Shown here: piece by piece, positions 1 through 64,000 of the stretch
Layout of the letters: each line of letters opens with the position of its first letter
How positions within the stretch are numbered: the first letter of the stretch is position 1
Origin: a virus
Strand: one strand, 5' to 3'
DNA length: 64,000 nt
Virus record (IMG/VR): IMGVR_UViG_3300033149_004284
Location: 1-64,000 of that record
Notes under the pieces: generated by a model
Told to the model about the DNA's origin: nothing
What the model saw: only the letters and a program-made list of their open reading frames with translations
Database searches by the model: none
Made by a program: the position numbers and the translations under genes

Positions 1-1
1 T

Positions 2-868
2 ACAGGCAATGAGCGTATTCAATTCAATGCCGCTGGCACGGTTCAAGTCTTGGGCGCAGATGTTACGATGGATTCTGATCTGACGGTATCTGGCGGCGTC
101 AACGTCGGCACGGCGACGGGGGCGGCGACTAATCAAGTGGCCATTGGTGCTCCTCCTAGCTCCCTGCTGACAATTGGCATGACCATCAATCAGGCTGGCA
201 ACGACGATGAAATCCTAGCATTTCAATCTAGCGATGTAGCGCATGGAGGCACAGACATTGCGGATACAGACACATATGGAACTATCCAAAAGGCTGGTGG
301 GGTCGCTGGCGGACTGAAGATTACTGGACTGAGGGACGCTGATGGGCCCAACCGCCAGGCACTTCTCTTGGCGGGATTTTTGGGCGAGAATGCAGACACA
401 ACCAAAAGTGCAACTGGGACGGCTATTATCGAAATGGACGCAGCGCAGATTAGTGGAACTGGAGACGCTGATTTGGTAGCCAACGGGAATATTGTTGCCA
501 TTCGGGCACATCGGGATGGAGGATTCGCCACTATCTGGATTCTTGATGAGGATGGCGATGTATACATAGATGGAACCCAGAATACATATGATAAATACGA
601 CGACGCAGTGATGGCCTGGGACGCGACTAGGGTGTTGGCAGACAGGGGTGCGGAAATTTTGCGCTATAACAAGAAATCTCTTGTAAGAGCGGGAGTTATG
701 TCACCTGCTGGCTGGATAAGCCAAAGGGGTACGACGAAGCTATTGATGGGTGCTGTTGGACAACTTTGGCAACAGGATCAGCGGGCCGACGCCGAACGCG
801 AGGCAATCCGGGCAGAGATATTGGTGTTACAGAAGCGATTGAATAGTATAGAGGGGAGAGACCAATGA
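2..868 (+). CDS. Tail fibre-like protein, C-terminal part (partial)
   Basis: The frame is open from base 2, so the true start lies outside the window; 288 residues are visible. Most of it is Gly/Ala/Thr/Asp-rich beta-type sequence (for example SGGVNVGTATGAATNQ), typical of fibre shafts. The end has RYNKKSLVRAGVM, then KLLMGAVGQLW, then about 30 residues with a coiled-coil pattern (ADAEREAIRAEILVLQKRL). Similar endings are known from siphophage fibre or tail-tip proteins; trimer formation by this tail is inference. The stop overlaps the next ATG by four bases, which suggests coupled translation in the tail operon. Confidence 0.75.
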   Translation, partial: TGNERIQFNAAGTVQVLGADVTMDSDLTVSGGVNVGTATGAATNQVAIGAPPSSLLTIGMTINQAGNDDEILAFQSSDVAHGGTDIADTDTYGTIQKAGGVAGGLKITGLRDADGPNRQALLLAGFLGENADTTKSATGTAIIEMDAAQISGTGDADLVANGNIVAIRAHRDGGFATIWILDEDGDVYIDGTQNTYDKYDDAVMAWDATRVLADRGAEILRYNKKSLVRAGVMSPAGWISQRGTTKLLMGAVGQLWQQDQRADAEREAIRAEILVLQKRLNSIEGRDQ

Positions 869-1302
869 CTGAAGTCAGCATTCCTAATCACCAACTGATT
901 GACAACTCCCGTAACGACCATGCGGGGGTAGTGCTCAGAGCCTTGCGGAAACTTTTGCCTCTCAACATTCCGCTGGATGGCGGGCTTCGAGTAAGGAAGT
1001 TGCTCAGGGCTATCACAGAACACCTTGAGGATGTAGAGAGCCTGCGGATGGATACTTTGAAGACACTCGCGGTGTTGGATGAGAATGGCAATTTCGCCCA
1101 TGAAGAGGGAAGTCCTGCCACGTCTGTGCAATTCAGAGATACCGAGGCGGCGATGCAATTCGCTGAGTTCTACAATGAGCTCATGCAGAAGACATTCGAC
1201 ACTGACCTTACCCTGACCAGGGCGCATCTCCAGGACGATAAGCATGTCTGGCAAGGCAAAACTGAAATACTCACAGAACTTGGTGATTTGCTGGAGGAAT
1301 AA
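865..1302 (+). CDS. Tail-module protein, DUF1617-like
   Basis: A 145-aa, mostly helical acidic protein. The pattern (a helix with LRALRKLLPLNIPL, a second helix AITEHLEDVESLRMDTLK, then KTLAVLDENGN) resembles the DUF1617 family, small proteins encoded next to tail fibres. Function is unknown. The start overlaps the fibre stop (ATGA) and the stop overlaps the next ATG (TAATG), so it sits inside a coupled tail/lysis operon. The family match is from memory of the pattern, not a search. Confidence 0.7.
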   Translation: MTEVSIPNHQLIDNSRNDHAGVVLRALRKLLPLNIPLDGGLRVRKLLRAITEHLEDVESLRMDTLKTLAVLDENGNFAHEEGSPATSVQFRDTEAAMQFAEFYNELMQKTFDTDLTLTRAHLQDDKHVWQGKTEILTELGDLLEE

Positions 1303-2852
1303 TGCTAGGCTATCCCACTACGCGGCGTTGGCATGTCAGTCAGAGATTTGGAGACCATCCCGACTGGTATGCTCCCTATAATCTGGCTGGCCATGAGGGA
1401 GTCGATTTTGCTTGTCCAGCGGGAACGCCAGTCTTTGCAAGCCATGACGGATGGTGTGAGCCAAGATGGAGAACTGCCTATGGAGAGCACGTCTATCTTT
1501 ACGGAGACGAGTGCTTGACTCTTTATGCCCATCTTAGTAAGATCAGTGTGGCTATGGGTCAGCGAGTGAAACGAGGGGAACAGATAGGGGAATCGGGGAA
1601 CACAGGCCGAACAACTGGCCCCCACCTCCATTTGGGCTTGAAAGTGAATGGGGTGCTGAACGGCCCATATAAAGATTGGATTGATCCTGTGCCGTACTTT
1701 GAGAAGGAGGATGTTATGACTAAGACCACAATGCATGTTCAGAGAGTTGAATCATGGATGGAGCAGGCTATCCGTGACCTGGGGGCCGATTGGGTGAAGT
1801 TAGTAAACCCTCCAGCTGGGCCAGACCCGATGCCGCGCGTGGCGAACAAGCTAGTTCGGTTATGGACAGACGACATAGACGCTGGATACATTCGCCGAGG
1901 GGAGGAGGGAGGCCGTGACTTTGTACGTAGGATGTTGCCAGAATGGAGAGGTCGCCCGTGGGCTACCTGCTACTCCCTTGCGAATGAGCCAGAGTGTAAC
2001 AATCCAGATAGCAACCCAGACGCCTTAGCCCATTTATGTGGCTATTCTATTGGGGCGATGAAGGAAGCCAGTGCGAACGGCATCCGAGTAGTCATTCTGG
2101 ACTTACCAGAAGGTAACCCATCAGGCGACGAGGGGGCAGTTCGCTGGAAATTAGAACAACTGGCTCCTGCGGTGCAGATGGCTGGGGTATTGGGGCACTA
2201 TGTTGGCCTTCATGCCTACTGGCGACCCGATGTCGAGGGGCCACTTGGCCGATGGCATGCTTTGGGCCGCATCGAGTGGGATATGGCCCAATGGATAGGC
2301 AAGGGTGTAACCTCCATGGGTGTAACCTCTAGCCCGCGTGTGCTCCTGACCGAGTGGGGAGTAGACGGTGGTATCGCAGGCCGCACTCCAAAGGAAGGCT
2401 GGCGTAAACTATATCCTGATCCACAGACATATTTCCACGAGGTGGCAGAGGGTGAGAAGCGACTTCGAGACTTACCTTGGATCATCGCGGCATTCCTATT
2501 CGACTTCGGCTACGAGGAACCTTGGTACCACTATGATCACGACGAGGGGGCAACCAGAAGCATCATAGGAGCGATGCAGGCATTACCTGACGAAGCCAGC
2601 TCAATAGCTCCCGTAGAGGAGTCCTCAGTGTCTGATATCGCATGGGCCAAATCTGCGCTCGGCAGCTGGCCCGCGACCATGAAAGACGCAAGGATCAATC
2701 ATGAGGAATGGATTATGCAAGACCCTGATAATCCGTGGCGCTACATTTCGCGGGTCGATACGACTGACACCTACTATGTAGTAGTGCTCGACCCCAATAC
2801 ATGGAAGCGAGTGCGAGCCACTTTAGTAGGCCAAACAACAGACTTGCTCTAA
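1302..2852 (+). CDS. Two-domain cell-wall hydrolase: M23 peptidase plus TIM-barrel glycosidase-like domain
   Basis: A 516-aa protein. Residues about 8-135 form an M23 (LytM-type) zinc metallopeptidase: H31-x3-D35 (GHEGVDF), H77 and the HLH motif H108/H110 (GPHLHLGL) are all present. Residues about 145-430 look like a (beta/alpha)8 hydrolase of clan GH-A type: SLANEPE near 229 offers the acid/base Glu and LLTEWGVD the nucleophile Glu351. The last 80 residues are of unknown fold. No signal peptide is visible. It probably cuts peptidoglycan peptides and a glycan, as an endolysin or a tail-associated wall hydrolase; the nearby holin-like genes favour lysis. The glycosidase assignment is less certain than M23. 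Confidence 0.85.
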   Translation: MLGYPTTRRWHVSQRFGDHPDWYAPYNLAGHEGVDFACPAGTPVFASHDGWCEPRWRTAYGEHVYLYGDECLTLYAHLSKISVAMGQRVKRGEQIGESGNTGRTTGPHLHLGLKVNGVLNGPYKDWIDPVPYFEKEDVMTKTTMHVQRVESWMEQAIRDLGADWVKLVNPPAGPDPMPRVANKLVRLWTDDIDAGYIRRGEEGGRDFVRRMLPEWRGRPWATCYSLANEPECNNPDSNPDALAHLCGYSIGAMKEASANGIRVVILDLPEGNPSGDEGAVRWKLEQLAPAVQMAGVLGHYVGLHAYWRPDVEGPLGRWHALGRIEWDMAQWIGKGVTSMGVTSSPRVLLTEWGVDGGIAGRTPKEGWRKLYPDPQTYFHEVAEGEKRLRDLPWIIAAFLFDFGYEEPWYHYDHDEGATRSIIGAMQALPDEASSIAPVEESSVSDIAWAKSALGSWPATMKDARINHEEWIMQDPDNPWRYISRVDTTDTYYVVVLDPNTWKRVRATLVGQTTDLL

Positions 2853-2880
2853 GATGATACAGAAGCGTGGAAAGTGTTAG

Positions 2881-2985
2881 ATGGTAAGGTACTGTGAGAG
2901 GCAACTTGTGGAGATGATGCGCCTGGCCATGTACCATATCTTGCCCAGGGCCAATTTCGAGGCTATAATAAAAAGTAACTGGTGA
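2881..2985 (+). CDS. Small ORF, 34 aa, unknown
   Basis: In the 151-base gap after the hydrolase there is a short frame starting MVRYCERQLVEMMRLAM and ending in TGA at 2983-2985. A GGAAAG stretch lies before the ATG. Nothing in it is recognised. It may be a real small tail-operon gene or chance; the rest of the gap holds only the GGGAGG ribosome site of the next gene. Confidence 0.4.
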   Translation: MVRYCERQLVEMMRLAMYHILPRANFEAIIKSNW

Positions 2986-3003
2986 ACAACTAGGGAGGTA
3001 GAA

Positions 3004-3513
3004 ATGCAAGCAACATTGGCACGAACACTGAGCACACACTTCGATGTGGTGTGTCGGGGGCCAGACGGGAAACTCAAGTGGACGGATGAGTTCGATAACC
3101 TGGTGGTGAACGCCGGCCTGGACGACAGTCTGGACAAACACCTCAAAGGGTCGTCTTACACAGCGGCCTGGTATGTTGGGCTTACTGATGGTACTCCATC
3201 ATTTGCCGCAGGCGACACAGAATCTAGCCATGCTGGTTGGACTGAGGTAACTGCATACGATGAGGCGAACCGCCAGACACTTACGCTTGGTTCGGTCTCA
3301 GGGCAGTCGGTGGATAACTCGGCTTCCAAGGCAGTCTTTACCATCGATACCAACGACACTACAGTCGGTGGAGCCTTCATCACTACTACTGCTACCAAGG
3401 GCGGTAGCGTGGATACTCTCTATGGTGGAGGAGCTTTCACAGCGGGTGACAAGACGATTGATGACGGGGACTCCCTCACCCTGACAATAACCTGTACCGC
3501 TGCTGCGAGCTGA
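3004..3513 (+). CDS. Phage tail-fibre-associated protein (AWYVGLTDGTP family)
   Basis: A 169-aa protein with a helical first 50 residues and a beta-rich remainder. The strings WYVGLTDGTPSFAAGD, SHAGWTEVTAYDE and VGGAFITT are hallmarks of a small protein family common in tail modules of siphophages and metagenomic phage contigs; its exact structural role is not known. It is preceded by GGGAGG at good spacing and followed directly by a 46-aa gene. Confidence 0.8.
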   Translation: MQATLARTLSTHFDVVCRGPDGKLKWTDEFDNLVVNAGLDDSLDKHLKGSSYTAAWYVGLTDGTPSFAAGDTESSHAGWTEVTAYDEANRQTLTLGSVSGQSVDNSASKAVFTIDTNDTTVGGAFITTTATKGGSVDTLYGGGAFTAGDKTIDDGDSLTLTITCTAAAS

Positions 3514-3540
3514 CTCTAAGCTCACAACTAAGGGTAAGGT

Positions 3541-3681
3541 ATGGCTAGAAAGTGGTTGGAGGTTCTGTCAAAGCGTAACAGAACCTCCAAAACGAAGCGG
3601 CTCTACGAGGACGGTCAGTCCACCAACAAGTACAGTTGGGACGGTACGCTCCTGTATTATGATAGGAGACTGGGATTTTGA
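3541..3681 (+). CDS. Small basic protein, 46 aa
   Basis: A short frame (MARKWLEVLSKRNRTSKTKR at its start) ends in TGA at 3679-3681, which overlaps the ATG of the following tail protein in a TGATG arrangement. GGTAAGG precedes its ATG. The coupling to the next gene and the neat fit between two tail genes support it being real. It is rich in Lys and Arg in the first half. No function can be assigned. Confidence 0.65.
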   Translation: MARKWLEVLSKRNRTSKTKRLYEDGQSTNKYSWDGTLLYYDRRLGF

Positions 3682-6407
3682 TGCTCCGAGAACCATCCTT
3701 GAAAGAAAACAGCACATATGAGATCACACTTGCTGGCGGCGATATAGTTGAAGTTGGCAACAGGCAAATTACGGATTTCGAGCCTCATGTCAAGCTAAGT
3801 CGCTGGGGAGGCGAGTGCTTCGTCAAAGTTGGTCTTTCACCCCAAAGGAAGATTTTGCCTGTTCTAGAAGACGGTAAAATCAAATGGATTGATAGGGATA
3901 CGGAAGCCTACTTCTATGCACTGGAACCCAGGACTGTCGTCGCCAAAAATAAGGCAGGTATAGCTAGTGAGTTCGGCCAATGTGAACTTGGAGGTTTTGA
4001 ATTTGAGGTTATCTTCAAGAAGAAGCCAGCTACTAACGAGATTATCTTCAATATTGAAACACAGGGACTCAAGTTCTACTACCAACCGCCACTTACACAA
4101 GAGGAAATTGCTGATGGGGCAATCGGACCAGAAAACGTAGTTGGCTCCTATGCTGTCTACCATGCCACCAGAACGAACATGCACACCTCTGAGGCAGATG
4201 CGGAAAAGTACAGATGTGGCAAAGCCTTTCATATCTATCGGCCAAAGATGACCGATGCAGAAGGAAACTGGACTTGGGAAGAGCTGAATATTGAGAATGG
4301 AATTCTGTCCATTACTTGCCCCCAAGAGTTTCTGGATAATGCTATTTATCCTATAAGTAGCAAGGGAACGAAGTTCGGATATGAAACACTGGGGTCTTAT
4401 AGTTTTAGCGCAATTCCTGATGGGGCAATTATAGGAAGTATTTTTACTCTATCCGAGGCTGGGGATGCTTCTAAGATGACATTGGGGCTTAGCCTGTTTT
4501 TGGATTCGATAGAAGAGAATAGCGTTGTGGTTATTCAAGGTAAAGGCGAGCTTCCTATTAAACAAGCAAGAATTGGAGACCTTGTTTTAGGTTACGATTT
4601 AGACAGGGAGAGAGTATCTTACAATAAAATCACCCGCTTGCATAGCCATAAGATAAAGGGATACATAGAAATCAATGGCCTGAAACTGACGCCAGATCAT
4701 TTGGTGTATGTTGAAAAGGGTTGGAGAAAAGCAGACGAGATTAGAGAAGGAGACAAGGTATTCGATGGACAAAGATGGATTGTTGTAAAAAAGGCCATTC
4801 CTCACGATGAATCAGTAGTTGCATATCATTTTGAGATAGAAGATGAACACAATTGCTTCGCCAACGGCATACTTGTTCACAATTTTGAGATCGCGTTTAA
4901 GGCAGCAATTTACGATTCATCTTTGGATTTAGTCGAACACGGAACAACCGATGAAGGAACTACAACCCAAGAAGCAGAGAAGTGGTATGATGTAGCCTTT
5001 GGCACCTCTCCAAGTCTGGCTGCTGGGGATTATTGGTTAGTTTTTAGTAGCGATGATCCAGGAGCCTACGCCTTCAATAAACTGTGCTACGATGTTGGCG
5101 CAGAGAATCAAGGAATGGGCGACGATACATCATGCGCTAGCTACGGAAGTTTATGGCCTGCCACTATATCCCTCGATGAACAAAATAACTACAAATACTC
5201 CATTTATTGTACGTACACGGCGGGGGCACAGCCTGAAGACTATCCCGTATCTCTATCCCTCTCACGCGTGGCTACAGCGGCAGCGTCGGGTCAGGCAGGA
5301 ACTCTTGGCAGCGCATCGCTAGGGCGGGCAGCTGGGGTATCTGATGGGGGGCAAGCTGGGACGCTGGCTGGTGCGTCGCTGACTAGGTCAGTGGGGCTAT
5401 CACCAACGAGGGTGGCAGGAATTGGAGCCGCCATTTCTTTGGCTAGGTCAGTGGGGGTGAGTGATACCGCTCTAGGCGTAAGCCTGGGCACGATGACTTT
5501 GGACCGAGAAGGCGGAATCTCGACGGCGGCTCTGGCTGCTGTAATAGCTGATGCTTCCCTAGCAAGACAAACAGGACTGACAGATTCAGGGCAAGCGACA
5601 GGCTTGGGTGTACTAGACCTAGAACGAGTCGATGCAATATCAGCAGCGGGAGTAGCAGCTGCCTTGGCGAGTACCTCTCTGGCAAGATTAGCAGGGATGT
5701 CAGCAACAAGAGTAGCAGGGGTCAAGGCCGCCATATCCTTGGCCAGGGCTGCTGGATTGAGCGACGCGGCTCTAGCTGTAAGTCTGGGTACAATAGCTCT
5801 GGACCGAAATGCCACTATCTCGGCTGTGGCTCTGGCAGTGGCATTAGCAAGTGCCTCCTTGACAAGGCAGATAGGATTGACAGATGCAGGCGTGGCTGCC
5901 ACTCAATCTGCTGCCTCCTTGTTGAGACGGGCAGGACTAAGTGCTGAGTCTTTGGCCTCGGCCTTGGCCGCAGCAGCACTTTCGAGGTCGGATGGAGCAA
6001 CTCTAACAGCCTCAGCTCAGGCCCTAGCAGATGCCCTCCTGGGCATATTTCAAGGGCTGGCGGCTTCCCCTAGACTAGACTTCAAATCTTCACTTACCCT
6101 AGACCGCTCCCTGGGACTGACCTCCTCAGGAGCAGCTGCAACAGAGGCACTTACAGCCTCAGCCTTAGCCCTAGGCGTGGACGCAAGTGCTTTGGCTTCA
6201 GCCACTACCTCAATGACATTGACTAGGCAACAGGTCATCTCGTTGCTTGTCGAAGTAGTCGTGATTGCGTCCCTTGGATTCGTAGAAGTCGCAGAGACAT
6301 TGCTGAATACCATCTCGGCCAGCGACACGAGCTCGACTAACCTGGCTGTCAGTGAGACGCTTCTTGGCAAGATCGCTGTTAGCGACTTGGGGGATGAAAA
6401 TGGCTAA
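3681..6407 (+). CDS. Large tail protein with inserted intein-like HINT domain and 16 tandem 20-aa repeats
   Basis: A 908-aa protein. Residues about 1-250 match a family of phage tail proteins (YYQPPLTQEEIADGAIG, PENVVGSYAVYHATR, GKAFHIYRPKM). A beta-sandwich follows but is interrupted at residues 276-401 by an intein-like domain. The flanks (LSLFLD and FEIAFKAAIYDSS) would join into one continuous strand if it were removed. After the second half of the sandwich (to about 525) come sixteen 20-residue repeats (532-851; consensus roughly GLSxxxxAxxLAxAsLaR), then a short C-terminal domain. The start is ATG at 3681, coupled to the upstream TGA; a TTG three bases earlier is an alternative. Likely a virion surface or fibre component. 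Confidence 0.85.
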   Translation: MLREPSLKENSTYEITLAGGDIVEVGNRQITDFEPHVKLSRWGGECFVKVGLSPQRKILPVLEDGKIKWIDRDTEAYFYALEPRTVVAKNKAGIASEFGQCELGGFEFEVIFKKKPATNEIIFNIETQGLKFYYQPPLTQEEIADGAIGPENVVGSYAVYHATRTNMHTSEADAEKYRCGKAFHIYRPKMTDAEGNWTWEELNIENGILSITCPQEFLDNAIYPISSKGTKFGYETLGSYSFSAIPDGAIIGSIFTLSEAGDASKMTLGLSLFLDSIEENSVVVIQGKGELPIKQARIGDLVLGYDLDRERVSYNKITRLHSHKIKGYIEINGLKLTPDHLVYVEKGWRKADEIREGDKVFDGQRWIVVKKAIPHDESVVAYHFEIEDEHNCFANGILVHNFEIAFKAAIYDSSLDLVEHGTTDEGTTTQEAEKWYDVAFGTSPSLAAGDYWLVFSSDDPGAYAFNKLCYDVGAENQGMGDDTSCASYGSLWPATISLDEQNNYKYSIYCTYTAGAQPEDYPVSLSLSRVATAAASGQAGTLGSASLGRAAGVSDGGQAGTLAGASLTRSVGLSPTRVAGIGAAISLARSVGVSDTALGVSLGTMTLDREGGISTAALAAVIADASLARQTGLTDSGQATGLGVLDLERVDAISAAGVAAALASTSLARLAGMSATRVAGVKAAISLARAAGLSDAALAVSLGTIALDRNATISAVALAVALASASLTRQIGLTDAGVAATQSAASLLRRAGLSAESLASALAAAALSRSDGATLTASAQALADALLGIFQGLAASPRLDFKSSLTLDRSLGLTSSGAAATEALTASALALGVDASALASATTSMTLTRQQVISLLVEVVVIASLGFVEVAETLLNTISASDTSSTNLAVSETLLGKIAVSDLGDENG
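4506..4883 (+). other. Intein-like (HINT/BIL) domain inside the tail protein
   Basis: Residues 276-401 of the 908-aa protein. Block A runs from Ser276 (SIEENSVVVIQGKG, then PIKQARIGDLVLGYD), block B has the T-x-x-H motif in LTPDHLVYV, and the C-terminal blocks read YHFEIEDEHNCFANG then ILVHN with the usual His-Asn pair. At about 126 residues there is no room for a homing endonuclease. The +1 residue is Phe, not Cys/Ser/Thr, which is atypical for standard splicing and recalls bacterial intein-like domains. Whether it splices or cleaves cannot be told from sequence. Confidence 0.8.
5274..6233 (+). repeat. Sixteen in-frame tandem repeats of 60 bases (20 residues)
   Basis: The region encodes 16 consecutive units of exactly 20 residues with no gaps, such as GLSPTRVAGIGAAISLARSV and GMSATRVAGVKAAISLARAA. 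A second level is visible: units 3-6 (from 5394) closely match units 8-11 (from 5694), giving a 300-base higher-order period. The spacing is perfect while the sequence has diverged, which indicates selection on length. A repetitive fibre or solenoid fold is likely but inferred. Confidence 0.9.
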
Positions 6408-6699
6408 CGTGTATGATATAGGCGACCTAGTCAAGGTCGCAGGAGCCTTCACAGATGTGGACGACCAGGACGTCGACCCAACGACCGTCACCTTTAAATT
6501 CACTGACCCCTCAGGCAATACTACTACGTACATCTACGAAACTGACGACGAATTAGTCCAAGACTCAAAGGGCCACTATCATGCGAATGTCAGCATTGAT
6601 GAGGCAGGGACTTGGTTCTACCGATGGGAGAGTACGGGTACGGGCCAGGCTGCTGAAGAGGGTCACTTCGTGGTGCGGAGGTCAAACATTGCGACATAG
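6400..6699 (+). CDS. Tail-module Ig-like domain protein
   Basis: A 99-aa beta-rich protein (MANVYDIGDLVKVAGAFTD, DPTTVTFKFTDPSGN, GTWFYRWESTG, EEGHFVVRRS). This pattern is a widespread small phage protein with an Ig-like fold found in head-tail and tail modules. ATG 6400 is chosen because GGGGGA lies six bases upstream; the start overlaps the end of the large tail gene. The precise role in the virion is not known. Confidence 0.8.
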   Translation: MANVYDIGDLVKVAGAFTDVDDQDVDPTTVTFKFTDPSGNTTTYIYETDDELVQDSKGHYHANVSIDEAGTWFYRWESTGTGQAAEEGHFVVRRSNIAT

Positions 6700-6803
6700 T
6701 CCACGGAACCGTGATTGCATACTATCCCTAGTGGGGTGAGAATAGAAACATCCCCATAGGTAGTAGGTGGCTTAGACATCACACAAAAAATAGGGAGATC
6801 ACA

Positions 6804-7082
6804 ATGGGGGTTTCTTTCGAGGTCTTTGTTCCCGTGATAGTTGCCTGTTTCGCTGCTATCTTGAGAGTTTACAGTTACAGCCACAAGGTAGCCCGCGACA
6901 TCGAGGCCAGGGATATCAAAGACAAGGAAGCCATTCTCAGGAAGTTGGATGGGTTAGTAACAGACATCCAGGGGATGAAAGTGGCCTTAACCAACCGTCT
7001 AACTAGGATTGAGACGACGCTCTCCATTGATCCACCTGGGAAGGCTTCACTTGATCCCCCTGGGAAGGTTTTGAGGAAATGA
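6804..7082 (+). CDS. Small membrane-anchored coiled-coil protein (XhlA/holin-like)
   Basis: A 92-aa protein with one N-terminal membrane segment (FEVFVPVIVACFAAILRVY) followed by a charged helix (ARDIEARDIKDKEAILRKLD, TRIETTLS). The layout recalls XhlA-type lysis proteins, though these usually have the helix first and the membrane segment last, so the match is loose. The last 20 residues hold a duplicated DPPGK motif from a 24-base direct repeat. GGGAG precedes the ATG. The preceding gap 6700-6803 shows nothing else. Confidence 0.55.
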   Translation: MGVSFEVFVPVIVACFAAILRVYSYSHKVARDIEARDIKDKEAILRKLDGLVTDIQGMKVALTNRLTRIETTLSIDPPGKASLDPPGKVLRK

Positions 7083-7486
7083 CCATTACTGATGTGTATA
7101 AGCAGCGTCATGCGGGGAGGATGGCGGGGCTTTTTGAGTTAGACCCTGAAGACCCCGACTATGAGGTCTTTGGTAGGCCAACTCACATCGCAGTTGGGAG
7201 CGGGACTTTGACTTCAGGGGAAGCCAGCAAATTGACTGCCCTGGTGAACGAAGTCGCCAGACAGCCGATCACGGCCAGATGGCGGACTGGGGGCAATTCA
7301 GACATAGCCAGATTCTCGGCCATCTTCACCAAGGGGGTTGGCAACGCTACCTGGAAGGAGATAGGGCTGTTCAATGCGGGGTCAGGTGGGGATATGCTGG
7401 TGAGGGACGAGAATGCGGATGGATACTGTACTAAGACAGCCTCTCAAGTCAAGGTTGTGGTATGCCAGTTGCGTATCAGTGGCTAG
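7079..7486 (+). CDS. Tail-fibre/collar-type protein (EIGLFNA family)
   Basis: A 135-aa protein with HIAVGSGTLTSGEASKLTALV, a central ARFSAIFTKGVGNATWKEIG and GLFNAGSGGDMLVRD. The EIGLFNA...ML.R motif is typical of a phage tail-collar-like family. It overlaps the previous stop by four bases. The next gene is a longer paralogue with a foreign domain inserted after the same EIGLFNA motif. Confidence 0.75.
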   Translation: MTITDVYKQRHAGRMAGLFELDPEDPDYEVFGRPTHIAVGSGTLTSGEASKLTALVNEVARQPITARWRTGGNSDIARFSAIFTKGVGNATWKEIGLFNAGSGGDMLVRDENADGYCTKTASQVKVVVCQLRISG

Positions 7487-7507
7487 CTAAAGCTAGGAAA
7501 GGTGTCT

Positions 7508-8449
7508 ATGAGAGACTGGTTTGGTAGGCTATTCAGATTCCTTAATCCATCCAGTAAGATCACTATTTACGAAGACCTGGTAACCGATACCTATAGGCTA
7601 TTACATGCTAAGTGGTTGCTGGGAGGGGATGCCCAGGACGCGCCTGGCGACTATTCAGACCCCGCCATTCCTGACTATGTAGCAGTAGGAACTGGGCAGT
7701 GGGAACTAGGCAGTGGAGCGAAGGTCAAGACGGCCCTGAAAGCTGAGATGGCACGGGTGCAGGTTCAGACTAAGCAAGTGAAAGACCTGGGCTTGACTGC
7801 TAGATTGACAGCAGTGTTTCCTCCAGGTACAGCGACCATGGCCTGGCATGAGATAGGGCTGTTCAATGCGCCTGAGATAGCTACTACCATCTCCGAATGC
7901 GACTCGGAGGGCACTGCTCCCGCCTGGACTTACGGGGATAATAGCGGAAGTCTGGAGCTAGTAGCATACCGCCAGGGATCAGCTTGCCTGGAGGCAGTTG
8001 GAACTGCGCCCAGCCCAAGGTTTGTGAACTCGATTTTAGATGTTACTCCCAACATTACTACTGCGGGCTACTTCCAGCTATACTACTATGTAGATGCCAT
8101 CACGCATCTAGCAGGTAACCTTGAGATTAAAATTGGGAACGATAGTAGTAACTACTGGCAATTCAATACCGCTCATGGAGATATCGAGGCAGGCTGGCAG
8201 TGGTTATCCTTCAAGGTCAGTGAAAGGAGCTCTGAGACAGGCAGTCCTGACATAGGCCAGACTATCAACTACTTCTATCTGGGATACAGTGCGCCTCTGG
8301 GTGGCTCCCTCCTCGATAGGATAGACTTCATTCGGATGTTTGAGGAGAACGGAGATATGTATACTCGCCATGAGATGGTAGCGAGTAACACGAAAGGCGT
8401 CAATGAAGCCAAACACGTCATTGCGAAATTACAGATAAAGGGAGGCTAG
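7508..8449 (+). CDS. Paralogue of the 7079 gene with an inserted carbohydrate-binding-like domain
   Basis: A 313-aa protein. The first about 120 residues (YVAVGTGQWELGSGAKV ... WHEIGLFNAPE) and the last about 40 (NGDMYTRHEMV ... KHVIAKLQIKGG) align with the 135-aa neighbour. Between them sit about 155 residues of beta-rich sequence (ECDSEGTAPAWTYGDN, RLDF-type strands such as YFQLYYYVDAI, LDRIDFIRMF) resembling a jelly-roll binding domain. ATG 7508 is preferred over GTG 7502 because AGGAAAGG is five bases upstream. It probably adds sugar binding to a tail component; this is inference. Confidence 0.75.
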   Translation: MRDWFGRLFRFLNPSSKITIYEDLVTDTYRLLHAKWLLGGDAQDAPGDYSDPAIPDYVAVGTGQWELGSGAKVKTALKAEMARVQVQTKQVKDLGLTARLTAVFPPGTATMAWHEIGLFNAPEIATTISECDSEGTAPAWTYGDNSGSLELVAYRQGSACLEAVGTAPSPRFVNSILDVTPNITTAGYFQLYYYVDAITHLAGNLEIKIGNDSSNYWQFNTAHGDIEAGWQWLSFKVSERSSETGSPDIGQTINYFYLGYSAPLGGSLLDRIDFIRMFEENGDMYTRHEMVASNTKGVNEAKHVIAKLQIKGG

Positions 8450-8452
8450 GGC

Positions 8453-8944
8453 ATGAGTATGGAGAGTAGCGATCTTGGCGCAGGGGATGTCAAAGTTCTC
8501 AAGTCCCAGTATAACAACCTAAGGACAGACGTCAAGAATACTAGCAATCGCATAGTCTGTATTTGGGTTCCGGTTTTACTCAGTGGAGTGGCGACTACTA
8601 CTTCGACAACTTACGTAACTGTGCCTGTAGCTGGCAAAAGTGCGCTTGGCGTTCCTATAGATACTTCTCATCCCAAAACAGAGGGTGCTGGAACAGGAAC
8701 CTATAGATTCTATGCTTGGCTGCGGACAGTAGGTTCGGGGCTGGCAACAGGATACGTAAGATTGACTTATGCAGGAGGGACGTTGGAGCTTACTTCAACT
8801 CATGATGACCATGACATATACAGGGTAAACGATACCTTCTCTCCGTCCTCAGGCGTTTCAGATCTTTCCTTGGAGATAAAGACTAGCGATGCCGCGAAGG
8901 ATGTATATCTCTACGGTGCAATGGTGCAGGTTTGCATAACTTAG
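8453..8944 (+). CDS. Tail-module protein of unknown function
   Basis: A 163-aa protein: a short helical start (DVKVLKSQYNNLRTDVKN) then a beta-rich, Thr/Gly-rich body (ATTTSTTYVTVPVAG, YRFYAWLRTVGSG). The architecture, an N-terminal helix followed by a beta-sandwich, suits a fibre-type virion protein. The family is not recognised. The start lies four bases after the preceding stop. Confidence 0.7.
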   Translation: MSMESSDLGAGDVKVLKSQYNNLRTDVKNTSNRIVCIWVPVLLSGVATTTSTTYVTVPVAGKSALGVPIDTSHPKTEGAGTGTYRFYAWLRTVGSGLATGYVRLTYAGGTLELTSTHDDHDIYRVNDTFSPSSGVSDLSLEIKTSDAAKDVYLYGAMVQVCIT

Positions 8945-8961
8945 TAGATGGTAGAGGATAG

Positions 8962-9141
8962 ATGGTAGGTGGACTGGAGTCGCTAGTAGACGTCCCAAGG
9001 ATACTACCTGGGCCTAAGATAGCAGGTGGCCCAGGTCCTGAGTCTGTGATAGCAGGTGGCCCAGGACCGTCGCCCAAGCGATCCTGGACCCGTGAGTCTG
9101 GGCAACTCACAACCTGCCGGAGGAAAGCATGCCCAACTTGA
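8962..9141 (+). CDS. Small repeat protein, 59 aa
   Basis: A short frame in the gap between two tail genes, with AGAGGATAG before its ATG. It contains a 10-residue tandem repeat (IAGGPGPESV / IAGGPGPSPK) from a 30-base DNA repeat at 9018-9065. The repeat keeps the frame, which supports coding. The C-terminus is Cys/Arg-rich. Function unknown; the frame could also be chance. Confidence 0.45.
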   Translation: MVGGLESLVDVPRILPGPKIAGGPGPESVIAGGPGPSPKRSWTRESGQLTTCRRKACPT

Positions 9142-9199
9142 CTTCTGATCACTCTTATTATACCATGTTCAGGGAGTTTCGTCAAGGAGAAAGACAGCT

Positions 9200-9511
9200 A
9201 TGACTTACATCAGTGTACATTCAGGACAACCTTACGCCTACGAAAGCATCACAGTCGGAGATTCGGCGGTAGGTCTGACTGCTGATTATCTAGCCCCTGA
9301 TGGGGCTGCTCCGCCTATTGCAGCCTTGCTCAGCCTGGAGACAGCCGCAATACGGTTCAGGATGGACGGGACCGACCCTACTTCTAGTGAGGGACACCTC
9401 CTGGCCAGTGGGGACGAACTAACTATCTCCAGCATTAATGCTCTCAGGGCGTTCAGGGCCATTAGAGACACGGAAACGAATGGCACTCTCAGAGTCACCT
9501 ACCTAAGATAG
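9200..9511 (+). CDS. Small virion-associated protein (AAIRFRMDGTDPTSSEGH family)
   Basis: A 103-aa protein with SITVGDSAVGLTADYL, AAIRFRMDGTDPTSSEGH and the ending GTLRVTYLR. This set of motifs marks a small beta-rich protein family found near tail and lysis genes in many phages; its role is not established. AAGGAG stands eight bases before the ATG. Confidence 0.8.
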   Translation: MTYISVHSGQPYAYESITVGDSAVGLTADYLAPDGAAPPIAALLSLETAAIRFRMDGTDPTSSEGHLLASGDELTISSINALRAFRAIRDTETNGTLRVTYLR

Positions 9512-9521
9512 GAGTAGAGAC

Positions 9522-9821
9522 ATGGAGCTTCGAGAATTTCTAGCATGGATTATCTCCGGTGGCGGGGCCGGCGTGCTTGCTTACCTGCTTATGGGGCAGA
9601 TTGCGGGGCTGGCGAACCTAGCCCCCAAATGCAAACGCGCTGTAACCTTCTTGCTAAGCGCTGTCCTGGCCATGGCTGCTTATACTGTGGCGGCCTACGC
9701 TGGCTACCAAGACCTCCCTCAGACGGGTTTCGTCTGGGTAGAGAAACTGTTTCTTGTAGCCAGTACAAGCTTTGGCCTGGCCACTCTCATCCACACGAGA
9801 GAACTGAGGCCAAGGGGCTAG
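9522..9821 (+). CDS. Putative holin
   Basis: A 99-aa protein with three hydrophobic segments: about 5-25 (FLAWIISGGGAGVLAYLLMG), 40-62 (AVTFLLSAVLAMAAYTVAAY) and 72-90 (VWVEKLFLVASTSFGLATLI), and a charged tail (HTRELRPRG). Size, topology and position at the end of the tail/lysis operon fit a holin that lets the upstream hydrolase reach the wall. No specific holin family is recognised. It is the last plus-strand gene before the convergent minus block. Confidence 0.65.
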   Translation: MELREFLAWIISGGGAGVLAYLLMGQIAGLANLAPKCKRAVTFLLSAVLAMAAYTVAAYAGYQDLPQTGFVWVEKLFLVASTSFGLATLIHTRELRPRG

Positions 9822-9840
9822 GGCATCTGCAACATATCTA

Positions 9841-10149
9841 TCAACCGGCAACCTGTTCAGGCGTAATTTCGATGTGCTCGCTGGGAGATATTTCCTTAGC
9901 GATCTTCATCAAAGCCCTGTGCACCGCCAAGTTCTTGCCCGCCTCTGCATCCCAAGTGAGACGCATTGTGGCAAAGCCAAACGCCTGCATAGCTGGGTAG
10001 TCGATGTGCCGCAGAAGTATCTTTACCGCTGTGTGTGGACACTCCTGCCAGCATTCTACTAGCATATCCTTGTCATGGGATTCGTACAATCCCCAAAGCC
10101 GCTGGAGCAAGTCGTCGCCGACAGGTCTCGGCGTCTGCGAGTCATCCAT
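9841..10149 (-). CDS. Small acidic helical protein, unknown
   Basis: A 102-aa protein beginning MDDSQTPRPVGDDLLQRLWG. The start at 10149 is fixed by AGGAGGAGG just upstream. The sequence is helical with His, Cys and Trp (ECWQECPHTAVKILLRH). It is the most distal gene of the long leftward block and ends 20 bases from the convergent plus-strand operon. No function can be assigned. Confidence 0.65.
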   Translation of the reverse strand: MDDSQTPRPVGDDLLQRLWGLYESHDKDMLVECWQECPHTAVKILLRHIDYPAMQAFGFATMRLTWDAEAGKNLAVHRALMKIAKEISPSEHIEITPEQVAG

Positions 10150-10179
10150 TTCCTCCTCCTCTCTGTGTTGGGATTCGTC

Positions 10180-10303
10180 ATGGTGCGGGGTGAGAGTCGA
10201 ACTCACCAGGGGCATCTAGCACTGTCTCGATGCCATGCTCTCCAACCAGTATGGTTGATGTTCAGTGAGACATCCTGCCTTCCGGGCAGGCCACCCGCAC
10301 CAT
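10180..10303 (-). ncRNA. tRNA-like RNA with 8+5 bp acceptor/T stack and extra hairpins
   Basis: Read on the minus strand, the ends pair perfectly (9 bp, ATGGTGCGG with CCGCACCAT). Just inside the 3' arm is a T-arm (GTGAG-TTCGACT-CTCAC) with the canonical loop. The acceptor can be counted as 8 bp (GGTGCGGG/CCCGCACC) on a 5-bp T-stem, as in bacterial selenocysteine tRNA. A 6-bp D-like hairpin (CCTGCC-CGGAA-GGCAGG) and a 5-bp arm with an 8-base loop (GATGT-CTCACTGA-ACATC) follow, then two further hairpins before the T-arm. It lies in a gap between genes. The anticodon is not clear and no CCA is encoded after the acceptor. Confidence 0.5.
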
Positions 10304-10307
10304 ACAG

Positions 10308-10556
10308 TCATTCCCCGGCCTCTGCGCTTAGTTTCTCTAGCAGTTGTAGGATCCGCGCCCAGGGGCATATGTCCTTGTGTAAGTCAGGGTTGCCCCAGTC
10401 CCACGAGCCAAGCCTGGCATTGCACCAATCACAATACCAAGCAGAGATGTCTTCGTCATAATCGCGCTCGCCTGTTCGGAGACATTCTACTGGAGGATGA
10501 TACTCTTTTTCGCGAATCTCTTTGAGAATAGCAGCCGCTTCAGTCTGAGTCCACAT
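10308..10556 (-). CDS. Small zinc-binding-like protein
   Basis: An 82-aa acidic protein with a Cys/His cluster (AWYCDWCNARLGSWDWG ... HKDICPW), likely a zinc ribbon, and a helical N-terminus (TEAAAILKEIREKEYH). AAGGAG precedes the start. Function unknown; one of many small zinc-ribbon genes in this block. Confidence 0.65.
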   Translation of the reverse strand: MWTQTEAAAILKEIREKEYHPPVECLRTGERDYDEDISAWYCDWCNARLGSWDWGNPDLHKDICPWARILQLLEKLSAEAGE

Positions 10557-10559
10557 GGT

Positions 10560-10802
10560 TCAATGATCTCCTTTCGCATACTCAAGACAAAGCCTATCTT
10601 CATTCACTTCCTGGCTCCATAGACCATCACATCTGTACCATCCGCGTGATGCCATGGCTGACTCGAAATCTTGCAAGGAGATGCCAAAGCAGGTCAATAG
10701 CAAGTACGCATCGTCGTCAGTGAAAGTGAAGCCTGGTATTGCGCTGATCTTGCGCTCTAGGGTATCCCATACTGCCATTTGGCATTTAGGACAGAGATTC
10801 AT
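10560..10802 (-). CDS. Small Cys-containing protein, unknown
   Basis: An 80-aa protein starting MNLCPKCQMAVWDTLERK, so a CxxC lies at the very N-terminus. The ATG at 10802 overlaps the stop of the upstream gene (ATGA), which decides this start over longer ones. The rest is helical with FTFTDDDAYLLLTCFGISL. Not recognised. Confidence 0.6.
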   Translation of the reverse strand: MNLCPKCQMAVWDTLERKISAIPGFTFTDDDAYLLLTCFGISLQDFESAMASRGWYRCDGLWSQEVNEDRLCLEYAKGDH

Positions 10803-11359
10803 TGGGCTGCCGCACATTGCTGACAGATGCCATTCGCCATATCTTGCTCCAAGCACATGGCACCACATCGGGAGCACTCTGCCCAAGGCCGTTGTTCTAC
10901 TTGCTGTACGAGCCATGCTACCACTTTGCCTGTATCCTCCTCGACCAATTCACCAAGTTCTGGATGGGCCTCAAGATATAGTCTCTGCCCCATTTGTACC
11001 GCCTTTGCATATAAGGCGAAACTCGCACGAAGGCCCTGCAGCTCCTCAAGCACGGCAGGATAGCCTTCACGCATGGCAGCGATGAGCGCAAAGTTGGCAT
11101 CGTACTGATGACGAAATTCGTCTTGGCGGTATTGTTGATCTGGTGCCGAGCGACACTCAGAAACGATTAGAAAGTAATCGCCATCGCTGTGAATCTCATT
11201 GTGCATGCCATCGTAACGCCAAGGCCCCTTCGTCGCAGTGTTACAAAGAGCGATCTGCTCCTCGATCCAGTCGTCGGTTACAGGCCCACGAAACGCAATT
11301 TTTCCTTCTGCTTTAGCAAGACCGTCGCCTGCCTCCACTTCTGTTCTGTAAGTCTCCAT
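10799..11359 (-). CDS. Ea22-like phage protein with C-terminal zinc ribbon
   Basis: A 186-aa protein. The central part (TKGPWRYDGMHNEIHSDGD ... YDANFALIAAMREGYPAVLE) resembles the Ead/Ea22-like family of phage accessory proteins. A zinc ribbon (CSRCGAMCLE ... GICQQC) closes the protein. GGAGGAGGAAG before ATG 11359 fixes the start. The role of Ea22-like proteins is poorly known; they are typically early, non-essential genes. Confidence 0.6.
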   Translation of the reverse strand: METYRTEVEAGDGLAKAEGKIAFRGPVTDDWIEEQIALCNTATKGPWRYDGMHNEIHSDGDYFLIVSECRSAPDQQYRQDEFRHQYDANFALIAAMREGYPAVLEELQGLRASFALYAKAVQMGQRLYLEAHPELGELVEEDTGKVVAWLVQQVEQRPWAECSRCGAMCLEQDMANGICQQCAAAQ

Positions 11360-11373
11360 CTTCCTCCTCCATG

Positions 11374-11640
11374 TCATTCTTCCTCCAGGGTCCATTGGGT
11401 AACTACCTTTTGGGGTTTGGGTACTACTATCCTGCCCTTGATAATAAGCATTGGTCTGCACTTCTCCCCAGTATCCCAGCAGGCAGGGGCACAATTGGCA
11501 ATACCATCTTGAAACGTAACGCATCCAAAGTATCCCTTGTCAAGATGTTGTTTAATACCAGTCCGATCATACTGCCTAATGGAAGCCTCACCATCCTCGC
11601 TAACGATGATCACAAAATACGAATCAGGTGTCTTGCTCAT
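11374..11640 (-). CDS. Hypothetical protein, 88 aa
   Basis: A beta-rich protein (MSKTPDSYFVIIVSEDGEAS, RPMLIIKGRIVVPKPQK) with three Cys. GAGGAGGAAAC precedes the start. No family recognised. Confidence 0.6.
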   Translation of the reverse strand: MSKTPDSYFVIIVSEDGEASIRQYDRTGIKQHLDKGYFGCVTFQDGIANCAPACWDTGEKCRPMLIIKGRIVVPKPQKVVTQWTLEEE

Positions 11641-11663
11641 GTTTCCTCCTCATGTCACATACT

Positions 11664-12005
11664 TTACTCGTCTCTGAATCGCTCCTCGATGCAAGCAGCT
11701 AACAGCAAGAGATAATTGCGCGCATCTGCAAATCGCTGCTTGAGTCCCTCGCCGCCATCTGGGTTTATCCAACACCACTTAGTATCTCCCTTCTGCACAG
11801 CCATGTTGATGCTTTGCAGATGCTTGAGCAGATAGGTCATGGCTACCTGAGGCATGGTGCGGTCTTCAAACGTAGCAATCTGTCTGAAGTTCAAGAGACG
11901 GTCGGTGGTGGATGCGTACTCCTCGGCTTTGAATCCCATCAATTCATGCTCACGTTTTTCAAACTCCTCGCAAAGTGCCTGGAACTGTTCTGGGGACATT
12001 CTCAT
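11664..12005 (-). CDS. Helical phage protein resembling nucleotide-modification-associated domain proteins
   Basis: A 113-aa helical protein with FKAEEYASTTDRLLNFRQIA and RFADARNYLLLLAACIEER. The spacing of KHL, an R..D..NYL helix and a terminal E-rich helix recalls the Nmad1/DUF-type phage proteins linked to modified nucleotides, but the match is weak and no catalytic residues are visible. The start at ATG 12005 has GAGGAGAG upstream. Confidence 0.5.
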   Translation of the reverse strand: MRMSPEQFQALCEEFEKREHELMGFKAEEYASTTDRLLNFRQIATFEDRTMPQVAMTYLLKHLQSINMAVQKGDTKWCWINPDGGEGLKQRFADARNYLLLLAACIEERFRDE

Positions 12006-12024
12006 ATTCTCTCTCCTCACATGG

Positions 12025-12234
12025 CTACTCTCGTAACTTCTCAATCGCTCGGCGAAACCTTTTCGCAACTCCCTGGTGTGACATGTGATACACGTCCGCT
12101 ATTTGCCGGAAACTAAGCCCCATGTACCGCAATGCTATTAACAGGCGGTCGTCGGGGCGCAGGAAGTCTAGTTTGCGCTCAAAGTCGATGGCGTCATCCA
12201 CCCAATCTGTGCCTCTGGCGTATTCTCTCCCCAT
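12025..12234 (-). CDS. Sigma-70 region 4-like DNA-binding protein
   Basis: A 69-aa protein whose last 40 residues form a sigma region 4-type helix-turn-helix: DDRLLIALRYMGLSFRQIAD then VYHMSHQGVAKRFRRAIEKL. It lacks regions 2 and 3, so it is more likely a promoter-region regulator than a full sigma factor. The start overlaps the upstream gene by 41 bases. It may control transcription within the phage; which promoters is not visible. Confidence 0.65.
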   Translation of the reverse strand: MGREYARGTDWVDDAIDFERKLDFLRPDDRLLIALRYMGLSFRQIADVYHMSHQGVAKRFRRAIEKLRE

Positions 12235-12649
12235 AGTTGTCTTTAGTCCATCCTTGGTCTATACACCAGCCACATAATCCGTCTTTGCCCTCTGGCGCTT
12301 CTGATAGCAGAACCTCGCATAGACAGCATTTCGGCGAATTATTCTTCCGCCAGCTACGGTGTAGCGGTTCATTGCGCCGCTTCAGTAGCTTCAATACAGC
12401 CTGTCCACTAAGCCCAAAAGGTTCGCCTGCTCTCTTTGCTCCCATACCATCTCGATACCGTGCAACGATCTCATCACCGTGCTCCTCGGCCAGCATTGTC
12501 TTCTGGCGGGTGCTCAGACGTATCGGCTCCCCCATGCTAACTAGGATGGCCCGTGTTCTCTCTTGGCTCAAACCAAAGAGTGCCCCTGCTCGTTTCATGG
12601 AACCGATTTCCCGATACCGCTCGACTACTTGCTCTGCTACGGTCTTCAT
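12194..12649 (-). CDS. Double helix-turn-helix protein with C-terminal zinc ribbon
   Basis: A 151-aa protein with two similar HTH units (VVERYREIGSMKRAGALFGL and IVARYRDGMGAKRAGEPFGL, each followed by a recognition-like helix and EP) and a C-terminal CCLC ... CGWC ribbon. ATG 12649 overlaps the stop of the tiny membrane gene upstream, which decides the start. Probably a DNA-binding regulator working with the sigma-4-like gene it overlaps. Confidence 0.65.
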   Translation of the reverse strand: MKTVAEQVVERYREIGSMKRAGALFGLSQERTRAILVSMGEPIRLSTRQKTMLAEEHGDEIVARYRDGMGAKRAGEPFGLSGQAVLKLLKRRNEPLHRSWRKNNSPKCCLCEVLLSEAPEGKDGLCGWCIDQGWTKDNYGERIRQRHRLGG

Positions 12650-12783
12650 GGCCGCACTGCATAGAGTAACTTGAACAGCATCTCGTCGCCACACCACCAG
12701 CCCCAACGAGCAGAGATAGCGGCCCAGAAGATCGCCGTCCCAATAAACGCAAGCCACAGAATCTTTTCAAATAGGTTACGCAT
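12646..12783 (-). CDS. Tiny membrane protein, 45 aa
   Basis: A short frame beginning MRNLFEKILWLAFIGTAIFW, one membrane segment with Trp-rich flanks (SARWGWWCGDE). AAAGGAGAACG precedes its ATG at 12783 and its TGA overlaps the ATG of the double-HTH gene, so translation appears coupled. Unknown function; one of a series of such genes. Confidence 0.7.
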   Translation of the reverse strand: MRNLFEKILWLAFIGTAIFWAAISARWGWWCGDEMLFKLLYAVRP

Positions 12784-12793
12784 CGTTCTCCTT

Positions 12794-13009
12794 TCATCTT
12801 CCGTCTGGGTCCCACAGCGTAGCAAGTATCAGTGCCACGATCAGAAGAAACAATGTTGTGTAGAGAATAGGTAATACCTCCGATACAAGGTCGATAGGCG
12901 TTCCAGTGATCTTGCAGATAAGGGCCGCCAATGCTACAAAAGACGAAACTATTAAGTTGCCCATTGTTAGTGCCTTCAGTATCCGCCACAATACTTTCTT
13001 GACGTTCAC
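12794..13009 (-). CDS. Two-span membrane protein, 71 aa
   Basis: GTG start with AGAGGAGG eight bases upstream. Two hydrophobic segments (LIVSSFVALAALICKITG and VLPILYTTLFLLIVALIL) are separated by a short polar turn. Could be a holin-like or superinfection-type protein; nothing specific is recognised. Confidence 0.65.
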   Translation of the reverse strand: MNVKKVLWRILKALTMGNLIVSSFVALAALICKITGTPIDLVSEVLPILYTTLFLLIVALILATLWDPDGR

Positions 13010-13036
13010 TCTATTGCCTCCTCTGGTCTATAAGAA

Positions 13037-13399
13037 TCACTCCGTCAACATTTCCTTCCTCTTCTGCACCCAAGTAGTCTCCTCAAGGACAAGATGTGTC
13101 TCGTATCCGTCCCTTTCCCAATTCATATGAGCAGACATCTCTAATAGGAGGCCACTCAAATACAGAACTTTTAGACACGACGGAGACGAGCGCTGGTTAG
13201 GGCGTAGCGGGAATGAGCTCCAGGGCATAACCAGATTGATTCGCTCTCCAACCAAGGAATGCAACTGACAGACCACGGCCTTGTCATAGATTAATGTGTC
13301 TACATCCAACGATCTTCCCCTTATCGAGCCTGTGGTGAATATGGTATTGCAACTCAGATGAACATTATGCTCATCGGATTGTCTTTCTGTTGTATCCAT
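13037..13399 (-). CDS. Hypothetical protein, 120 aa
   Basis: Starts MDTTERQSDEHNVHLSCNTI with GAGGAAGAGG upstream. A beta/alpha mixture with several Cys and a charged C-terminus (VQKRKEMLTE). No family recognised. Confidence 0.6.
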   Translation of the reverse strand: MDTTERQSDEHNVHLSCNTIFTTGSIRGRSLDVDTLIYDKAVVCQLHSLVGERINLVMPWSSFPLRPNQRSSPSCLKVLYLSGLLLEMSAHMNWERDGYETHLVLEETTWVQKRKEMLTE

Positions 13400-13412
13400 C
13401 CTCTTCCTCAAT

Positions 13413-13526
13413 TCAAACAGATTGCTGGTCAAACGGTCTATTCGCCATCACTACAGGCCTCCCCGCAAGAATATGAACCCGTCCATAACGGATATGAACG
13501 TTGTCATATATTTGTACGCTGTTCAT
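13413..13526 (-). CDS. Small ORF, 37 aa
   Basis: A short frame (MNSVQIYDNVHIRYGRVHIL...) ends in TGA right before the ribosome site of the next gene, filling a gap of 139 bases. A purine-rich GGGGAAGAGAG lies upstream at long spacing. Not recognised. Confidence 0.45.
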   Translation of the reverse strand: MNSVQIYDNVHIRYGRVHILAGRPVVMANRPFDQQSV

Positions 13527-13571
13527 AAAGTGCGTCTCTCTTCCCCGAATGAATCCACCCCGTAACGGCTC

Positions 13572-13922
13572 TTACGGCATCACTATCCGAAAGTCTACGT
13601 CCCCGCCCAGGCAGTATCTCTTAATGAACATCTTGCGTTTGATTTTGAAATCCGCAGTCATCACCTTCTTGCTCCCCTTCACATCCTCAACGACTTTCTG
13701 TCCATTCTCCACATACGAGAAGTCGTCTATGTAGATGATGGGCCTTATCCACTTGCCCTGATAGCGGAAACCCTCCTGGAGCATGTGCCGAGTGTGTATT
13801 TTCAAGTCGGTTATCTCGCCAGCTCGCTCTAGCAGTTTCAGTTCGCCATATCGGGCAGCCTCGTCTAGCGAGTCGAATGTGAAGCCATCCTTGCGCGTCT
13901 TCACATTGTGCCATTTGCTCAT
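13572..13922 (-). CDS. DUF1064 family nuclease-like protein
   Basis: A 116-aa protein with the DUF1064 pattern: GFTFDSLDEAARYGELKLLE, IIYIDDFSYVENG, VVEDVKGSKK and FKIKRKMF. The D ... E-x-VKG arrangement matches a PD-(D/E)xK nuclease core. These small phage enzymes are linked to DNA processing or branched-DNA cutting, though little is proven. A palindromic site lies just upstream of its start. Confidence 0.8.
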   Translation of the reverse strand: MSKWHNVKTRKDGFTFDSLDEAARYGELKLLERAGEITDLKIHTRHMLQEGFRYQGKWIRPIIYIDDFSYVENGQKVVEDVKGSKKVMTADFKIKRKMFIKRYCLGGDVDFRIVMP

Positions 13923-13938
13923 ATTCTTCCTCTCTTCT

Positions 13939-13980
13939 ATAACGAATCTATGACGAATCTATGCGCATAGAATTCGTTAT
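13939..13980. promoter_or_regulatory. Palindromic operator-like site upstream of the DUF1064 gene
   Basis: Forty-two bases with an outer inverted repeat (ATAACGAAT-CTATG against CATAGAATTCGTTAT), a 12-base perfect palindrome CTATGCGCATAG at 13959-13970, and a direct repeat of ACGAATCTATG. It ends 17 bases before the start of the DUF1064 gene. A repressor site or a structured ribosome-site element are both possible. Confidence 0.5.
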
Positions 13981-14055
13981 AGGGGGAATGTGGCTTACTC
14001 AGTTTCATCGGCAGATTCCAGATTTAACCGGGCAGACTCACCCTAGCCGCTATAT

Positions 14056-14874
14056 CTATTTATGTTGCGCCATCATAATAGCTGGACGAGACCAGCGCCG
14101 AGCAATGCCACGCCAGCATGTATCATAGAGAATCCTTTGCTTACTAACAGGCTGATAGAGCTGGGCAAATGGCATGAACCCCATATCCCATATCCGACGA
14201 AGCCGCAAGATTGCCTCATCTGGCGTCTCGCCGTGAAAACCGATGAGAACATAGCAGCGTAATTGCCTCCGCCTTAGAGGGGAGAGCTTATCTCTCACTG
14301 GCCGCAGATTGTCAATGGCTGTCTTGCTGTCAGCTGCGAAGAAAACCTGTCCTATCTTGAGCATCAAGAGTTGATCCGCCGCCCAGTCAGTTAGTAATCG
14401 GGAATCCAATCCTCCAGGAAAGCTGACAGCGCGATGTTGAGACCGCAGCATCTCAAAGACCTTGCTCTGATGTTTATGTGATGTTGCAAGCAAGTTGTTG
14501 TCCTGCACAATCCACCCTGGCATTATTGCAATCTCTTGGATGCCTCCCTCCCTCTTGGGCACAAGGCACCAGGGGCAGTGACGAGGGCAACCCCTGCTAG
14601 TGAATGTGACGCCAGGACGCACATACATCCCCGGCACAAACTCGCCTGGTGGGTTCTCATCTATCGCTGGGCCACCAATTTTGACAACGGGATAATACTG
14701 TGCCCAAGCGTCCCTCAAGCGATGCCCTTCCTCTACATCCCAAGTGAACGTCACCGATACATGCACTTCATCGGCTTCTGGCCTCCATAACGGGGGATCG
14801 CCGACGAATGCTAACGTATCCGTTGGCGTTATGCTTGTGCGTCTTGGGAACACTCTCAAAATGCGCCTGTTCAC
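14056..14874 (-). CDS. Radical SAM domain protein
   Basis: A 272-aa protein with the radical SAM cluster motif CPRHCPWC (C96, C100, C103) in TSRGCPRHCPWCLVPKREGG and a following barrel-like sequence (PGWIVQDNNLLATS, FAADSKTAIDNLRPV, CYVLIGFHGET). The enzyme should bind a 4Fe-4S cluster and cleave S-adenosylmethionine to a radical; the substrate is unknown. Related proteins occur in other phages. GTG start at 14874 with a G-rich site upstream. Confidence 0.8.
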   Translation of the reverse strand: MNRRILRVFPRRTSITPTDTLAFVGDPPLWRPEADEVHVSVTFTWDVEEGHRLRDAWAQYYPVVKIGGPAIDENPPGEFVPGMYVRPGVTFTSRGCPRHCPWCLVPKREGGIQEIAIMPGWIVQDNNLLATSHKHQSKVFEMLRSQHRAVSFPGGLDSRLLTDWAADQLLMLKIGQVFFAADSKTAIDNLRPVRDKLSPLRRRQLRCYVLIGFHGETPDEAILRLRRIWDMGFMPFAQLYQPVSKQRILYDTCWRGIARRWSRPAIMMAQHK

Positions 14875-14900
14875 TGCCCCCTACCTCGCGCTCAGATTGC

Positions 14901-15134
14901 TCATAGCATCCTCTTTTGCTTTGGCTCCGCAACTGGCCGAAAATGCTCTATCTTATGTATTGTCCAGATGAAAGCCTTAGCCGCCAGCTCAGGCGACCAC
15001 CCCGCGCGATACATGCCGCGGACAGCCTCTCCTAGAAAGTCAGCAAACGTGGTCTTGAACGCTCCATCCAATATCCCATTGAATCGTTTAGCCCAGATGT
15101 TCCAGGCATCTACCTTCTCATCGTCTTGAGACAT
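14901..15134 (-). CDS. Hypothetical helical protein, 77 aa
   Basis: Sequence MSQDDEKVDAWNIWAKRFNG followed by a helical body (AFKTTFADFLGEAVRGMYRA) with a Lys/Arg-rich tail. The start overlaps the preceding gene's end by 17 bases. Not recognised. Confidence 0.6.
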   Translation of the reverse strand: MSQDDEKVDAWNIWAKRFNGILDGAFKTTFADFLGEAVRGMYRAGWSPELAAKAFIWTIHKIEHFRPVAEPKQKRML

Positions 15135-15774
15135 CGTGCCTGCCTGTATCTACATTTGGCTCTAGGGTATAGACCCACACCCAGGGGCTGTCCTCCCATC
15201 GCGTGCCCGGCTTCTTGTGAAGTGATTCCCAATACTCTCTGTACCAGTCTCGATACTGACCATCGTAACGAGTTATGGGTATGTTAGGGAAGGCGTTCAG
15301 TGTCCCCTCAGCCACAATATCTCTGTCGCCGATGTCCTGCAACCCTTCTGGACGCACAGCCAATATCTTGACATAATAGCGACAGCTCCACTTGGGCATG
15401 AACATTGCGGGGAGTTTGCTCCGCTTCCATGTCCATTGTTTTGTCTCCACGCCTTCTGCAGCATGTCTACCGACAAACCAGGCCGGAGTTCCATCAGCCT
15501 GATAGACTACAATTCCACTCTCGCTGCGTTTCAGCCCTTCCCGTATCCAGCAGATAGTGCCTGGTGCGTAGGGCTGGTGCATGGCGACAAGTCTGCCTCG
15601 AAGCCTGTCTTTAGAATGACGCCAGTACCAAATGCCGTGCACCTCGTCTTGCCAGGGTATCCAGGAATTGCCAGGCGACAGCGGCCTTATCAGCCGTCTA
15701 GTCTGTGTCTTCTCCGCAGCCTGGTGAGCCAATATCGAACGTGTAGAATAGATTATGGGCCTTTCAGGAGTCAT
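15118..15774 (-). CDS. ASCH-like phage protein
   Basis: A 218-aa protein with PIIYSTRSILAHQAAEKTQT, RRLIRP, PGTICWIREGL, PAMFMPKWSCRYYVKILAVR and QDIGDRDIVAEGT, the pattern of a common phage ASCH-related protein (RNA- or nucleotide-binding PUA-like fold). Role in phage biology is not established. ATG 15774 is coupled to the stop of the upstream gene and has GGGAGGAAAG upstream. Confidence 0.7.
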   Translation of the reverse strand: MTPERPIIYSTRSILAHQAAEKTQTRRLIRPLSPGNSWIPWQDEVHGIWYWRHSKDRLRGRLVAMHQPYAPGTICWIREGLKRSESGIVVYQADGTPAWFVGRHAAEGVETKQWTWKRSKLPAMFMPKWSCRYYVKILAVRPEGLQDIGDRDIVAEGTLNAFPNIPITRYDGQYRDWYREYWESLHKKPGTRWEDSPWVWVYTLEPNVDTGRHDVSRR

Positions 15775-16157
15775 GCTTTGCTTTCCTCCCTTATCCAATT
15801 CAGGGCTGCCAGAGTGATGGCCTTGGCATCAGTCGCTCCAAATGCACTAGCATATTCCTTGCTAGAGGGCCACCAAAATTCGGCGTAACAATAGCCTGAA
15901 CAACTTTTCAACCTAAATGACACACCTCGGCCCACTATGGCATCTTTTACCCGCATCGCCTGGGCAATATTCGAGTGCGGCGACCAGACACGGTTCTCCT
16001 CCACTGGGCAGCCCGTTGTCTCTGCTATCCTATCGGCCTCTTCAGCAAGATACATTAGCATTAGGGGATCGCCAGGATCGTACCAATGTCCTGTCTCTGA
16101 CGTCCATCCCATCAAGTCTCGTGCTAACTTGTTGTCGATCTCTCGCCAGTCAGACAT
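15771..16157 (-). CDS. Phage ABA-sandwich/DUF2591-like protein
   Basis: A 128-aa protein: WREIDNKLARDLMGW, WSPHSNIAQAMRVKD, YCYAEFWWPSS, DAKAITLAALNWI. This alternates helix-strand elements as in the phage ABA-sandwich family, whose function is unknown. AAGGAGAGAG before ATG 16157 fixes the start; the stop is coupled to the ASCH-like gene. Confidence 0.7.
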   Translation of the reverse strand: MSDWREIDNKLARDLMGWTSETGHWYDPGDPLMLMYLAEEADRIAETTGCPVEENRVWSPHSNIAQAMRVKDAIVGRGVSFRLKSCSGYCYAEFWWPSSKEYASAFGATDAKAITLAALNWIREESKA

Positions 16158-16402
16158 GCTCTCTCTCCTTTTTCCATAGCTAACTGGATCGCAAGTGCAT
16201 GGGCGCAAAGATTGTCGGTGAAGGAATGGTCTGTACCCCAAGGACAGGTGCAGAGAAAGTGACCAGAGTTAAATACGATGGTATGATAGTATCCCTCCTT
16301 TTCTCGGACTGTTCCTTCGGCGTCCCGACCATTCCGCCAGAGGATAGTGATTCGTTCCTCGTCCACCAGCCGTTGCGCCTTCTTCACGCGGGTCTCGGTC
16401 AT
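16124..16402 (-). CDS. SWIM zinc-finger protein 1
   Basis: A 92-aa protein starting MTETRVKKAQRLVDEERITI. The C-x-C-x(n)-C-x-H motif of SWIM domains is in FLCTCPWGTDHSFTDNLCAH. SWIM fingers bind DNA or protein and normally sit in larger proteins; here the domain makes up almost the whole product. ATG 16402 is coupled to the upstream stop. Two close paralogues lie upstream. Confidence 0.8.
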   Translation of the reverse strand: MTETRVKKAQRLVDEERITILWRNGRDAEGTVREKEGYYHTIVFNSGHFLCTCPWGTDHSFTDNLCAHALAIQLAMEKGERACLTGERSTTS

Positions 16403-16644
16403 AGTTCCGTCCTCCCCATAGCCAGTTTGACCGCGAGTGCGTGGGCGCAGAGGTCGTCGGTGTAAGAATGGTGTTGGCCCCAGTCGCAAGTGCAGAAGAA
16501 GCAGCCAGAGTCGTAGATCACAGTGCGGTAGAAGCCCCCATCTCTCAGTATCCTGGCTTCAATATAGTTGTGCCGTCGCATAATGGCACAAACCCGTCCT
16601 TCATCCTCCAGCCGTTGTGCCTTCTCCAGGCGTGTCTCAGTCAT
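16399..16644 (-). CDS. SWIM zinc-finger protein 2
   Basis: An 81-aa paralogue of the 16124 gene: MTETRLEKAQRLEDEGRVCA and FFCTCDWGQHHSYTDDLCAH carry the same frame of residues, including the C-x-C ... C-x-H motif. Its ATG overlaps the stop of a tiny membrane gene and its own stop overlaps the next SWIM gene. Tandem duplication is evident. Confidence 0.8.
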   Translation of the reverse strand: MTETRLEKAQRLEDEGRVCAIMRRHNYIEARILRDGGFYRTVIYDSGCFFCTCDWGQHHSYTDDLCAHALAVKLAMGRTEL

Positions 16645-16754
16645 GCTCCGTACTTCTCCCCTGCAAGAAAGGCTCCTAGGACAAATACAAAGATCATGAC
16701 AATACCCCGTGCGATGGACACGGGTGTGGCGAGCCAAGTCCAAAGATCAGTCAT
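16641..16754 (-). CDS. Tiny membrane protein, 37 aa
   Basis: Sequence begins MTDLWTWLATPVSIARGIVM and continues as one membrane segment (IFVFVLGAFLAGEKYGA). AAGGAGGAGC precedes the ATG at 16754, and the stop overlaps the SWIM gene start (ATGA). Unknown function. Confidence 0.7.
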   Translation of the reverse strand: MTDLWTWLATPVSIARGIVMIFVFVLGAFLAGEKYGA

Positions 16755-16779
16755 TTGCTCCTCCTTGCATAGTGTGTCT

Positions 16780-17142
16780 TCATGATCTCTCAGCCTCATC
16801 GGGCCATAGGGCTTGCAACAGAACTTTCTGGCATTTGAAACACAGGTAGAACGATTCGCCCCCCATCTCAAAGGCCTTGAGACTGTTTGTTGCTCTCTCT
16901 GGGATTCCGCATCGCCTACAGAAAGGTTCGTCGGGTCTGCGTATACTTTGCCAGTATTGTTTTAGTGTGGGGCTGATGTCAGAAGCTAGGTGCATATCTC
17001 TTTCCTTCTTTCCGTGATGATTGATACTGGGCGGCGTTCCTGGGTTGCCTTCAGGATCGAACCACGTCCAGTATTTGCCATCTACTGTGTATCGCTTTTC
17101 CCATCCCACCATCGGTTTGGCTTGTTGCTGATAGGGGGGCAT
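16780..17142 (-). CDS. Zinc-ribbon protein, 120 aa
   Basis: The C-terminal half holds a four-Cys ribbon (PFCRRCGIPERATNS ... FYLCFKCQKVLLQAL). The N-terminal half is polar with several Trp (YWTWFDPEGNPG). AAAGGAGAAC before ATG 17142 supports the long form; an internal ATG at 16995 also has a ribosome site and could give a 71-aa form. Function unknown. Confidence 0.65.
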   Translation of the reverse strand: MPPYQQQAKPMVGWEKRYTVDGKYWTWFDPEGNPGTPPSINHHGKKERDMHLASDISPTLKQYWQSIRRPDEPFCRRCGIPERATNSLKAFEMGGESFYLCFKCQKVLLQALWPDEAERS

Positions 17143-17201
17143 CGGTCAGTTCTCCTTTCGCATAGGATTACAACAACGAGCCTATTCATTGAGTTGCCTC
17201 G

Positions 17202-17495
17202 TTATTGTGTCTCTCTTCTTTTCTTCGCCAGATCACCTAATGCTTCCGACACAGCAATCAGGCAACTGGAAACACGAGAGTTGGCATAGCCTGTATAGCT
17301 CTTGTAATACTCATCCCACAAGTGAGGCTCTTGGTAATAAGCTCTTGCGTTCCAGCCTCGATCACGTACTCCAATGGCAATCTCGGTGCCATCTGGCATG
17401 TTTGCTATCAGATTGCCTATCGCTGCATACTCTGTACCAGACGGCATGTTTGCTATCTGTTTGCCTAAAGCCTCACGCTCTGCCTCGGTTAGCAT
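17202..17495 (-). CDS. Hypothetical protein with internal repeat, 97 aa
   Basis: Starts MLTEAEREALGKQIANMPSG with AAAGGAGAAC upstream. A 14-residue motif is duplicated (GKQIANMPSGTEYA / GNLIANMPDGTEIA). C-terminus is basic. Not recognised. Confidence 0.6.
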   Translation of the reverse strand: MLTEAEREALGKQIANMPSGTEYAAIGNLIANMPDGTEIAIGVRDRGWNARAYYQEPHLWDEYYKSYTGYANSRVSSCLIAVSEALGDLAKKRRETQ

Positions 17496-17499
17496 TTGG

Positions 17500-17928
17500 T
17501 CAGTTCTCCTTTTCCATGGCCAACTGAACGGCAAGTGCATGAACGCAGAGGTCGTCGGTGTAAGAATGGTGTTGACCCCAGTTGCAGGTGCAGAAGAACT
17601 TGCCAGAGGTATAGACCGTAGTGTGATAGTGGCTCCTCTCTGTCTGCACAACTGCTCCCGTCTCGTAAGCGCCACGATAGCCAATCTTCACCTTTCCCTC
17701 GTCCACCAGCCTCTGCGCCTTCTCCAGGCGTGTCTCGGCCATTTGCGGATTTCCTCCATGTTGTCCTCTCTGATCTAGCGCTTTCCTCAAAGCTTCTCTT
17801 GCATCCAGAATATCCAGATCGTACAGCATCCCGTTCCCGATGTTGTCCATCTTCTCTAGCAAAAGTTCACCCGCTTCCCTCAATTCATCCACCGGCTGCT
17901 GCACATTCTCTGTGCATGTCTCTGTCAT
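17500..17928 (-). CDS. SWIM zinc-finger protein 3 with N-terminal extension
   Basis: A 142-aa protein. Residues 63-142 (MAETRLEKAQRLVDEGKVKI ... FFCTCNWGQHHSYTDDLCVH) are a third SWIM paralogue. The first 62 residues are a helical extension (MTETCTENVQQPVDELREAG). Both starts have good ribosome sites (AAAAGGAG at 17928 and GGAGGAAAT at the internal ATG 17742), so two products, long and SWIM-only, are possible. Confidence 0.75.
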   Translation of the reverse strand: MTETCTENVQQPVDELREAGELLLEKMDNIGNGMLYDLDILDAREALRKALDQRGQHGGNPQMAETRLEKAQRLVDEGKVKIGYRGAYETGAVVQTERSHYHTTVYTSGKFFCTCNWGQHHSYTDDLCVHALAVQLAMEKEN

Positions 17929-17983
17929 CGGTTACTCCTTTTCTACAGAGCTCTCATAGTGGTAAGTTACTCCATGGACATTC

Positions 17984-18358
17984 CTATGGTAGTAAGTGCA
18001 ACCATGACAATAGCCGATATAGCCAGGTTCGCCTGAGTGACTCATACTGGCGTATAATGACTCGCTGCTCTTGCAACTCTTTCTCTATTCGCGATGCCAC
18101 AATGCTGTCCACCAAACCTGCCAATTTATCTGGCAGGTCGTCGTCACAAACCCAAATCGTCAGTACTTGGTCCTGCTTCCAGTGCCTCCTTGTTAGCTTG
18201 TGGCGATGATAGACCTTAGAAGATACATTTGCCAGATTGCTCTGCCCGAAATCGTACCACACGTCTGGCTCTTCATAGAAACGTTCTCCAGCGAACTTGG
18301 GGGGTACATTCACCGTTCGCGTCTTTACTTCCCACAACTCTATGGTTTCTGTAGTCAT
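17984..18358 (-). CDS. Hypothetical protein, 124 aa
   Basis: A beta-rich N-terminal half (ELWEVKTRTVNVPPKFAGER) and a helical, basic C-terminal half ending in an amphipathic hydrophobic patch (WLYRLLSWLHLLP) that could sit on a membrane. GAAGGAGGG precedes the start. Not recognised. Confidence 0.6.
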   Translation of the reverse strand: MTTETIELWEVKTRTVNVPPKFAGERFYEEPDVWYDFGQSNLANVSSKVYHRHKLTRRHWKQDQVLTIWVCDDDLPDKLAGLVDSIVASRIEKELQEQRVIIRQYESLRRTWLYRLLSWLHLLP

Positions 18359-18370
18359 AGCGACCCTCCT

Positions 18371-18604
18371 TCAGTCTCCCACATGAGATAGCAAACTATC
18401 ACCCCCACTGCGCCAAGAGTCTAGCACGGCATCGAACCAGGCACTAGCCTCTCGTCCCTTCATCCGCATGGCTTGCAATTCTTCAGGGGTCACAGAGCCC
18501 CAATATTCCTGGCACATCCGCTCTAGTTCTTCATCAGAATATCCTAGGTCGCCCATCGTCCTCGGGTACTGATTCCATCCACTTTGCGCTTTTTCGTCGG
18601 CCAT
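18371..18604 (-). CDS. Hypothetical acidic protein, 77 aa
   Basis: Helical and acidic (LGYSDEELERMCQEYWGSVT, EELQAMRMKGREASAWFD). AGAGGAGAC precedes the start. No family recognised. Confidence 0.6.
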   Translation of the reverse strand: MADEKAQSGWNQYPRTMGDLGYSDEELERMCQEYWGSVTPEELQAMRMKGREASAWFDAVLDSWRSGGDSLLSHVGD

Positions 18605-18638
18605 CTATAGTCTCCTCTTCGCTGCAACTTGGCATGTC

Positions 18639-18908
18639 TCACATATCTCTTCCGTCTCTCCTCCTTATGGAATCACGCAACTCCTCAATCCAGCACCAGT
18701 CTGGCAGACCATAGCTGTGTCTCACTATGACCAGACCAGGGAATCGTTTCCTACCTATTCCTTGAGAAGTAGCGCACTCCATAATGTCAATATAGCCTGG
18801 GTCACCAGACATAATGACATTCAACTCATCCTCTATCTTGGGCAATTTCGCCAGTAATCCCAACAGTGGAGTGGTCGCCAGTGCTTTTACAAACTCGCGG
18901 CGATTCAT
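18639..18908 (-). CDS. Small protein with a twin-arginine-like signal
   Basis: An 89-aa protein starting MNRREFVKALATTPLLGLLA: an N-terminal RR-x-F-V-K motif followed by a short hydrophobic stretch, the layout of a Tat export signal. GATAGGAGGAGAG fixes ATG 18908. The remainder (about 60 residues) includes DWCWIEELRDSIRRR. Export by the Tat route is a prediction only; the hydrophobic core is short. Confidence 0.6.
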   Translation of the reverse strand: MNRREFVKALATTPLLGLLAKLPKIEDELNVIMSGDPGYIDIMECATSQGIGRKRFPGLVIVRHSYGLPDWCWIEELRDSIRRRDGRDM

Positions 18909-18934
18909 CTCTCCTCCTATCACACGTGCAATTG

Positions 18935-19153
18935 TTAGTCTGCTACAAGATAGGCATGCTCTATCAGATACGTGTTCTCTGCCAGCAAATCGTCGGTTGA
19001 TAAGAATTCACCGCAGGTAGGACAATGGGTAATGTATTCACCCGCAGTTGGGCTTTCTTCCTCCTCATCCCTATACTCTGGCCTATATCGAATCCCTGTC
19101 CATCGATACACGAGCCAGATTCTGTGACCGCATCCGTGCCGCATGAATACCAT
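18935..19153 (-). CDS. Small zinc-finger protein, 72 aa
   Basis: Has RHGCGHRIWLVYRWTG and, 25 residues later, THCPTCGEFLS, together a likely Cys/His zinc site, followed by an acidic helical tail. ATG 19153 is chosen because GGAGGA is well placed; a GTG eight codons upstream overlaps its own putative site. Function unknown. Confidence 0.6.
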   Translation of the reverse strand: MVFMRHGCGHRIWLVYRWTGIRYRPEYRDEEEESPTAGEYITHCPTCGEFLSTDDLLAENTYLIEHAYLVAD

Positions 19154-19181
19154 AGCCGGGTCCTCCTCGCTAGTCACTCCT

Positions 19182-19436
19182 TCACAGAATATCTATTAGC
19201 CTAGTTCGAGCGGCCGATCTATCGCTTCGAACTGGCGTCTCGTCGCTACTGAGATGCAAATCTGTCACCAGCCAGTCTATCTCGTTCTTGCCCGTGATGT
19301 CCTTCTCTATTGCACGCAGTGTCGACGAAAGTTTTGAGATGGCTTTGGCAAAATCGTCAAGTGAAACTTTGCCCTCAAGATGAATCGCCAAACTGTCTTT
19401 GTCCATGTTGTTGTTCCCCACACTTACTTTTGTCAT
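19182..19436 (-). CDS. Hypothetical protein, 84 aa
   Basis: A helical protein (SLDDFAKAISKLSSTLRAIE) with an acidic middle. The ribosome site is modest (GAGGCGATGGG). Upstream, bases 19437-19636 carry no convincing gene; they include a 13-base palindrome GGCATATTATGCC at 19608-19620 that could be an operator. Confidence 0.5.
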   Translation of the reverse strand: MTKVSVGNNNMDKDSLAIHLEGKVSLDDFAKAISKLSSTLRAIEKDITGKNEIDWLVTDLHLSSDETPVRSDRSAARTRLIDIL

Positions 19437-19636
19437 CCCATCGCCTCGCTAACAACACCGCAATAAGGTTGTCAGTATCCTAGCCACAGAGAGGACTATG
19501 ACGCGGGCGTGGCTCGCCTGCTTCCGCTAAGGGATTTTGGTTGCCCACGGTAAGCTCAGCTATGCCCCTGTATCATCCCAGACCGGTTGCCACACATACA
19601 TATATCGGGCATATTATGCCGCCCGCGCCTTGTCCT

Positions 19637-19987
19637 TTAGCCTACACGATTGTTGATTTCATTTACCTCCTTCAGTACCCTCTCCAATCTTACAAGGATG
19701 TTGTCATTCAAAACCTGGGTACAGTTGTCAAGCCGCTGAATCACTTTTGTAGGCTTGGGTATGACCAGTTCTGTTCCCTCGCCGTTTTGAGAGATTCCCA
19801 AAACATCCTCGATATAGCAGAGCCGCCTTTGAATCCGGTCTACACAATCACAGAGTGTCGCAACCTTCACTTCGTCAATCGCCTCTGGATTTCTCATCGT
19901 AGCATCCTCTTGTAACGCTGTCCCACCATAACATCCCAGTGTCATTACTTCCCCTATCCCTGTCGCCTCTGGCCCTAAGATAACCAT
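19637..19987 (-). CDS. Helical protein, 116 aa
   Basis: ATG 19987 has AAAGGAGG at ideal spacing. The C-terminal 85 residues are helical with a coiled-coil pattern (VATLCDCVDRIQRRLCYIED, LVRLERVLKEVNEINNRV). An internal ATG at 19897 with AGAGGATGC could give a shorter form. Not recognised. Confidence 0.6.
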   Translation of the reverse strand: MVILGPEATGIGEVMTLGCYGGTALQEDATMRNPEAIDEVKVATLCDCVDRIQRRLCYIEDVLGISQNGEGTELVIPKPTKVIQRLDNCTQVLNDNILVRLERVLKEVNEINNRVG

Positions 19988-20017
19988 CCTTCCTCCTTTC
20001 GGTTTTTTGCTATTCTC

Positions 20018-20107
20018 TCATCCCCTCTTGGTCATAGCCAACAACGCCATGATCGCCATCCCGAACCACACTCCTAACACCCAAGCTACGCCAACCCACC
20101 ATCCCAT
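20018..20107 (-). CDS. Tiny membrane protein, 29 aa
   Basis: A short frame, MGWWVGVAWVLGVWFGMAIM then ALLAMTKRG, preceded by GAGGGGGG. Almost the whole product is one membrane segment with a basic C-terminus. Unknown function. Confidence 0.6.
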   Translation of the reverse strand: MGWWVGVAWVLGVWFGMAIMALLAMTKRG

Positions 20108-20145
20108 TATCCCCCCTCCAGACTCACGTTGGTCGAATACGAATA

Positions 20146-20550
20146 TCACTTGCCTCCAGCCTCCTCGCTCACCTCTTCACATGTCCAGACTAGATAGCCA
20201 GGGGTTTCGTGGAGAAGGCTCGCCACTTCCCTAGGAAGCACCTTGGACTTGACAAGTGCATTTACAGCTTTCTTGGAGACTTTGCGCTCAACCAGCTGGG
20301 GTAAAACCTCACCAAGGCCAAGGTCAGCAAGGTAGCTCTGAATCTCAGGGAAAAAGTATTCGCTATGTGTACGCCTGCTGGCTGTAAGTCTGACGCTGCC
20401 AACAATCCTTGTTTCTCGCTTGGCGACTAGAGGGCCCCAGGCTTCCTTGAGTTGCTTCTTGATAGATGCCTCGCGGCGGGCCAGGGCTTTCTGCGTTCTT
20501 CGGACGGAGTAAAGACTGTATGCCAAATATTCTAACTGTCTCTCTTTCAT
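20146..20550 (-). CDS. Basic protein near the nuclease gene, 134 aa
   Basis: Starts MKERQLEYLAYSLYSVRRTQ. Basic helical first half (ALARREASIKKQLKEAWG), then EYFFPEIQSYLADLGLGE and repeated helical turns. Placed between small genes and the ERCC4-type nuclease; a DNA-binding role is possible but not shown. AGAGGAATAGG precedes the start. Confidence 0.6.
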   Translation of the reverse strand: MKERQLEYLAYSLYSVRRTQKALARREASIKKQLKEAWGPLVAKRETRIVGSVRLTASRRTHSEYFFPEIQSYLADLGLGEVLPQLVERKVSKKAVNALVKSKVLPREVASLLHETPGYLVWTCEEVSEEAGGK

Positions 20551-20563
20551 ACCTATTCCTCTC

Positions 20564-21280
20564 TTACCCATGCGAGCCATTGCCCTTCCCATACTCAGCA
20601 TGGGCCGCTTGGTAGATTGACCTTGCAGTTACTTTCCCTATGCCTTTCACTGTCCTGAGTTCCTCTTGACTAGCCGATAAGACGGCCAAGGGAGTTTTCA
20701 GCTCCGCCAATAACCGCTTGGCAAGTTCCACACTGACTCGCGGGCAGCCAGTTACAATGTGGATGGCTCGAATGTCGTCTTGATTGCCCATCGCGAACGG
20801 CATCCGCCTTTTCATCAGGCTCTCATGACGCTCCTTCTGAAACCAGCTGTGGATAGAAACGAGTACCTGCGCAGCAGTGTACTTGTTTGGCGCTATAGGC
20901 AGAACTGTGACCCCGTGCTTGCTAATTGATAGCAAGGCATTGGTCAGTTGAGTATAAGTAGGCCAGGGAGGATGGACTTTGACTCCCGTCCTCGTGCGAC
21001 AGTAACCCTGCTTAGTGACAGTCAGGAATCCAAAGGGGAGCAGGAGGGAGGACTCATAGGTCAGTATCATCCGAGCAGATTGCTCAAATAGCCTGCCGCT
21101 GCGGAGGGAGCTCAGCAAGTCATCAGACGCCTTCAGCTCGACGCCAACCGAGATGCCGCCATGAGCCAGGAAGCTGACGTCTCCTGCCTCCAGCCTGGTA
21201 GTCAGGACCTCTGCGCCAGCCTCCTCCAGGAGCTCTAGCACATGGTGATGCCCACGATTGTCGGCTATAAAGAGCGCCAC
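20564..21280 (-). CDS. ERCC4/XPF-type nuclease with C-terminal helix-hairpin-helix
   Basis: A 238-aa protein. The N-terminal domain has the ERCC4 catalytic layout GD-x(n)-E-x-K-x(3)-D: G33-D34, then GVELKASDD (E48, K50, D53/D54), then LRSGRLFEQ. The usual ERK is ELK here. The C-terminus has helix-hairpin-helix elements (VTGCPRVSVELAKRLLAELK and LRTVKGIGKVTARSIYQAA). This is the architecture of XPF/Mus81-type structure-specific nucleases that cut flaps and forks. Neighbours (RecT-like, Cas4-like, helicase) support recombination or replication repair. Confidence 0.85.
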   Translation of the reverse strand: MALFIADNRGHHHVLELLEEAGAEVLTTRLEAGDVSFLAHGGISVGVELKASDDLLSSLRSGRLFEQSARMILTYESSLLLPFGFLTVTKQGYCRTRTGVKVHPPWPTYTQLTNALLSISKHGVTVLPIAPNKYTAAQVLVSIHSWFQKERHESLMKRRMPFAMGNQDDIRAIHIVTGCPRVSVELAKRLLAELKTPLAVLSASQEELRTVKGIGKVTARSIYQAAHAEYGKGNGSHG

Positions 21281-21299
21281 AGGACTATCCTCTTACAGA

Positions 21300-22331
21300 C
21301 TATTCCTCGCCATATAGACTGCCGTCTTCCTTGACCAATTCACTTAAGTCGAACGTCTCTGTATCCAGGCCTGGCTCCTGGCTTAGTCTTTGATCCACAA
21401 ACTTAACAATTCCCATTTTCTCAAGTTCGGGTATCTCCTTGGAGTAGAGGCCTGATATCATTGTTAAGATAGACTCTCGTCTATCAGCAGCCTCTTTGCT
21501 GTCTAGGACTTCTTTGAGCGCATCCAAGGTAGCCTGAGGTGTGCCGAATTTGGCCTTAGCCTCAGGAATGTCTGAACATTCCAAGAGGTAGAGCGCCTCC
21601 TTGGGACTACGGCCTAAGGCTACAGCAGCCCTAGTGAAGTCCAGCCAGTCTGAGACTGGGGTTCCTGCTAACCCTACTGGTTTCTCCTCACCAGACTCAT
21701 CTAGCAGCGGTCTCTCCTCGCTTGCCATGGATACTACTAGCCCCTCCTCCCTCGACAGAGTAGCCGTTGGCAGTGTAGAGAAAGGAGACTCACCACTGAG
21801 CTCCTCCCAGCCATAGAGATGACTCGATATATCTGGAAATAAAGCTCGTCCTCCTCTTAGGATACATCTGGCTCGATGCATGTCCTTACCGAACTTACGG
21901 TAGGTGTCCTTGTTTGCAAAGCCAGCCCGCTTGTCATCAGCAGATGACCAAGTTGTGGTATAGGCGCTGGGGATTCCCTTTCGCTTCATGGTCATTGTGC
22001 AGGAATCGTCTGTCTCCTCGAAGGAGATATCCTCCAGGAGGCCGCTCCTGAAGATGAGGGCCAAGATAGTTTGAGAGTCTGCCTGGACCGCTCCGTGAAC
22101 TGGGAACAGGCCCCCGCTGACGGATACCATTGGAGGGAGGCCTAACTCACGCCCCCTGAGCATCACTGCCAGTGCTTTCTCAGGAGTATCTAAGCTCTTT
22201 GGGAGGAACCCAGATTCGACTAAGACGTTGGCCTGAGCTCTCATTTCCTCGAAGGAGGCCATGGGCGTAGGCTGCCTGATAGCTGGAACCTGGGAAGTTT
22301 GCGATTGTTGTGAATCTATCACCTCGGTCAT
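21300..22331 (-). CDS. RecT-like annealing protein
   Basis: A 343-aa protein. Residues about 30-190 follow the RecT-like phage pattern: LVESGFLPKSLDTPEKALAV, RGRELGLPPMVSVSG, DSQTILALIFRSGLLEDI, TMTMKRKG, and RARCILRGGRALFPDI. Such proteins anneal complementary single strands during phage recombination. The C-terminal 130 residues are acidic and variable. It lies next to a Cas4/RecB-like nuclease that could supply resection. Assignment rests on motif pattern. Confidence 0.75.
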   Translation of the reverse strand: MTEVIDSQQSQTSQVPAIRQPTPMASFEEMRAQANVLVESGFLPKSLDTPEKALAVMLRGRELGLPPMVSVSGGLFPVHGAVQADSQTILALIFRSGLLEDISFEETDDSCTMTMKRKGIPSAYTTTWSSADDKRAGFANKDTYRKFGKDMHRARCILRGGRALFPDISSHLYGWEELSGESPFSTLPTATLSREEGLVVSMASEERPLLDESGEEKPVGLAGTPVSDWLDFTRAAVALGRSPKEALYLLECSDIPEAKAKFGTPQATLDALKEVLDSKEAADRRESILTMISGLYSKEIPELEKMGIVKFVDQRLSQEPGLDTETFDLSELVKEDGSLYGEE

Positions 22332-22564
22332 GACTCATCCCACCTTTCTCTGTCTGCTCTGTTTTGCCATTCTGATACCCAGTTAGGCATGGGTTCCAAT
22401 TTCTCACCCCGCAGGCGAGCCTCCTCCTTGAGCCAAGTGTCCTCAGCCTCGTCGTCCAATTCAACAAAGGGACCTCGGAAGGGGCCTTTGCGATTCTCTA
22501 GTTCTTGAAAGAAGGCTTGGTCCATAACCTCCTCTAACTCTTCAGACAATTCAGGCGTTCTCAC
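22328..22564 (-). CDS. Small acidic protein, 78 aa
   Basis: GTG start at 22564 with AAAGGAGGC upstream, coupled to the upstream stop (GTGA). Strongly acidic helical sequence (RTPELSEELEEVMDQAFFQE). Its stop overlaps the RecT-like start. Unknown. Confidence 0.6.
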   Translation of the reverse strand: MRTPELSEELEEVMDQAFFQELENRKGPFRGPFVELDDEAEDTWLKEEARLRGEKLEPMPNWVSEWQNRADRERWDES

Positions 22565-22941
22565 TTTGCCTCCTTTACCAAAGTAACATCGACGGAAGAA
22601 ATACTTACTCCGACTTGAAAGCGGGTTTTGTGCCTCCAAAACCGCATAATGCCGCTCGGATACTCACAGTCTGTTCGTAAAATGGGAATAAGGTTGAAGA
22701 GACTTTTGGGAACCGTCTCCTCAGTAAACTTCCAATTTACATCATCACAGTAGGCGGCTATCTCAGATATCCACTTTTCGCCTATTCGTGTCACTCCCAC
22801 GACTGCAATTTGCATGAAGCCGCTCTCATGCTTGCGACGTGTGGGGACAAGATATAGCCAGTCGTAAGTCGATACTTCGTCCCAAGGCCTTTCAGGTAGG
22901 CTCAATAGGGCCTTATGGGTGATCTTACCTAGAACTTCCAT
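22561..22941 (-). CDS. Hypothetical protein, 126 aa
   Basis: Beta-rich (YDWLYLVPTRRKHESGFMQI, QVGVSISSVDVTLVKEAK). Placed between the Cas4-like nuclease and the RecT-like gene in a coupled string. No family recognised. Confidence 0.65.
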   Translation of the reverse strand: MEVLGKITHKALLSLPERPWDEVSTYDWLYLVPTRRKHESGFMQIAVVGVTRIGEKWISEIAAYCDDVNWKFTEETVPKSLFNLIPILRTDCEYPSGIMRFWRHKTRFQVGVSISSVDVTLVKEAK

Positions 22942-22957
22942 GATATACCTCCCCTAT

Positions 22958-23707
22958 TCAACAAATGTCTCGATAGCTACACCAACGGCATAAGTAGGAT
23001 TCTCTCCTGGGAAATCTGCCTGCCGAGACTCCTTCAACGAACTCTGGGATAATCACGGAGTCAAGTTCATCTAACTGTGCCTCACTACGGTGAACTTCAG
23101 CGATCTGCCACTGAACTGGGAGAGCCTTGGTGCCGATTACAAATAGGAATCTATGCCCAGGAATCTGTTTCATATAGCAAGTGGATTGCAAATCCTCCTT
23201 GAGGCGTTTCTTGGGCCAAGGTCGAGAGGCAGTTTTGAAATCGTAGATAGCGTCTTCAGTCACTAGGTCAGGATGAGATATAAAGGGCAGATGACCGCCG
23301 TCTGGCAGTGAAACCTGTCTCCTCACTGTCATCTCCACGCCCACGATGGGAGAGAGGATAGATGGGGCTATCTCAGTCATGTAGGAGCGAACCATGGCGA
23401 GGCCTAAGGCCCGGAGATCGCTGGGATCGTTCCCAGACCAGTCGATCTGCTCTGTGAAAGTCACTACCCCATCTCGGAAGAAGTCATCTGTGATCCCACA
23501 ATCCCACTCTCTCTCGAATGCTGACAGAGCCCTGGTTTCCTCGTCTATCAGCCCAGCCGCTATGCCAGCATGCACACACCTACCAAAGTAAAGTGGCCAT
23601 GGGCATGCTACTGGGATGGCTAGAACTTCCGAAAGATAGAACTTCCGAGGACACTGACGGTACTGGGATAGATATGTATAGGAGAGAGACTTAAGCTCGA
23701 AACTCAT
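22958..23707 (-). CDS. Cas4/RecB-like PD-(D/E)xK nuclease with Fe-S cysteines
   Basis: A 249-aa protein. LSQYRQCPRKFYLSEVL, LYFGRCVHAGI, HPDLVTEDAIYDFKTAS (motifs II/III) and a C-terminal CRWCSYRDIC give the PD-(D/E)xK core plus four cysteines (C19, C240, C243, C249) arranged as in Cas4/AddB-type 4Fe-4S nucleases. There is no CRISPR array in the window, so a role in phage recombination (end resection with the RecT-like protein) is more likely than spacer acquisition. The stop and start are tightly coupled to neighbours. Confidence 0.85.
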   Translation of the reverse strand: MSFELKSLSYTYLSQYRQCPRKFYLSEVLAIPVACPWPLYFGRCVHAGIAAGLIDEETRALSAFEREWDCGITDDFFRDGVVTFTEQIDWSGNDPSDLRALGLAMVRSYMTEIAPSILSPIVGVEMTVRRQVSLPDGGHLPFISHPDLVTEDAIYDFKTASRPWPKKRLKEDLQSTCYMKQIPGHRFLFVIGTKALPVQWQIAEVHRSEAQLDELDSVIIPEFVEGVSAGRFPRRESYLCRWCSYRDIC

Positions 23708-24078
23708 ACCAGTCTCTCCTCACACTTGCTTGGTCTCTCCACATATCTCCCTACCCTTCCCATCTCATCATAGACGACTTCACATGGCAACTCGCCCTTT
23801 GTCCAGGCCAACCCGTTTATGATGATAGTTGTGCCCTCGTCATATTTACATAAGAGGCTATAAAGTAGAGATAATTCTTGTTCATAGCCTCTGATTTGAC
23901 CCATAAGGCCATATCGAGGCAGGGCAACAACAGGAGTGACTTTGCCTGTTAGCCAATTCTTCCTTGCAGGCTTTAGAACCTCAGTTAATGGCTCTTTGCG
24001 AAGATCATCTAGTTCCATCTGATACTTTTCAAGTATGGGCTCAATTACGGTCCTGAGGTCACTCTGTGGCTTACTCAT
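23704..24078 (-). CDS. Hypothetical protein, 124 aa
   Basis: Helical start (VIEPILEKYQMELDDLRKEP), basic middle, and beta segments (TTIIINGLAWTKGELPCEVV). Overlaps both neighbours by four bases, in the recombination string. Not recognised. Confidence 0.6.
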   Translation of the reverse strand: MSKPQSDLRTVIEPILEKYQMELDDLRKEPLTEVLKPARKNWLTGKVTPVVALPRYGLMGQIRGYEQELSLLYSLLCKYDEGTTIIINGLAWTKGELPCEVVYDEMGRVGRYVERPSKCEERLV

Positions 24079-24272
24079 GCTAACTCCCCTGTGAACTCTA
24101 GGCTATCTCTGGGCTTGATCTCCACCCTGACTTTGGCTCCTCTCAATGCCTCAAACAAGTCCTGGCCGTAATGACGCTGTGCTGTTCTCAGAGTTAGCAC
24201 CACTATGCTCTCCTGGCTAGATGCCGAACGACTTACTATTCTAACCAACTCACCGCTCAGAGTGATTTTCAT
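24075..24272 (-). CDS. Small beta-rich protein, 65 aa
   Basis: MKITLSGELVRIVSRSASSQ, then IVVLTLRTA and KVRVEIKPRD. A small beta-type protein; AGGAGGAC precedes the start. Position in the recombination string suggests an accessory role, not proven. Confidence 0.6.
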   Translation of the reverse strand: MKITLSGELVRIVSRSASSQESIVVLTLRTAQRHYGQDLFEALRGAKVRVEIKPRDSLEFTGELA

Positions 24273-24288
24273 GGATGTCCTCCTGGAT

Positions 24289-24323
24289 GGTGGGCTAGGG
24301 CAAGAATGCTACTCTAGCCCACC
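24289..24323. other. Perfect 10-bp hairpin in an operon gap
   Basis: GGTGGGCTAG (24289-24298) pairs exactly with CTAGCCCACC (24314-24323) around a 15-base loop, in the 95-base gap between the 235-aa gene and the 65-aa gene. No T-run follows on the minus strand, so it is not a standard terminator; a processing or stability element is possible. Confidence 0.5.
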
Positions 24324-24367
24324 TTCTCAAGGGAGATAAGCCTAAGGCAGACTTACTCCCCGCGACT

Positions 24368-25075
24368 CTAAAATCTCATCTCAAAGCTGTAGGCTCCGTT
24401 CTCCTCACTCACGCACTCGGCTGCTACTAGGCTGCTCAGAGCGCTGGCTCCTCTAGTGGCTATCGCGGCTTTGAGTCCCTTCTCGTGCTGATTGATGCTC
24501 AGCATCATCAAGGCAGGCCACTTGAGAGGGCCCTTGCCCGAAGCCTTGGCAGCTTCCAGAGTGTCCAGGAGAGCGTTCTGCACAGCTTCATCTGAGTCAG
24601 AGCCAGCAGAGCCAGTCTCCTCGGTCACGTCTCTCTTGCCCAAGTACTTGGTAGGGACCAGGATCATGGGCTCCCTATCACCGATCTTGATCTTGCGTCC
24701 TGATACCTCGGACATGGTCTTACGTTCCCAGTGGAAGGTCATACCCTCCCAAACTGAGGCCTCGTCCCCAGGAGGCAACTTAGCCTCACACTTCAGAGCG
24801 GACTTAACCAGGAGGTCTATCTTGGAGTTCTCCTTGAACTGAGCTCCTCCTACTCTAAGCCCACCGTCCAGTACCACGAAGTCGCCCTTGCCAAGTGAGT
24901 ACCAGGCAAGCTGATTCTCGCCTGCGTAGTCAGGGTCTAGGTTCTTGATCGAGAGAACCATCTGTACTCCGTAGTCGCCCTCTTGGAAGACGGCGGTCTC
25001 CACCACTCCATCGAACTTGTCCAGGAAGCCTGCAGGTTCAGGATTCCTGTTCCAACCAAACTCTCCTTTAGGCAT
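24368..25075 (-). CDS. Replication-module protein, possibly single-strand-binding-like
   Basis: A 235-aa protein with GFLDKFDGVVETAVFQEGDY, GVQMVLSIKNLDPD and KIDLLVKSA, then a helical C-terminal third with LDTLEAAKASGKGPLKWPAL. An OB-like beta domain and its position among recombination genes make an SSB-like or annealing cofactor role plausible, but no diagnostic motif is seen. Confidence 0.55.
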   Translation of the reverse strand: MPKGEFGWNRNPEPAGFLDKFDGVVETAVFQEGDYGVQMVLSIKNLDPDYAGENQLAWYSLGKGDFVVLDGGLRVGGAQFKENSKIDLLVKSALKCEAKLPPGDEASVWEGMTFHWERKTMSEVSGRKIKIGDREPMILVPTKYLGKRDVTEETGSAGSDSDEAVQNALLDTLEAAKASGKGPLKWPALMMLSINQHEKGLKAAIATRGASALSSLVAAECVSEENGAYSFEMRF

Positions 25076-25118
25076 GTCTTTCTCCTTTATGTAGATAAAC
25101 GGCTAACCGATCTAGGCC

Positions 25119-25325
25119 TTATTCCCCTATTCTCCTCCTTTCGATTTTATCAGCTTGGCAGATGCGAGCAAGAACTGCCAGCAAGGATGAACCACAGAAG
25201 ACCGCAGTGGCAGTGGGGAGATCTCCGAGACACAACAGGATAGTAGCTGCAAATCCGCCAAGTGTCGCTAGGGCCATGAGGAAGTTGTCCATCGTTACCT
25301 CTTTTCTCCAATCGAGTCCTTGCAT
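25119..25325 (-). CDS. Small two-span membrane protein, 68 aa
   Basis: After a short polar start (MQGLDWRKEVT) come two hydrophobic segments (FLMALATLGGFAATILLCLG and ATAVFCGSSLLAVLARI) and a basic tail. AAAAGGGAG precedes 25325; an internal ATG at 25292 also has AAGAGGT. The 113 bases upstream (25326-25438) show no convincing gene. Confidence 0.6.
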   Translation of the reverse strand: MQGLDWRKEVTMDNFLMALATLGGFAATILLCLGDLPTATAVFCGSSLLAVLARICQADKIERRRIGE

Positions 25326-25438
25326 TGTGAATCTCCCTTTTCTGTTTTAGCCCGCTGCCGAGACCTCTTAAGTCAGCTCCTACTGCGATGTGTGCTAAGG
25401 TAGCAAGACCTTCCTTTTTACTGTCTAGCATCAATCCT

Positions 25439-25525
25439 CTAGGTTAAAGCAAGTACTGCCAAGAGACAAGCACCAACGAGCACACCAGCAATAGATGACC
25501 AGCCAGGTCTCGCCATAGGCCTCAT
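25439..25525 (-). CDS. Tiny membrane protein, 28 aa
   Basis: MRPMARPGWSSIAGVLVGAC then LLAVLALT: one membrane segment. Its ATG overlaps the stop of the 25522 gene (ATGA), so it would be translated by coupling. Unknown function. Confidence 0.55.
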   Translation of the reverse strand: MRPMARPGWSSIAGVLVGACLLAVLALT

Positions 25526-25824
25526 TCCATAGGTACCTCCTCATTGCCAGGAGCCTCGCGGGGCTTCATCTCGATCTCAACTACATTCTTCTTGGCCAGA
25601 AGAACACTCAATTTCCCGCCCCCCGATTCTCGGACTGTAAGTGAATTCTTGACGCCACGGGTCAGGAAGATCTTCCAACGAGGCCCTTTCCAATCCTCGC
25701 CCAGCATGTCTATAACTATGCCGCCGAGATCTTCGGTAAACCCCGTATCGCCTTCACTAACGATCTCCTCCCAGGCACCAGGACATTCACTGCCTTTGGG
25801 GAACTTAACCAAGTAAACCTTCAT
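25522..25824 (-). CDS. Hypothetical protein, 100 aa
   Basis: Beta-rich with an acidic tail (GGIVIDMLGEDWKGPRWKIF, GKLSVLLAKKNVVEIEMK). AAAGGAGGG precedes the start. Not recognised. Confidence 0.65.
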   Translation of the reverse strand: MKVYLVKFPKGSECPGAWEEIVSEGDTGFTEDLGGIVIDMLGEDWKGPRWKIFLTRGVKNSLTVRESGGGKLSVLLAKKNVVEIEMKPREAPGNEEVPME

Positions 25825-25863
25825 TATCCCTCCTTTCCCTTGGACATACTTAGTTGTAACAGG

Positions 25864-27444
25864 CTAGCTACTTCCTTTTTTTCTCCAAACTATGGCATCT
25901 TTGAACCACTGGGGGAAATAGTCTCTATACTTATTGACCAGCCAACCCAGATGCCCGTCTAGCATGTAATTGACCGACCAGTCAGTGGGACTCCTAGTTG
26001 TACGCCCCGTAGTCTGCACGATGTTCATGCAGGTCTGATACTGATACCAACGCTTGCTCTCGTTTGCCCTCGCCCGAATCTGCGGATCGGCTAGGGACGG
26101 AAAGGGCGTTTTGACCTGGATGGCGAATCTCGCTCTATCGTCATCGAAGGAGACCCCCTCGGACATAGATGGTGACACGAGAACCTTCGGTCCCTCTGCT
26201 GCCATGAACTCACCCAAGACCTCGCTCCTGTCCGCTCGGCCATGGGTTATCATGTACTCAGACCACCGCGAGTAGGCAAGTAGATAGTCTCGTATCTTGT
26301 AGCTCACGCTGTGAATGATACCCTTCTGGCCCTCGGCGAAATGCCTATCTAGTATCTTGTCGCATTCTTGGACTACTCTGGGAAGTTGGCTCTCCAGTGT
26401 CTTGCGATTCAACTTAACCACAGCCAGATTTATCAAAGGTCTACTTGCAACAGGAAAGGTAGATTGCACTTCAAGGCTACCATGCTCTCCTATTCCTAAC
26501 ACCTCAGGGAACGGTGGCGTTGCCGACATGAGCAGAAACTTCTGGCCATGCTTGAACAAGTACGGATAGGCATACTTGCTAACCCACACTGGCTTGAACT
26601 TGACAGACCAGGGTTTGTATTCCTCCAGCCAGGTCTCATTGAGCTCAGACAGCTTCCCGACTTCCTTGTAGACGCGGTCAAGTCTTTGGTAGTCTTTCAT
26701 GAAGGACTTATCCCAATTGAATGATTGAGCCTGGGCAGCGAGCTTAGCCAGGACATCGCTGACCTTGGGCAGGATGGCCATTGCCCATTCTTTCCACCTT
26801 GTAAAGCCTTTGAGACTGGGAACTTGGATGCCATACTTACCCAGGAGCTTCTTGTTGATAGAGATATTCACCCAGGACATGAGCTCCCGTTCTGTACGGT
26901 GAGACTCATCCAAGATCACAAAAGGCCGTCTCATCTTGCCAATATAGTTGAGCTCATTGAGAGCATAAGCGTAGGGCATCGCCACGATGTCTGCTCCTAG
27001 CGCCCTCTTCTTAGCCAGGTAGTAGGGACATTTCGAGAACTTCACTGGGCACTGATCTCCCATAGTACATGGTGCGATGTCTGCAGTGAGATGCGGATAA
27101 ACATAACAAGGATAATTACTCCTGCCTTTCATCACCACGACGCTTTCTGGGAAGGACATCTCATATTGAGAAGCCAGCTGCTTGGTGCCAACTAAGATGA
27201 GAGCTCTGAGCCTTAGCTCTTTTGCTACTGCGCAGCCAATCAACGACTTGCCCGTTCCGGTGGGTCCGCTCAGGCTTACAAGATTGTAAGAATCGCTAAG
27301 TTGTTTGGCGATTTCCCCAATGGCCTCGCGCTGATGGAGTCTCCAGTGCGGAAACCTTTCCCCTGGAAACCCCAAATCGGCAGGGGTGTCATAATTCATC
27401 GGCGCGTGGTCGGCGGGGAATCCTAGTTCTGATGGTCTAATCAT
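25864..27444 (-). CDS. XPD/DinG-like superfamily 2 helicase
   Basis: A 526-aa protein. Walker A GPTGTGKS near residue 60, four cysteines (PCYVYP ... APCTMGDQCPVKFSKCPYY) as in the Fe-S domain of XPD/DinG helicases, DEAH-type box VILDESHRTERE, motif III-like LLMSATPPFPE, and motif VI QTTGRTTRSP. These features mark a 5'-3' Fe-S DNA helicase. ATG 27444 is chosen since it overlaps the upstream stop by only eight bases. It likely unwinds DNA for phage replication or recombination. Confidence 0.85.
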   Translation of the reverse strand: MIRPSELGFPADHAPMNYDTPADLGFPGERFPHWRLHQREAIGEIAKQLSDSYNLVSLSGPTGTGKSLIGCAVAKELRLRALILVGTKQLASQYEMSFPESVVVMKGRSNYPCYVYPHLTADIAPCTMGDQCPVKFSKCPYYLAKKRALGADIVAMPYAYALNELNYIGKMRRPFVILDESHRTERELMSWVNISINKKLLGKYGIQVPSLKGFTRWKEWAMAILPKVSDVLAKLAAQAQSFNWDKSFMKDYQRLDRVYKEVGKLSELNETWLEEYKPWSVKFKPVWVSKYAYPYLFKHGQKFLLMSATPPFPEVLGIGEHGSLEVQSTFPVASRPLINLAVVKLNRKTLESQLPRVVQECDKILDRHFAEGQKGIIHSVSYKIRDYLLAYSRWSEYMITHGRADRSEVLGEFMAAEGPKVLVSPSMSEGVSFDDDRARFAIQVKTPFPSLADPQIRARANESKRWYQYQTCMNIVQTTGRTTRSPTDWSVNYMLDGHLGWLVNKYRDYFPQWFKDAIVWRKKGSS

Positions 27445-27787
27445 CCAAGACCTCTGAGAGTACCTGGGCATCTTTGGGCAGAACCAGGAACGGAAATCTC
27501 TGTTGCATAGCGGCCATCCTAGATAGAATAGTTTGGCTTCCTGTATTCCGCCAATCTGCTGCTAGACGTTGAAAGGTGGCCCTAATGTTCTCCCTGCGTC
27601 TAACAATCCGCCTAGATTGAATCAGGGAAAGCTCATCCTCAGTAAACCCCTGATCTTCCTCAATAGCTTTCTGAAGCTTCTCTCTTGCATACTCTGAGAT
27701 GTTCCCGCCACGGCGGTTGGTGACTCTGATAAGACCATCCCAGGTCTCATCATCTAGGCGAACCCGAATCGTGTGATTGAGAGCCAA
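27437..27787 (-). CDS. Ribbon-helix-helix regulator 2
   Basis: A 116-aa protein with TTG start and AGGAGGAG upstream. HTIRVRLDDETWDGLIRVTN then ISEYAREKLQKAIEED is a ribbon-helix-helix DNA-binding pattern. The C-terminal half is helical. It overlaps the 3' end of regulator 1 by 38 bases. Both regulators are first in the leftward operon, so autoregulation is plausible. Confidence 0.7.
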   Translation of the reverse strand: MALNHTIRVRLDDETWDGLIRVTNRRGGNISEYAREKLQKAIEEDQGFTEDELSLIQSRRIVRRRENIRATFQRLAADWRNTGSQTILSRMAAMQQRFPFLVLPKDAQVLSEVLDD

Positions 27788-28145
27788 TGTTGTCTCCTCC
27801 TGTTCTTTTTCGGGTTACCTCGAGTGCCCTGACGACGGCAGGTTCCAGGCCTAAATTGGGATAAGTCTCGCGAAGACTCTGAATCGCTTCGAGGTGAGTA
27901 AAGTCACCCGTTTTAGTCCAAAGGCTATAGAGAGTCTTCACCTTCTCCTCAGCTAACTCAATGCTATGAAGTTGATGATAGAGGCTGGCAAGGGAACGTT
28001 CCCCCTCAGACGTTCCCCTAAGAATCTTCTCCTCAATCGCGGATCGCACATATTCAGAGAGCGAGGACCTGCCAGTCTCAAGAGCCTCACGGAGAGCAGC
28101 ATATTCAACCCCGCTTAGACGGACCGAAATGACCTTCTCTTTCAT
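27750..28145 (-). CDS. Ribbon-helix-helix regulator 1
   Basis: A 131-aa protein: MKEKVISVRLSGVEYAALRE then LSEYVRSAIEEKILR is a ribbon-helix-helix domain. AAAAGGGAGGAG fixes ATG 28145. It is the first gene after the leftward promoter at 28.4 kb with a leader of about 240 bases. The non-coding stretch 28146-28393 contains the 12-base string shared with the 44-kb control region (28229-28240). Confidence 0.75.
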   Translation of the reverse strand: MKEKVISVRLSGVEYAALREALETGRSSLSEYVRSAIEEKILRGTSEGERSLASLYHQLHSIELAEEKVKTLYSLWTKTGDFTHLEAIQSLRETYPNLGLEPAVVRALEVTRKRTGGDNIGSQSHDSGSPR

Positions 28146-28393
28146 TTCTCCTCCCTTTTGTATGACGGTAAGAACAGGGCGTTTACGTCCAAAACAGCCA
28201 AATCCTATAAAATCTCGCAATCAACAGTAACCAACCGCTATACATAACATGTGTAAACAATCATACGGCTTTTTGACTCTGGCCTATTAAAGAATAGAGT
28301 AGATTTCTCGGTGGGACGGAGACAGAATCCTTGTAAACGCATAAACATCCTACGCCCCGTTGACGTATTATCGTGTGAATCTAGCCTAATTCT

Positions 28394-28422
28394 ACTATAG
28401 CACAAACGTACACGGTTGTCAA
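28394..28422 (-). promoter_or_regulatory. Sigma-70-type leftward promoter
   Basis: On the minus strand TTGACA (28417-28422), a 17-base spacer and TATAGT (28394-28399). It faces the ribbon-helix-helix, helicase and recombination genes. Confidence 0.8.
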
Positions 28423-28449
28423 GTCCCAATTTCACCCCCACCTATGGGC

Positions 28450-28490
28450 GTCGTTATGTCTAGTGGCTATGAGTGTCGTTATGTCTAGTG
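28450..28490 (-). repeat. Two exact 16-base direct repeats upstream of the promoter
   Basis: GTCGTTATGTCTAGTG at 28450-28465 and 28475-28490 (minus strand CACTAGACATAACGAC), 25 bases apart, starting 28 bases upstream of the -35 box. The ACATAACG core matches the repeats at 44.05-44.12 kb. Confidence 0.75.
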
Positions 28491-28491
28491 A

Positions 28492-28533
28492 CTACCCTCG
28501 GACAGCTACCCGCGGACAGCTACCCTCGGATAA
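28492..28533. repeat. Three tandem 14-base repeats
   Basis: CTACCCTCGGACAG, CTACCCGCGGACAG and CTACCCTCGGATAA stand head to tail. They adjoin the 16-base repeats and could be iterons or extra operator sites. Confidence 0.75.
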
Positions 28534-28629
28534 CTATCTATGAAACCCTATCCAGGCCAGGCAACCGAGCAAGACCACTATTGCTATCCCCGCCTCGACA
28601 GCCAGAATCTCCCAAATCAGTGTGGGCAT
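28534..28629 (-). CDS. Tiny membrane protein, 31 aa
   Basis: MPTLIWEILAVEAGIAIVVL then LGCLAWIGFHR: one membrane segment. AAGGGAG lies upstream at long spacing. It follows the lysozyme-like gene and could be a lysis accessory protein; this is speculative. Confidence 0.55.
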   Translation of the reverse strand: MPTLIWEILAVEAGIAIVVLLGCLAWIGFHR

Positions 28630-28745
28630 GATTCACGTATCTCCCTTGGGCAATGTTTCATATGTCTCCCTATGGTTCACAGACCTCCTCTGGGCATGAT
28701 TCACATGCCTCCCCTGGGTACACTTCACATACCTCTCTGGTGGGC
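28630..28745. repeat. Degenerate 24-base tandem repeats across a gene end
   Basis: Units of the type GGGCATGATTCACATGCCTCCCCT recur four to five times. Part encodes the Cys-rich tail of the lysozyme-like protein (VCEVYPGEACESCPEEVCEP); the rest continues past its stop into the non-coding gap. On the minus strand each unit carries a GGAGG-like string. Confidence 0.65.
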
Positions 28746-29095
28746 CACCATGCCCAATTCTCACCAAGAGCATGGCAAGCTGCGAGACTGCTCATCCAGG
28801 GACTCAAACGCGGATCGCCGTTCTTCTCCCAGTTCCATGTTACGCCCATATCGCGTAAGGCAACTCTGATGGATTCCTCATGCCACTGCCAAAGAGAAAC
28901 AGCAGCCCCGTTATCGCCAACGGCATGTAGGTCCCAGTGCGACTCGTGCTCTACTATGCAGCAGGCCAGACTAGGGTCTACATGGTAGAGGCCCGCCGAG
29001 ACTCTGACAACAGCCCTGAGATAGTCCTCTGGTGGCGGCTCAGATGCAGGGTGGATAGCCAATATGAGCAGGGCAGCCAGAATGCGAGGGTTCAA
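28670..29095 (-). CDS. Lysozyme/transglycosylase-like secreted protein
   Basis: A 141-aa protein with TTG start, AAGGAGGC upstream and TTGA coupling. The start is a short hydrophobic signal (RILAALLILAIHPA). YHVDPSLACCIVEHESHWDL followed by VGDNGAAVSLWQWHEES resembles the soluble lytic transglycosylase core (catalytic Glu in EHES, Gly-rich turn, LWQW). It ends in an unusual Cys-rich repeat tail. Likely acts on peptidoglycan. Confidence 0.7.
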   Translation of the reverse strand: MNPRILAALLILAIHPASEPPPEDYLRAVVRVSAGLYHVDPSLACCIVEHESHWDLHAVGDNGAAVSLWQWHEESIRVALRDMGVTWNWEKNGDPRLSPWMSSLAACHALGENWAWWPTREVCEVYPGEACESCPEEVCEP

Positions 29096-29370
29096 AATGG
29101 TGCCTCCTTGTCTCCTGTAGCAGCCTTGGCAGCTGCGATCCTGTCAGCTTGCATCAGGGCCGCCTCTTGAGCGTCCGCAATATGCCTACCGAGGCTATAT
29201 CCTTGCTCGTCTATTTCTGCCTGCGCTATCTGGTCATGTATCTCGGCGATCTCGTCAGGCAAGCGTCCTCCTGTGCAGTTCTCACAAGGCTCTTCTACGA
29301 ATCCGCCAGCTTCTGGATAGTCTTCAAGAACATAGCCCGTGTCGAAACATTTTGTACAATTGTGCAACAT
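29092..29370 (-). CDS. Zinc-ribbon protein with DnaJ-type CxxC pair, 92 aa
   Basis: Starts MLHNCTKCFDTGYVLEDYPE; a second pair is in PCENCTGGRLP, giving a DnaJ-like CxxC-x-x-G layout. The C-terminal half is a charged helix (ADAQEAALMQADRIAAAKAA). Function unknown. Confidence 0.6.
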   Translation of the reverse strand: MLHNCTKCFDTGYVLEDYPEAGGFVEEPCENCTGGRLPDEIAEIHDQIAQAEIDEQGYSLGRHIADAQEAALMQADRIAAAKAATGDKEAPF

Positions 29371-29462
29371 GTCTATTGTCCTTAGAAATACTTGATAGGA
29401 GCACCGAGATAGAGCATCTCTCCCTTTTTCGCCGTTCTCGAACACATTCCTGATTGTTGAAG

Positions 29463-29717
29463 CTACAGCATTTGCCGGTCTACCAACATTTCTCCAACCC
29501 GCCAGTCACCAGGAAGCGCATCAGCCCGTCTTTGAGCAGCTTCTCTAGTACTCCACGCGGAGTCTACCTCCCAAGGATCGTGGTTACTAAAGCATACCAG
29601 ATATACAATAGACGGCTTCCTTCCCTCTATTATACCAGTGAAATCTTCTGGTGGATTGGTGACATCAACACCCTCACCAGTTACTGTATGTCCTTCCCAG
29701 TCTCCCTTACGCATCAT
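29463..29717 (-). CDS. Hypothetical protein, 84 aa
   Basis: Starts MMRKGDWEGHTVTGEGVDVT with AGGAGGAC upstream. Contains IVYLVCFSNHDPWEVDSAWS, TREAAQRRADALPG and a charged end. The pattern of a short viral protein with SNHDPW is not recognised. Confidence 0.6.
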   Translation of the reverse strand: MMRKGDWEGHTVTGEGVDVTNPPEDFTGIIEGRKPSIVYLVCFSNHDPWEVDSAWSTREAAQRRADALPGDWRVGEMLVDRQML

Positions 29718-29725
29718 GTGTCCTC

Positions 29726-29812
29726 CTATAATCTCTCTAATATCCACAATCCTGCTTGGACGGCCAGTAACACTAGCACACAAAGAACAGGTGGTTTCTC
29801 TTCTCTGTTCAT
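29726..29812 (-). CDS. Tiny membrane protein, 28 aa
   Basis: MNREEKPPVLCVLVLLAVQA then GLWILERL, one membrane segment. ATG 29812 overlaps the stop of the upstream gene (ATGA) and its own stop is followed at once by the ribosome site of the next gene. Unknown. Confidence 0.65.
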   Translation of the reverse strand: MNREEKPPVLCVLVLLAVQAGLWILERL

Positions 29813-30264
29813 GTTTCACTATCCAGATATTGAGATAGGTCTTTGGCTATCACAACCCGTTGCCTCTTGATGTTGCTGACTGGTGCGTTAGCAAGGAAGG
29901 GAGCGGCTTCTAGGAACGCTGGCTTATCCAGTTTCACTAGGATGCCTCCGCGCCCACGACACCAGGCTAAAGCGTCATTCTCATCGAACTCAACGGCCAT
30001 GTGCTCCTCGATCTGCACCCCAGGCCAGGGATTCTTATTGCCAGTCTCTGCATAGACAGCCAGAGCTTTTTCTCGGATCCGTGCAGCAAGCCTATCTACT
30101 TCCCTTTGGCTTTCGCGTCGCCAGAATTGCGCATCGCGAAAATGGGTATATGCTGGGCTTTGTTCTACATCCGCCTGGCACTCTGCTTCAAACCGCTTCC
30201 GACTCTCCAGGCTCGCCCGTGCTTCAGCTAGTTGCTCCAATATCGCAAGTATCTCGTCATTCAT
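29809..30264 (-). CDS. Coiled-coil phage protein A (NPWPGVQI family)
   Basis: A 151-aa protein: a long charged coiled coil (about 1-70, ASLESRKRFEAECQADVEQS) then KNPWPGVQIEE, ALAWCRGRGGILVKLDKPAF and a short tail VVIAKDLSQYL. A family common in phage accessory regions; function unknown. The next gene upstream is a shorter paralogue with the same coiled coil and tail. Confidence 0.65.
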   Translation of the reverse strand: MNDEILAILEQLAEARASLESRKRFEAECQADVEQSPAYTHFRDAQFWRRESQREVDRLAARIREKALAVYAETGNKNPWPGVQIEEHMAVEFDENDALAWCRGRGGILVKLDKPAFLEAAPFLANAPVSNIKRQRVVIAKDLSQYLDSET

Positions 30265-30583
30265 CTATCTCCTCCTTCGGCAAGTATTGAGATAGGTCTT
30301 CCGCTATTGTAACCTGCGGCTCCTTAGCGATCGGGCTCTCCTCCTCGACCTGTACTCCAGGCCAAGGATTCTTGATGCTCCTCGTTGCATAGACGGTCAG
30401 AGCCGCAGCTCGGATTTGTGCGGCAAGCCTATCTACCTCCTTTTGGCTCATACGCCGTCGATATTGCGCCTTGGTAAGACAGGAATCTGCCAGGCGTTTT
30501 TCTTCCCGACTCTCTGCTTCGATCCTTTTCCAATTTTCCAGGTTTGCCCGCATCTTAGCTAGTCGCCGCAGCATCCAGGCCAT
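30257..30583 (-). CDS. Coiled-coil phage protein B, paralogue of A
   Basis: A 108-aa protein with SQKEVDRLAAQIRAAALTVY, KNPWPGVQVEEE and VTIAEDLSQYL, aligning with protein A, but lacking the about 45-residue LAWC/LDK segment. GGGAAGGGAGGG before ATG 30583 decides the start. The pair shows duplication followed by deletion or insertion. Confidence 0.65.
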   Translation of the reverse strand: MAWMLRRLAKMRANLENWKRIEAESREEKRLADSCLTKAQYRRRMSQKEVDRLAAQIRAAALTVYATRSIKNPWPGVQVEEESPIAKEPQVTIAEDLSQYLPKEEIDE

Positions 30584-30749
30584 GTCCCTCCCTTCCCTGC
30601 TCATTCTCCACTTGTTGGAAATAACGTTCTGCATTCTCCATAGCCTCCTTGTAATGCTTCTCGCAATAGTCATGCGAGACACCACCGCTTGGCGTCTCTA
30701 TCCAGCGTAAGTGCTTCCCACAGACGCAGCACCGGACTTCTGTTCGCAT
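30555..30749 (-). CDS. Small zinc-finger protein, 64 aa
   Basis: VRCCVCGKHLRWIE ... HDYCEKHYKEAM forms a likely zinc site; the C-terminus is a charged helix. GGAGGC precedes the start. Overlaps both neighbours slightly. Confidence 0.65.
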   Translation of the reverse strand: MRTEVRCCVCGKHLRWIETPSGGVSHDYCEKHYKEAMENAERYFQQVENEQGREGHGLDAAATS

Positions 30750-30952
30750 ATCATAGCCTCCAGCATCTCGTCAACGGCCTCTGTCCAGTCAAGGCTCTCT
30801 CGCAAACGCTTCTCTAAGGAAGGCGCTGGCAATAGCTTGCCCGTCTCTATGTATGAGATAAATCTGTTATCTGTCATCGCCAAATCTGCCAATTTCTCTT
30901 GACTGTATCCTCTTGTGACTCGTAGGACCCGCATTCGCTTGCCAAAGTTCAT
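30698..30952 (-). CDS. XRE-family helix-turn-helix regulator
   Basis: An 84-aa protein: MNFGKRMRVLRVTRGYSQEK then LADLAMTDNRFISYIETGK is a Cro/C1-type HTH. GGGGAGGC fixes ATG 30952. It could repress a nearby promoter; no matching operator is visible next to it. Confidence 0.75.
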   Translation of the reverse strand: MNFGKRMRVLRVTRGYSQEKLADLAMTDNRFISYIETGKLLPAPSLEKRLRESLDWTEAVDEMLEAMICEQKSGAASVGSTYAG

Positions 30953-31117
30953 CCAGATGCCTCCCCTCTGTAGCAATGCACGGTTTTCATCAATTGTTCT
31001 TGTGTGGCCTTCCTAGCCTCGACTGCTATGTACTTGCGTTGTGATACTTTGCATAATAGCCATATCTCATTTGGGTGATTGATGATTAGCCAATAGCCTG
31101 GCCTGATTCTTTGTCAT
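30949..31117 (-). pseudogene. Frameshifted small gene (about 55 aa)
   Basis: ATG 31117 has a perfect AGGAGG site but runs only 16 codons. One base off, the frame continues as RPGYWLIINHPNEIWLLCKV and on to GEASG, ending in a TGA that overlaps the HTH start. A single extra base near 31105 explains it. The protein-like downstream frame has no good start of its own. Either a broken gene or a +1 frameshift site. Confidence 0.5.
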
Positions 31118-31125
31118 AGGGCCTC

Positions 31126-31218
31126 CTAAGGGGTGATCTGGGGGGCTGCAATGCTGACCAATGCTTTAGGCTGCTCCCCCCGCAGCAATTCAATCAAGCG
31201 CTCTACAGTCATTGTCAT
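31126..31218 (-). CDS. Small ORF, 30 aa
   Basis: MTMTVERLIELLRGEQPKAL then VSIAAPQITP, with GAAAGGAC upstream; its stop abuts the ribosome site of the frameshifted gene. The short helical start suggests a real small protein. Unknown. Confidence 0.45.
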   Translation of the reverse strand: MTMTVERLIELLRGEQPKALVSIAAPQITP

Positions 31219-31230
31219 GTTTGTCCTTTC

Positions 31231-31458
31231 TCAATGCTGACCGATGCTTCGGAACTCATTGAGAGTTTTGCTTACTGCTTGGGCCATGGGTATAGGAAGA
31301 CTGGCCGTAAGGCTAGTTCCATAACGCTCCTCAGTCCATGACAGGATGTCGCGACAAACGGAGTTGTTGCGCCTGAGGACTTCCCCGTAGACGAACAAGG
31401 CCCGTTTGAGGACTTGTAGTTCAGCGGGGGATACCTTGAGAACTACTTCTGCTTTCAT
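31231..31458 (-). CDS. Hypothetical protein, 75 aa
   Basis: Starts MKAEVVLKVSPAELQVLKRA with AAAGGAGAG upstream; helical with EVLRRNNSVCRDILSWTEER. The last codons (SIGQH, stop) lie in a DNA segment repeated 83 bases downstream. Not recognised. Confidence 0.6.
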   Translation of the reverse strand: MKAEVVLKVSPAELQVLKRALFVYGEVLRRNNSVCRDILSWTEERYGTSLTASLPIPMAQAVSKTLNEFRSIGQH

Positions 31459-31498
31459 TACGATCTCTCCTTTCTGCATGTTTGACTCATAGTGAGAT

Positions 31499-31705
31499 TC
31501 ATCGGTCGCATGCATCATCAAGTATAGATTGTGCAATGCTGCCAAGATATGCTATCAGTCTAGTGAACGACAAGAGACTCCATCGCTCTGAGGCCAGAAC
31601 AAGACGCAGCGCGCGACGTAAAGCCATCTGGCGAGAGTCAAATGGTTGTAAAGTGTCAGTTGCTTCATCCAGACACATTTCCAATTGTTCATCTACGGTG
31701 GTCAT
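31499..31705 (-). CDS. Hypothetical helical protein, 68 aa
   Basis: MTTVDEQLEMCLDEATDTLQ with GAGGAGGAAG upstream, then a basic helix (MALRRALRLVLASERWSLLS). Not recognised. Confidence 0.55.
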   Translation of the reverse strand: MTTVDEQLEMCLDEATDTLQPFDSRQMALRRALRLVLASERWSLLSFTRLIAYLGSIAQSILDDACDR

Positions 31706-31826
31706 CGATCTTCCTCCTCTGGGGCACAAATAACTCCATATGGCAATCCCAGTGAGTTTTATCTGCCTGTTTACTTCCGCCAACGCCGCTGATGTAGTAG
31801 TCGAGTTGGTCACAAACAATGTACAT
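31689..31826 (-). CDS. Small ORF, 45 aa
   Basis: Begins MYIVCDQLDYYISGVGGSKQ and ends in basic residues (VPQRRKIDDHRR), overlapping the start of the next gene by 17 bases. It fills a gap that would otherwise be empty, but the ribosome site is weak. A 7-bp GGAGGGC/GCCCTCC hairpin lies upstream at 31851-31867. Confidence 0.4.
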   Translation of the reverse strand: MYIVCDQLDYYISGVGGSKQADKTHWDCHMELFVPQRRKIDDHRR

Positions 31827-31871
31827 GATGGACTCTGGCCTTGATACGCCGGAGGGCTTTGCCCTCCTCGA

Positions 31872-32138
31872 TTACGTGACCACTGGCGGGGCGTTGCCCG
31901 ATTCTGTGATGCCGTCTGAGCTATCGAAAACCAGATCGAGCTTGCAACCGCCCGGTTGTGCCCCTTCTTGATAGTGCTTCTCGCAGAGGGCAAAAGTGGG
32001 CACCTTCTCGCCGGCTCGTGCAATGATGGTAGTGACACGCTCTCTACACCCACGGCAGTTGCAACGACGTAACCCCCAAGTGATAGCTAGTGCAGCTGTG
32101 TAGATGTTTGCTGTGTCTGGGTCTCGGATGATCTCCAT
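31872..32138 (-). CDS. Small Cys-cluster protein, 88 aa
   Basis: RCNCRGCRERVTT and, later, LCEKHYQEGAQPGGC form a likely zinc site. AAGGAGGAAC precedes the start. The C-terminal coding (NAPPVVT, stop) lies in a DNA segment that recurs twice near 39.6-39.9 kb. Unknown. Confidence 0.6.
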   Translation of the reverse strand: MEIIRDPDTANIYTAALAITWGLRRCNCRGCRERVTTIIARAGEKVPTFALCEKHYQEGAQPGGCKLDLVFDSSDGITESGNAPPVVT

Positions 32139-32158
32139 TTGTTCCTCCTTGTCTACCG

Positions 32159-32389
32159 TCAGGGCGGGTCTGGCAACCCACTGAAAGGCATCCAGTGTGT
32201 AATCTCTGTGTAAGGAATTAAGCCCCGTGTGGGCCAGCGCATAAAGCTAGGGAGACCGAGAGATGTTGAGTGGCCCCAATAGCGAGCTAAAGCCACGATG
32301 CGCTCACCTTTACACAGACGCCGATAACAGATAAATACGTCACGGTCTCTAGGTACTGGGAAGTCTACTACCCGCTTCCACTCAGTCAT
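32159..32389 (-). CDS. DUF551-like protein, 76 aa
   Basis: Starts MTEWKRVVDFPVPRDRDVFI and ends ITHWMPFSGLPDPP, the ending typical of DUF551 phage proteins (ITHWMPLP.PP). Function unknown. GAAGGAGAAATC precedes ATG 32389. Confidence 0.7.
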   Translation of the reverse strand: MTEWKRVVDFPVPRDRDVFICYRRLCKGERIVALARYWGHSTSLGLPSFMRWPTRGLIPYTEITHWMPFSGLPDPP

Positions 32390-32433
32390 TTGATTTCTCC
32401 TTCCTGCGGCTCGCTCTTCACTCGATACAGGCA

Positions 32434-33944
32434 TCACTTAGCATTGGGACCTCCTTCGCATAACATATTCAGCATCGGGCAATCATCTATCACCCGCTTT
32501 CTTGCCATCTTGCAATACTCCTCTGACAAGTCTATCCCAATCGCCCTCCTTCCTAGCCGCAGGGCCACCATGACGCTTGTCCCACTCCCAACAAAGGGGT
32601 CAAGAACTATGCAAGGAACTGGGTTATGCCCACATGAACACCCAGGCCGCCATTTGTCCGTTGCGCGACTGGTGAGAGCCCATCCCGTGCTATCAGTTTT
32701 CGTGGGTGCGTTGTTAGGTACGTGCGCTGGCTCTCGCTTGTTAATGTGGCCTGTCCGTTCGATGATTCTGTTCCATCCCTTCCCGCACTCCGGGCAGCAT
32801 CCGCGCTCGGAAGTTCCGAGGTGAATGCACCTCTCAGGAAGCACAGTGGGAAATACGGCGAAGTGCAGCCCTGGAAATCCGCTTGTGGGGAATCTCCAAA
32901 CGTCTCTCAGGTTGGCTCCTCGCCTATCAGGCTCCCATCTCTTACCACTGTAGGTCGGATTCCCGTAGCCAGCTGCCTTCTCACCACCGAACTTGATATT
33001 CAATCGCGGTCTGTCCATTGAGTGTACTGTCTGCCCAGGGACGCCGCGTGAGCGCTTATGGCTGTCGCTCACCCCGCGTTTGTACCTTGCTACTGAGGCT
33101 TCTTTCAAAGGCGTCCTTACAGCGTAGTTGTCATAGTAGTATCGGGCGCTTTTCGTAAGTAGCAGAATATGCTCGTAGCTGGATGTGCATCTGTCAGTGA
33201 CACTTTCCGGCATCGGGTTCGGTTTGGCCCAGACTATTGACGACCTCAGCCACCATCCGTCTCTTTGCAGAGCCATGCCCAGCATCCAGGGGATAGGAAC
33301 CCATTGTTTATCCTGGAATGAACCGGCTATGTTCAGCCACAGCGTGCCGTCATCCCTGAGCACCCTTTTCACTTCTCTGAATATCCCAACCAGATGGCAA
33401 ATGTAGCAAGCTCCGCAAAGGCGCGGCCTGAAATACTTGGCTAGATGAGCAGGCACAGCGTATCTCGGTAGAGTTATCTCGGTTTGCATCCTAGCCCTTT
33501 CGAGTTCTGACATGACATAGGCACGCTCTTTATCAGTCAGGTCTGGCCGCAATTCCTGGAATGGCCGCCCACAGTCTGGCGTTGGCTCCAGGCCCAGCGA
33601 CCCGCGCCAGCAGCCACAGAGACGACAGAAGGCATGATTGTGCGGTTTATGTCGGCTTCCTGCATTACTATCCTGTTTTGCTGATGGCCCACCTGACATT
33701 CCTGGTCGTATCTGCTCGTCCCACTCATGCTTGCACTCATCCGAGCCGCCCCAGAGTAAGGGCGGCAAATTGTAGTCTCTTAATCCCCATGGAATCACCA
33801 GTAGGGTGGCGAGGTACAAACCGTCTGGACGCAAGCATCTGGCATAGTACGCAAGACATCCCTAACATCGCCCTGCACAACAGCCCACTGCCGGCTTCCA
33901 GCCAATACCTCACTCAACCCTACTGGTTGTCTCTCTCCCTTCAT
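32434..33944 (-). pseudogene. DNA methyltransferase disrupted at its catalytic motif
   Basis: An N-terminal piece (ATG 33944, stop 33795; 49 aa) reads VVQGDVRDVLRTMPDACVQT then VCTSPPYW and a TGA. Directly after, in another frame, WGLRDYNLPPLLWGG begins the remaining about 450 residues, which include FREVKRVLRDDGTLWLN and the SAM-binding VLDPFVGSGTSVMVALRLG near the end. TSPPYW is motif IV of amino-methyltransferases. An indel of about 10 bases between the two halves breaks the frame, so the enzyme is probably inactive unless frameshifting occurs. Confidence 0.75.
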
Positions 33945-34009
33945 CTGATAAATTGCCTTTCATATTAGCCATGCTATGAACCCAGTGGTGACACTTACGC
34001 AAAGCAAAG

Positions 34010-34117
34010 TTAGATTGCCAAGGTCACAACGCAGCCATCTATCCTCGCCAAGACCTCCCTACAATCCCCCTGCACGATGGCCCACTTGCGCTGGCCTGAT
34101 AATACTTCATCTATCAT
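34010..34117 (-). pseudogene. Second truncated 5' end of a methyltransferase gene
   Basis: A 35-aa frame (MIDEVLSGQRKWAIVQGDCR then EVLARIDGCV) resembles the N-terminus of the methyltransferase downstream (SEVLAGSRQWAVVQGDVRDV). It ends before motif IV. It looks like a remnant of a duplicated or replaced methyltransferase. It overlaps the HTH gene end by 11 bases. Confidence 0.6.
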
Positions 34118-34367
34118 TTGAGACTACCTCACCAGATATTTTGAGATTCAATTTAAGATATTCAGGGACACTCTCTCCTTCCTCGAAGAAGAGATACTCG
34201 GCGTCTTTACCTAGCCGTCGAATACACCGATCCCTGAATTCAGGCGTTACTGGCTCATGACCATGCTTGAGACGAGAGAGATGCTCGTAACTATAGCCTA
34301 ACAGGTCAGCCATCTCTTTCATAGGTACTCTGTAGTCTTCGGCCCATCGAAACAGACTTGTCTGCAT
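34107..34367 (-). CDS. Helix-turn-helix protein
   Basis: An 86-aa protein with WAEDYRVPMKEMADLLGYSY then EHLSRLKHGHEPVTPEFRDR, an XRE-like HTH in which the recognition helix is followed by KHG. The C-terminal half is acidic. Probably a DNA-binding regulator. Bases 34368-34448 downstream of RuvB-like gene hold short repeats only. Confidence 0.65.
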   Translation of the reverse strand: MQTSLFRWAEDYRVPMKEMADLLGYSYEHLSRLKHGHEPVTPEFRDRCIRRLGKDAEYLFFEEGESVPEYLKLNLKISGEVVSNDR

Positions 34368-34448
34368 AACAGTCTCCTTGCTAGTTGTTGTTAGTCATTG
34401 GTCACTTAGTCTCTTAGTCGCTCTAGGCTAGTATTCTCTCTAGCCTCT

Positions 34449-35390
34449 CTAACCTAGTATTCTCTCAAGATGGTTGCCAAAATTGCTATGCCCTGCCCTC
34501 TTGAGATACTGTAAGCCGAGAACAGTCAGCTTGCGTCCCCGCCCTGTAATCTCAATAAGAGCCTTTCGCAGCAACAAGGGCTCATAGATCTCCTTGATAG
34601 TTCTCGCGTTCTCGGCTAAGGCTCCTGCTAAGGTCGATGCGCCTGCTGGCCCTCCCCCAAACATTATACCAAGAACCATCAGGTACTTTCTCTCCTCAGG
34701 CCTAATTCCCAAGAAGTCTATCCCCAAACTAGACAGGATTTCGCCGATGTCAGAAGCCGATGCCTGGTTAGTCACGTCCCTGACACGTCTCAGCAGATGG
34801 TTCGCGATCCTCGGCGTGCCCCTGGCCCTTTCTGCCAAAGCCTCACTAGCACCTGGCTCCAGCGTCACGCCCAGTGCTGCTGCTGAGTTCTCGACAATCT
34901 CGGCTAAGTCCTCAGTCGGATAGAAGTCCAGTCTCAGTCTCAGAGGAAACCTGGTTCTGAGGGGGGCTGTTACCTCCGCAGGCCGCGTTGTGGCTGCTAT
35001 GATAGTCCCTCGAGCGCTTCGATCCATTAGGTTTGCCAAACGCTCCTGGCTATCTATGTCCAGAGCATGAACCTCGTCTATGAAGATGAACTGAACGGAT
35101 TCAGGTTCCCTGCTTCCTAGTTCTCTAGTTAGGCCTGCTTCCAAGTCATCATAGTCTTGGCCTGTAACTCTGACAAGGTCCTGGCCTCCTACCAGCCTAG
35201 CCAGCGTCGTCTTGCCGAGCCCTGGTGGTCCAGTCAAGAGAAGGTGATCAAGAGGTTCTGACCTTCCCTCGGCTGCCCCCAGGGCCCTTCGCAAGACATC
35301 TTTGATTTGTTGCTGGCCAATAAAGTCCTGCCAGGCTTGGGGGCGGAGTTTACTATCGAGCATTGCTATTGACAATAGAGTGCAAGCCAT
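34449..35390 (-). CDS. RuvB-like Holliday junction ATPase
   Basis: A 313-aa protein: LRPQAWQDFIGQQQIKDVLR, Walker A GPPGLGKT (54-61), Walker B FIFIDEVHALD, sensor TIIAATTRPAEVTAPLRTRF and a C-terminal winged-helix-like region (GGGPAGASTLAGALAEN, EIYEPLLLRKALIEITGRGR). These match RuvB; typical length is about 335. No RuvA or RuvC was seen, so it may work with host partners or alone in branch migration. Start at 35390 is set by GAGGAAAC. Confidence 0.9.
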   Translation of the reverse strand: MACTLLSIAMLDSKLRPQAWQDFIGQQQIKDVLRRALGAAEGRSEPLDHLLLTGPPGLGKTTLARLVGGQDLVRVTGQDYDDLEAGLTRELGSREPESVQFIFIDEVHALDIDSQERLANLMDRSARGTIIAATTRPAEVTAPLRTRFPLRLRLDFYPTEDLAEIVENSAAALGVTLEPGASEALAERARGTPRIANHLLRRVRDVTNQASASDIGEILSSLGIDFLGIRPEERKYLMVLGIMFGGGPAGASTLAGALAENARTIKEIYEPLLLRKALIEITGRGRKLTVLGLQYLKRAGHSNFGNHLERILG

Positions 35391-35401
35391 CCACGTTTCC
35401 T

Positions 35402-35563
35402 CTACCTCCGAAAGTACGGGTTGACTAGCAGAGCCACTACAACCAAGAGCCAGCCCAGAACAAAGAAGACAACAAAGACACCAACCGCGACATCCAAGAG
35501 ATTTCTCTTCATCACACCAACGCCTGGTTTGACCAACTGCCAGAACTTGGTCCACGTCATCAT
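35402..35563 (-). CDS. Small membrane protein, 53 aa
   Basis: MMTWTKFWQLVKPGVGVMKR then a strongly hydrophobic segment (VAVGVFVVFFVLGWLLVVVA). AAGGAGGAAAAGG precedes the start. One of the tiny membrane protein series. Unknown. Confidence 0.65.
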   Translation of the reverse strand: MMTWTKFWQLVKPGVGVMKRNLLDVAVGVFVVFFVLGWLLVVVALLVNPYFRR

Positions 35564-35608
35564 GGCCTTTTCCTCCTTCCTAGAATTACCTCTCATTGTC
35601 GCCTCCGT

Positions 35609-36574
35609 CTAAATGTGTGCATCAACCAGATAGACCCTCTGGTTAGGACTCGACTTCTCAAGCTCTCCCACGAAAGACCAGAAGGCTGCATCATAGCCTT
35701 CGTTTGGGTTGGTAGTCAGGGCCCAGTAACCCATCTGGGCTCGTTCTACCCATTCGCCATCCGAGGTCACAAAGGCAAAAGTCAGCGCCCTGGCCTTCTG
35801 CTTCAGGATGAACTCCTTTTCGGATAATGCCAGGAGACTATCGTCCCCCCAGAGAAAGATATTTTCCCTTTGCAGAACTCTCCCCAGTAGCCTCTGTTTA
35901 GTATACTCGTGAAGTGTGCCTTCCCAGTTCTTGTCTCTCTCAAGGAGACTCAGGAAGTCAGCTCTGAACTCGCCAAGGTGAGCCTGAACATCCATCGCCT
36001 CAGCCTCTACCTGGCATGCCTTAACAGCACGGAAGCTCTCTAGGGCTTTCGTGAAATCTTTGCCTCGCATTCCTTCCCAGTCTATCCAGGATACAGGAGC
36101 CCAATCGCAACAGAGCGGGTCTCTCTGGGGCTTGCCAACGACGCCTGGCTCCCCGAACCCCACTGTACCGTCCGCAATACTCGCTGGACTGGGCTTCCGC
36201 TTCATTCGCAAGTAGCCTGACCAGCGGCCTCCTATCTCCCACCAGTCGTACTTCGCGTTTTCGTTCTGCCAGTAGCCAATACGTCCCTTGAGTGGGTCTC
36301 GGTTGAGGCCCGCCCACTCATTGCAGAACTTGTCAAAGTCCCCCTGACCATAGTACTCCAACAGAGTCTGACCAACAGACTCAGGATACTGCCGACCTGT
36401 GTAGCTCTCCTCTGTGATGATCTCCTTGGCCTTCTCCTGGAGCTCGTCCTCTTTGTCAAAGAAAGACATGTAGTCGTAGGGAGGCTGGCTTACGCAGTTC
36501 TCCATGTAGGGTAACATCTTGTCTTCCAGGTCGTTCACGTCATCTGCGGGTATCAAGACACTAAAATGACTCAT
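35609..36574 (-). CDS. Phage protein of unknown function, 321 aa
   Basis: Starts MSHFSVLIPADDVNDLEDKM with AAAAGGAGG upstream. The motif YDWWEIGGRWSGYL and later AQMGYWALTTNPNEGYD mark a family known from phages without a known role. Charged, mostly alpha/beta. First of several larger unknown genes in this stretch. Confidence 0.65.
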   Translation of the reverse strand: MSHFSVLIPADDVNDLEDKMLPYMENCVSQPPYDYMSFFDKEDELQEKAKEIITEESYTGRQYPESVGQTLLEYYGQGDFDKFCNEWAGLNRDPLKGRIGYWQNENAKYDWWEIGGRWSGYLRMKRKPSPASIADGTVGFGEPGVVGKPQRDPLCCDWAPVSWIDWEGMRGKDFTKALESFRAVKACQVEAEAMDVQAHLGEFRADFLSLLERDKNWEGTLHEYTKQRLLGRVLQRENIFLWGDDSLLALSEKEFILKQKARALTFAFVTSDGEWVERAQMGYWALTTNPNEGYDAAFWSFVGELEKSSPNQRVYLVDAHI

Positions 36575-36596
36575 CGAGATTCCTCCTTTTGTTGAT

Positions 36597-37049
36597 TCAG
36601 CCGCCGCCCCAGAGCAGAAACCCTCCCTGCTCAGCAACAACCAGTGGCTCCTTCTGAATATCCTTCTCGACTTGCTCCCGCAACGAAGCAAGGAGAATTG
36701 GATTCTTCACATGCTCGCCGATACTCTGCTCATACGCCTGAAACACTGCCCTCCGCGCTTCCTCAACATCACAAGCCAACGCAAACACCACCCCGCTAGT
36801 CCAGTTGTAAAGAACATCCTCCCAGACGAACAGTTTGAGTTGATCTTGACCTCCCAACACCACAACTCTGTAAATAGACACATTCTCCTGATTCTCTGGA
36901 CAGGGTGCATTCGTCCTGATGTAGACCTTCTCGCCGATGCTCTCCTTGTCCATGGCGTTATCCCAGTACCTAGAACCCGCCGTAGAGAAAAGGTCGCCTG
37001 GCTGTAAGTCTTTTCCCAGAACCGCCTCTGCGCGAGCCTTGACTGTCAT
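36597..37049 (-). CDS. Hypothetical protein, 150 aa
   Basis: Starts MTVKARAEAVLGKDLQPGDL with AAAAGGAGGAG. Beta-rich centre (VSIYRVVVLGGQDQLKLFVW) and helical C-terminus (AVFQAYEQSIGEHVKNPILL). Not recognised. Confidence 0.6.
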   Translation of the reverse strand: MTVKARAEAVLGKDLQPGDLFSTAGSRYWDNAMDKESIGEKVYIRTNAPCPENQENVSIYRVVVLGGQDQLKLFVWEDVLYNWTSGVVFALACDVEEARRAVFQAYEQSIGEHVKNPILLASLREQVEKDIQKEPLVVAEQGGFLLWGGG

Positions 37050-37136
37050 TTCTCCTCCTTTTGACATCAATTCCTTCATCGAGGAAGCCCCGCCATGACT
37101 ATACTTCCGCCATCGAAGATTAGGGTTTGCATATTC

Positions 37137-37655
37137 TCACCCTCCCTTGCGGGCTCTCACAATCTGCGCTTCATACAGTAAGATAGCTTCTTTCCGAGTT
37201 GGCAGAGAACCCTTAGCGCAGAATATCATGCAGCGGTAGAAACAGCCGTCTGGGGACCTCGCAATTTCAGGTTTACCGCTAAAGTGGTCGGAGACTCGCC
37301 GATCAAATGGGCAGAAGTTCCTCAATGTATTGTACTTTGGAGCTACTCGCCCTCTCTTAATGAACTCGTCTGGCCACAGGTGATCTTCGGCATCTGGCCA
37401 TGCTTCTGCGTCCCTACTACACTTACCCCAAGAGCAGTAGAACTCCTTGGCCCCGATCTCGTCACAGTTGTAGTATGAGAAATTCAAGCCTGCTTTCAAT
37501 CGTTCCACCATCCGTTCAAGAAATACTACATAGCGTTCATTGGACAGTTCCATCTTCTTGTACCGACAGAGAATACAGATCGTCTCGGCCTCGACTGGGA
37601 TAAACTCCTTGCCACAAGAATCACAAATGGCTGTCTTTCGCCTTCTTACTCGCAT
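37137..37655 (-). CDS. Cys-rich protein, 172 aa
   Basis: MRVRRRKTAICDSCGKEFIP then ICILCRY form an N-terminal zinc ribbon; further Cys lie in FYCSWGKCSRD, NFCPFD and FYRCMIFC. GGAGGCGAGAAGG fixes the start. Downstream (37076-37132) an 18-codon frame with a good ribosome site looks like a decayed copy of the end of the next upstream gene. Confidence 0.6.
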   Translation of the reverse strand: MRVRRRKTAICDSCGKEFIPVEAETICILCRYKKMELSNERYVVFLERMVERLKAGLNFSYYNCDEIGAKEFYCSWGKCSRDAEAWPDAEDHLWPDEFIKRGRVAPKYNTLRNFCPFDRRVSDHFSGKPEIARSPDGCFYRCMIFCAKGSLPTRKEAILLYEAQIVRARKGG

Positions 37656-38029
37656 AGCCTTCTCGCCTCCGCAGTGTACCAATCCCAGGTATTCATCGAG
37701 GAAGCCTTACCTTTGTAAATTACTATCCCTCCACCACCGAAGTCGCCCACTCGCGGCTTAGAGCAGGTCCCTGCCCAGGAAAGACTCCAGGGCTCCTCTA
37801 CCTCAAACCGTTCCTGGAAGGCGGCAACTGTGTCTGCCAGAGCGCCAATATCGCCTGAGTCTTCAGAGTGGACCCAAACATCCTTCCCCTCTGCTGCGAA
37901 CTCGCACGGCGGATACGCTGTTCCGTCATCATCCTTGACTGCCCCTGTGAGTTTCTGTATCAGCCAGTCCTGCTGCTCCTTCGTCTTACAAGGAACTATC
38001 TCCGAGAACAGGGTCCAATAGTCAGCCAT
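37646..38029 (-). CDS. Hypothetical protein, 127 aa
   Basis: MADYWTLFSEIVPCKTKEQQ then KDVWVHSEDSGDIGAL and GDFGGGGIVIYKGK. Acidic, alpha/beta. Similar unnamed proteins occur in phage accessory regions. GGAGGT precedes the start. Confidence 0.6.
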   Translation of the reverse strand: MADYWTLFSEIVPCKTKEQQDWLIQKLTGAVKDDDGTAYPPCEFAAEGKDVWVHSEDSGDIGALADTVAAFQERFEVEEPWSLSWAGTCSKPRVGDFGGGGIVIYKGKASSMNTWDWYTAEARRLCE

Positions 38030-38032
38030 CAG

Positions 38033-38533
38033 TTACCTCCCAGGAGACTTTTCCGCTGTCGCCAAAGTCTTCAAGCTGCTGTCCTCGGGCAACTCCCCTT
38101 CCTCTGTGACGTAGGGCAGGACTCCCTCCAGGACATCCGCACTCTTGTAAGTAGGACCCGTCACAAACATATCCAGGAGATGGTGGTCAGGCGTAGTGAT
38201 GATATAGCCATGCACGATACACCTGTCACCATTGTAGTGGAAGAGCTCTGAGACCCAGATGGAGTCCTTGCGCCCCGCTGTCAGTCTGATAACTGACTGC
38301 CGCACCGACGTAGGCATTGTGGGCCAGTTGCCCAGATCATAGTTGCGTAAGTAGCCTGGCTCATAGTCCGTTCGACTCCAGGTCTTGACACACATCTCGC
38401 CTCGCACATAGAAGGCAGACTGAGTATTGGCTATAATGTTGCCTGTGCTGACGATGTTCGTCTGGCGGTCGAAAGTCTTATGCCCAGTCTCGACCAGCAT
38501 ACGATTAGGATTCTTCCAAACTTTCGCTTTCAT
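38033..38533 (-). CDS. Hypothetical protein, 166 aa
   Basis: MKAKVWKNPNRMLVETGHKT, YLRNYDLGNWPTMPTSVRQS, IVHGYIITTPDHHLLDMFVT. AAGGGAGGG precedes the start. Not recognised. Confidence 0.6.
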   Translation of the reverse strand: MKAKVWKNPNRMLVETGHKTFDRQTNIVSTGNIIANTQSAFYVRGEMCVKTWSRTDYEPGYLRNYDLGNWPTMPTSVRQSVIRLTAGRKDSIWVSELFHYNGDRCIVHGYIITTPDHHLLDMFVTGPTYKSADVLEGVLPYVTEEGELPEDSSLKTLATAEKSPGR

Positions 38534-38955
38534 GATCCCTCCCTTGAGACGCTAAAGAACCCGTTTTCGTCTCCGTACAGACCTCTCAACTCATCAAATA
38601 TCTCCAGTAGCAAGGCTCGATCCTCGCCCTTCAACTCCCGACTAGCGCCATCAAACCAGTTGAGAAACCAGTACTCCACTCTCCAGGCATCATACCTCCC
38701 ACCAGGATAGAAGCGAAACTCGTCCTGAGGGCCACCCCAGGAAATCTGATAACGATAGTAGCCCTGTTGCTGGTCCCTGAAAGTGCCCGCTTCCACATAG
38801 TCAAAACTCAGGCCATAGTCAAACAGATAGGACTCTACCTCTTCGCAGTACTCTTCGCTCCGCTGGTAGGAAGCCCAGAGCAACCTCAAATCCCTGAGCC
38901 TGGCCTCCATCTCCTCGTCAGTTCGCTCCTCACAAGTTCTCTGTTTCACAGTCAT
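38530..38955 (-). CDS. Hypothetical phage protein, 141 aa
   Basis: Helical start (DEEMEARLRDLRLLWASYQR) and a conserved-looking core YYRYQISWGGPQDEFRFY then VEYWFLNWFDGA, a pattern seen in unnamed phage proteins. Stop coupled to the next gene. Confidence 0.6.
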   Translation of the reverse strand: MTVKQRTCEERTDEEMEARLRDLRLLWASYQRSEEYCEEVESYLFDYGLSFDYVEAGTFRDQQQGYYRYQISWGGPQDEFRFYPGGRYDAWRVEYWFLNWFDGASRELKGEDRALLLEIFDELRGLYGDENGFFSVSREGS

Positions 38956-39029
38956 ACTTCTCCCTCCTTAACAACTTAGTGAGATACTACTGTCAATCCA
39001 TTCGCTCCCTCAGCCTTGTGAGGGGGGTC

Positions 39030-39093
39030 AAAGGTGGGGGCGGGACTCGAACCCGCCCAGGCCTCATACCTGCCTGTTGCCATGCCCACCTTT
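39030..39093 (-). ncRNA. Short tRNA-like RNA lacking a D-arm
   Basis: On the minus strand AAAGGTGGG pairs with CCCACCTTT (9 bp). Directly inside the 3' arm is a 6-bp T-arm (GGCGGG-TTCGAGT-CCCGCC) and a single further hairpin CAGGC-AGGTATGAG-GCCTG. The total is 64 bases, too short for a D-arm. It lies in the gap 38956-39106 and shares its layout with the RNA at 10.2 kb. Confidence 0.5.
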
Positions 39094-39106
39094 AACTGCC
39101 GTCTTC

Positions 39107-39427
39107 TCACGCCCTCGCCATGGCTTCTCGCCAGTCTCTTACCTTCTCTCGCCATAGTCCTGCGAACTCCCGCTGCTCGTCTGGGGTGACGTCTGCCACC
39201 TTGAACAGCCGCCTTAGGTTGGCCTCCCAGTCACTCAGGCTTCCAATGAAGTCGTTGCAGCCGATGTCTCCATCAATGCGAGCCAGCAGGCCACCATCGC
39301 AAGTGACATGCAGCTCCCGTATCTCAGGCTTTGTCCAGGACTGACCCAGAACATAACCCAGAATGGCTGACATCTTGCCACTCATAGCCGTGAACCTACT
39401 TGGGTGCAGCTTCTCACTTAGAGACAT
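39107..39427 (-). CDS. Hypothetical protein, 106 aa
   Basis: ATG 39427 with AAGGAGGAAG upstream. MSLSEKLHPSRFTAMSGKMS, ELHVTCDGGLLARIDGDIGC, and a helical end (EFAGLWREKVRDWREAMARA). Not recognised. Upstream, 39428-39672 holds a 14-codon coupled frame (39632-39676) and a CCGCC-AACG-GGCGG hairpin but no larger gene. Confidence 0.6.
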   Translation of the reverse strand: MSLSEKLHPSRFTAMSGKMSAILGYVLGQSWTKPEIRELHVTCDGGLLARIDGDIGCNDFIGSLSDWEANLRRLFKVADVTPDEQREFAGLWREKVRDWREAMARA

Positions 39428-39672
39428 GTTCACTTCCTCCTTCTGCTATCCGCCCGTTGGCGGGGCTATTTTCTTGCCTGCCCACAATGCACTCTCCTGG
39501 TAAGCTGGCACTCGCAAGAGCGCGGCCATCGCATATCTACGCTGTCACCCTCCCCACCCCGCGTCGCTGCTCTTATCCAGCGTTGCTATGTTCACATGCA
39601 CATCGCAGACTCGGCCAGGTCGCTTTGCCAGTTACGAGGCCACTGGCAGGGCACTGATTCTGCTCTCTGTGG

Positions 39673-39867
39673 TCATCTCGCCTTTTGGCAGACAGCACAC
39701 CAGAGAGTTGCCGCCGAAGGGTGTTTACAGCGAATGCTGTACAAGTTGTGCCCACACTTCGGACACAGATAGCGAGTACGCCGCGAGCTGCTGACCCTCC
39801 AGGACGGCGTTCCTGGAAACGGCTGCCCTTTTCGGGGGATATATGGTGTATCCCTTGGGGTTGCCAT
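39673..39867 (-). CDS. Zinc-ribbon protein, 64 aa
   Basis: Basic N-terminus (RKGQPFPGTPSWRVSSSRRT) and a four-Cys ribbon (YLCPKCGHNLYS ... LWCAVCQ). AAGGAG precedes the start. Unknown role. Confidence 0.65.
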   Translation of the reverse strand: MATPRDTPYIPRKGQPFPGTPSWRVSSSRRTRYLCPKCGHNLYSIRCKHPSAATLWCAVCQKAR

Positions 39868-39924
39868 CTCTCTTACTCCTTATCAGTCACGAGGCTACTG
39901 GTGAGCCGCACATCTACCTGCTTA

Positions 39925-40059
39925 TCAATATTCCAGATAGTCCAGTAGCCAAAGCATCACTTGAAACCCAACTATGCCTAGCATCAGCCACAAGCCGCTC
40001 AGGTCAGGACGTCTCTTCTCAGGCTTCAGCCAGTCTTGACTCGCCCAGTCTCTCTTCAT
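39925..40059 (-). CDS. Tiny membrane protein, 44 aa
   Basis: MKRDWASQDWLKPEKRRPDL then a membrane segment (SGLWLMLGIVGFQVMLWLLD). AGGAGAGAGGC precedes the ATG. Basic N-side suggests an N-in topology. Unknown function. Confidence 0.7.
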   Translation of the reverse strand: MKRDWASQDWLKPEKRRPDLSGLWLMLGIVGFQVMLWLLDYLEY

Positions 40060-40074
40060 TTGCCTCTCTCCTGT

Positions 40075-40365
40075 CTACCTCACTATCTGATTGGCGATAT
40101 ATTCTTGTACAGCCACGAGAGCCCTCTCGCCTATCGAGCCTGTCTCTCCGCCCTTCATACGAGCCAGTGCGGGAATATCAGCACACATCTGCAATGCCTC
40201 TCTCCTGTCCCAAGGCCCAAGGTCTTTAGCGACATCCAGGGCCAGATGCCAAGGGCTCCAAGAATTCCAGGAGTCAGGGCTCTCTTTCTGTCGGTACTTG
40301 GCCCACTCTTTGTGCTTGGCCCTGGCTTGCCTAACTATTCTCTCCAGTTTCTGTTTGCTGGTCAT
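40075..40365 (-). CDS. Basic helical protein, 96 aa
   Basis: MTSKQKLERIVRQARAKHKE, WSPWHLALDVAKDLGPWDRR and a helical end. AAAAGGAGG precedes the start. Not recognised. Confidence 0.6.
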   Translation of the reverse strand: MTSKQKLERIVRQARAKHKEWAKYRQKESPDSWNSWSPWHLALDVAKDLGPWDRREALQMCADIPALARMKGGETGSIGERALVAVQEYIANQIVR

Positions 40366-40393
40366 CCGAGTTCCTCCTTTTATGCTTGAGTTC

Positions 40394-40600
40394 CTATAAC
40401 CATGGAAGAGTCTTTGCCTTACCTTCCTTTCTCCACTCCCACCCGCAAGTTAAGCAAAACCGTCTTTGCCTCTTTCTATGAATGTACCGCCGCCTTGTCT
40501 CGCCACATACAGGACACTCCTCTCCAAGAGAGACTTTTCGCAGCGCCCCTTTGGAGATAACAATTCCTTTCGCTGCGAGGATTTCTCCTATCGTTGCCAT
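40394..40600 (-). CDS. Zinc-ribbon protein, 68 aa
   Basis: A helical N-terminus (MATIGEILAAKGIVISKGAL) and a basic ribbon CPVCGETRRRYIHRKRQRR then CLTCGWEWRKEGK. The basic finger may bind nucleic acid. Start overlaps the upstream stop by one base. Confidence 0.65.
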   Translation of the reverse strand: MATIGEILAAKGIVISKGALRKVSLGEECPVCGETRRRYIHRKRQRRFCLTCGWEWRKEGKAKTLPWL

Positions 40601-40800
40601 CAGTCTGTGCCCCTCACTGCCGTCTGAGCAGCGATCTCCCTCTTCACTCCTACTAACGCCCTCTCAGCCCGGCTGGCTATCCATCGGGCCGTGTCAAGGC
40701 GATACCCTAGCCAAGGTTTCTCGGCAACGATTTTCTCCAAGCGATGTACTTCCGCCTTCGCCTTGGCTGCTGCGTCCTCAAAGTCAACCAGGTTTGTCAT
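40600..40800 (-). CDS. Small helical protein, 66 aa
   Basis: MTNLVDFEDAAAKAKAEVHR followed by alternating charged helix; probably coiled coil. Coupled to the upstream stop. Not recognised. Confidence 0.6.
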   Translation of the reverse strand: MTNLVDFEDAAAKAKAEVHRLEKIVAEKPWLGYRLDTARWIASRAERALVGVKREIAAQTAVRGTD

Positions 40801-41246
40801 CTTGTGAATCTCTCTGGCCCAAAGCTCTCAAAAGGATAGTTTTGGACCAGCCTTCTTAGTATTGCCACAAAGTAGCGATTGTGCACTGAGCCTTTCCATC
40901 TCTCGTCTCTGTCCACCTGCAACACATGGGCAAACTCGTGCAGCACTACCCGCCAGACTCCCTCATATCCTCTTTTTACCCCACGCCAGACACACTCCTG
41001 TTCGAGCCTAGAGCCAACGCTGCCATACTGGTAGGCCCAGAGCAATCCTTCTCTGCCATAGGTGATGGCATGTGCCTGGCTTCGCTTGCCGCCACCTCGA
41101 TGGCGACTACCTGTGCCTCTCACTACCTCAGTGTAGAAGTGCAAGCCAACTCGCTCCTTGCGATAGAGTTCCTCGGTCAGCGCAACTGCGTACCGTGCTA
41201 GGCTTACTTGCTCAAGGCTTACTTCCTCAGTGTATACTTGCTCCAT
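40797..41246 (-). CDS. HExxH metallopeptidase-like protein 1
   Basis: A 149-aa protein with VVLHEFAHVLQVDRDERWKG then HNRYFVAILRRLV. HEFAH is the HExxH zinc motif and the following His-Asn could supply the third ligand, as in SprT/minimal zincin proteins. It may cut host or virion protein; activity is not shown. ATG 41246 avoids overlap with the upstream gene. Confidence 0.65.
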   Translation of the reverse strand: MEQVYTEEVSLEQVSLARYAVALTEELYRKERVGLHFYTEVVRGTGSRHRGGGKRSQAHAITYGREGLLWAYQYGSVGSRLEQECVWRGVKRGYEGVWRVVLHEFAHVLQVDRDERWKGSVHNRYFVAILRRLVQNYPFESFGPERFTR

Positions 41247-41248
41247 AT

Positions 41249-41470
41249 CTACCTGCCCCGCCGCTTGCGCCTTGGGCAAGTAGGCAAATCTCGGTAGCAA
41301 CATACCGCGCATCTCCATCGGAAAGCCTTCTGGCAATCTTCTATCTCTCGCTTCCTAGCCATCTTCCGGTCCTTCGCCTCTAACCTCCTGGCAAGCCGCA
41401 GATACCGCATGGTGCCAGGCTTAGCGCCGCGTTCCTGGACACGAATGTCCAAGTCAGAATAATAGCCCAC
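41249..41470 (-). CDS. Small basic Cys protein, 73 aa
   Basis: GTG 41470 with AAAGGAGGG upstream. GYYSDLDIRVQERGAKPGTM, then very basic (RLARRLEAKDRKMARKREIE) and a Cys cluster RWRCAVCCYRDLPTCPR. Might bind nucleic acid. Unknown. Confidence 0.55.
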   Translation of the reverse strand: MGYYSDLDIRVQERGAKPGTMRYLRLARRLEAKDRKMARKREIEDCQKAFRWRCAVCCYRDLPTCPRRKRRGR

Positions 41471-41516
41471 AATTCCCTCCTTTCGGCTACTTGCTCTTCT
41501 CTCTCCCACCTACTCC

Positions 41517-41729
41517 CTACTCTATCTTGTCCATTGCCGTAAAGTCCCCGCAAGATACCGTATACCTACCACGGCGCGCCTTGGGATGCTCATCAAAGGC
41601 AAGATAATCCCACGTGTTCCAGTTCCCTCTACCCTGTTCGTATGCAGCAACTACGGCTTGCTCAGGTGAACAGGTGTACCAACGCTCCTCTCCCGTATCA
41701 AGATTCTTTACTCTCATCATCTCCATCAT
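41517..41729 (-). CDS. Hypothetical protein, 70 aa
   Basis: MMEMMRVKNLDTGEERWYTC, then NTWDYLAFDEHPKARRGRYT. Start coupled to the upstream stop. Not recognised. Confidence 0.6.
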   Translation of the reverse strand: MMEMMRVKNLDTGEERWYTCSPEQAVVAAYEQGRGNWNTWDYLAFDEHPKARRGRYTVSCGDFTAMDKIE

Positions 41730-41956
41730 ACCAGAGCCATCTCGCGCGTCTCTTCATCTTCCCGCATAGCCGACGCAATCAAGTCCAGTATCCATACCGA
41801 CTCTTGGCCAAAGTCCACAATGCTCATTCCAGGATTCTCTGGATCGAAGATGAACCCGCAGGCCAGGCACTCCGTGTTGCCGTCGCCCAGTTCCTCCAAC
41901 TCGTGCGCCCCGCACATAGCACAGGTGTGAGACGCATAACTCTCTCTCTGATACAT
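41726..41956 (-). CDS. Zinc-ribbon protein, 76 aa
   Basis: HTCAMCGAHELEELGDGN then ECLACGFIFDPE is a clear four-Cys ribbon, followed by an acidic helix. AAGGAGGATAG precedes the start. Confidence 0.7.
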   Translation of the reverse strand: MYQRESYASHTCAMCGAHELEELGDGNTECLACGFIFDPENPGMSIVDFGQESVWILDLIASAMREDEETREMALV

Positions 41957-41980
41957 GGCTATCCTCCTTATACTCCACCC

Positions 41981-42397
41981 TTAATATTGACGGAAGCCCA
42001 TAGGCATCTCCTCTCTTCTCTCCCATGCCACTTGCTCTACTAGCTCCTCAGACCACTGAGGGTGTAGGATATGAAGCAACTCGTGTTCTAGGGTCGCTTG
42101 CCAATACCACTGACGCAAAGTCTCCGTTGGTATAAGTATGACCTTCGCCTTGCGATTAAGTGCCCTACCAGCAGACCGACACTGATATTGCGGAGGAATT
42201 GTCATTCTGGCTCGTGCATATTCCTCTTTATACTGGGCAATCCACTCATCATCAAACAAGTTGAAAACGTCAGTGGGCATCACGACAACTTTGACAGGAA
42301 CCTGAAGGTCCGCGCATCGCGCTTCCCACCAGGCCTCTGCCCGCCGCCGCGCCGCACCAGTTCTACTGCCCCTGTCGAGAAACCTTACTCCTCTCAT
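41981..42397 (-). CDS. HExxH metallopeptidase-like protein 2
   Basis: A 138-aa protein with KVILIPTETLRQWYW then TLEHELLHILHPQWSEELVE. HELLH plus the downstream His gives a minimal zincin site. GGAGGGACAG precedes ATG 42397, in a segment repeated upstream of the next gene. Substrate unknown; it lies 0.7 kb from a second HExxH gene of different sequence. Confidence 0.65.
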   Translation of the reverse strand: MRGVRFLDRGSRTGAARRRAEAWWEARCADLQVPVKVVVMPTDVFNLFDDEWIAQYKEEYARARMTIPPQYQCRSAGRALNRKAKVILIPTETLRQWYWQATLEHELLHILHPQWSEELVEQVAWERREEMPMGFRQY

Positions 42398-42457
42398 CTG
42401 TCCCTCCTTAATATCTTGTGCCCCGCATATAGCGCAAGTGCGGGGCACACTTCCCCT

Positions 42458-42697
42458 CTACCTGCTCGCTGAATAGTTGCGTCGCATACTTGCAACTGCA
42501 TCCTCCAAGGACTCATAGTCGAAGCCAACGTCCTCTGTCTCGAAACGCGAGCCTTCACTGTCGATACCATGATAGAAGTACCCGAAGCCCCCGTTCGCCT
42601 TGAAAATCGTTCCCCAAGTTCCCGCTTGGGGGGGCTCACCTTCTGTCTCGGCTCCATGTGGTCTTTTCTTGGACACCAGAATTGTGATGTACGCCAT
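42458..42697 (-). CDS. Hypothetical protein, 79 aa
   Basis: MAYITILVSKKRPHGAETEG, GTIFKANGGFGYFYHGIDSE, EDAVASMRRNYSASR. AGGGAGGGAAC precedes ATG 42697; a second in-frame ATG at 42760 has GGAGGGACAG and would add 21 residues. Not recognised. Confidence 0.55.
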   Translation of the reverse strand: MAYITILVSKKRPHGAETEGEPPQAGTWGTIFKANGGFGYFYHGIDSEGSRFETEDVGFDYESLEDAVASMRRNYSASR

Positions 42698-42726
42698 GTT
42701 CCCTCCCTTGTCCTTCCGAGTTATGC

Positions 42727-43008
42727 CAGTTCTTCTGCCGCTAAGTCCTACTCCTCTCATCTGTCCCTCCAGTTCCATAGTCGCTAATCCAGTTCCCAGT
42801 TTCGCCTTTGACTGCCAGCCCTCAGTTCGACTATAGCCAGCAAATCGGCCAGTTCAGCTCGGCCAGTTCCTAGCCCCAGTTCGCCCCCTTGCCTAACTGC
42901 TGCTCGGTCTAGCAGTCGGACTGGCACGGGGGCTATAATAGCAGCCAGTTCAAAAGTGGCCAGTTCGGAGTGGCTAGCGGCCAGTTCCCAGTTCATAATG
43001 GCCAGTTT
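42727..43008. repeat. Cluster of CAGTTC (GGCCAGTTC) motifs
   Basis: Within 282 bases CAGTTC occurs eleven times and CAGTTT twice, mostly as GGCCAGTTC or CCCAGTTC, at irregular spacing. A weak 81-codon minus-strand frame (42784-43029) reads them as ELA repeats, but it has no ribosome site. No better gene was found in this stretch. Could be protein-binding sites or a decaying microsatellite. Confidence 0.65.
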
Positions 43009-43085
43009 CCGCCCGCCTGGTGTAGCCATGGTTGGCCAAGGCTATGACTATGATCGATCCCAGGCTAGGCCGCCGGCGAAATAGA

Positions 43086-43664
43086 CTATGTTATGCTCGC
43101 GTACATTTCTGGTTTGTGTGTTTTTATCCAAGTGGCTGCGTTTGGTGGGTGTGTGCCCTCACCTCGCCAACTGATGCCGCCGCCGTTTGTGAGCTCGAGG
43201 ATGTCGGCCATAGAAGCCCAACTGGAGTAGCTAACGCCCTCATAGGTGGGTTTGCGTATACCTCGACTGTCACCGTTGCCACGTGGTCCGCCCGTGGACC
43301 CCTTGCGCTTTTTTCCATAGACGGTTTCTATTCTGTCTATGGCAGCGGTGCCGTCCTCACGTCGGCCAATGCAGAAGCTAGTTATGGCGTCGGGTATGGC
43401 TACGCTGTTGACCCGTTCGAGGATCGCTTTGGCACATGGCGCGAAATCCGCCGATAGCTTCTCTATGAGCTCATCGTGAATAGACCGCTCCAAAGACCGA
43501 ATCTCACGGGTTAGCGATCCGATAGTCCGAGCGAACATTATGGGATCTCTCTCCTCGAGATCGTAGCGCATGTCCTTCAAAGTTTCCAATTGTAACAGTG
43601 TTGCCGATGGCGTTTTGGTCGCTGCCACTTTACTAGTTATCGCCGTCGTCTTCTCATTAGGCAT
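43086..43664 (-). CDS. First gene of the leftward block, 192 aa, unknown
   Basis: MPNEKTTAITSKVAATKTPS, a charged coiled-coil-like middle (TIGSLTREIRSLERSIHDEL), a basic Gly-rich linker (KKRKGSTGGPRGNGDSRG) and a C-terminal domain with EGVSYSSWASMADILELTNG. The basic linker suggests nucleic-acid binding. GGAGGGAATG precedes the start. Placed closest to the leftward promoter at 43.8 kb. Confidence 0.65.
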   Translation of the reverse strand: MPNEKTTAITSKVAATKTPSATLLQLETLKDMRYDLEERDPIMFARTIGSLTREIRSLERSIHDELIEKLSADFAPCAKAILERVNSVAIPDAITSFCIGRREDGTAAIDRIETVYGKKRKGSTGGPRGNGDSRGIRKPTYEGVSYSSWASMADILELTNGGGISWRGEGTHPPNAATWIKTHKPEMYASIT

Positions 43665-43802
43665 GTCATTCCCTCCACATGCGTGACGCCGGCGGCCTAG
43701 CCTAGAGTCGATCCATATGGAGGTTGATCGGTCGCGGAGGTTCCTCCCCTCCCCTCACCCTCGCCCAACACCTCATTTTTTAAGGTACTCAAACCTACCC
43801 CC

Positions 43803-43830
43803 ATGATAGTCCTCGTGATGTAGATGTCAA
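43803..43830 (-). promoter_or_regulatory. Leftward promoter candidate
   Basis: Minus strand TTGACA (43825-43830), 16-base spacer, TATCAT (43803-43808). It would start transcription about 130 bases before the 192-aa gene. Confidence 0.6.
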
Positions 43831-43891
43831 ATCCGCTATTGTAGCGATGTGCGGTCGGTTGCTGTTTTCTATACCATAACACGACGACTCA

Positions 43892-43911
43892 AAAGCAGGT
43901 TTTCCTGCTTT
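43892..43911. other. AAAGCAGG hairpin in the control region
   Basis: AAAGCAGG-TTTT-CCTGCTTT is a perfect 8-bp hairpin with four-base loop, between the leftward promoter and the repeats. On the minus strand it ends in four T, so it could be a weak terminator. Confidence 0.5.
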
Positions 43912-44046
43912 ATGGGAACCCTGGCGCAGGAAAGTGAGATGGGGATGGATAGCCCCAGCCTCCATTTCCCCCATGTCTGAAACTTTTCCCTCTGCATAAC
44001 AGCGTAAACGACTACAACCCGCTGCTAAGGACTAGGCTAGACCGTA

Positions 44047-44119
44047 GTTCACATAATGGTTATTAGCGGTTGGTTTACATAATGGCTATCTGTCTGTGGG
44101 TAGTTTACATAACGGCTAG
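44047..44119 (+). repeat. Three direct repeats upstream of the rightward promoter
   Basis: GTTCACATAATGGTTAT (44047-44063), GTTTACATAATGGCTAT (44073-44089) and GTTTACATAACGGCTAG (44103-44119), 26 and 30 bases apart, ending 24 bases before the -35 box. A fourth GTTTACATAAT stands alone at 46031. The layout is typical of activator or repressor sites. Confidence 0.75.
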
Positions 44120-44143
44120 ATAACCACTAGCCAAAATTGGGCC

Positions 44144-44172
44144 TTGACAAGAGTGCCAATTAGGTGTATAAT
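44144..44172 (+). promoter_or_regulatory. Consensus rightward promoter
   Basis: TTGACA (44144-44149), 17-base spacer, TATAAT (44167-44172): a full sigma-70 consensus. It precedes the structured leader and the HNH/AP2 gene; the start of transcription should be near 44179. Confidence 0.85.
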
Positions 44173-44199
44173 AGTAATTGCTAGGCTAAAGGGCAGGCT

Positions 44200-44331
44200 G
44201 GGCAATCTATGTAGTGGCATCCGAGAAGTCGGCTTTTTCTCTCAGGCAACCAGGAAGGAAGTTCATTCCTTCCCCCTGTTTGGATGCCCAGGGTTGCCCT
44301 TGGTTGCCTGAGAGAAGAGGGCGACTTCTCG
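44200..44331 (+). ncRNA. Long structured leader RNA
   Basis: Nested perfect stems: CGAGAAGTCG/CGACTTCTCG (44222-44231 with 44322-44331, 10 bp), TCTCTCAGGCAACCA/TGGTTGCCTGAGAGA (44238-44252 with 44301-44315, 15 bp) and inner GGAAGGAA/TTCCTTCC (44253-44260 with 44266-44273). Two upstream strings can pair into the loop: GGCATCC (44216-44222) with GGATGCC (44282-44288), and GGGCAA (44200-44205) with TTGCCC (44294-44299). This allows a pseudoknot or alternative folds. No T-run ends it. A regulatory leader or small RNA is likely. Confidence 0.7.
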
Positions 44332-44380
44332 TGTTATAGGCGATGCAAATAGGAGTAACCAGTAGATAAGCCGATTTGCT

Positions 44381-45121
44381 ATGAAGGAAATTCCCCTCAC
44401 GCAGGACAAGGTGGCCCTGGTTGATGACCAGGACTACGAATGGCTTAATCAGTGGAAATGGACGTATACTTCTAGGGGCTGCACAGGCTATGCTTATCGG
44501 AATGTCTATCAAGGCTCCCGATATGTTAGGTGTGTCTTTATGCACCGTTTCATACTGAATCCACCTCCTGGCTTGGAGACAGATCATATCAATGGCAATG
44601 GCTTGGATAACCGCCGTTGCAATCTGCGTGCGTGCACACATATCCAGAATTCATGGAATAGCCGCAAGCAACAAGGCGCTACGAGTCAGTACAAAGGAGT
44701 CTCCTGGGCACGGAAAAACCAATGCTGGAGGGCGTTTATACATCAAGGTGGTCAGCAGATATCGTTAGGCAACTTTGACTCAGAGGAGGCCGCAGCGCTT
44801 GCCTACAACTATGCTGCGATCAAACTACGGGGTAGCCATACTCTTCTCAACCTTGTCCCTGACGGCCCTCCTCCATCCCGTCGACTAAAAAAGCGTCCAG
44901 GAAAGACTTCTCGCTATGTAGGAGTCTCCTGGTCTCGCCAACCGCAAGGTTGGCGAGCTGAGATTCGAGTTAAAGGCAAGCTCATATATCTGGGTTGCTT
45001 CACCTCAGAGGATGAGGCAGCGCGGGTCTGGAATGCGGCAGCGCTGAAGTGGAGAGGACCAGGAGCCAAGCAAAACATAGTACAAGGAGAAAGAGATGAA
45101 TTTCTTGTTGAGCGAAGTTGA
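44381..45121 (+). CDS. HNH endonuclease with two AP2 domains
   Basis: A 246-aa protein: an HNH core (FMHRFILNPPPGLETDHING then NGLDNRRCNLRACT), AP2 domain 1 (about 102-155, QYKGVSWARKNQCWRAFIHQ) and AP2 domain 2 (about 175-235, RYVGVSWSRQPQGWRAEIRV). This is the build of phage homing-type endonucleases. There is no good ribosome site before ATG 44381; an 8-codon frame (44343-44369) lies just upstream. First gene after the consensus promoter and leader. Confidence 0.85.
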   Translation: MKEIPLTQDKVALVDDQDYEWLNQWKWTYTSRGCTGYAYRNVYQGSRYVRCVFMHRFILNPPPGLETDHINGNGLDNRRCNLRACTHIQNSWNSRKQQGATSQYKGVSWARKNQCWRAFIHQGGQQISLGNFDSEEAAALAYNYAAIKLRGSHTLLNLVPDGPPPSRRLKKRPGKTSRYVGVSWSRQPQGWRAEIRVKGKLIYLGCFTSEDEAARVWNAAALKWRGPGAKQNIVQGERDEFLVERS

Positions 45122-46019
45122 GTTGTCAAGAAAGCCAAGGCTCTCTTTTTCATGGAGCGAGAAGCCTGTGCCTGTTCCCTATCACCGCCCACGAGACCCA
45201 GAGAGAAGGAAAAGATACTGTAATTTCTATTCTACTGAGATCGGTCTCTTAAGCGGTAGTCGGGTTTTCAAGCACGGGCCATGTGGAATCTTTCAAGGAC
45301 CCGACCCATGCCCTTCCTGCAGAGCAAGCCGCAAGCGAGAGATTCGCCTCGACTTGTCTTTGGCAAAGGAGATTTTCTATTTCTATGTACTTGCCCCCTC
45401 CAAAACAGAATGGGATACTCTCACCAAATACTGGAAGCGTCACAACATTCTCTTCAAGTGGTGCTATCAGGGCGAGAACTTGCTCCGACTGGTCTTTCTC
45501 AGTGGATTCGACGAACGGATAGGCAAAAGAGGGGCCACTAGGGCGTCGAGTCTCAACTCTGTCTCACTTGACATGATAAGCCTCGATACAATCATGAATC
45601 AGATGCCGTTAGGGTCGAGTTTCCATGGAACATTGAGGGCCTCAAGGGGAGGAAGAGGGAAGCCAGAAGACGAGCAGACCGAGGATGTTCCCCCTGTACC
45701 TAAAGAGGCAATCCCCATAGAGGTCTTTTATGTTAAGGCTTCTCCTGGGGTCGAAGACGAAGCCTGGGATGCCGCCATGGAGAAGTCTTTGGATCTCAAC
45801 CCGAAAACTAGGCAAGAGCTTATCCAGGGAGTCAGGAGACGCTGTGCTATTTATAAAGCGGAGCTGATTGCTAGGAATGCTGTTATTTCATATTCTCGCT
45901 GGGAGAAACGTTATGTCCAAATAGCCCTATTGGATTGGGAATCCTACAATTCTATCTGGACAGCTGCCCATGAGAGGGCATTTAGTTTTGCCCTACCTAG
46001 CCGTGCTTATGTCAATTGA
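45096..46019 (+). CDS. Unknown protein, 307 aa
   Basis: AAGGAG precedes the ATG, which overlaps the HNH gene by 26 bases. YCNFYSTEIGLLSGSRVFKH, GPCGIFQGPDPCPSCRASRK (a Cys cluster) and KTEWDTLTKYWKRHNILFKW are visible. The Cys motif and basic character would suit a DNA-processing or replication-initiation role, but no family is recognised. Confidence 0.6.
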   Translation: MNFLLSEVELSRKPRLSFSWSEKPVPVPYHRPRDPERRKRYCNFYSTEIGLLSGSRVFKHGPCGIFQGPDPCPSCRASRKREIRLDLSLAKEIFYFYVLAPSKTEWDTLTKYWKRHNILFKWCYQGENLLRLVFLSGFDERIGKRGATRASSLNSVSLDMISLDTIMNQMPLGSSFHGTLRASRGGRGKPEDEQTEDVPPVPKEAIPIEVFYVKASPGVEDEAWDAAMEKSLDLNPKTRQELIQGVRRRCAIYKAELIARNAVISYSRWEKRYVQIALLDWESYNSIWTAAHERAFSFALPSRAYVN

Positions 46020-46105
46020 CTAGCACGGCTGTTTACATAATCCACGATCTACTACATGGGCCTGAGCCACTAGAGTGGCCAGGTCTGAAAGGTGCTGTTT
46101 AAGAA

Positions 46106-46198
46106 ATGTTTCTCTACTTCGCGCCAACACTCGGAAACTTCCTTCTCTGTCTGGTTTTTTTCCTGGCAGGTTGTCTCTACCTCTACAGTAAATGGTAG
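46106..46198 (+). CDS. Tiny membrane protein, 30 aa
   Basis: MFLYFAPTLGNFLLCLVFFL then AGCLYLYSKW: one membrane segment. AAAGGTG lies upstream at long spacing. The 216-base gap also holds a GTTTACATAAT motif (46031) and the palindrome GCCACTAGAGTGGC (46066-46079). Confidence 0.5.
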   Translation: MFLYFAPTLGNFLLCLVFFLAGCLYLYSKW

Positions 46199-46235
46199 GC
46201 AGGGCCAGCAATCCATCTCAGTAGATACGACCTGC

Positions 46236-46763
46236 CTAGCTGCGTCTGGCCCCCCTCACTGCTGTCTTATGACCGATACCTATCTTCTCCTCAATCCAAA
46301 TGCGTGTATCAGGATGCAGTTGCATCTTATCCTTATTCGCCTGGTACCAAGTCTTGGTATTGTCTTCGTAACCCTGTGCCTTGCCAGCTCCCCGCCAATC
46401 TGCCAACATCTCTTTTCGGTAGCGATCAGGCATAGGTAAGACCTTGATATCACCATCATCCTCTCGCAAAACCCACCATTGCCAGTGATGCCTATTGCGA
46501 TGGATGTGCTTGAGCCAAGCTAAGTCGAACTTGTCCTGCACCTCCTGTTTCGTCAGACCGAAGAGCCGCCCCTTGGTCCCTGGCGCGAATCTGTGCCAAT
46601 CGGGATAGTTGCCGTAGAAGTATTTCGTATAGGGCCGCCATTCATCAGGCAGGAACTTGCTCCAATCATGCAAAAAGCCCAACCAAGGTATGCCTAACTT
46701 GCATGCCTCAACGAACACAAACCACTTATGTGCAATCATGTAGCGTAAATATTTCAGATACAT
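46236..46763 (-). CDS. DUF5662-like phage protein
   Basis: A 175-aa protein: YMIAHKWFVFVEACKLGIPW, LGFLHDWSKFLPDEWRPYTK, AWLKHIHRNRHHWQWWVLRE, LPMPDRYRKEMLADWRGAGK. The HDWSKF and H-x-x-R-x-x-HHWQ motifs match a common phage family with HD-like conserved His/Asp; enzymatic role unknown. It follows the putative small terminase in a short leftward unit. Confidence 0.75.
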   Translation of the reverse strand: MYLKYLRYMIAHKWFVFVEACKLGIPWLGFLHDWSKFLPDEWRPYTKYFYGNYPDWHRFAPGTKGRLFGLTKQEVQDKFDLAWLKHIHRNRHHWQWWVLREDDGDIKVLPMPDRYRKEMLADWRGAGKAQGYEDNTKTWYQANKDKMQLHPDTRIWIEEKIGIGHKTAVRGARRS

Positions 46764-47333
46764 CTACTGCCTCCTTGCCCACCTCGCCGCTGGATCAACC
46801 CAGGCTCCCTTGTTATCCACTGCCAACTGACTCTTCAGTACAGCCAATATCTCGTCCCTCAGCGCAAACCTCTGCTCCACGGGCAAATGTCTGGCCACTA
46901 TCTCGGTTACTTTCTTGGCCATGGTTACAGCCACACTGACAGGAATCAGATAGCGTCGCTCTTGCTCGATCTTGTTCTTGGTCTGAACTAGCTTCCGAAT
47001 GGTGTCCAGCAGCAAGGCTAAGGTCCTCAAGTCTCCCTCTTTCTCAGCCTCAACCACCTTCTCCCTCGCTAGGGCAATCTCCCCCCTCAATTCCAACACC
47101 TCAGGGTCTTCGAGCTCCTGGCTTGACAGTTCTACCAAGTCCACAGGCTCGGCTACTGGCAATCGCTTGTCATGCAACCAGCAATAACCGACCCCCTTGT
47201 GGTTAGTTCTGGCTCCTGCCCATCTGTGACAGATGCCGTCTTTGCCTTCTTTGCAAGGCGCACCACAGATTCTGCTCGGATCATTGCGGGCTTTGGCAAG
47301 CCCAATTCTCACTTTGTCTGTTATCATGGGCAT
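46764..47333 (-). CDS. Putative small terminase subunit-like protein
   Basis: A 189-aa protein with an N-terminal Cys/His site (ICGAPCKEGKDGICHRWAGA ... GVGYCWLHD), typical of a group of phage small-terminase-like proteins, and a long charged helical remainder. It lies beside the large terminase but on the opposite strand, expressed from its own promoter. Assignment rests on context and the Cys/His pattern. Confidence 0.55.
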   Translation of the reverse strand: MPMITDKVRIGLAKARNDPSRICGAPCKEGKDGICHRWAGARTNHKGVGYCWLHDKRLPVAEPVDLVELSSQELEDPEVLELRGEIALAREKVVEAEKEGDLRTLALLLDTIRKLVQTKNKIEQERRYLIPVSVAVTMAKKVTEIVARHLPVEQRFALRDEILAVLKSQLAVDNKGAWVDPAARWARRQ

Positions 47334-47386
47334 GGTTCTTCTCCTAGATAGTCCATGGGGAGGCTCTGGTACTGTCTTGTAAGTAG

Positions 47387-47415
47387 ATACTAGCCGTTAT
47401 TTCGGAATTTGTCAA
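47387..47415 (-). promoter_or_regulatory. Leftward promoter for the small-terminase unit
   Basis: Minus strand TTGACA (47410-47415), 17-base spacer, TAGTAT (47387-47392). The spacer and -10 contain ATAACGGCTAG, the core of the repeats at 44.1 kb. Confidence 0.75.
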
Positions 47416-47431
47416 GCATACTTGACAATTC
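47405..47431. promoter_or_regulatory. Inverted repeat holding both -35 boxes
   Basis: GAATTTGTCAAG-CATA-CTTGACAATTC: the arms are the -35 regions of the divergent leftward and rightward promoters, with a one-base bulge. A dimeric protein bound here would cover both. Confidence 0.7.
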
Positions 47432-47450
47432 AGAAGTTTGCTGCTAAGAT
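47422..47450 (+). promoter_or_regulatory. Rightward promoter for terminase and late genes
   Basis: TTGACA (47422-47427), 17-base spacer, TAAGAT (47445-47450). Transcription should begin about eight bases before ATG 47465, so the leader is very short; an in-frame ATG at 47480 has GGAG upstream. Confidence 0.75.
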
Positions 47451-47464
47451 AGAGACGAGAAAGA

Positions 47465-48325
47465 ATGGAGACTAAAGGCATGGAGACATCCTGGGACGCT
47501 AAAAGTCCACGCGCAGCCCTTGTTGAAACCTTCCTGACTGGCCTTGGCGAGGAGAAGACCAAGCCCAGGCGAGCTCGTCGGGACTTTGCATACTTCATAG
47601 AATATGTCTTTTCTGATCAGAGAGGAAAGCCCCTCAAGCTTCAGTGGTTCCACAGGCAAATGATCAAATATCTGATGTTTGAGAAGAGGGTGCTGGTACT
47701 CTTGCCGAGATCGTGGGGGAAAAGTACCATAGGCTCAGTAGCCTATCCGGCCTGGCGTCTTGGGGTAAACCGAGACCTCAGAATTATCATAGCATCAAAT
47801 ACTATAACGCAAGCTAAGTGGTGGTTATCTGAGATCGAGAACTTGATGCTCAAGAATGATAACTTTCACGAGGTATTCGGCTTCATGGTTCCCAAGCCTA
47901 GGACGCTTCGCTGGACTGATACCGAGAAGCGAGTACTTGGGCGTTCTCCTTACGCTATGCACTCCTCACTTCTAGCCACGGGCATTGGTAGTGCATTGCT
48001 AGGAGCTAGAGCGGATGTTATCATTGCCGATGATTGTATCGGTGAAAGAGAGGCCATTTCACCTATCCAGCGCAAGCAAGCCTCGACCTGGTTCTGGAAA
48101 GTTCTCCTCAACACGTTAGAGCCTGATGGCCAGGTGGTCGTCCTCGGCTCTCCCTGGGGGCCCAATGACCTCTACAAGGAAATCCAGGAGAGATGGAAGG
48201 ATCTCCCGTCTGAGATGGCTACCTGGCAACGAGGCGACTTCGTTATGCCAGGGGATTATCCCAGCCAAAGTCAACTGCGTAAGATGGAGCGAGAAGGCAG
48301 CCTGGACCCACTGAGGAATGTTTGA
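47465..48325 (+). CDS. Large terminase, ATPase part
   Basis: A 286-aa protein: RRDFAYFIEYVFSDQRGKPL, Walker A-like LLPRSWGKST (79-88), Walker B ARADVIIADD (181-190), coupling motif VVVLGSPWGPNDLY. These are the ATPase motifs of phage TerL. The chain stops at residue 286 after DYPSQSQLRKMEREGSLDPL, where the nuclease domain should begin. A 27-base duplication spans the stop. The nuclease half is encoded separately 0.5 kb downstream. Confidence 0.85.
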   Translation: METKGMETSWDAKSPRAALVETFLTGLGEEKTKPRRARRDFAYFIEYVFSDQRGKPLKLQWFHRQMIKYLMFEKRVLVLLPRSWGKSTIGSVAYPAWRLGVNRDLRIIIASNTITQAKWWLSEIENLMLKNDNFHEVFGFMVPKPRTLRWTDTEKRVLGRSPYAMHSSLLATGIGSALLGARADVIIADDCIGEREAISPIQRKQASTWFWKVLLNTLEPDGQVVVLGSPWGPNDLYKEIQERWKDLPSEMATWQRGDFVMPGDYPSQSQLRKMEREGSLDPLRNV

Positions 48326-48375
48326 TAACTTAGCCCCACTAGAACCTAGACCCACTAGAGAATGTTTGATAACTT
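48305..48375 (+). repeat. Direct repeat spanning the terminase stop
   Basis: A 27-base segment (48305-48331) containing GGAATGTTTGATAACTT recurs at 48349-48375 with three mismatches. A shorter third copy supplies the start codon of the next gene (ATGTTTGAC at 48388). Confidence 0.8.
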
Positions 48376-48387
48376 TGAGGAGGGAAA

Positions 48388-48876
48388 ATGTTTGACGACG
48401 TGATAGTAACTGACAAGTATGGAGCTCCAACAATGAGAGGGGAAGTGACCAGATATGGTCTCGTAACAAAGAATCCTGATGATGTCAGAGGTGGCCTATA
48501 CTGCTGGTATAAGCTAAAAAAGGCAGATGAATTTCTCCTCGCCTACAGGATCGAGGCAAGTAAAAAGCCCGTAGTTGAGCACACAGATGTGGAGGAGTGG
48601 TATCCTGTTACGCTCAGAGAGTCTTTCAAGATAGCAGGAAAAGGGCGATTCATGTTCGAGGAAGGAGAAGGGCCCCATATCTGGTTCAGACTCTCGACGT
48701 TTACCACACCTAACAGGCTGAGGGCCAGGATAGCCGCAGTCAGGTCTGGCTGGCAACGATTCAGGCTTGCAGTTAAGTTTCTAAGAAGACGCCTTCGGGA
48801 AACCCTGGAGATTCTGAAGCCTGTCTATCGAAGAAGTGCCCGTCTCACTAATCCCCTCAGATGGCCTGGATATTAG
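48388..48876 (+). CDS. Protein inserted between terminase halves, 162 aa
   Basis: GAGGAGGG precedes the ATG. TDKYGAPTMRGEVTRYGLVT, FMFEEGEGPHIWFRLSTFTT, then a very basic helical tail (RFRLAVKFLRRRLRETLEIL). No homing-endonuclease motif is seen. It separates the ATPase and nuclease parts of the terminase; whether it is cargo of an insertion or a packaging factor is open. Confidence 0.65.
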   Translation: MFDDVIVTDKYGAPTMRGEVTRYGLVTKNPDDVRGGLYCWYKLKKADEFLLAYRIEASKKPVVEHTDVEEWYPVTLRESFKIAGKGRFMFEEGEGPHIWFRLSTFTTPNRLRARIAAVRSGWQRFRLAVKFLRRRLRETLEILKPVYRRSARLTNPLRWPGY

Positions 48877-49793
48877 GGAGCATCGCCCCGATAGGCTGGG
48901 GGGAAGAGCATTGGAGGTTTATTATCGCTGGCATCTTGATCATACCTGCTCTAACGAACGACTCAGAAGGTAACCAGATCTCGAATTGGCCTGACCGCTG
49001 GCCTCTGAATCGTCTCCTGGCTAAGAAGCAGGAGATTGGTCCCATCCCTTTCTCTAGCCAGTTTATGCTTGATCCCGTTAACTTGGAACACGCATTCCTC
49101 AAACGGGAATGGCTGCAATTCTACCTAGATGAAGACCTTCCTGACCTTATCAACTATATCGGAGTGGACCCGTCACCCTCAGGCAGGCAAGGTACTGACT
49201 ACTTCGCCCTCGCTGTTCTAGGGGTAGATGTTGCCCATGTGGGATATCTCGAATCTGCCTACCGCATCCAAATCGATCCCCTGGAGCAGGCTCAGCGTAT
49301 CCGCATTGAGGCGGGGGTCTGGCATCCAGCTTTAGTCATGGTAGAAGCCGTGGCAGCTCAAGCTCTCTTTACTCGCTATATGCTTCAGGACGTTACCTTT
49401 CCTCTCCGCGAGGGCACGACCAGATTTCCCAAGGAGCTTCGCTATGTCTCAATGTCTCGCTTATTCGCAAGTGGCAGAATCAAGATCAGAGGCAAGCGAA
49501 ACAGTGACGGCGAGATCGTGCCTGCTGACTCTGTTGCCGACTTTGTTGAAGAGTGGGTAGGCTATGCGCCTAAGGGGCCTCGGGACGACACTTTGGATGC
49601 TGTCGAGAAGGCTATTGAGGCCTCTCAGCTAATCTCAGGCAATCCTGTATTCCAGGCATCTCGCCCTGAAAATGTTCCTGTGGGTCGGGGGACGCATCCT
49701 GGACTTGCAAGTGGCGGCAACTTGCTGAGAGGGACCCGAACGCCATTTGGGAACAGGCAGCTGCGCTCGCGGCGATCCCTAGGGAGACGATAG
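48861..49793 (+). CDS. Large terminase, nuclease part
   Basis: A 310-aa protein: NWPDRWPLNRLLAKKQEIGP, PFSSQFMLDPVN, then an RNase H-like nuclease (YIGVDPSPSGRQGTDYFALA with D103, VMVEAVAAQ, GPRDDTLDAVEKAI), as in the C-terminal half of TerL. The start overlaps the 162-aa gene by 16 bases and has no clear ribosome site. It must act with the ATPase part to cut and package DNA. Confidence 0.85.
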   Translation: MAWILGSIAPIGWGEEHWRFIIAGILIIPALTNDSEGNQISNWPDRWPLNRLLAKKQEIGPIPFSSQFMLDPVNLEHAFLKREWLQFYLDEDLPDLINYIGVDPSPSGRQGTDYFALAVLGVDVAHVGYLESAYRIQIDPLEQAQRIRIEAGVWHPALVMVEAVAAQALFTRYMLQDVTFPLREGTTRFPKELRYVSMSRLFASGRIKIRGKRNSDGEIVPADSVADFVEEWVGYAPKGPRDDTLDAVEKAIEASQLISGNPVFQASRPENVPVGRGTHPGLASGGNLLRGTRTPFGNRQLRSRRSLGRR

Positions 49794-49829
49794 GTTTAGC
49801 GAGATACACCTTCTACTGGGAGGAAGACA

Positions 49830-50408
49830 ATGACGAGAATACGTTCCTGGTTCCGAGACACAGTTGAACGAATAGTTGAAGACCATCTTGAGAGTCGCTT
49901 TGTTGAGATGCGTGGCGAGCTCTCCTCGAGTATCAGCCAGACCCAGAACGGCCTAGCTGCCGAGATCAAAGAGCGAGAAGACCGCATTCTGGGCCAATTG
50001 AAGAATACCGAGAAGGCTATCCAGAGACGTCTCAAAGGCCAACTCACCTACTACCTTGAGAAGAAAATCAAGGCTCCTGATATCCTGGTTCAGGAGGAGC
50101 TCCAGCCTGAAATCGGAACTGACTATATCTTGGTAAACCTCGAGGTGAAAAACAACCAGCCTATCATGTTTGGGGGCAATCTGAATCTGGCCAATCTTGG
50201 GCGAGGGGACGCCGTGAATCTCGTCTGTCTTTATACCGATCATAAGGGTTCTGAGTCCACCTTCTTCAGACATGAAATCAGAGGCCCGCTTGATGACCCT
50301 TTCTACATTGTTGAGCCTCAAGTAGTAACTGCGGGAGCGAGAATAGTCTTCCGAGCTCTGCAGGGGCGCTCTCGACCTTTTACTTACTGCTTTTATCGCT
50401 GGATATAG
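49830..50408 (+). CDS. Coiled-coil protein with beta domain, 192 aa
   Basis: Residues 1-85 are a charged coiled coil (ERIVEDHLESRFVEMRGELS, AEIKEREDRILGQLKNTEKA); the rest is a beta-sandwich-like part (GTDYILVNLEVKNNQPIMFG, YIVEPQVVTAGARIVFRA). Between terminase and portal, so a head or neck component is possible. Not recognised. Confidence 0.65.
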   Translation: MTRIRSWFRDTVERIVEDHLESRFVEMRGELSSSISQTQNGLAAEIKEREDRILGQLKNTEKAIQRRLKGQLTYYLEKKIKAPDILVQEELQPEIGTDYILVNLEVKNNQPIMFGGNLNLANLGRGDAVNLVCLYTDHKGSESTFFRHEIRGPLDDPFYIVEPQVVTAGARIVFRALQGRSRPFTYCFYRWI

Positions 50409-50480
50409 TTGTTGCGAATAGACTGATGGCGCAGGGGGCTCTGCTAAGTTGTGATAAGCTGGTCTAAGGAGATATCCATT

Positions 50481-51911
50481 ATGCCGATTTTAGGGCGAAT
50501 TGCAAAGAGACGACTGGTTGAGGCAGCGGTTCCTGTTGACGATACGGCTTCCGATACCTCTCGATGGCGCCGATTGACCGAGAAGGCCCCCAGGAACCTT
50601 TCTGACTACGACCACAAGCGAATGTTAGATATCGCCTTGTATCTCTATCGCTTCAATCCATTAGCCCATCGAGGCGTTGAGATCATGCGAGATTTCGTAG
50701 TGGGCAGTGGCATTCGTATTGAGGCCAAGGACAAATCCATCCAGTCAGTCATAGATAGGTTCTGGAACAATCCCGTTCATAAGATGGATCGCCTGCTGGC
50801 CAGGATAGCCTTCGAGCTCAGTCTCTATGGGGAATTCATATCTCCCGCACTGGTAAACAGGCATAACGGGGATGTCGAGCTGAGTTATATTTCCCCCCTC
50901 CAGGTCAAGGATGTCACTCTCAATCGAGGAAACCTTCTCCTGTTTGATTCAGTCGAGATCATGCCCACTGACATCTCTACCGAATCATCGAAGCTCAAGG
51001 TCATCAACCTAGAGACAGATGTTGAGGCCCACCTCGATCCTGAGGACCCAAACTCGCCCTCCACCTATGGCTATCGAACTGGAGACTGTTTCTACTTCTC
51101 GGTGAACCGAGTAGGGGATGCCAGCCGTGGCCTGAGCGATCTCCTGGCTGTTGCCGATTTCGTAGACAGCCTCGACCAACTTATCTTCAATTCATTGGAA
51201 CGCATGACCCACGAGACAGGCTGGCTCTGGGATATCGAGATGCAGGGGGCCTCAAATGAGCAATGCCAGCAGAAAGTCGCGGAGTTAGAGGCCGCTCCTC
51301 CCCGACCGGGCTCCTTCCTAGTCCACAACGAATGGGTCAAGTGGAACCCCATGAAGATCGGTCTGGAAGCCGAGAACGTCACTGACGAGTCTCTTCTCAT
51401 TCGGAACTATGCCCTGGGTGGCATGGGAGTTCCCGTTCACTTCTTCAGTGAACCGCAAGGAGCAGGTCGTGCTGTCGCTGAGTCCATGGCTGCTCCAGCC
51501 TATCAATCTCTGGAGTCTCGCCAGTCTGAAGTTGAGGGCTTTGTTCGGGAGATTCTGGACTTCGTCATAGACCAGAAACTCGTTCGGAAGATGCTAGACA
51601 GCAACTTGGATCGAAGCTATGATGTGATCATGCCAAAGATTTCCCTCCGCAATCTCCAGCGTACAGGAGGGGCCATGAACAGGACGGCGCAGGCTCTCAA
51701 GACCGCCCAAGACGAAGGTTGGATCGATAGCGAGCAAGGAAAGAAAGTCTTTGTGGCCATGCTGGAGCAACTTGGGCTGGGTGTAGACCTCACTCCTAGC
51801 CAAGAGTTGCCAGGTGTCGCTTCTAGCCAAAGGCTACCGTCTGATGTAGGTTTTAGCCAGGCAGATGTAGGTGTCGCTTCTAGCCAGGAACTGCCCAAGG
51901 AGCTGCGCTGA
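50481..51911 (+). CDS. Portal protein
   Basis: A 476-aa protein with the portal pattern: DIALYLYRFNPLAHRGVEIM, RDFVVGSGIRIEA, ELSLYGEFISPALVNRHNGD, YISPLQVKDV, RNYALGGMGVPVHFF, and a helical C-terminus. AAGGAG nine bases before ATG 50481 decides the start. Portal rings sit at the head vertex and drive packaging. The C-terminal 40 residues repeat VASSQ-LP, from a 17-base DNA duplication near the gene end. Confidence 0.85.
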   Translation: MPILGRIAKRRLVEAAVPVDDTASDTSRWRRLTEKAPRNLSDYDHKRMLDIALYLYRFNPLAHRGVEIMRDFVVGSGIRIEAKDKSIQSVIDRFWNNPVHKMDRLLARIAFELSLYGEFISPALVNRHNGDVELSYISPLQVKDVTLNRGNLLLFDSVEIMPTDISTESSKLKVINLETDVEAHLDPEDPNSPSTYGYRTGDCFYFSVNRVGDASRGLSDLLAVADFVDSLDQLIFNSLERMTHETGWLWDIEMQGASNEQCQQKVAELEAAPPRPGSFLVHNEWVKWNPMKIGLEAENVTDESLLIRNYALGGMGVPVHFFSEPQGAGRAVAESMAAPAYQSLESRQSEVEGFVREILDFVIDQKLVRKMLDSNLDRSYDVIMPKISLRNLQRTGGAMNRTAQALKTAQDEGWIDSEQGKKVFVAMLEQLGLGVDLTPSQELPGVASSQRLPSDVGFSQADVGVASSQELPKELR

Positions 51912-53389
51912 TGCAAATTGGTCTTTTGCTTAGCTCCAAACACCATGCTGAGATGTTAGCATCTGGTAACAAGACCATGCTCATCAGAGCGAGGCGTTTC
52001 TACCGCTATGTCCGCATACCAGTCTACCTGCTGGCTGATCAGAAGTGTTATGCCAAGATGGTTCTTGGGTCTCCCCAAAAAATAGACCTGAGTGGGTTTA
52101 GAGCATTGCGGAGTCAACACAGAGTAACTGAAAAGGAAAGGGAGCAACAGTGGCCTGACGAACTAGACTTCTACAGCTATAAAGTCCAGGTTCTCGAAAC
52201 TTACGATCCGCCTAAGAAGGTTAAGTTCCCTCCCACCTCTCAGGCTTGGGTACGCCATTGGGAATGGTTAGACCGCCCTCCCAAGGAGCTCCATCTTGAG
52301 AAGGTGGCTGACCTAGAACACTATCATCCGTCCAAGATTCCTGACACAGCACGCGGCAGTGCTATCCTCAGGGACGACGCTCGGCTACTCTTGGCCTACT
52401 GGTCGTCAAAACGGTCAGGCAAGGATGTCAAATATACCTACGACCTCTTGGAGCAGAAGTACACAGCCATCCTCCGTGAACTCGTTCGCAGGAGAGCAGC
52501 TCAGTTCAGTCCTCAGAACTATAAGCCTCATGCTAGAGATCTATTTGACAGAGCTGCGCGAACCCTCCAGTTGGAAGGTATTACTGTCCCACTCAGAAAG
52601 AGCTCGCATCTGAAAGGACTCACAGCCCTCCAGAATATGACGGATAAGGAACTCCTGGCTCACCATGACCACTTGCATCAAATGTATGCTGAGGGCAAAG
52701 TGACTAAGGAGAGCATCGTCAATGCTCATATCTTTGCAGTCCAGGCAATGAGACATAGGGGCCTATCTCACAAGATCGAGGATGACCTTGACAGGGAGCT
52801 CCAGGGATCTGCTGCATCACGCCTCGTCCCCTTCGTCATCATAGACTCAATGGTTTGTCAAACTGGCTCTTCTGTCTACGACATCAGGCCCCCTCACGAC
52901 TGCGACTTAGTGATACGCAGCGATGAGGAAGACTCCAAGATGACCGCAGCTATCCTTAAGGCCGTTAACCTCCCTCCATCAACCATCCACCGTATTTATG
53001 AACCCAGAGGCCCCTCCTTTGACTATGTGGCCCTCCTGGATTATGTAGCAGTGCCAGTAGCCTGGAAAGGTACCTGGACGAAGAAGAGCATCCGCCCCGA
53101 GGACATCCCCGAACACTCTTGGGCTATCTATCGGCAGTTGCCTCCTGCCGTCTTAGTCCACGACCCCTTCGTCACTCAAAGCAACAATACTTTCTACGTC
53201 CGAGATGCTCGCCGCAACACTGGCATTGAGATCAAGCTCACCAGGCTGTTAGCGGCTAACCTCTCCTTCCGATGGCGCGGGGAGGACGAAGCCATGGCAG
53301 GAACGCCGCTCTTTAAGTCTTTCCTGATTCCACATATACCTCTGAGGAGGGCCAAAGTCGATGAGCCTTTCTTCCGAAGATACTACTGA
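51911..53389 (+). CDS. ASCH-like plus nucleotidyltransferase-like protein
   Basis: A 492-aa protein coupled to the portal stop. Residues 1-120 look like an ASCH/PUA fold (LLLSSKHHAEMLASGNKTML, IRARRFYRYVRIP, FYSYKVQVLETYDPP). The centre is helical. GSSVYDIRPPHDCDLVIRSD offers a nucleotidyltransferase GS-x(n)-D-x-D motif, followed by YVALLDYVAVPVAWKG. A head-morphogenesis or modifying role is possible; the combination is not one I recognise. Confidence 0.6.
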   Translation: MQIGLLLSSKHHAEMLASGNKTMLIRARRFYRYVRIPVYLLADQKCYAKMVLGSPQKIDLSGFRALRSQHRVTEKEREQQWPDELDFYSYKVQVLETYDPPKKVKFPPTSQAWVRHWEWLDRPPKELHLEKVADLEHYHPSKIPDTARGSAILRDDARLLLAYWSSKRSGKDVKYTYDLLEQKYTAILRELVRRRAAQFSPQNYKPHARDLFDRAARTLQLEGITVPLRKSSHLKGLTALQNMTDKELLAHHDHLHQMYAEGKVTKESIVNAHIFAVQAMRHRGLSHKIEDDLDRELQGSAASRLVPFVIIDSMVCQTGSSVYDIRPPHDCDLVIRSDEEDSKMTAAILKAVNLPPSTIHRIYEPRGPSFDYVALLDYVAVPVAWKGTWTKKSIRPEDIPEHSWAIYRQLPPAVLVHDPFVTQSNNTFYVRDARRNTGIEIKLTRLLAANLSFRWRGEDEAMAGTPLFKSFLIPHIPLRRAKVDEPFFRRYY

Positions 53390-54473
53390 GATTCGTGGTC
53401 TCCTGTATCGAGATAGGCAGACTAAGGTGGCATTAAGGTTTCTCAAAAGGATAAATGTATCCCTAGAAGCCATTAGGCGAAACCTCGCAAGAGCAGAGGA
53501 GGCCCTTGCGGATGAGCCTCTATCTAGCAATGTGAGACTTCTAGCCGGCAAGTTTCTGCTAGCGGAGGAAGACATCCCTCTGGAGGATTTGGGTATTCTG
53601 ACAAAGACTCCAAATCTAGCCAGCATCATCATTCTGAACTACAATACTCTCAAGATCACCTCTGACTGTATCAAAAGCGTTCTAGCCTTGACTGAATACC
53701 CTGCGGAGATGATAGTAGTTGATAACGGCAGCACGGATGGCAGTGTGGCCTGGCTCAAGAAACAGAATTACCTAACTTTGATATCTAACAAGAATAACCG
53801 TGGCTGGACTGCCGCAAACAATCAGGGCATCAGAGTCTCCAAAGGGGCCTACTGCCTGTTACTTAACAGCGATACCATTGTGAGGACAAGGGGCTGGCTC
53901 AAAGCCATGATTCGCCTCGCTCAGCCCCCTGACGTGGCGACGGTCGGGGCCAAGCTTCTTTACCAAGATGGTACCATTCAGCATATAGGGGGCAGCATCC
54001 ACGACGTCAATCCCTTCCATCCCTTTGACGGAGCGCCTGCCGACATTCCCGAATCACTTAAAGTCAGAGAAGTCCCTTTCAACACGGGGGCCTGTCTCCT
54101 TATCAAGAAATCCGTCATCGAGCGGGTGGGCTTACTTGACGAGAAATATGTGTTCGGTTATGGTGATGTGGACTATGGCTTGAGGTGTCTTGAGGCAGGA
54201 TTTAGGAATCTCTACTGTCCATCGTCTATCCTAACTCATCTCTGGGCTTACACTCAGCGAAAAACAGGCAAGTGGATTCCATCTGAGAGCTTTGCCAGGT
54301 ACAAACAGAAGTGGACTGACAAGACGCCCGCTCTCTCTAAAAAGGTTGACATGGATTTCAGGTGGCCTGATTCTGCACAGTATATCAGAAGGACTGGTCC
54401 GGGCAGTCATATAGCAACTATTCGCAAGAAGGAGAGCGCTATGACCTGGGGGGCATTAAATGAAAACCAATGA
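53361..54473 (+). CDS. Family 2 glycosyltransferase 1
   Basis: A 370-aa protein with a helical N-terminal 85 residues, then a GT-A domain: ASIIILNYNTLKITSDCIKS, VVDNGSTDGS, NRGWTAANNQGI, LLLNSDTIV, FNTGACLLIKKSVIERVG, GYGDVDYGLRCLEAGF. These are GT2 motifs for sugar transfer from a nucleotide sugar. GGAGGG precedes the start, which overlaps the upstream gene by 29 bases. First gene of the glycan island. Confidence 0.85.
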   Translation: MSLSSEDTTEIRGLLYRDRQTKVALRFLKRINVSLEAIRRNLARAEEALADEPLSSNVRLLAGKFLLAEEDIPLEDLGILTKTPNLASIIILNYNTLKITSDCIKSVLALTEYPAEMIVVDNGSTDGSVAWLKKQNYLTLISNKNNRGWTAANNQGIRVSKGAYCLLLNSDTIVRTRGWLKAMIRLAQPPDVATVGAKLLYQDGTIQHIGGSIHDVNPFHPFDGAPADIPESLKVREVPFNTGACLLIKKSVIERVGLLDEKYVFGYGDVDYGLRCLEAGFRNLYCPSSILTHLWAYTQRKTGKWIPSESFARYKQKWTDKTPALSKKVDMDFRWPDSAQYIRRTGPGSHIATIRKKESAMTWGALNENQ

Positions 54474-55311
54474 GTTTGAGCCTAAAGTCTTTGTCAAGAA
54501 CGCAAAGGAATCTGGGCAGCAGGTATCTCTAACCATGGTCACCTTTAATCGGTGGAATCTCACTCAGCAGAGTCTCTCTTCCATTTTCGAGCACACTCAT
54601 CTGCCATACATTCTGACTGTTGTCGATAACGGGAGCTGGGACGAGACGAGGGAAAACCTACAGGAACTCAGGCGGTCTGGTAAGATTAACAGATTGATTC
54701 TTCTCCCCGAGAACCGAGGCATTGACATGGGGAAGAACTTCGGCCTGCGAGCTACCCAGGGCCAGGCTAGCTGGTACTGCTGTATCGACAACGATATCAG
54801 AGTCAGTCCCTACTGGCTCAGCTACCTCTGCTATACATCTACTCTCCCTCGCCTTGGCATAATCGGCTGCAATGTTCAGGGATTTGGCACTCCTGGAGGC
54901 CCGAGCTGGTTTACACCCACGCACTGGAAAACTGTGAAAGGAGTTGTCCTAGACAACTGCCCTAATCCAGGTGGAATCTATGTCATCAGTGCAACTACAT
55001 TCGAGAAGCTAGGCTTCTTCGTTGAGAGGGGCCTCTACGGTCTAGGGGACAGCCAATACTACTCACGGGAGTTTCAACATGGCCTCAGAAGCGTCTATGT
55101 GAGAAATGTCGATTGCAGAGAGATACCTGATGAGGACTTTGTGATGGCAGACGGTACGTCGTATAGGACTTTCAAGGCGACTTCTCACAACTCTATGCGT
55201 CAGAAGGTCAGAGAAATGGCATCTCAAGGCATTGATATCCACCCAAAGCATTACGAGACTAGAGTAACGGCCCAAGAAGTTGAGAAGTATACCTGGACGC
55301 CAGAATCATGA
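54460..55311 (+). CDS. Family 2 glycosyltransferase 2
   Basis: A 283-aa protein: VSLTMVTFNRWNLTQQSLSS, TVVDNGSWDET, NRGIDMGKNFGLRA, CCIDNDIRVSPYWLSYL (D-x-D-like), GGIYVISATTFEKLGFF. A GT-A fold glycosyltransferase. Overlaps the preceding gene by 14 bases. Confidence 0.85.
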   Translation: MKTNEFEPKVFVKNAKESGQQVSLTMVTFNRWNLTQQSLSSIFEHTHLPYILTVVDNGSWDETRENLQELRRSGKINRLILLPENRGIDMGKNFGLRATQGQASWYCCIDNDIRVSPYWLSYLCYTSTLPRLGIIGCNVQGFGTPGGPSWFTPTHWKTVKGVVLDNCPNPGGIYVISATTFEKLGFFVERGLYGLGDSQYYSREFQHGLRSVYVRNVDCREIPDEDFVMADGTSYRTFKATSHNSMRQKVREMASQGIDIHPKHYETRVTAQEVEKYTWTPES

Positions 55312-55337
55312 CCTTAGATACTTAGGGGTCCCCAACT

Positions 55338-55814
55338 ATGATTTTAGATGCAGGATCAGGCATGGCATCGAACCCAAGAGCCAACATACTCATGGACAAA
55401 TATCTTCAAGGAGACAGTACCTCTCGTATAACGGGCACTCTTATGATTCGCAAAGGACAGACTATGATTTGTGGTGACCTTGAGGCCATGCCATTTCTGG
55501 ATAAGTCCTTCGACATTGTTATTTGCTCTCAGACGCTCGAACATGTTGATAATCCTGAGAAAGCCTGTGCTGAGTTGGTGCGGGTAGGAAGGAGTGGTTT
55601 CATAACTGCGCCAAACGAGACAGTAGAAAGGCGTCGATATGAGCGTCGCGAGAAGCTCTATCACAAGTGGCTTATCAAGCAACGGGGCACTCACCTCGAC
55701 TTCTATCTCAGAAGTCTCGTTCCAAGCCTCCCGATGATGGAGCATCCTAGCCAGGGCGTGGATATGGCTTGGAAAGGGAGCTTCACTTGGTCAGTGTTCA
55801 GAGAATCGCCATGA
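55338..55814 (+). CDS. SAM-dependent methyltransferase 1 (short)
   Basis: A 158-aa class I methyltransferase starting right at motif I (MILDAGSGMASNPRANILMD), then CGDLEAMPFLDKSFDIVICS and QTLEHVDNPEKACAELVRVG. The N-terminal cap is missing and the ribosome site is weak, so it may be shortened. Probably methylates a sugar in the island's product. Confidence 0.75.
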   Translation: MILDAGSGMASNPRANILMDKYLQGDSTSRITGTLMIRKGQTMICGDLEAMPFLDKSFDIVICSQTLEHVDNPEKACAELVRVGRSGFITAPNETVERRRYERREKLYHKWLIKQRGTHLDFYLRSLVPSLPMMEHPSQGVDMAWKGSFTWSVFRESP

Positions 55815-56803
55815 CAAGACTCCCCAGAGTCCTATTCGTTAGCATAGCTCCGTCTCTCCACACGGAGTTCTGGGCTGCTGGCTTTATGAAGGCCCTTCGC
55901 AAAGTTGCCGTTCCACTGGCTTTCCCTTTCAGGAAAATGGCTCATGACCACGGGGCAGCCTACATGAACGAGACGCTAGTGGAAACTGCTCTGGAGTTTC
56001 GTCCTGACCTGATCTTTATTAGGAAGGGGGAAAGCATTCTCGGCTCTAGCATTAAGACGCTCAGGGATTCCCTGCCTGCTTATATCATCTACTATTGTGG
56101 GGACTTCCGTCTCAATCCAGTCTCCTTCATCGTCGATATTGGACGATACGCAGATTGTACCATTTTCAACAACGAGGACGAGAAGGTTGCTGATAGATAT
56201 CAGGTTGCGGGTGTGAGACATGTGGGTCCTTGGTGGGACGGTGGAATTGACCCAGAAGTCTTTTGCCCGCAAGACGTACCCAGAGCCTGGGACCTAGCCT
56301 TCATGGGCACTAACGTCCCCTTGCCTCACAGGGGCTATCAGGTACGTCGCCAACTACTGGAGGCTATCGTCGAGAGTAACTACTCTCTTCACATCTTCGG
56401 TGGGGCTGAAGGCTGGAAGTACCTCCACACGAATACCCACCCGTTCGTTTATGGCCCTGCTTTCGCTAAGGCCTGTTCTCAATCGCGTATCACTCTGGGC
56501 GTCAATGGAGTGAACGACATGTATCTGTATGCTTCCTGGCAACGTACTTTCAAGTCAATGGCCAGTGGAGCGTTTCACCTTACTCACTATGTCCCTGGAC
56601 TGGAGACGTTCTTTGAGAACCGCAAGCATCTGGTCTGGTTCATCTCCATACCTGAGGCGATGAGTCTCATTGCTTACTATCTCACTCACGACGAGGAACG
56701 TGAAGAAATAGCCATGGCAGGCCGACAGGAGGTTCTTGCTCACTTCACTTGGGACGATGCTGTCGCAAGGCTTATGAGGATTTGGCAAAGTGACTGCTGT
56801 TGA
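55811..56803 (+). CDS. CgeB/GT4-like glycosyltransferase
   Basis: A 330-aa GT-B type protein: RLPRVLFVSIAPSLHTEFWA, DLIFIRKGESI, ADCTIFNNEDEKVADRYQVA, WDLAFMGTNVPLPHRGYQVR, SRITLGVNGVND, RTFKSMASGAFHLTHYVPGL. This is the CgeB-like pattern (glycosyltransferases family with DUF3880). ATG 55811 overlaps the preceding stop. Confidence 0.8.
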   Translation: MTRLPRVLFVSIAPSLHTEFWAAGFMKALRKVAVPLAFPFRKMAHDHGAAYMNETLVETALEFRPDLIFIRKGESILGSSIKTLRDSLPAYIIYYCGDFRLNPVSFIVDIGRYADCTIFNNEDEKVADRYQVAGVRHVGPWWDGGIDPEVFCPQDVPRAWDLAFMGTNVPLPHRGYQVRRQLLEAIVESNYSLHIFGGAEGWKYLHTNTHPFVYGPAFAKACSQSRITLGVNGVNDMYLYASWQRTFKSMASGAFHLTHYVPGLETFFENRKHLVWFISIPEAMSLIAYYLTHDEEREEIAMAGRQEVLAHFTWDDAVARLMRIWQSDCC

Positions 56804-57473
56804 ACAATACCGTAGGGACTTCGCCACGTACATGAGCCTTCCTGGAGCTGAGAGGTGTAGACTCCAAATGTATCCTCGTCTTGAGGATAAGACCGCATCA
56901 ACTCCCCTGGATGCCTATTACTTTCGACAAGATACCTGGGCGTTCAAGCGGATAGTAGACCTCAAGCCTAGCAGCATAGTAGATGTAGGATCGACTGCGC
57001 TCCTCGTGGGAATTCTTGCCCAGATGTTTCCTACAACGAGTATCGATATAAGGCCCATTCCAGTATCTCTTCCTGGATTAACATGTAGGCAAGGCTCGAT
57101 CACTAATCTCCCCTTCAAAGACGCCTCAGTTGAGCTCCTGAGCAGCCTATGTGTGATAGAGCATATAGGTCTAGGTCGATACGGCGACAAGCTCGATCCG
57201 CTCGGTAGCATCAAAGCCTGCAAGGAGATCTCGAGGGTGCTCAAGCCTGGTGGACATTTCATAATGAGCACTCAAGTGAGTCATACCCCTGCCCTCTGCT
57301 TCAATGCGCACCGAATCTTCACGCAGGCCCAAGTTCTGGATATGTTGCCAGCCTTCTCGGTAACGGATGAGGCGTTCTTCTTCCCTCGGCCTGGCAATGC
57401 AGAAGACATAGAGGCACTCACGGGTTTCAGGTTCTGCTTCTGGTGCGTAGACTTGGTTAAGGAGTCAGCATGA
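56790..57473 (+). CDS. SAM-dependent methyltransferase 2 (DUF268-like)
   Basis: A 227-aa protein, GTG start. SSIVDVGSTALLVGILAQMF, SIDIRPIPVSLPGLTCRQGS, SLCVIEHIGLGRYGDKLDPL, KPGGHFIMSTQV. The GLGRYGD motif after EHI is typical of DUF268 methyltransferases found in glycan clusters. Confidence 0.8.
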   Translation: MTAVEQYRRDFATYMSLPGAERCRLQMYPRLEDKTASTPLDAYYFRQDTWAFKRIVDLKPSSIVDVGSTALLVGILAQMFPTTSIDIRPIPVSLPGLTCRQGSITNLPFKDASVELLSSLCVIEHIGLGRYGDKLDPLGSIKACKEISRVLKPGGHFIMSTQVSHTPALCFNAHRIFTQAQVLDMLPAFSVTDEAFFFPRPGNAEDIEALTGFRFCFWCVDLVKESA

Positions 57474-58273
57474 CGCTCTCGGTTGTAACTCCTAGCTACA
57501 TTAACAACCAGCAACGAGCTGATTGGGCCAGAGACTCTCTGGCTTCCCTCAGGGAAACTATCGGCGACGGCTACTTACATGTTGTGGTGCTTGACAAATC
57601 CCTTGAATGGAATATTATTGCTCAGGCAATCTATAACCAGCCTAATGTAATGCTCATGCAGCGTCCCAAGCCTCTTGGCAATACTTCAGCTTTGCTAAAG
57701 GCCGTGAAGGAATCTCGCAAGTTGGGAGCAGATCTCTGTTTTGTCCATATGGACGATAACATCTATGTCCCCGAATTCGGACCTCTTCTCAGATATGCCC
57801 AGGACGCTTTCAGCAACGATAGGGAGTTGCAAGAAGTGCTCTTTGTTGGCTACCCGATCCTTATAAAGAGGCATAGCAAACCACTTCTTGGCAATCGCAC
57901 AGGCCTAACTATCGAGGAGAATCAAGTCTCTTTCGATACCATACAGTTGCACCCTACTCGCTGTACGGATTATACTCTCTGGTGGTCTTATTTTCATGAC
58001 CGAATGGTGGACGGGCGATTTTGGGCAGTTGTCATGTGGATGGCTCTCTACCGAGCTGAGTTCTTGGAGAGTGTCCTTACACTTGCCCCTACGGGCCGGA
58101 CGCTTGGTCAGGTTGAATCTTACTACAGAAACAGAAGCAACTGGGAGAGACTATCCCATCGCTTTCCAGGAAAGCTCGGTTACATAAACATGCAGTTCGG
58201 CGGTTTGGAGATGCACCATCATAGTCAGGAATGGTGTGAGATGATCCGTTTTCCTAATACGCCTGTGAGGTGA
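57470..58273 (+). CDS. Glycosyltransferase-like protein (GT-A fold)
   Basis: A 267-aa protein: MTLSVVTPSYINNQQRADWA, LHVVVLDKSLEWNIIAQAIY, LCFVHMDDNIYVPEF (DxD-type DDN), ALYRAEFLESVLTLAP. Likely a distant GT-A transferase. Its last codons (CCTGTGAGGTGA) are duplicated 32 bases downstream. Confidence 0.65.
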   Translation: MTLSVVTPSYINNQQRADWARDSLASLRETIGDGYLHVVVLDKSLEWNIIAQAIYNQPNVMLMQRPKPLGNTSALLKAVKESRKLGADLCFVHMDDNIYVPEFGPLLRYAQDAFSNDRELQEVLFVGYPILIKRHSKPLLGNRTGLTIEENQVSFDTIQLHPTRCTDYTLWWSYFHDRMVDGRFWAVVMWMALYRAEFLESVLTLAPTGRTLGQVESYYRNRSNWERLSHRFPGKLGYINMQFGGLEMHHHSQEWCEMIRFPNTPVR

Positions 58274-58309
58274 GACATATAGGAGAAGACTTACCTGTGA
58301 GGTGAAGGA

Positions 58310-58948
58310 ATGACTTACAGAGAGAATCCAGAACTAGGTCAGGACATGGTTAAGTTTGCCTTTCATCGTTGGCAGCAAGGAGAATATCTCTTAGAGCCTC
58401 CTCAGCGTCAAATCTACGAGAATATTGCGGTCAGAGCGAAAGGCAAGACGGTCTGTGATATAGGCTCTGGAGCGGGACTGGGAACTACTATCCTAGCACA
58501 AAGGGCTCAGTCAGTTATTGGCATCGAGAAGGTTGCGTCTTCCGTCAGGTTCTCTAGGAAATGTCATCCCCTAACAAATGTGCAGTTTCTGAATGAGGAT
58601 ATAGGGAAGTGCTCTCTTTCTGACAACAGTTTCGATGTAGTGGTGGCGGTTGAGGTGATAGAGCATATCGCAAACTACCAGGCAGCACTGGATCAGATGG
58701 CTCGAATTCTGAAAGAGTCTGGAACCCTATACATCTCGTCTCCTAACAGGAATCAAGATATTAGAGGAGGAGCGTCAGGCGCAGGCCCGCCAAGGAACAA
58801 GTATCATGTTCGAGAGTGGACAGCCGAGGAGTTTCGGCATATTCTTCTCTCGCGCTTCAGTCAGGTTAGGCTTTCTGACTATACCCTTGACCCTTGCCTA
58901 GACTCCTGTACGCGAGTCTCGCCAGTTATCGCGATCTGTCGAATATGA
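58310..58948 (+). CDS. SAM-dependent methyltransferase 3 (type 11)
   Basis: A 212-aa protein: TVCDIGSGAGLGTTILAQRA, SVIGIEKVASSVRF, VQFLNEDIGKCSLSDNSFDV, VVAVEVIEHIANYQAALDQM, RILKESGTLYISSPNRN. A complete class I methyltransferase. GAAGG precedes the start. Confidence 0.85.
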   Translation: MTYRENPELGQDMVKFAFHRWQQGEYLLEPPQRQIYENIAVRAKGKTVCDIGSGAGLGTTILAQRAQSVIGIEKVASSVRFSRKCHPLTNVQFLNEDIGKCSLSDNSFDVVVAVEVIEHIANYQAALDQMARILKESGTLYISSPNRNQDIRGGASGAGPPRNKYHVREWTAEEFRHILLSRFSQVRLSDYTLDPCLDSCTRVSPVIAICRI

Positions 58949-59613
58949 GAACTCTGTGGATCGTTATTCCAGCAAAAGATGAGGCTGCTACTATTGCAGA
59001 CCTAGTTGCCGAAGCCGCCCACTACGGAACGGTGTTAGTAGTTACCAGTGGGCCTTCAGACGATACTGGCCCAAGAGCTGCCAGCGCGGGAGCCCAGGTA
59101 ATCTACAACGGCCAGAGCATTGCAGGAAAGATAGTCACTGGCTGGCAGAGAGCCCTCGACAACAATGCGACACGAGTCATAGTCATGGATGCAGGCGGAT
59201 CGCATAGGCCATCAGATATCCCCCGTCTCCTGGCAGCAGAGGCTGACATCGTAATAGGCAGTCGGTTTGTGGCTGGAGGCCAATATCATGGCAGATCGTG
59301 GCGCAGGGTATGCAGTCAAGTCATGGCTCTGCTCTGCAACCTAGCCCAACCAGGTAAACAGGTCCATGACTGGTCTAGCGGCTTCAGGTGTTATTCGGTA
59401 GAAGCAATTGGGCAGCTACTAGCCGTCCATTATAAATCTGATATGCACGCTTGGCAAATCGAGGTGCTAGGCTGGGCTAGGCGCTTGCACCTTTCAGTTG
59501 AGGAAGTCCCTATACAGTATACTGCTGGGCACTCGTCTCTCTCCTGGGATGGGGCTCTCAGGGCTCTCAATATATTGTTAGACATCTTGCTCCGCAGGTG
59601 GGTAGTCGGATGA
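58945..59613 (+). CDS. DPM1-like family 2 glycosyltransferase
   Basis: A 222-aa protein: LWIVIPAKDEAATIADLVAE, VVTSGPSDDTGPRAASAGAQ, VIVMDAGGSHRPSDIPRLLA (DxxG motif), DIVIGSRFVAGGQYHGRSWR, QVHDWSSGFRCYS. Matches dolichol/polyprenyl-phosphate mannose synthase-like GT2 enzymes, which charge a lipid carrier or polymer. ATG 58945 overlaps the previous stop. Confidence 0.8.
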   Translation: MRTLWIVIPAKDEAATIADLVAEAAHYGTVLVVTSGPSDDTGPRAASAGAQVIYNGQSIAGKIVTGWQRALDNNATRVIVMDAGGSHRPSDIPRLLAAEADIVIGSRFVAGGQYHGRSWRRVCSQVMALLCNLAQPGKQVHDWSSGFRCYSVEAIGQLLAVHYKSDMHAWQIEVLGWARRLHLSVEEVPIQYTAGHSSLSWDGALRALNILLDILLRRWVVG

Positions 59614-60683
59614 TATTCTACCTTGATACATACATTACTGACGAGCCTCTCCATCCTGCGTTTGTTTGGCCAAACAGGGAGATCAGGAACTCCTGTCCCC
59701 AGTATAAGATGCCACGGAGAATAGATATCACAAAGTACACGCTTGCGAGTTATAAGATGATTCCGTGGACACATGTTGTCATCGCATACGATGTTGCTGA
59801 TAAGGATGATGAAAGCACGTTCCTGGACTTTGTGCAAGAAGTTTTCCCAGACGCAGATGTTAGTCGGCCTCGCTCCTCTAACCAGAAGACGTACAGGGCA
59901 AGAGTGGAGCAAGTTTGCAGTTTTGAGGATGACTTCATCTTTTATGCACCTAACAACGATCATCCCCTCATAGCAAGCAATCTCAATCACCTGCCCAAGT
60001 TACTCAAAAAGGCTTCAAGGTTCTCACAAAACTACCCATTTGTCTCCGTTGTCTACTCGCACTTCAGTGAGTTCGTCAACGCGCCTGTCGTTGGGAGTCC
60101 TTTCTACAGACAGTTCTCTAGCGACTCACGCATAGTAGAAGACGACGAGATTGCTACGAGCTTTGTGAGATTCAATGGCGACAACTCTTCTATCCAGATC
60201 GTCAATAGGAATCTCCTGCAACACTGGTTTTGCTCACATGATCTCGGTGATGCCAGAATCATCAGAGCAGAAGATGTTCGCAGGTTTCTTCCAACTCCTA
60301 ACCAGTTGATGATAGTGCCCAAGAAGGAGCTCTGTGCGCACTTTGACGGCTACTCGCATACAACTGGTATCACTAAGATCAGTCCTGACCAGATTCCTCC
60401 TCTATTCATTCCAACAGGGTTCTTCGACAGCTCGATTCGGATCGCCTACGGATATCCAGAATACCGAGATGGCTGGGTAAACATAAACCCTTCTGCGAGG
60501 GATTTCAGTTTCCGCGACCGAAAGACGGGCACAGATCTGAAAATTGGTCTTCAGGACATACCTCTTTTCTGGAAGAGCAGAATCGCAGAAATAGACATCA
60601 ATGTGAATGCCGACCTCGAGCGAATTAAGGAGGGCAGAGAGAAATACTTTGAGACAGTTCGTAACCCCTGGAGGAAAGCCTAG
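59610..60683 (+). CDS. Glycan-island protein of unknown family, 357 aa
   Basis: MIFYLDTYITDEPLHPAFVW, WTHVVIAYDVADKDDESTFL, CSFEDDFIFYAPNNDHPLIA, SVVYSHFSEF. The EDDFIFYAPNNDHP string acts like a DxD metal site, so a GT-A transferase is possible, but the family is not recognised. Coupled at both ends. Confidence 0.55.
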   Translation: MIFYLDTYITDEPLHPAFVWPNREIRNSCPQYKMPRRIDITKYTLASYKMIPWTHVVIAYDVADKDDESTFLDFVQEVFPDADVSRPRSSNQKTYRARVEQVCSFEDDFIFYAPNNDHPLIASNLNHLPKLLKKASRFSQNYPFVSVVYSHFSEFVNAPVVGSPFYRQFSSDSRIVEDDEIATSFVRFNGDNSSIQIVNRNLLQHWFCSHDLGDARIIRAEDVRRFLPTPNQLMIVPKKELCAHFDGYSHTTGITKISPDQIPPLFIPTGFFDSSIRIAYGYPEYRDGWVNINPSARDFSFRDRKTGTDLKIGLQDIPLFWKSRIAEIDINVNADLERIKEGREKYFETVRNPWRKA

Positions 60684-61258
60684 TGATCAAGTTGCATATA
60701 GGCTGTGGCCCCAGAGTGCTAAAGGGATGGATAAATATCGATCTCAAGTTCACTCCTTACCAGGCGTACCTGAAATACTACACTGACAAGTACTACCCAG
60801 AGTCCGCTAGGGGCGACAAGTCAGATTTTCTTGCACTAGATGTGTCTAGGCAGCCTTTGCCCTTTCCTGACAATTCGGTAGATGTCGTCTTCCATGAGGA
60901 CTTCCTTGAGCACCTGAACCAGCGTAGCCAAGTTCTCTTCCTAGCTGATTCTCTCCGAGTCTTGAAGCCAGACTCCATTCATCGAATTGATACGCCTAAC
61001 CTGTTAGCATCGATGCGCGATCACTCTAATTTCTCCCTTGGCTTTCAGGGTGTCTATGTCCATGAGTGGGATAAGTCCAAGCATCTCAATGTATTGACCC
61101 CTAGCTCGCTTGAAGAGATGGCTCTTATGGTTGGATATTCAACAGTAGTCTTCACAGGTAGAAACCAAAGTGCGTCGCCTCTGATTCCGCCTGAGTATCG
61201 CCCTGATCCAAGAGATCGGCCCGAGAACGGAAACATCTTTGCAGATTTGGTTGCTTAG
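60683..61258 (+). CDS. SAM-dependent methyltransferase 4
   Basis: A 191-aa protein with GTG start overlapping the previous TAG. IKLHIGCGPRVLKGWINIDL, LPFPDNSVDVVFHEDFLEHL, SLRVLKPDSIHRIDTPN: a class I methyltransferase of the kind found in glycan clusters. Confidence 0.8.
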   Translation: MIKLHIGCGPRVLKGWINIDLKFTPYQAYLKYYTDKYYPESARGDKSDFLALDVSRQPLPFPDNSVDVVFHEDFLEHLNQRSQVLFLADSLRVLKPDSIHRIDTPNLLASMRDHSNFSLGFQGVYVHEWDKSKHLNVLTPSSLEEMALMVGYSTVVFTGRNQSASPLIPPEYRPDPRDRPENGNIFADLVA

Positions 61259-61268
61259 GAGTAGCGCC

Positions 61269-62147
61269 TTGAGGATATTTGTTCTTCCTGTGTCGTCTCA
61301 GTTTCAACCTCCTCCCATGAAGATTCTCTATCCTCCTCACAACAAGCGAGACTACGGCATTGAGCAAGACTTCGCTCAGCATCTCACAGAGCCTTCTAGT
61401 GACTGGACGATCGCAGAGTCTTCTGACGTTGCTGATTGGCATTACCTTCCTATCTACTGGACACGTTACCATGTGACACATAACTATGCCAAGACTGGCC
61501 TAGAAGCACTTCAGCGTGAAGTTGCCCGAAGAATCATTGACGACAAAAGGACCTTTACAATTTGCCAGTATGATGATGGGCCTTTGGTAGACCTTGGTAG
61601 AACTGTGCAGTTTCTAGGGTCTCGCAAAGGGGAAGAAGGCATCGACGTCCCTCTTCTTTCCTATCCTCATAAGCTCCCTGCAGTTGATCCCCCTAAACAG
61701 TGGTTAGCGTCTTTTGCAGGGAGACTCCGAACGCACGAGGTTCGCGCAGACATGCAGCGTGTTCTGGGGCCTCGCCAGGACATTGACATTCAGGACACAC
61801 GCAAAACCAGTAGATTCTTTGTAGACTTGATCCTTCGGTCGTATGTTTCCCTCTGTCCCAGGGGATGGGGTGGCTCGTCTTTTAGGTTTTATGAATCTAT
61901 GCAACTGGGAGTAGTGCCCCTTCTCATTGGCAGCATAGACACCCGCCCCTTCAAACGTTTCCTGAACTGGAGTATAATGAGTCTCTATGCTCGCACGGCC
62001 GAGGAAGCAAATGTGTCCCTCGACTCCCACACTCTGACAGAATTGCTAGAGATGGGGCGATGTGCCAAGAAAGCCTGGCATCAAGATCTATCGTTTGGGC
62101 ACTGGCACAAGTATGTGTTTCAGGAATTGGAGGCTCTATGGCATTAA
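61269..62147 (+). CDS. Exostosin-like (GT47-type) glycosyltransferase
   Basis: A 292-aa protein. DKRTFTICQYDDGPLVDLGR, then YVSLCPRGWGGSSFRFYESM, QLGVVPLLIGSIDTRPF: the PRG-x-G-x-x-S-x-R-x-x-E-x-M-x-x-G-x-x-P motif is the exostosin signature. TTG 61269 is chosen since AGGAG is six bases upstream. A GT47-type enzyme in a phage is uncommon. Confidence 0.75.
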   Translation: MRIFVLPVSSQFQPPPMKILYPPHNKRDYGIEQDFAQHLTEPSSDWTIAESSDVADWHYLPIYWTRYHVTHNYAKTGLEALQREVARRIIDDKRTFTICQYDDGPLVDLGRTVQFLGSRKGEEGIDVPLLSYPHKLPAVDPPKQWLASFAGRLRTHEVRADMQRVLGPRQDIDIQDTRKTSRFFVDLILRSYVSLCPRGWGGSSFRFYESMQLGVVPLLIGSIDTRPFKRFLNWSIMSLYARTAEEANVSLDSHTLTELLEMGRCAKKAWHQDLSFGHWHKYVFQELEALWH

Positions 62148-63592
62148 AGCACCATCAGCACTCTCTACAGGCCGAGGCGGTATGGGGGAAAGCCTACGGC
62201 GTGTTTGATCGAATTGTTCAGTTGAGAGGTTTCAGGACTGGCGTCGAGGTTGGCGTTGCTTTTGGAGGGCACATAGAAGCACTTCTCAACATCCCCACTA
62301 TTGAGAAGGTCTATGGAGTTGATCCCTATCAGCAAACAGGAACTAGCAGCTCCTTGGGCCTCTCGCAGTCTGAGATGGATACCCTCTATCTCTTCGTTCT
62401 GAACAGACTTGCCCCGTTTGGCGATCGTTACCAGCCTGTACGAAAAAGCTCGGTAGAGGCATCGTCTATCATCCCGCAGGAGATTGATTTCGTCTACATA
62501 GACGCTGACCATTCCTACCAGGAAGTTATGGCGGATCTCTGTGCTTGGTTTCCCAAAGTACGCGAAGGCGGGATAATTGGCGGCCATGACTATTCTCATC
62601 CTGACTTGCCAGGAGTTAAGAAAGCCGTGGATAGATTCTTCAGTCGGTTTGCTCAGCGCGTTCACTCACTAGGCGAATATGTCTGGTGGATAGAGAAGAA
62701 GATGCCCAGCATCAGCTTCGTATTGCCTGCATACAACTGCGCTGAGTTCGTCGAGGAGTCTGTGAAGTCTATTCAGAAGGGGAACTTTGAAGATGGCGAC
62801 GAGCTCATCATTGTTGACGATGGCTCATCTGACAATACCCTGATGATTTTGCAGAGACTGGCCGCGTACTATCCCTCAATAAGGCTTCTCAAACACGACA
62901 GTAATAGGGGCGCATCAGCAGCCAGGAATACAGCGATAGCCAGTGCCAAGAACTCCCTACTCTTCAACCTAGACTCAGATAATATCCTAGTGCCAGGCAG
63001 CATCCCCAAACTCAAAACATATTTGATTAGCTCCAATGCTGATATAGCAGTGTTCGAGGAGACGCGTTTCTTTAGAAACGGAACTGGCCAGATAACACAC
63101 AGCTGGAAGTATGGCCCAGGTCTGTTGACTCTATCCGACTGCTTGGCTGGCCAAATAACTCCTGGGGCTAGTGGGAACTATATGTTCACTAAGGAGTCCT
63201 GGGCCAAAGCTGAAGGTTACCCTGAGTTCGCAAAGACCTATGAAACCTGGGGATTCGCCTTCAGGCAGCTAGCCACAGGCTCCAAAATGATGGCAATGCC
63301 CGACTCTTTCTATCTCCATAGGTATGGCCATTCGTCACTCTGGGTGCGAGAAGGAGGAAATCGGAACGCTTCTCGGAAAACTCTAAAGATGATTCTGCCC
63401 TTTCTTGGCCTGCTTGACTACAAGGACGTTGAATACATAATGAGCCACAAGGAGACCTGGCTTACTAACTTATCTCAGCACCCAATACGAGTCAAGGGGA
63501 GCGCTCCTGGGAATTCGGGCAGCATCAAACTCCAGAGCCCTCCACTTGACTATATGGAGCTTTTGTGTCAGAATATAGACGAGGAGACATAA
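62138..63592 (+). CDS. Methyltransferase-glycosyltransferase fusion
   Basis: A 484-aa protein. Residues about 15-190 are a class I methyltransferase of the Methyltransf_24 type (RTGVEVGVAFGGHIEALLNI, EIDFVYIDADHSYQEVMADL, EGGIIGGHDYSHPDLPG). From about 195 a GT2 domain follows (SISFVLPAYNCAEFVEESVK, LIIVDDGSSDNTLMILQRLA, NRGASAARNTAIASAKNSLL, FNLDSDN). GGAGGC fixes ATG 62138. Probably methylates and adds a sugar on the same glycan. Confidence 0.85.
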   Translation: MALKHHQHSLQAEAVWGKAYGVFDRIVQLRGFRTGVEVGVAFGGHIEALLNIPTIEKVYGVDPYQQTGTSSSLGLSQSEMDTLYLFVLNRLAPFGDRYQPVRKSSVEASSIIPQEIDFVYIDADHSYQEVMADLCAWFPKVREGGIIGGHDYSHPDLPGVKKAVDRFFSRFAQRVHSLGEYVWWIEKKMPSISFVLPAYNCAEFVEESVKSIQKGNFEDGDELIIVDDGSSDNTLMILQRLAAYYPSIRLLKHDSNRGASAARNTAIASAKNSLLFNLDSDNILVPGSIPKLKTYLISSNADIAVFEETRFFRNGTGQITHSWKYGPGLLTLSDCLAGQITPGASGNYMFTKESWAKAEGYPEFAKTYETWGFAFRQLATGSKMMAMPDSFYLHRYGHSSLWVREGGNRNASRKTLKMILPFLGLLDYKDVEYIMSHKETWLTNLSQHPIRVKGSAPGNSGSIKLQSPPLDYMELLCQNIDEET

Positions 63593-64000
63593 TGATTGAC
63601 TACAAGACAACCGCTGGTTTCTCCCTGACACTTGAGGAGCGTGAGTTCCTCAAAGACTCTGCTGAGGGCTCTGGCTCCATTGTCAGTATCGAGTCTGGCC
63701 CCTGCGCTGCGCTATGGTGCTTCAGGGCAGGCGCGCCTGAGTCTTCCATCTACAGCGTGAAGGAGCAAGGATCGATCATAGATGGTGATCCAGGAGTAAC
63801 TATCCTTAGTGGCTTTTCTGACTTCCCTGGAAACTCTGTAGACCTGCTCTTCATAGATGGCTCACATGCTTTCAAGGATGTTCTACTCGACTTAGTTACT
63901 TGGCAAGATAGCATCCCGCTGAAAGGCTTAGTGGTCCTTCACGACTATGAGCACAACAATATGCCTGAAGTTAAGCTGGCTACTGAGTTCTGGCTCAAGA
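63592..64000 (+). CDS. SAM-dependent methyltransferase 5 (partial)
   Basis: The frame starts at ATG 63592, overlapping the previous stop (TAATG), and runs off the window after 136 residues. LLFIDGSHAFKDVLLDLVTW then GLVVLHDYEHNN matches the C-terminal half of Methyltransf_24-type enzymes, as in the N-terminal part of the upstream fusion. The motif I region is unusual (SIESGPCAALWCFRAGA). Confidence 0.7.
   Translation, partial: MIDYKTTAGFSLTLEEREFLKDSAEGSGSIVSIESGPCAALWCFRAGAPESSIYSVKEQGSIIDGDPGVTILSGFSDFPGNSVDLLFIDGSHAFKDVLLDLVTWQDSIPLKGLVVLHDYEHNNMPEVKLATEFWLK

Follow-up and report, generated by a model that had tools for sequence, protein, structure and literature searches.

An internal, BIL-like HINT domain with Ser1 and Phe+1 in a phage tail-type protein whose homologues lack it

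We found that a tail tip/fibre-type gene of a tailed phage (3681..6407; all features of this gene are given on the + strand) carries a HINT domain of 126 aa (4506..4883), running from S1 to H125-N126, which is A-type-BIL-like according to its profile matches, its PDB matches and its predicted model. The window, which is the whole stretch of DNA analyzed, corresponds to positions 1-64000 of a contig that is 86,287 bases long and was binned in a 2.57-Mb MAG. The first-pass annotation had placed a HINT domain in a tail protein at exactly these coordinates, and we arrive at the same result, with the domain in frame and within a single ORF. From sequence comparison, we can establish the HINT fold with its catalytic residues, a precise insertion relative to homologues with an empty site, and the lack of a nucleophile at the +1 position. 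On balance, we favor a reading in which this domain, whose insertion into the tip of a variable hairpin spans exactly S1 to N126, would mainly cleave itself, with ligation as a minor activity at most.

The host gene and its HINT domain

The gene occupies an uninterrupted ORF (3678-6407) that opens with a TTG at 3678 and encodes 908-909 aa; the ATG at 3681, which lies behind a purine-rich stretch and gives a protein of 908 aa, is the likely start. The flank upstream of the insert (3681..4505), ending in MTLGLSLFLD, consists of a conserved beta-rich N-domain (mean conservation 0.56) and the first strands of a C-terminal beta-sandwich (37-62% identity with relatives; the model of one relative, L010, as the structural basis). 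The remaining strands of the beta-sandwich follow the insert (4884..5240), beginning with FEIAFKAAIYDSS, and an Ala/Ser/Leu-rich repeat tail, read from the translation, completes the protein (5241..6404). Matches to the carrier fold in the PDB were weak (carbohydrate-binding modules and the Bxb1 tail tip), whereas BFVD contains numerous phage tail, collagen-repeat and pectate-lyase proteins with the same C-terminal beta-sandwich of ~160 residues. The host is probably a tail tip/fibre protein, an assignment that position and fold support well; both the homologues of the carrier and the adjoining tail-fibre-like genes bear out the earlier proposal of a host of phage tail type.

The insert on its own matches the Pfam families PT-HINT (E=3e-10) and Intein_splicing (6e-9), both of which pass the Pfam cut-off, as well as the NCBIfam model TIGR01443 intein_Cterm, again above the model cut-off. 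In a phmmer search of the PDB, the Mtu RecA mini-intein (3ifj, 1e-8) was nearest, together with the Spl DnaX mini-intein (7cfv), and a C. thermocellum BIL was next (2e-5). An AlphaFold (AF2) model of the domain has the HINT fold, with a block pLDDT of 80-92 across the domain, and Foldseek matched this model to BILs and inteins with E-values of 1e-10 to 1e-7; hedgehog was matched too. The top Foldseek matches in the PDB were 6y75 (1.4e-10) and 2lwy (3.8e-9; rmsd 1.9 Å), both BILs, followed by class 1 inteins. Thus the profile search and the structure prediction that the first-pass annotation had proposed as checks both came out in its favor, and sequence and model together identify a HINT domain at a level far beyond chance.

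We assigned Ser1 (TCG, 4506..4508) as position 1, the predicted N-terminal nucleophile of block A, from the spacing S1-S6-G14-L16-P17-I18, which fits an intein N-terminus; S6 occupies the Thr/Ser position of block A. This spacing is presumably that of the Ssp DnaE intein. Some aligners move a one-residue gap to the very end, which shifts position 1 by one. Block B is represented by T-P-D-H (T62...H65; 4689..4700), invariant across our alignments, and block F by His115 (4848..4850), placed by alignment, with His108 (4827..4829) at block F position 4, a position occupied by Asp in class 1 inteins and by Cys in class 3 inteins under published class definitions (PMC7765530). Block G ends in His125-Asn126 (4878..4883), the predicted site of Asn cyclization, with N126 encoded by AAT at 4881-4883. 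The +1 residue is a non-nucleophilic Phe (TTT, 4884..4886), followed by Glu-Ile, with no C/S/T nearby; its codon is a single base away from TCT (Ser) or TGT (Cys). No endonuclease is present inside the 126 residues. Ser1, blocks A, B (TxxH), F and G, the terminal His-Asn, the absence of an endonuclease and Phe at +1 can therefore all be read from the translation, just as first described.

Insertion site and class of the domain

The HINT domain is missing from 38/38 host-protein homologues whose sequence covers the site (IMG/VR and MAGs), so that the contrary outcome named in the first-pass annotation, homologues that always contain the segment, did not materialize. The relatives include contigs from IMG/VR with up to 50% identity, the closest of which is L010, as well as UOF79905 of phage ctMEh928 (34% identity for residues 105-269, and 29% once the flanks are joined); further homologues come from MAGs labelled Dehalococcoidia, Parcubacteria/Patescibacteria, Neomarinimicrobiota and Nanohalarchaeota and from more viral contigs. 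Since MAFFT alignments (A5, A6 and A8) misplaced the insert or its first residue by some positions, we fixed the junction on the excised protein and position 1 by the spacing. Between fixed anchors, the hairpin that harbors the site is 17-23 residues long in homologues, and it is 21 residues long after excision of S1..N126, equal to that of L010. The L010 model (mean pLDDT 88) places the junction midway along a loop (271-277), between D273 and P274, with strands 259-270 and 278-284 on either side of the loop. The flanks had been thought to rejoin into one beta-strand; both the L010 model and the excised alignment revise this, placing the flanks as the two arms of a beta-hairpin with the junction at its tip.

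The site itself is not conserved. Across the 38 homologues, with smoothing windows of 4-12 residues and two measures of conservation, the junction lies at the 4th-22nd percentile of the whole protein and at the 17th-36th percentile inside the C-terminal domain alone. According to published work, inteins occupy conserved sites and BILs non-conserved ones (PMC2814812), and here we have a non-conserved site in a variable protein, as in A-type BILs and not as in class 1 inteins. The domain resembles a class 1 intein in having one of C/S/T at position 1 (Ser1) and in its precise insertion relative to the 38 HINT-free homologues, and departs from that class at +1, where Phe stands in place of C/S/T. 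Two other intein classes do not fit: class 2 (Ala1 with a +1 nucleophile) is ruled out by Ser1 and Phe+1, and class 3 (Cys at block F position 4, no Ser/Cys1) by His108 and Ser1.

To place Phe+1, we compared the +1 residues of other HINT domains. In nine non-intein HINTs (phage tail, toxin-type and PT-HINT) this residue is variable (T,T,T,V,M,A,S,A,D), whereas it is Cys in 10/10 complete intein loci; thus, Phe+1 fits the BIL pattern. The domain has two features of A-type BILs, a C-terminal His-Asn and no C/S/T at +1 (PMC4031507). The N-terminal thioester from Cys1, which is part of the mechanism proposed for A-type BILs, is replaced here by Ser1; because Cys1/thioester is not given as a defining feature of the type (PMC7765530, PMC4031507), we treat Ser1 as a difference and call the domain BIL-like rather than a certain member. 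In a tree of 21 HINTs, the domain sits on a long branch and forms no starred clade with either BILs or inteins. The earlier view that a BIL class is likelier than a standard intein holds up, given Phe+1 and the poorly conserved site.

Among the nearest known systems, A-type BILs (2lwy; the Magnetospirillum BIL, which has Tyr+1) have in common with the domain the HINT fold, the terminal His-Asn, the absence of a +1 nucleophile and a site of low conservation within a variable host, but it differs in Ser1, in its phage tail-type host and in the empty site of 38 relatives. The class 1 mini-inteins 3ifj and 7cfv are its best PDB sequence matches and share blocks A/B/F/G, the lack of an endonuclease and a clean insertion, but they have neither Phe+1, nor a His for the block-F Asp, nor a variable, non-enzymatic site. 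BIL2 of Tetrahymena BUBL1 (6y75), the best structural match (E=1.4e-10), comes from a eukaryotic locus annotated as ADP-ribosyltransferase and is only 21% identical.

Processing of the domain

If the domain cleaves itself, as we suppose, then after folding Ser1, aided by the T-x-x-H of block B, would turn the Asp(-1)-Ser1 bond into an ester, and Asn126 would cyclize with the help of His115 and His125, cutting before Phe+1. This would yield a C-piece of ~507 aa and an N-piece of ~275 aa, the latter either alone or still attached to the HINT domain, and the beta-sandwich could keep the two pieces associated. The aminolysis that has been proposed to ligate the flanks of A-type BILs would contribute little. 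Without C/S/T at +1, the canonical branched intermediate is impossible, and mainly cleaved products are expected. Reviews describe BILs as lacking the +1 nucleophile and as unable to form the branched intermediate, and in A-type BILs, with their His-Asn, splicing is possible but cleavage predominates (PMC4031507, PMC7664689). The closest analogue of Phe+1 is the Magnetospirillum BIL with Tyr+1, which spliced only once Tyr+1 was changed to Cys (PMC4031507, PMC7664689), so C-terminal cleavage and N-terminal ester cleavage are expected here, with minor ligation. Several points count against autocleavage: the block-F Asp is a His, only a single copy of the insert is known, the tree does not attach the domain firmly to either BILs or inteins, and the exact hairpin length upon excision is equally expected of a splicing intein. 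Furthermore, Ser1 gives an ester, and such a residue is both less common and less reactive at this position than Cys1.

We considered that the domain might instead be a decayed, inert mini-intein that lost a former C/S/T at +1 and now persists, folded but unprocessed, on a loop at the protein surface. This is possible but, in our judgment, unlikely. It would explain why Phe lies one base from a Ser or Cys codon and why block F has a His for Asp, and it is in keeping with a single copy that is the AT-richest stretch of the gene (39% GC, the lowest value, compared to 44-59% in the remainder). Moreover, a permanent insert would be tolerable, given that the two ends of the HINT domain are near each other and that it sits at the tip of a loop. 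On the other hand, S1, TPDH, H115 and HN are all intact, which is unexpected after long decay, and the site is non-conserved, unlike intein sites.

We regard it as doubtful that the domain still splices despite Phe+1, with the freed amine of the C-flank attacking the Ser1 ester, as in the aminolysis of A-type BILs, to rejoin the flanks into a normal tail protein. Excision of S1..N126 restores the homologous hairpin length, the residues for both bond breakages are all present, and splicing is possible for A-type BILs even in the absence of a +1 nucleophile (PMC4031507). However, cleavage predominates in the BILs that have been tested (PMC4031507, PMC7664689), and Ser1 yields an ester rather than a thioester. 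The joined tip itself, FLD|FEIA, also argues against splicing: just 1/7 of its residues are turn-formers, a fraction as low as in none of the 38 homologues (mean 65%), and it is more hydrophobic than all of them, which makes it the most hydrophobic of the 39 sequences. A hairpin shaped for the spliced state is expected to resemble the hairpins of its relatives. The dissimilarity mildly favors either cleavage or a domain that stays in place permanently; coming from one sequence, the composition of the tip speaks mildly against a spliced mature form.

The first-pass annotation had also raised a maturation or covalent-linking role in a virion fibre. In such a role, the HINT domain would be a virion maturation switch that cuts the tail protein at the hairpin tip during or after assembly, or the Ser1 ester would be resolved by an amine of a neighboring protein, cross-linking the tail. 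This role gains little or nothing from our data, and we consider it improbable. If it were true, it would define a phage-adapted class of A-type HINT processing, with the C-terminal tail HINTs of jumbo phages as the second example. Lastly, a metagenome assembly chimera joining a HINT fragment into the tail gene is highly improbable: the insert is on one contig only, and that contig is from a MAG, but it is in frame, its borders are exactly the HINT termini, the homologous hairpin length is kept, and the MAG has no second copy of the HINT domain.

Other phage HINTs and genomic context

The presence of a HINT domain on a phage tail protein turned out not to be novel in itself, since related C-terminal HINTs are found on tail or virion proteins in 54 phage records, mostly of Erwinia jumbo phages and also of Dickeya, Yersinia, Alcaligenes and Salmonella phages and NCTB; one of the 54 is annotated 'putative phage tail protein, contains intein domain'. 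We inspected six such C-terminal HINTs with a terminal HN (L004, 4130-4552; L005, 3965-4384; L008, 4304-4726; L110; L111; and L112), and found Cys as the first residue and T, V, M or A at +1, with about 10 further residues after it. The HINTs of the Erwinia, Dickeya and Yersinia jumbo phages and of Alcaligenes phage Afa-NA1 are like ours in having an HN and a variable +1 on a tail-type protein; they differ in being C-terminal with a tail of 10-12 residues, in having Cys1, in an identity of only 23-26%, and in falling on another branch of the tree. In the open literature that we searched, we found no reports on the activity of C-terminal phage tail HINTs. The novelty lies in a BIL-like HINT that is internal and exactly placed, that combines Ser1 with Phe+1, and that resides in a virion-type protein for which the empty site is documented. 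Separately, Cys1 and HN HINTs occur in phage proteins of toxin-like layout in two Ruminococcus phages (L006 and L007), at three places in one record.

Searches for closer relatives of the domain returned little. A scan of viral_contigs with the HINT query P0001 alone detected no relative; a scan with P0001 plus Mtu RecA yielded 51 loci, none of them in this tail-protein carrier, and those inspected were ordinary inteins in RNR/DnaE/helicase-type genes. Among 98 related genomes, no HINT other than its own was found at 1e-5, and among 193 genomes the PT-HINT family was represented by its own copy and one other only. The alignment of seven HINT sequences (A2) contained no stretch conserved enough for searching. 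Alignment A4, which included a hand-made variant row, entered none of the analyses.

Most of the A-type BILs known so far belong to secreted proteins of bacteria. A BIL-like domain in a receptor-side tail protein of a phage, with dozens of empty relatives, offers a clean test of whether such a domain cuts, splices or does nothing, and allows one to ask whether the phage particle needs it. The locus also marks a non-conserved phage site that was entered by a HINT domain without an endonuclease of its own.

The contig encodes a terminase and a portal. Toward its far end lie a tape-measure-like ORF of 1477 aa and tail-like ORFs, whereas the window opens with fibre-like genes; the two ends of the contig do not overlap. 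The large terminase is split (window 47465-49793), such that phrog_38 positions 266-473 are in 47465-48325 and positions 468-705 are in 48861-49793. The ~535 bp between the pieces hold an unrelated 162-aa ORF (48388-48876), and gaatgtttgataact is present twice at the left border of this interruption. Rfam searches detected no group I intron in the window and no Rfam intron of any kind at the split terminase. An HNH endonuclease with an AP2 domain, of the homing type, is encoded at 44381-45121, ~2.3 kb upstream of the split terminase. In addition, the structural region contains a run of glycosyltransferase-/methyltransferase-like ORFs (53361-63592), with one confirmed Glycos_transf_2, and an ORF at 1302-2852 combines an N-terminal M23 peptidase domain with a long C-terminal extension of glycosidase-like appearance.
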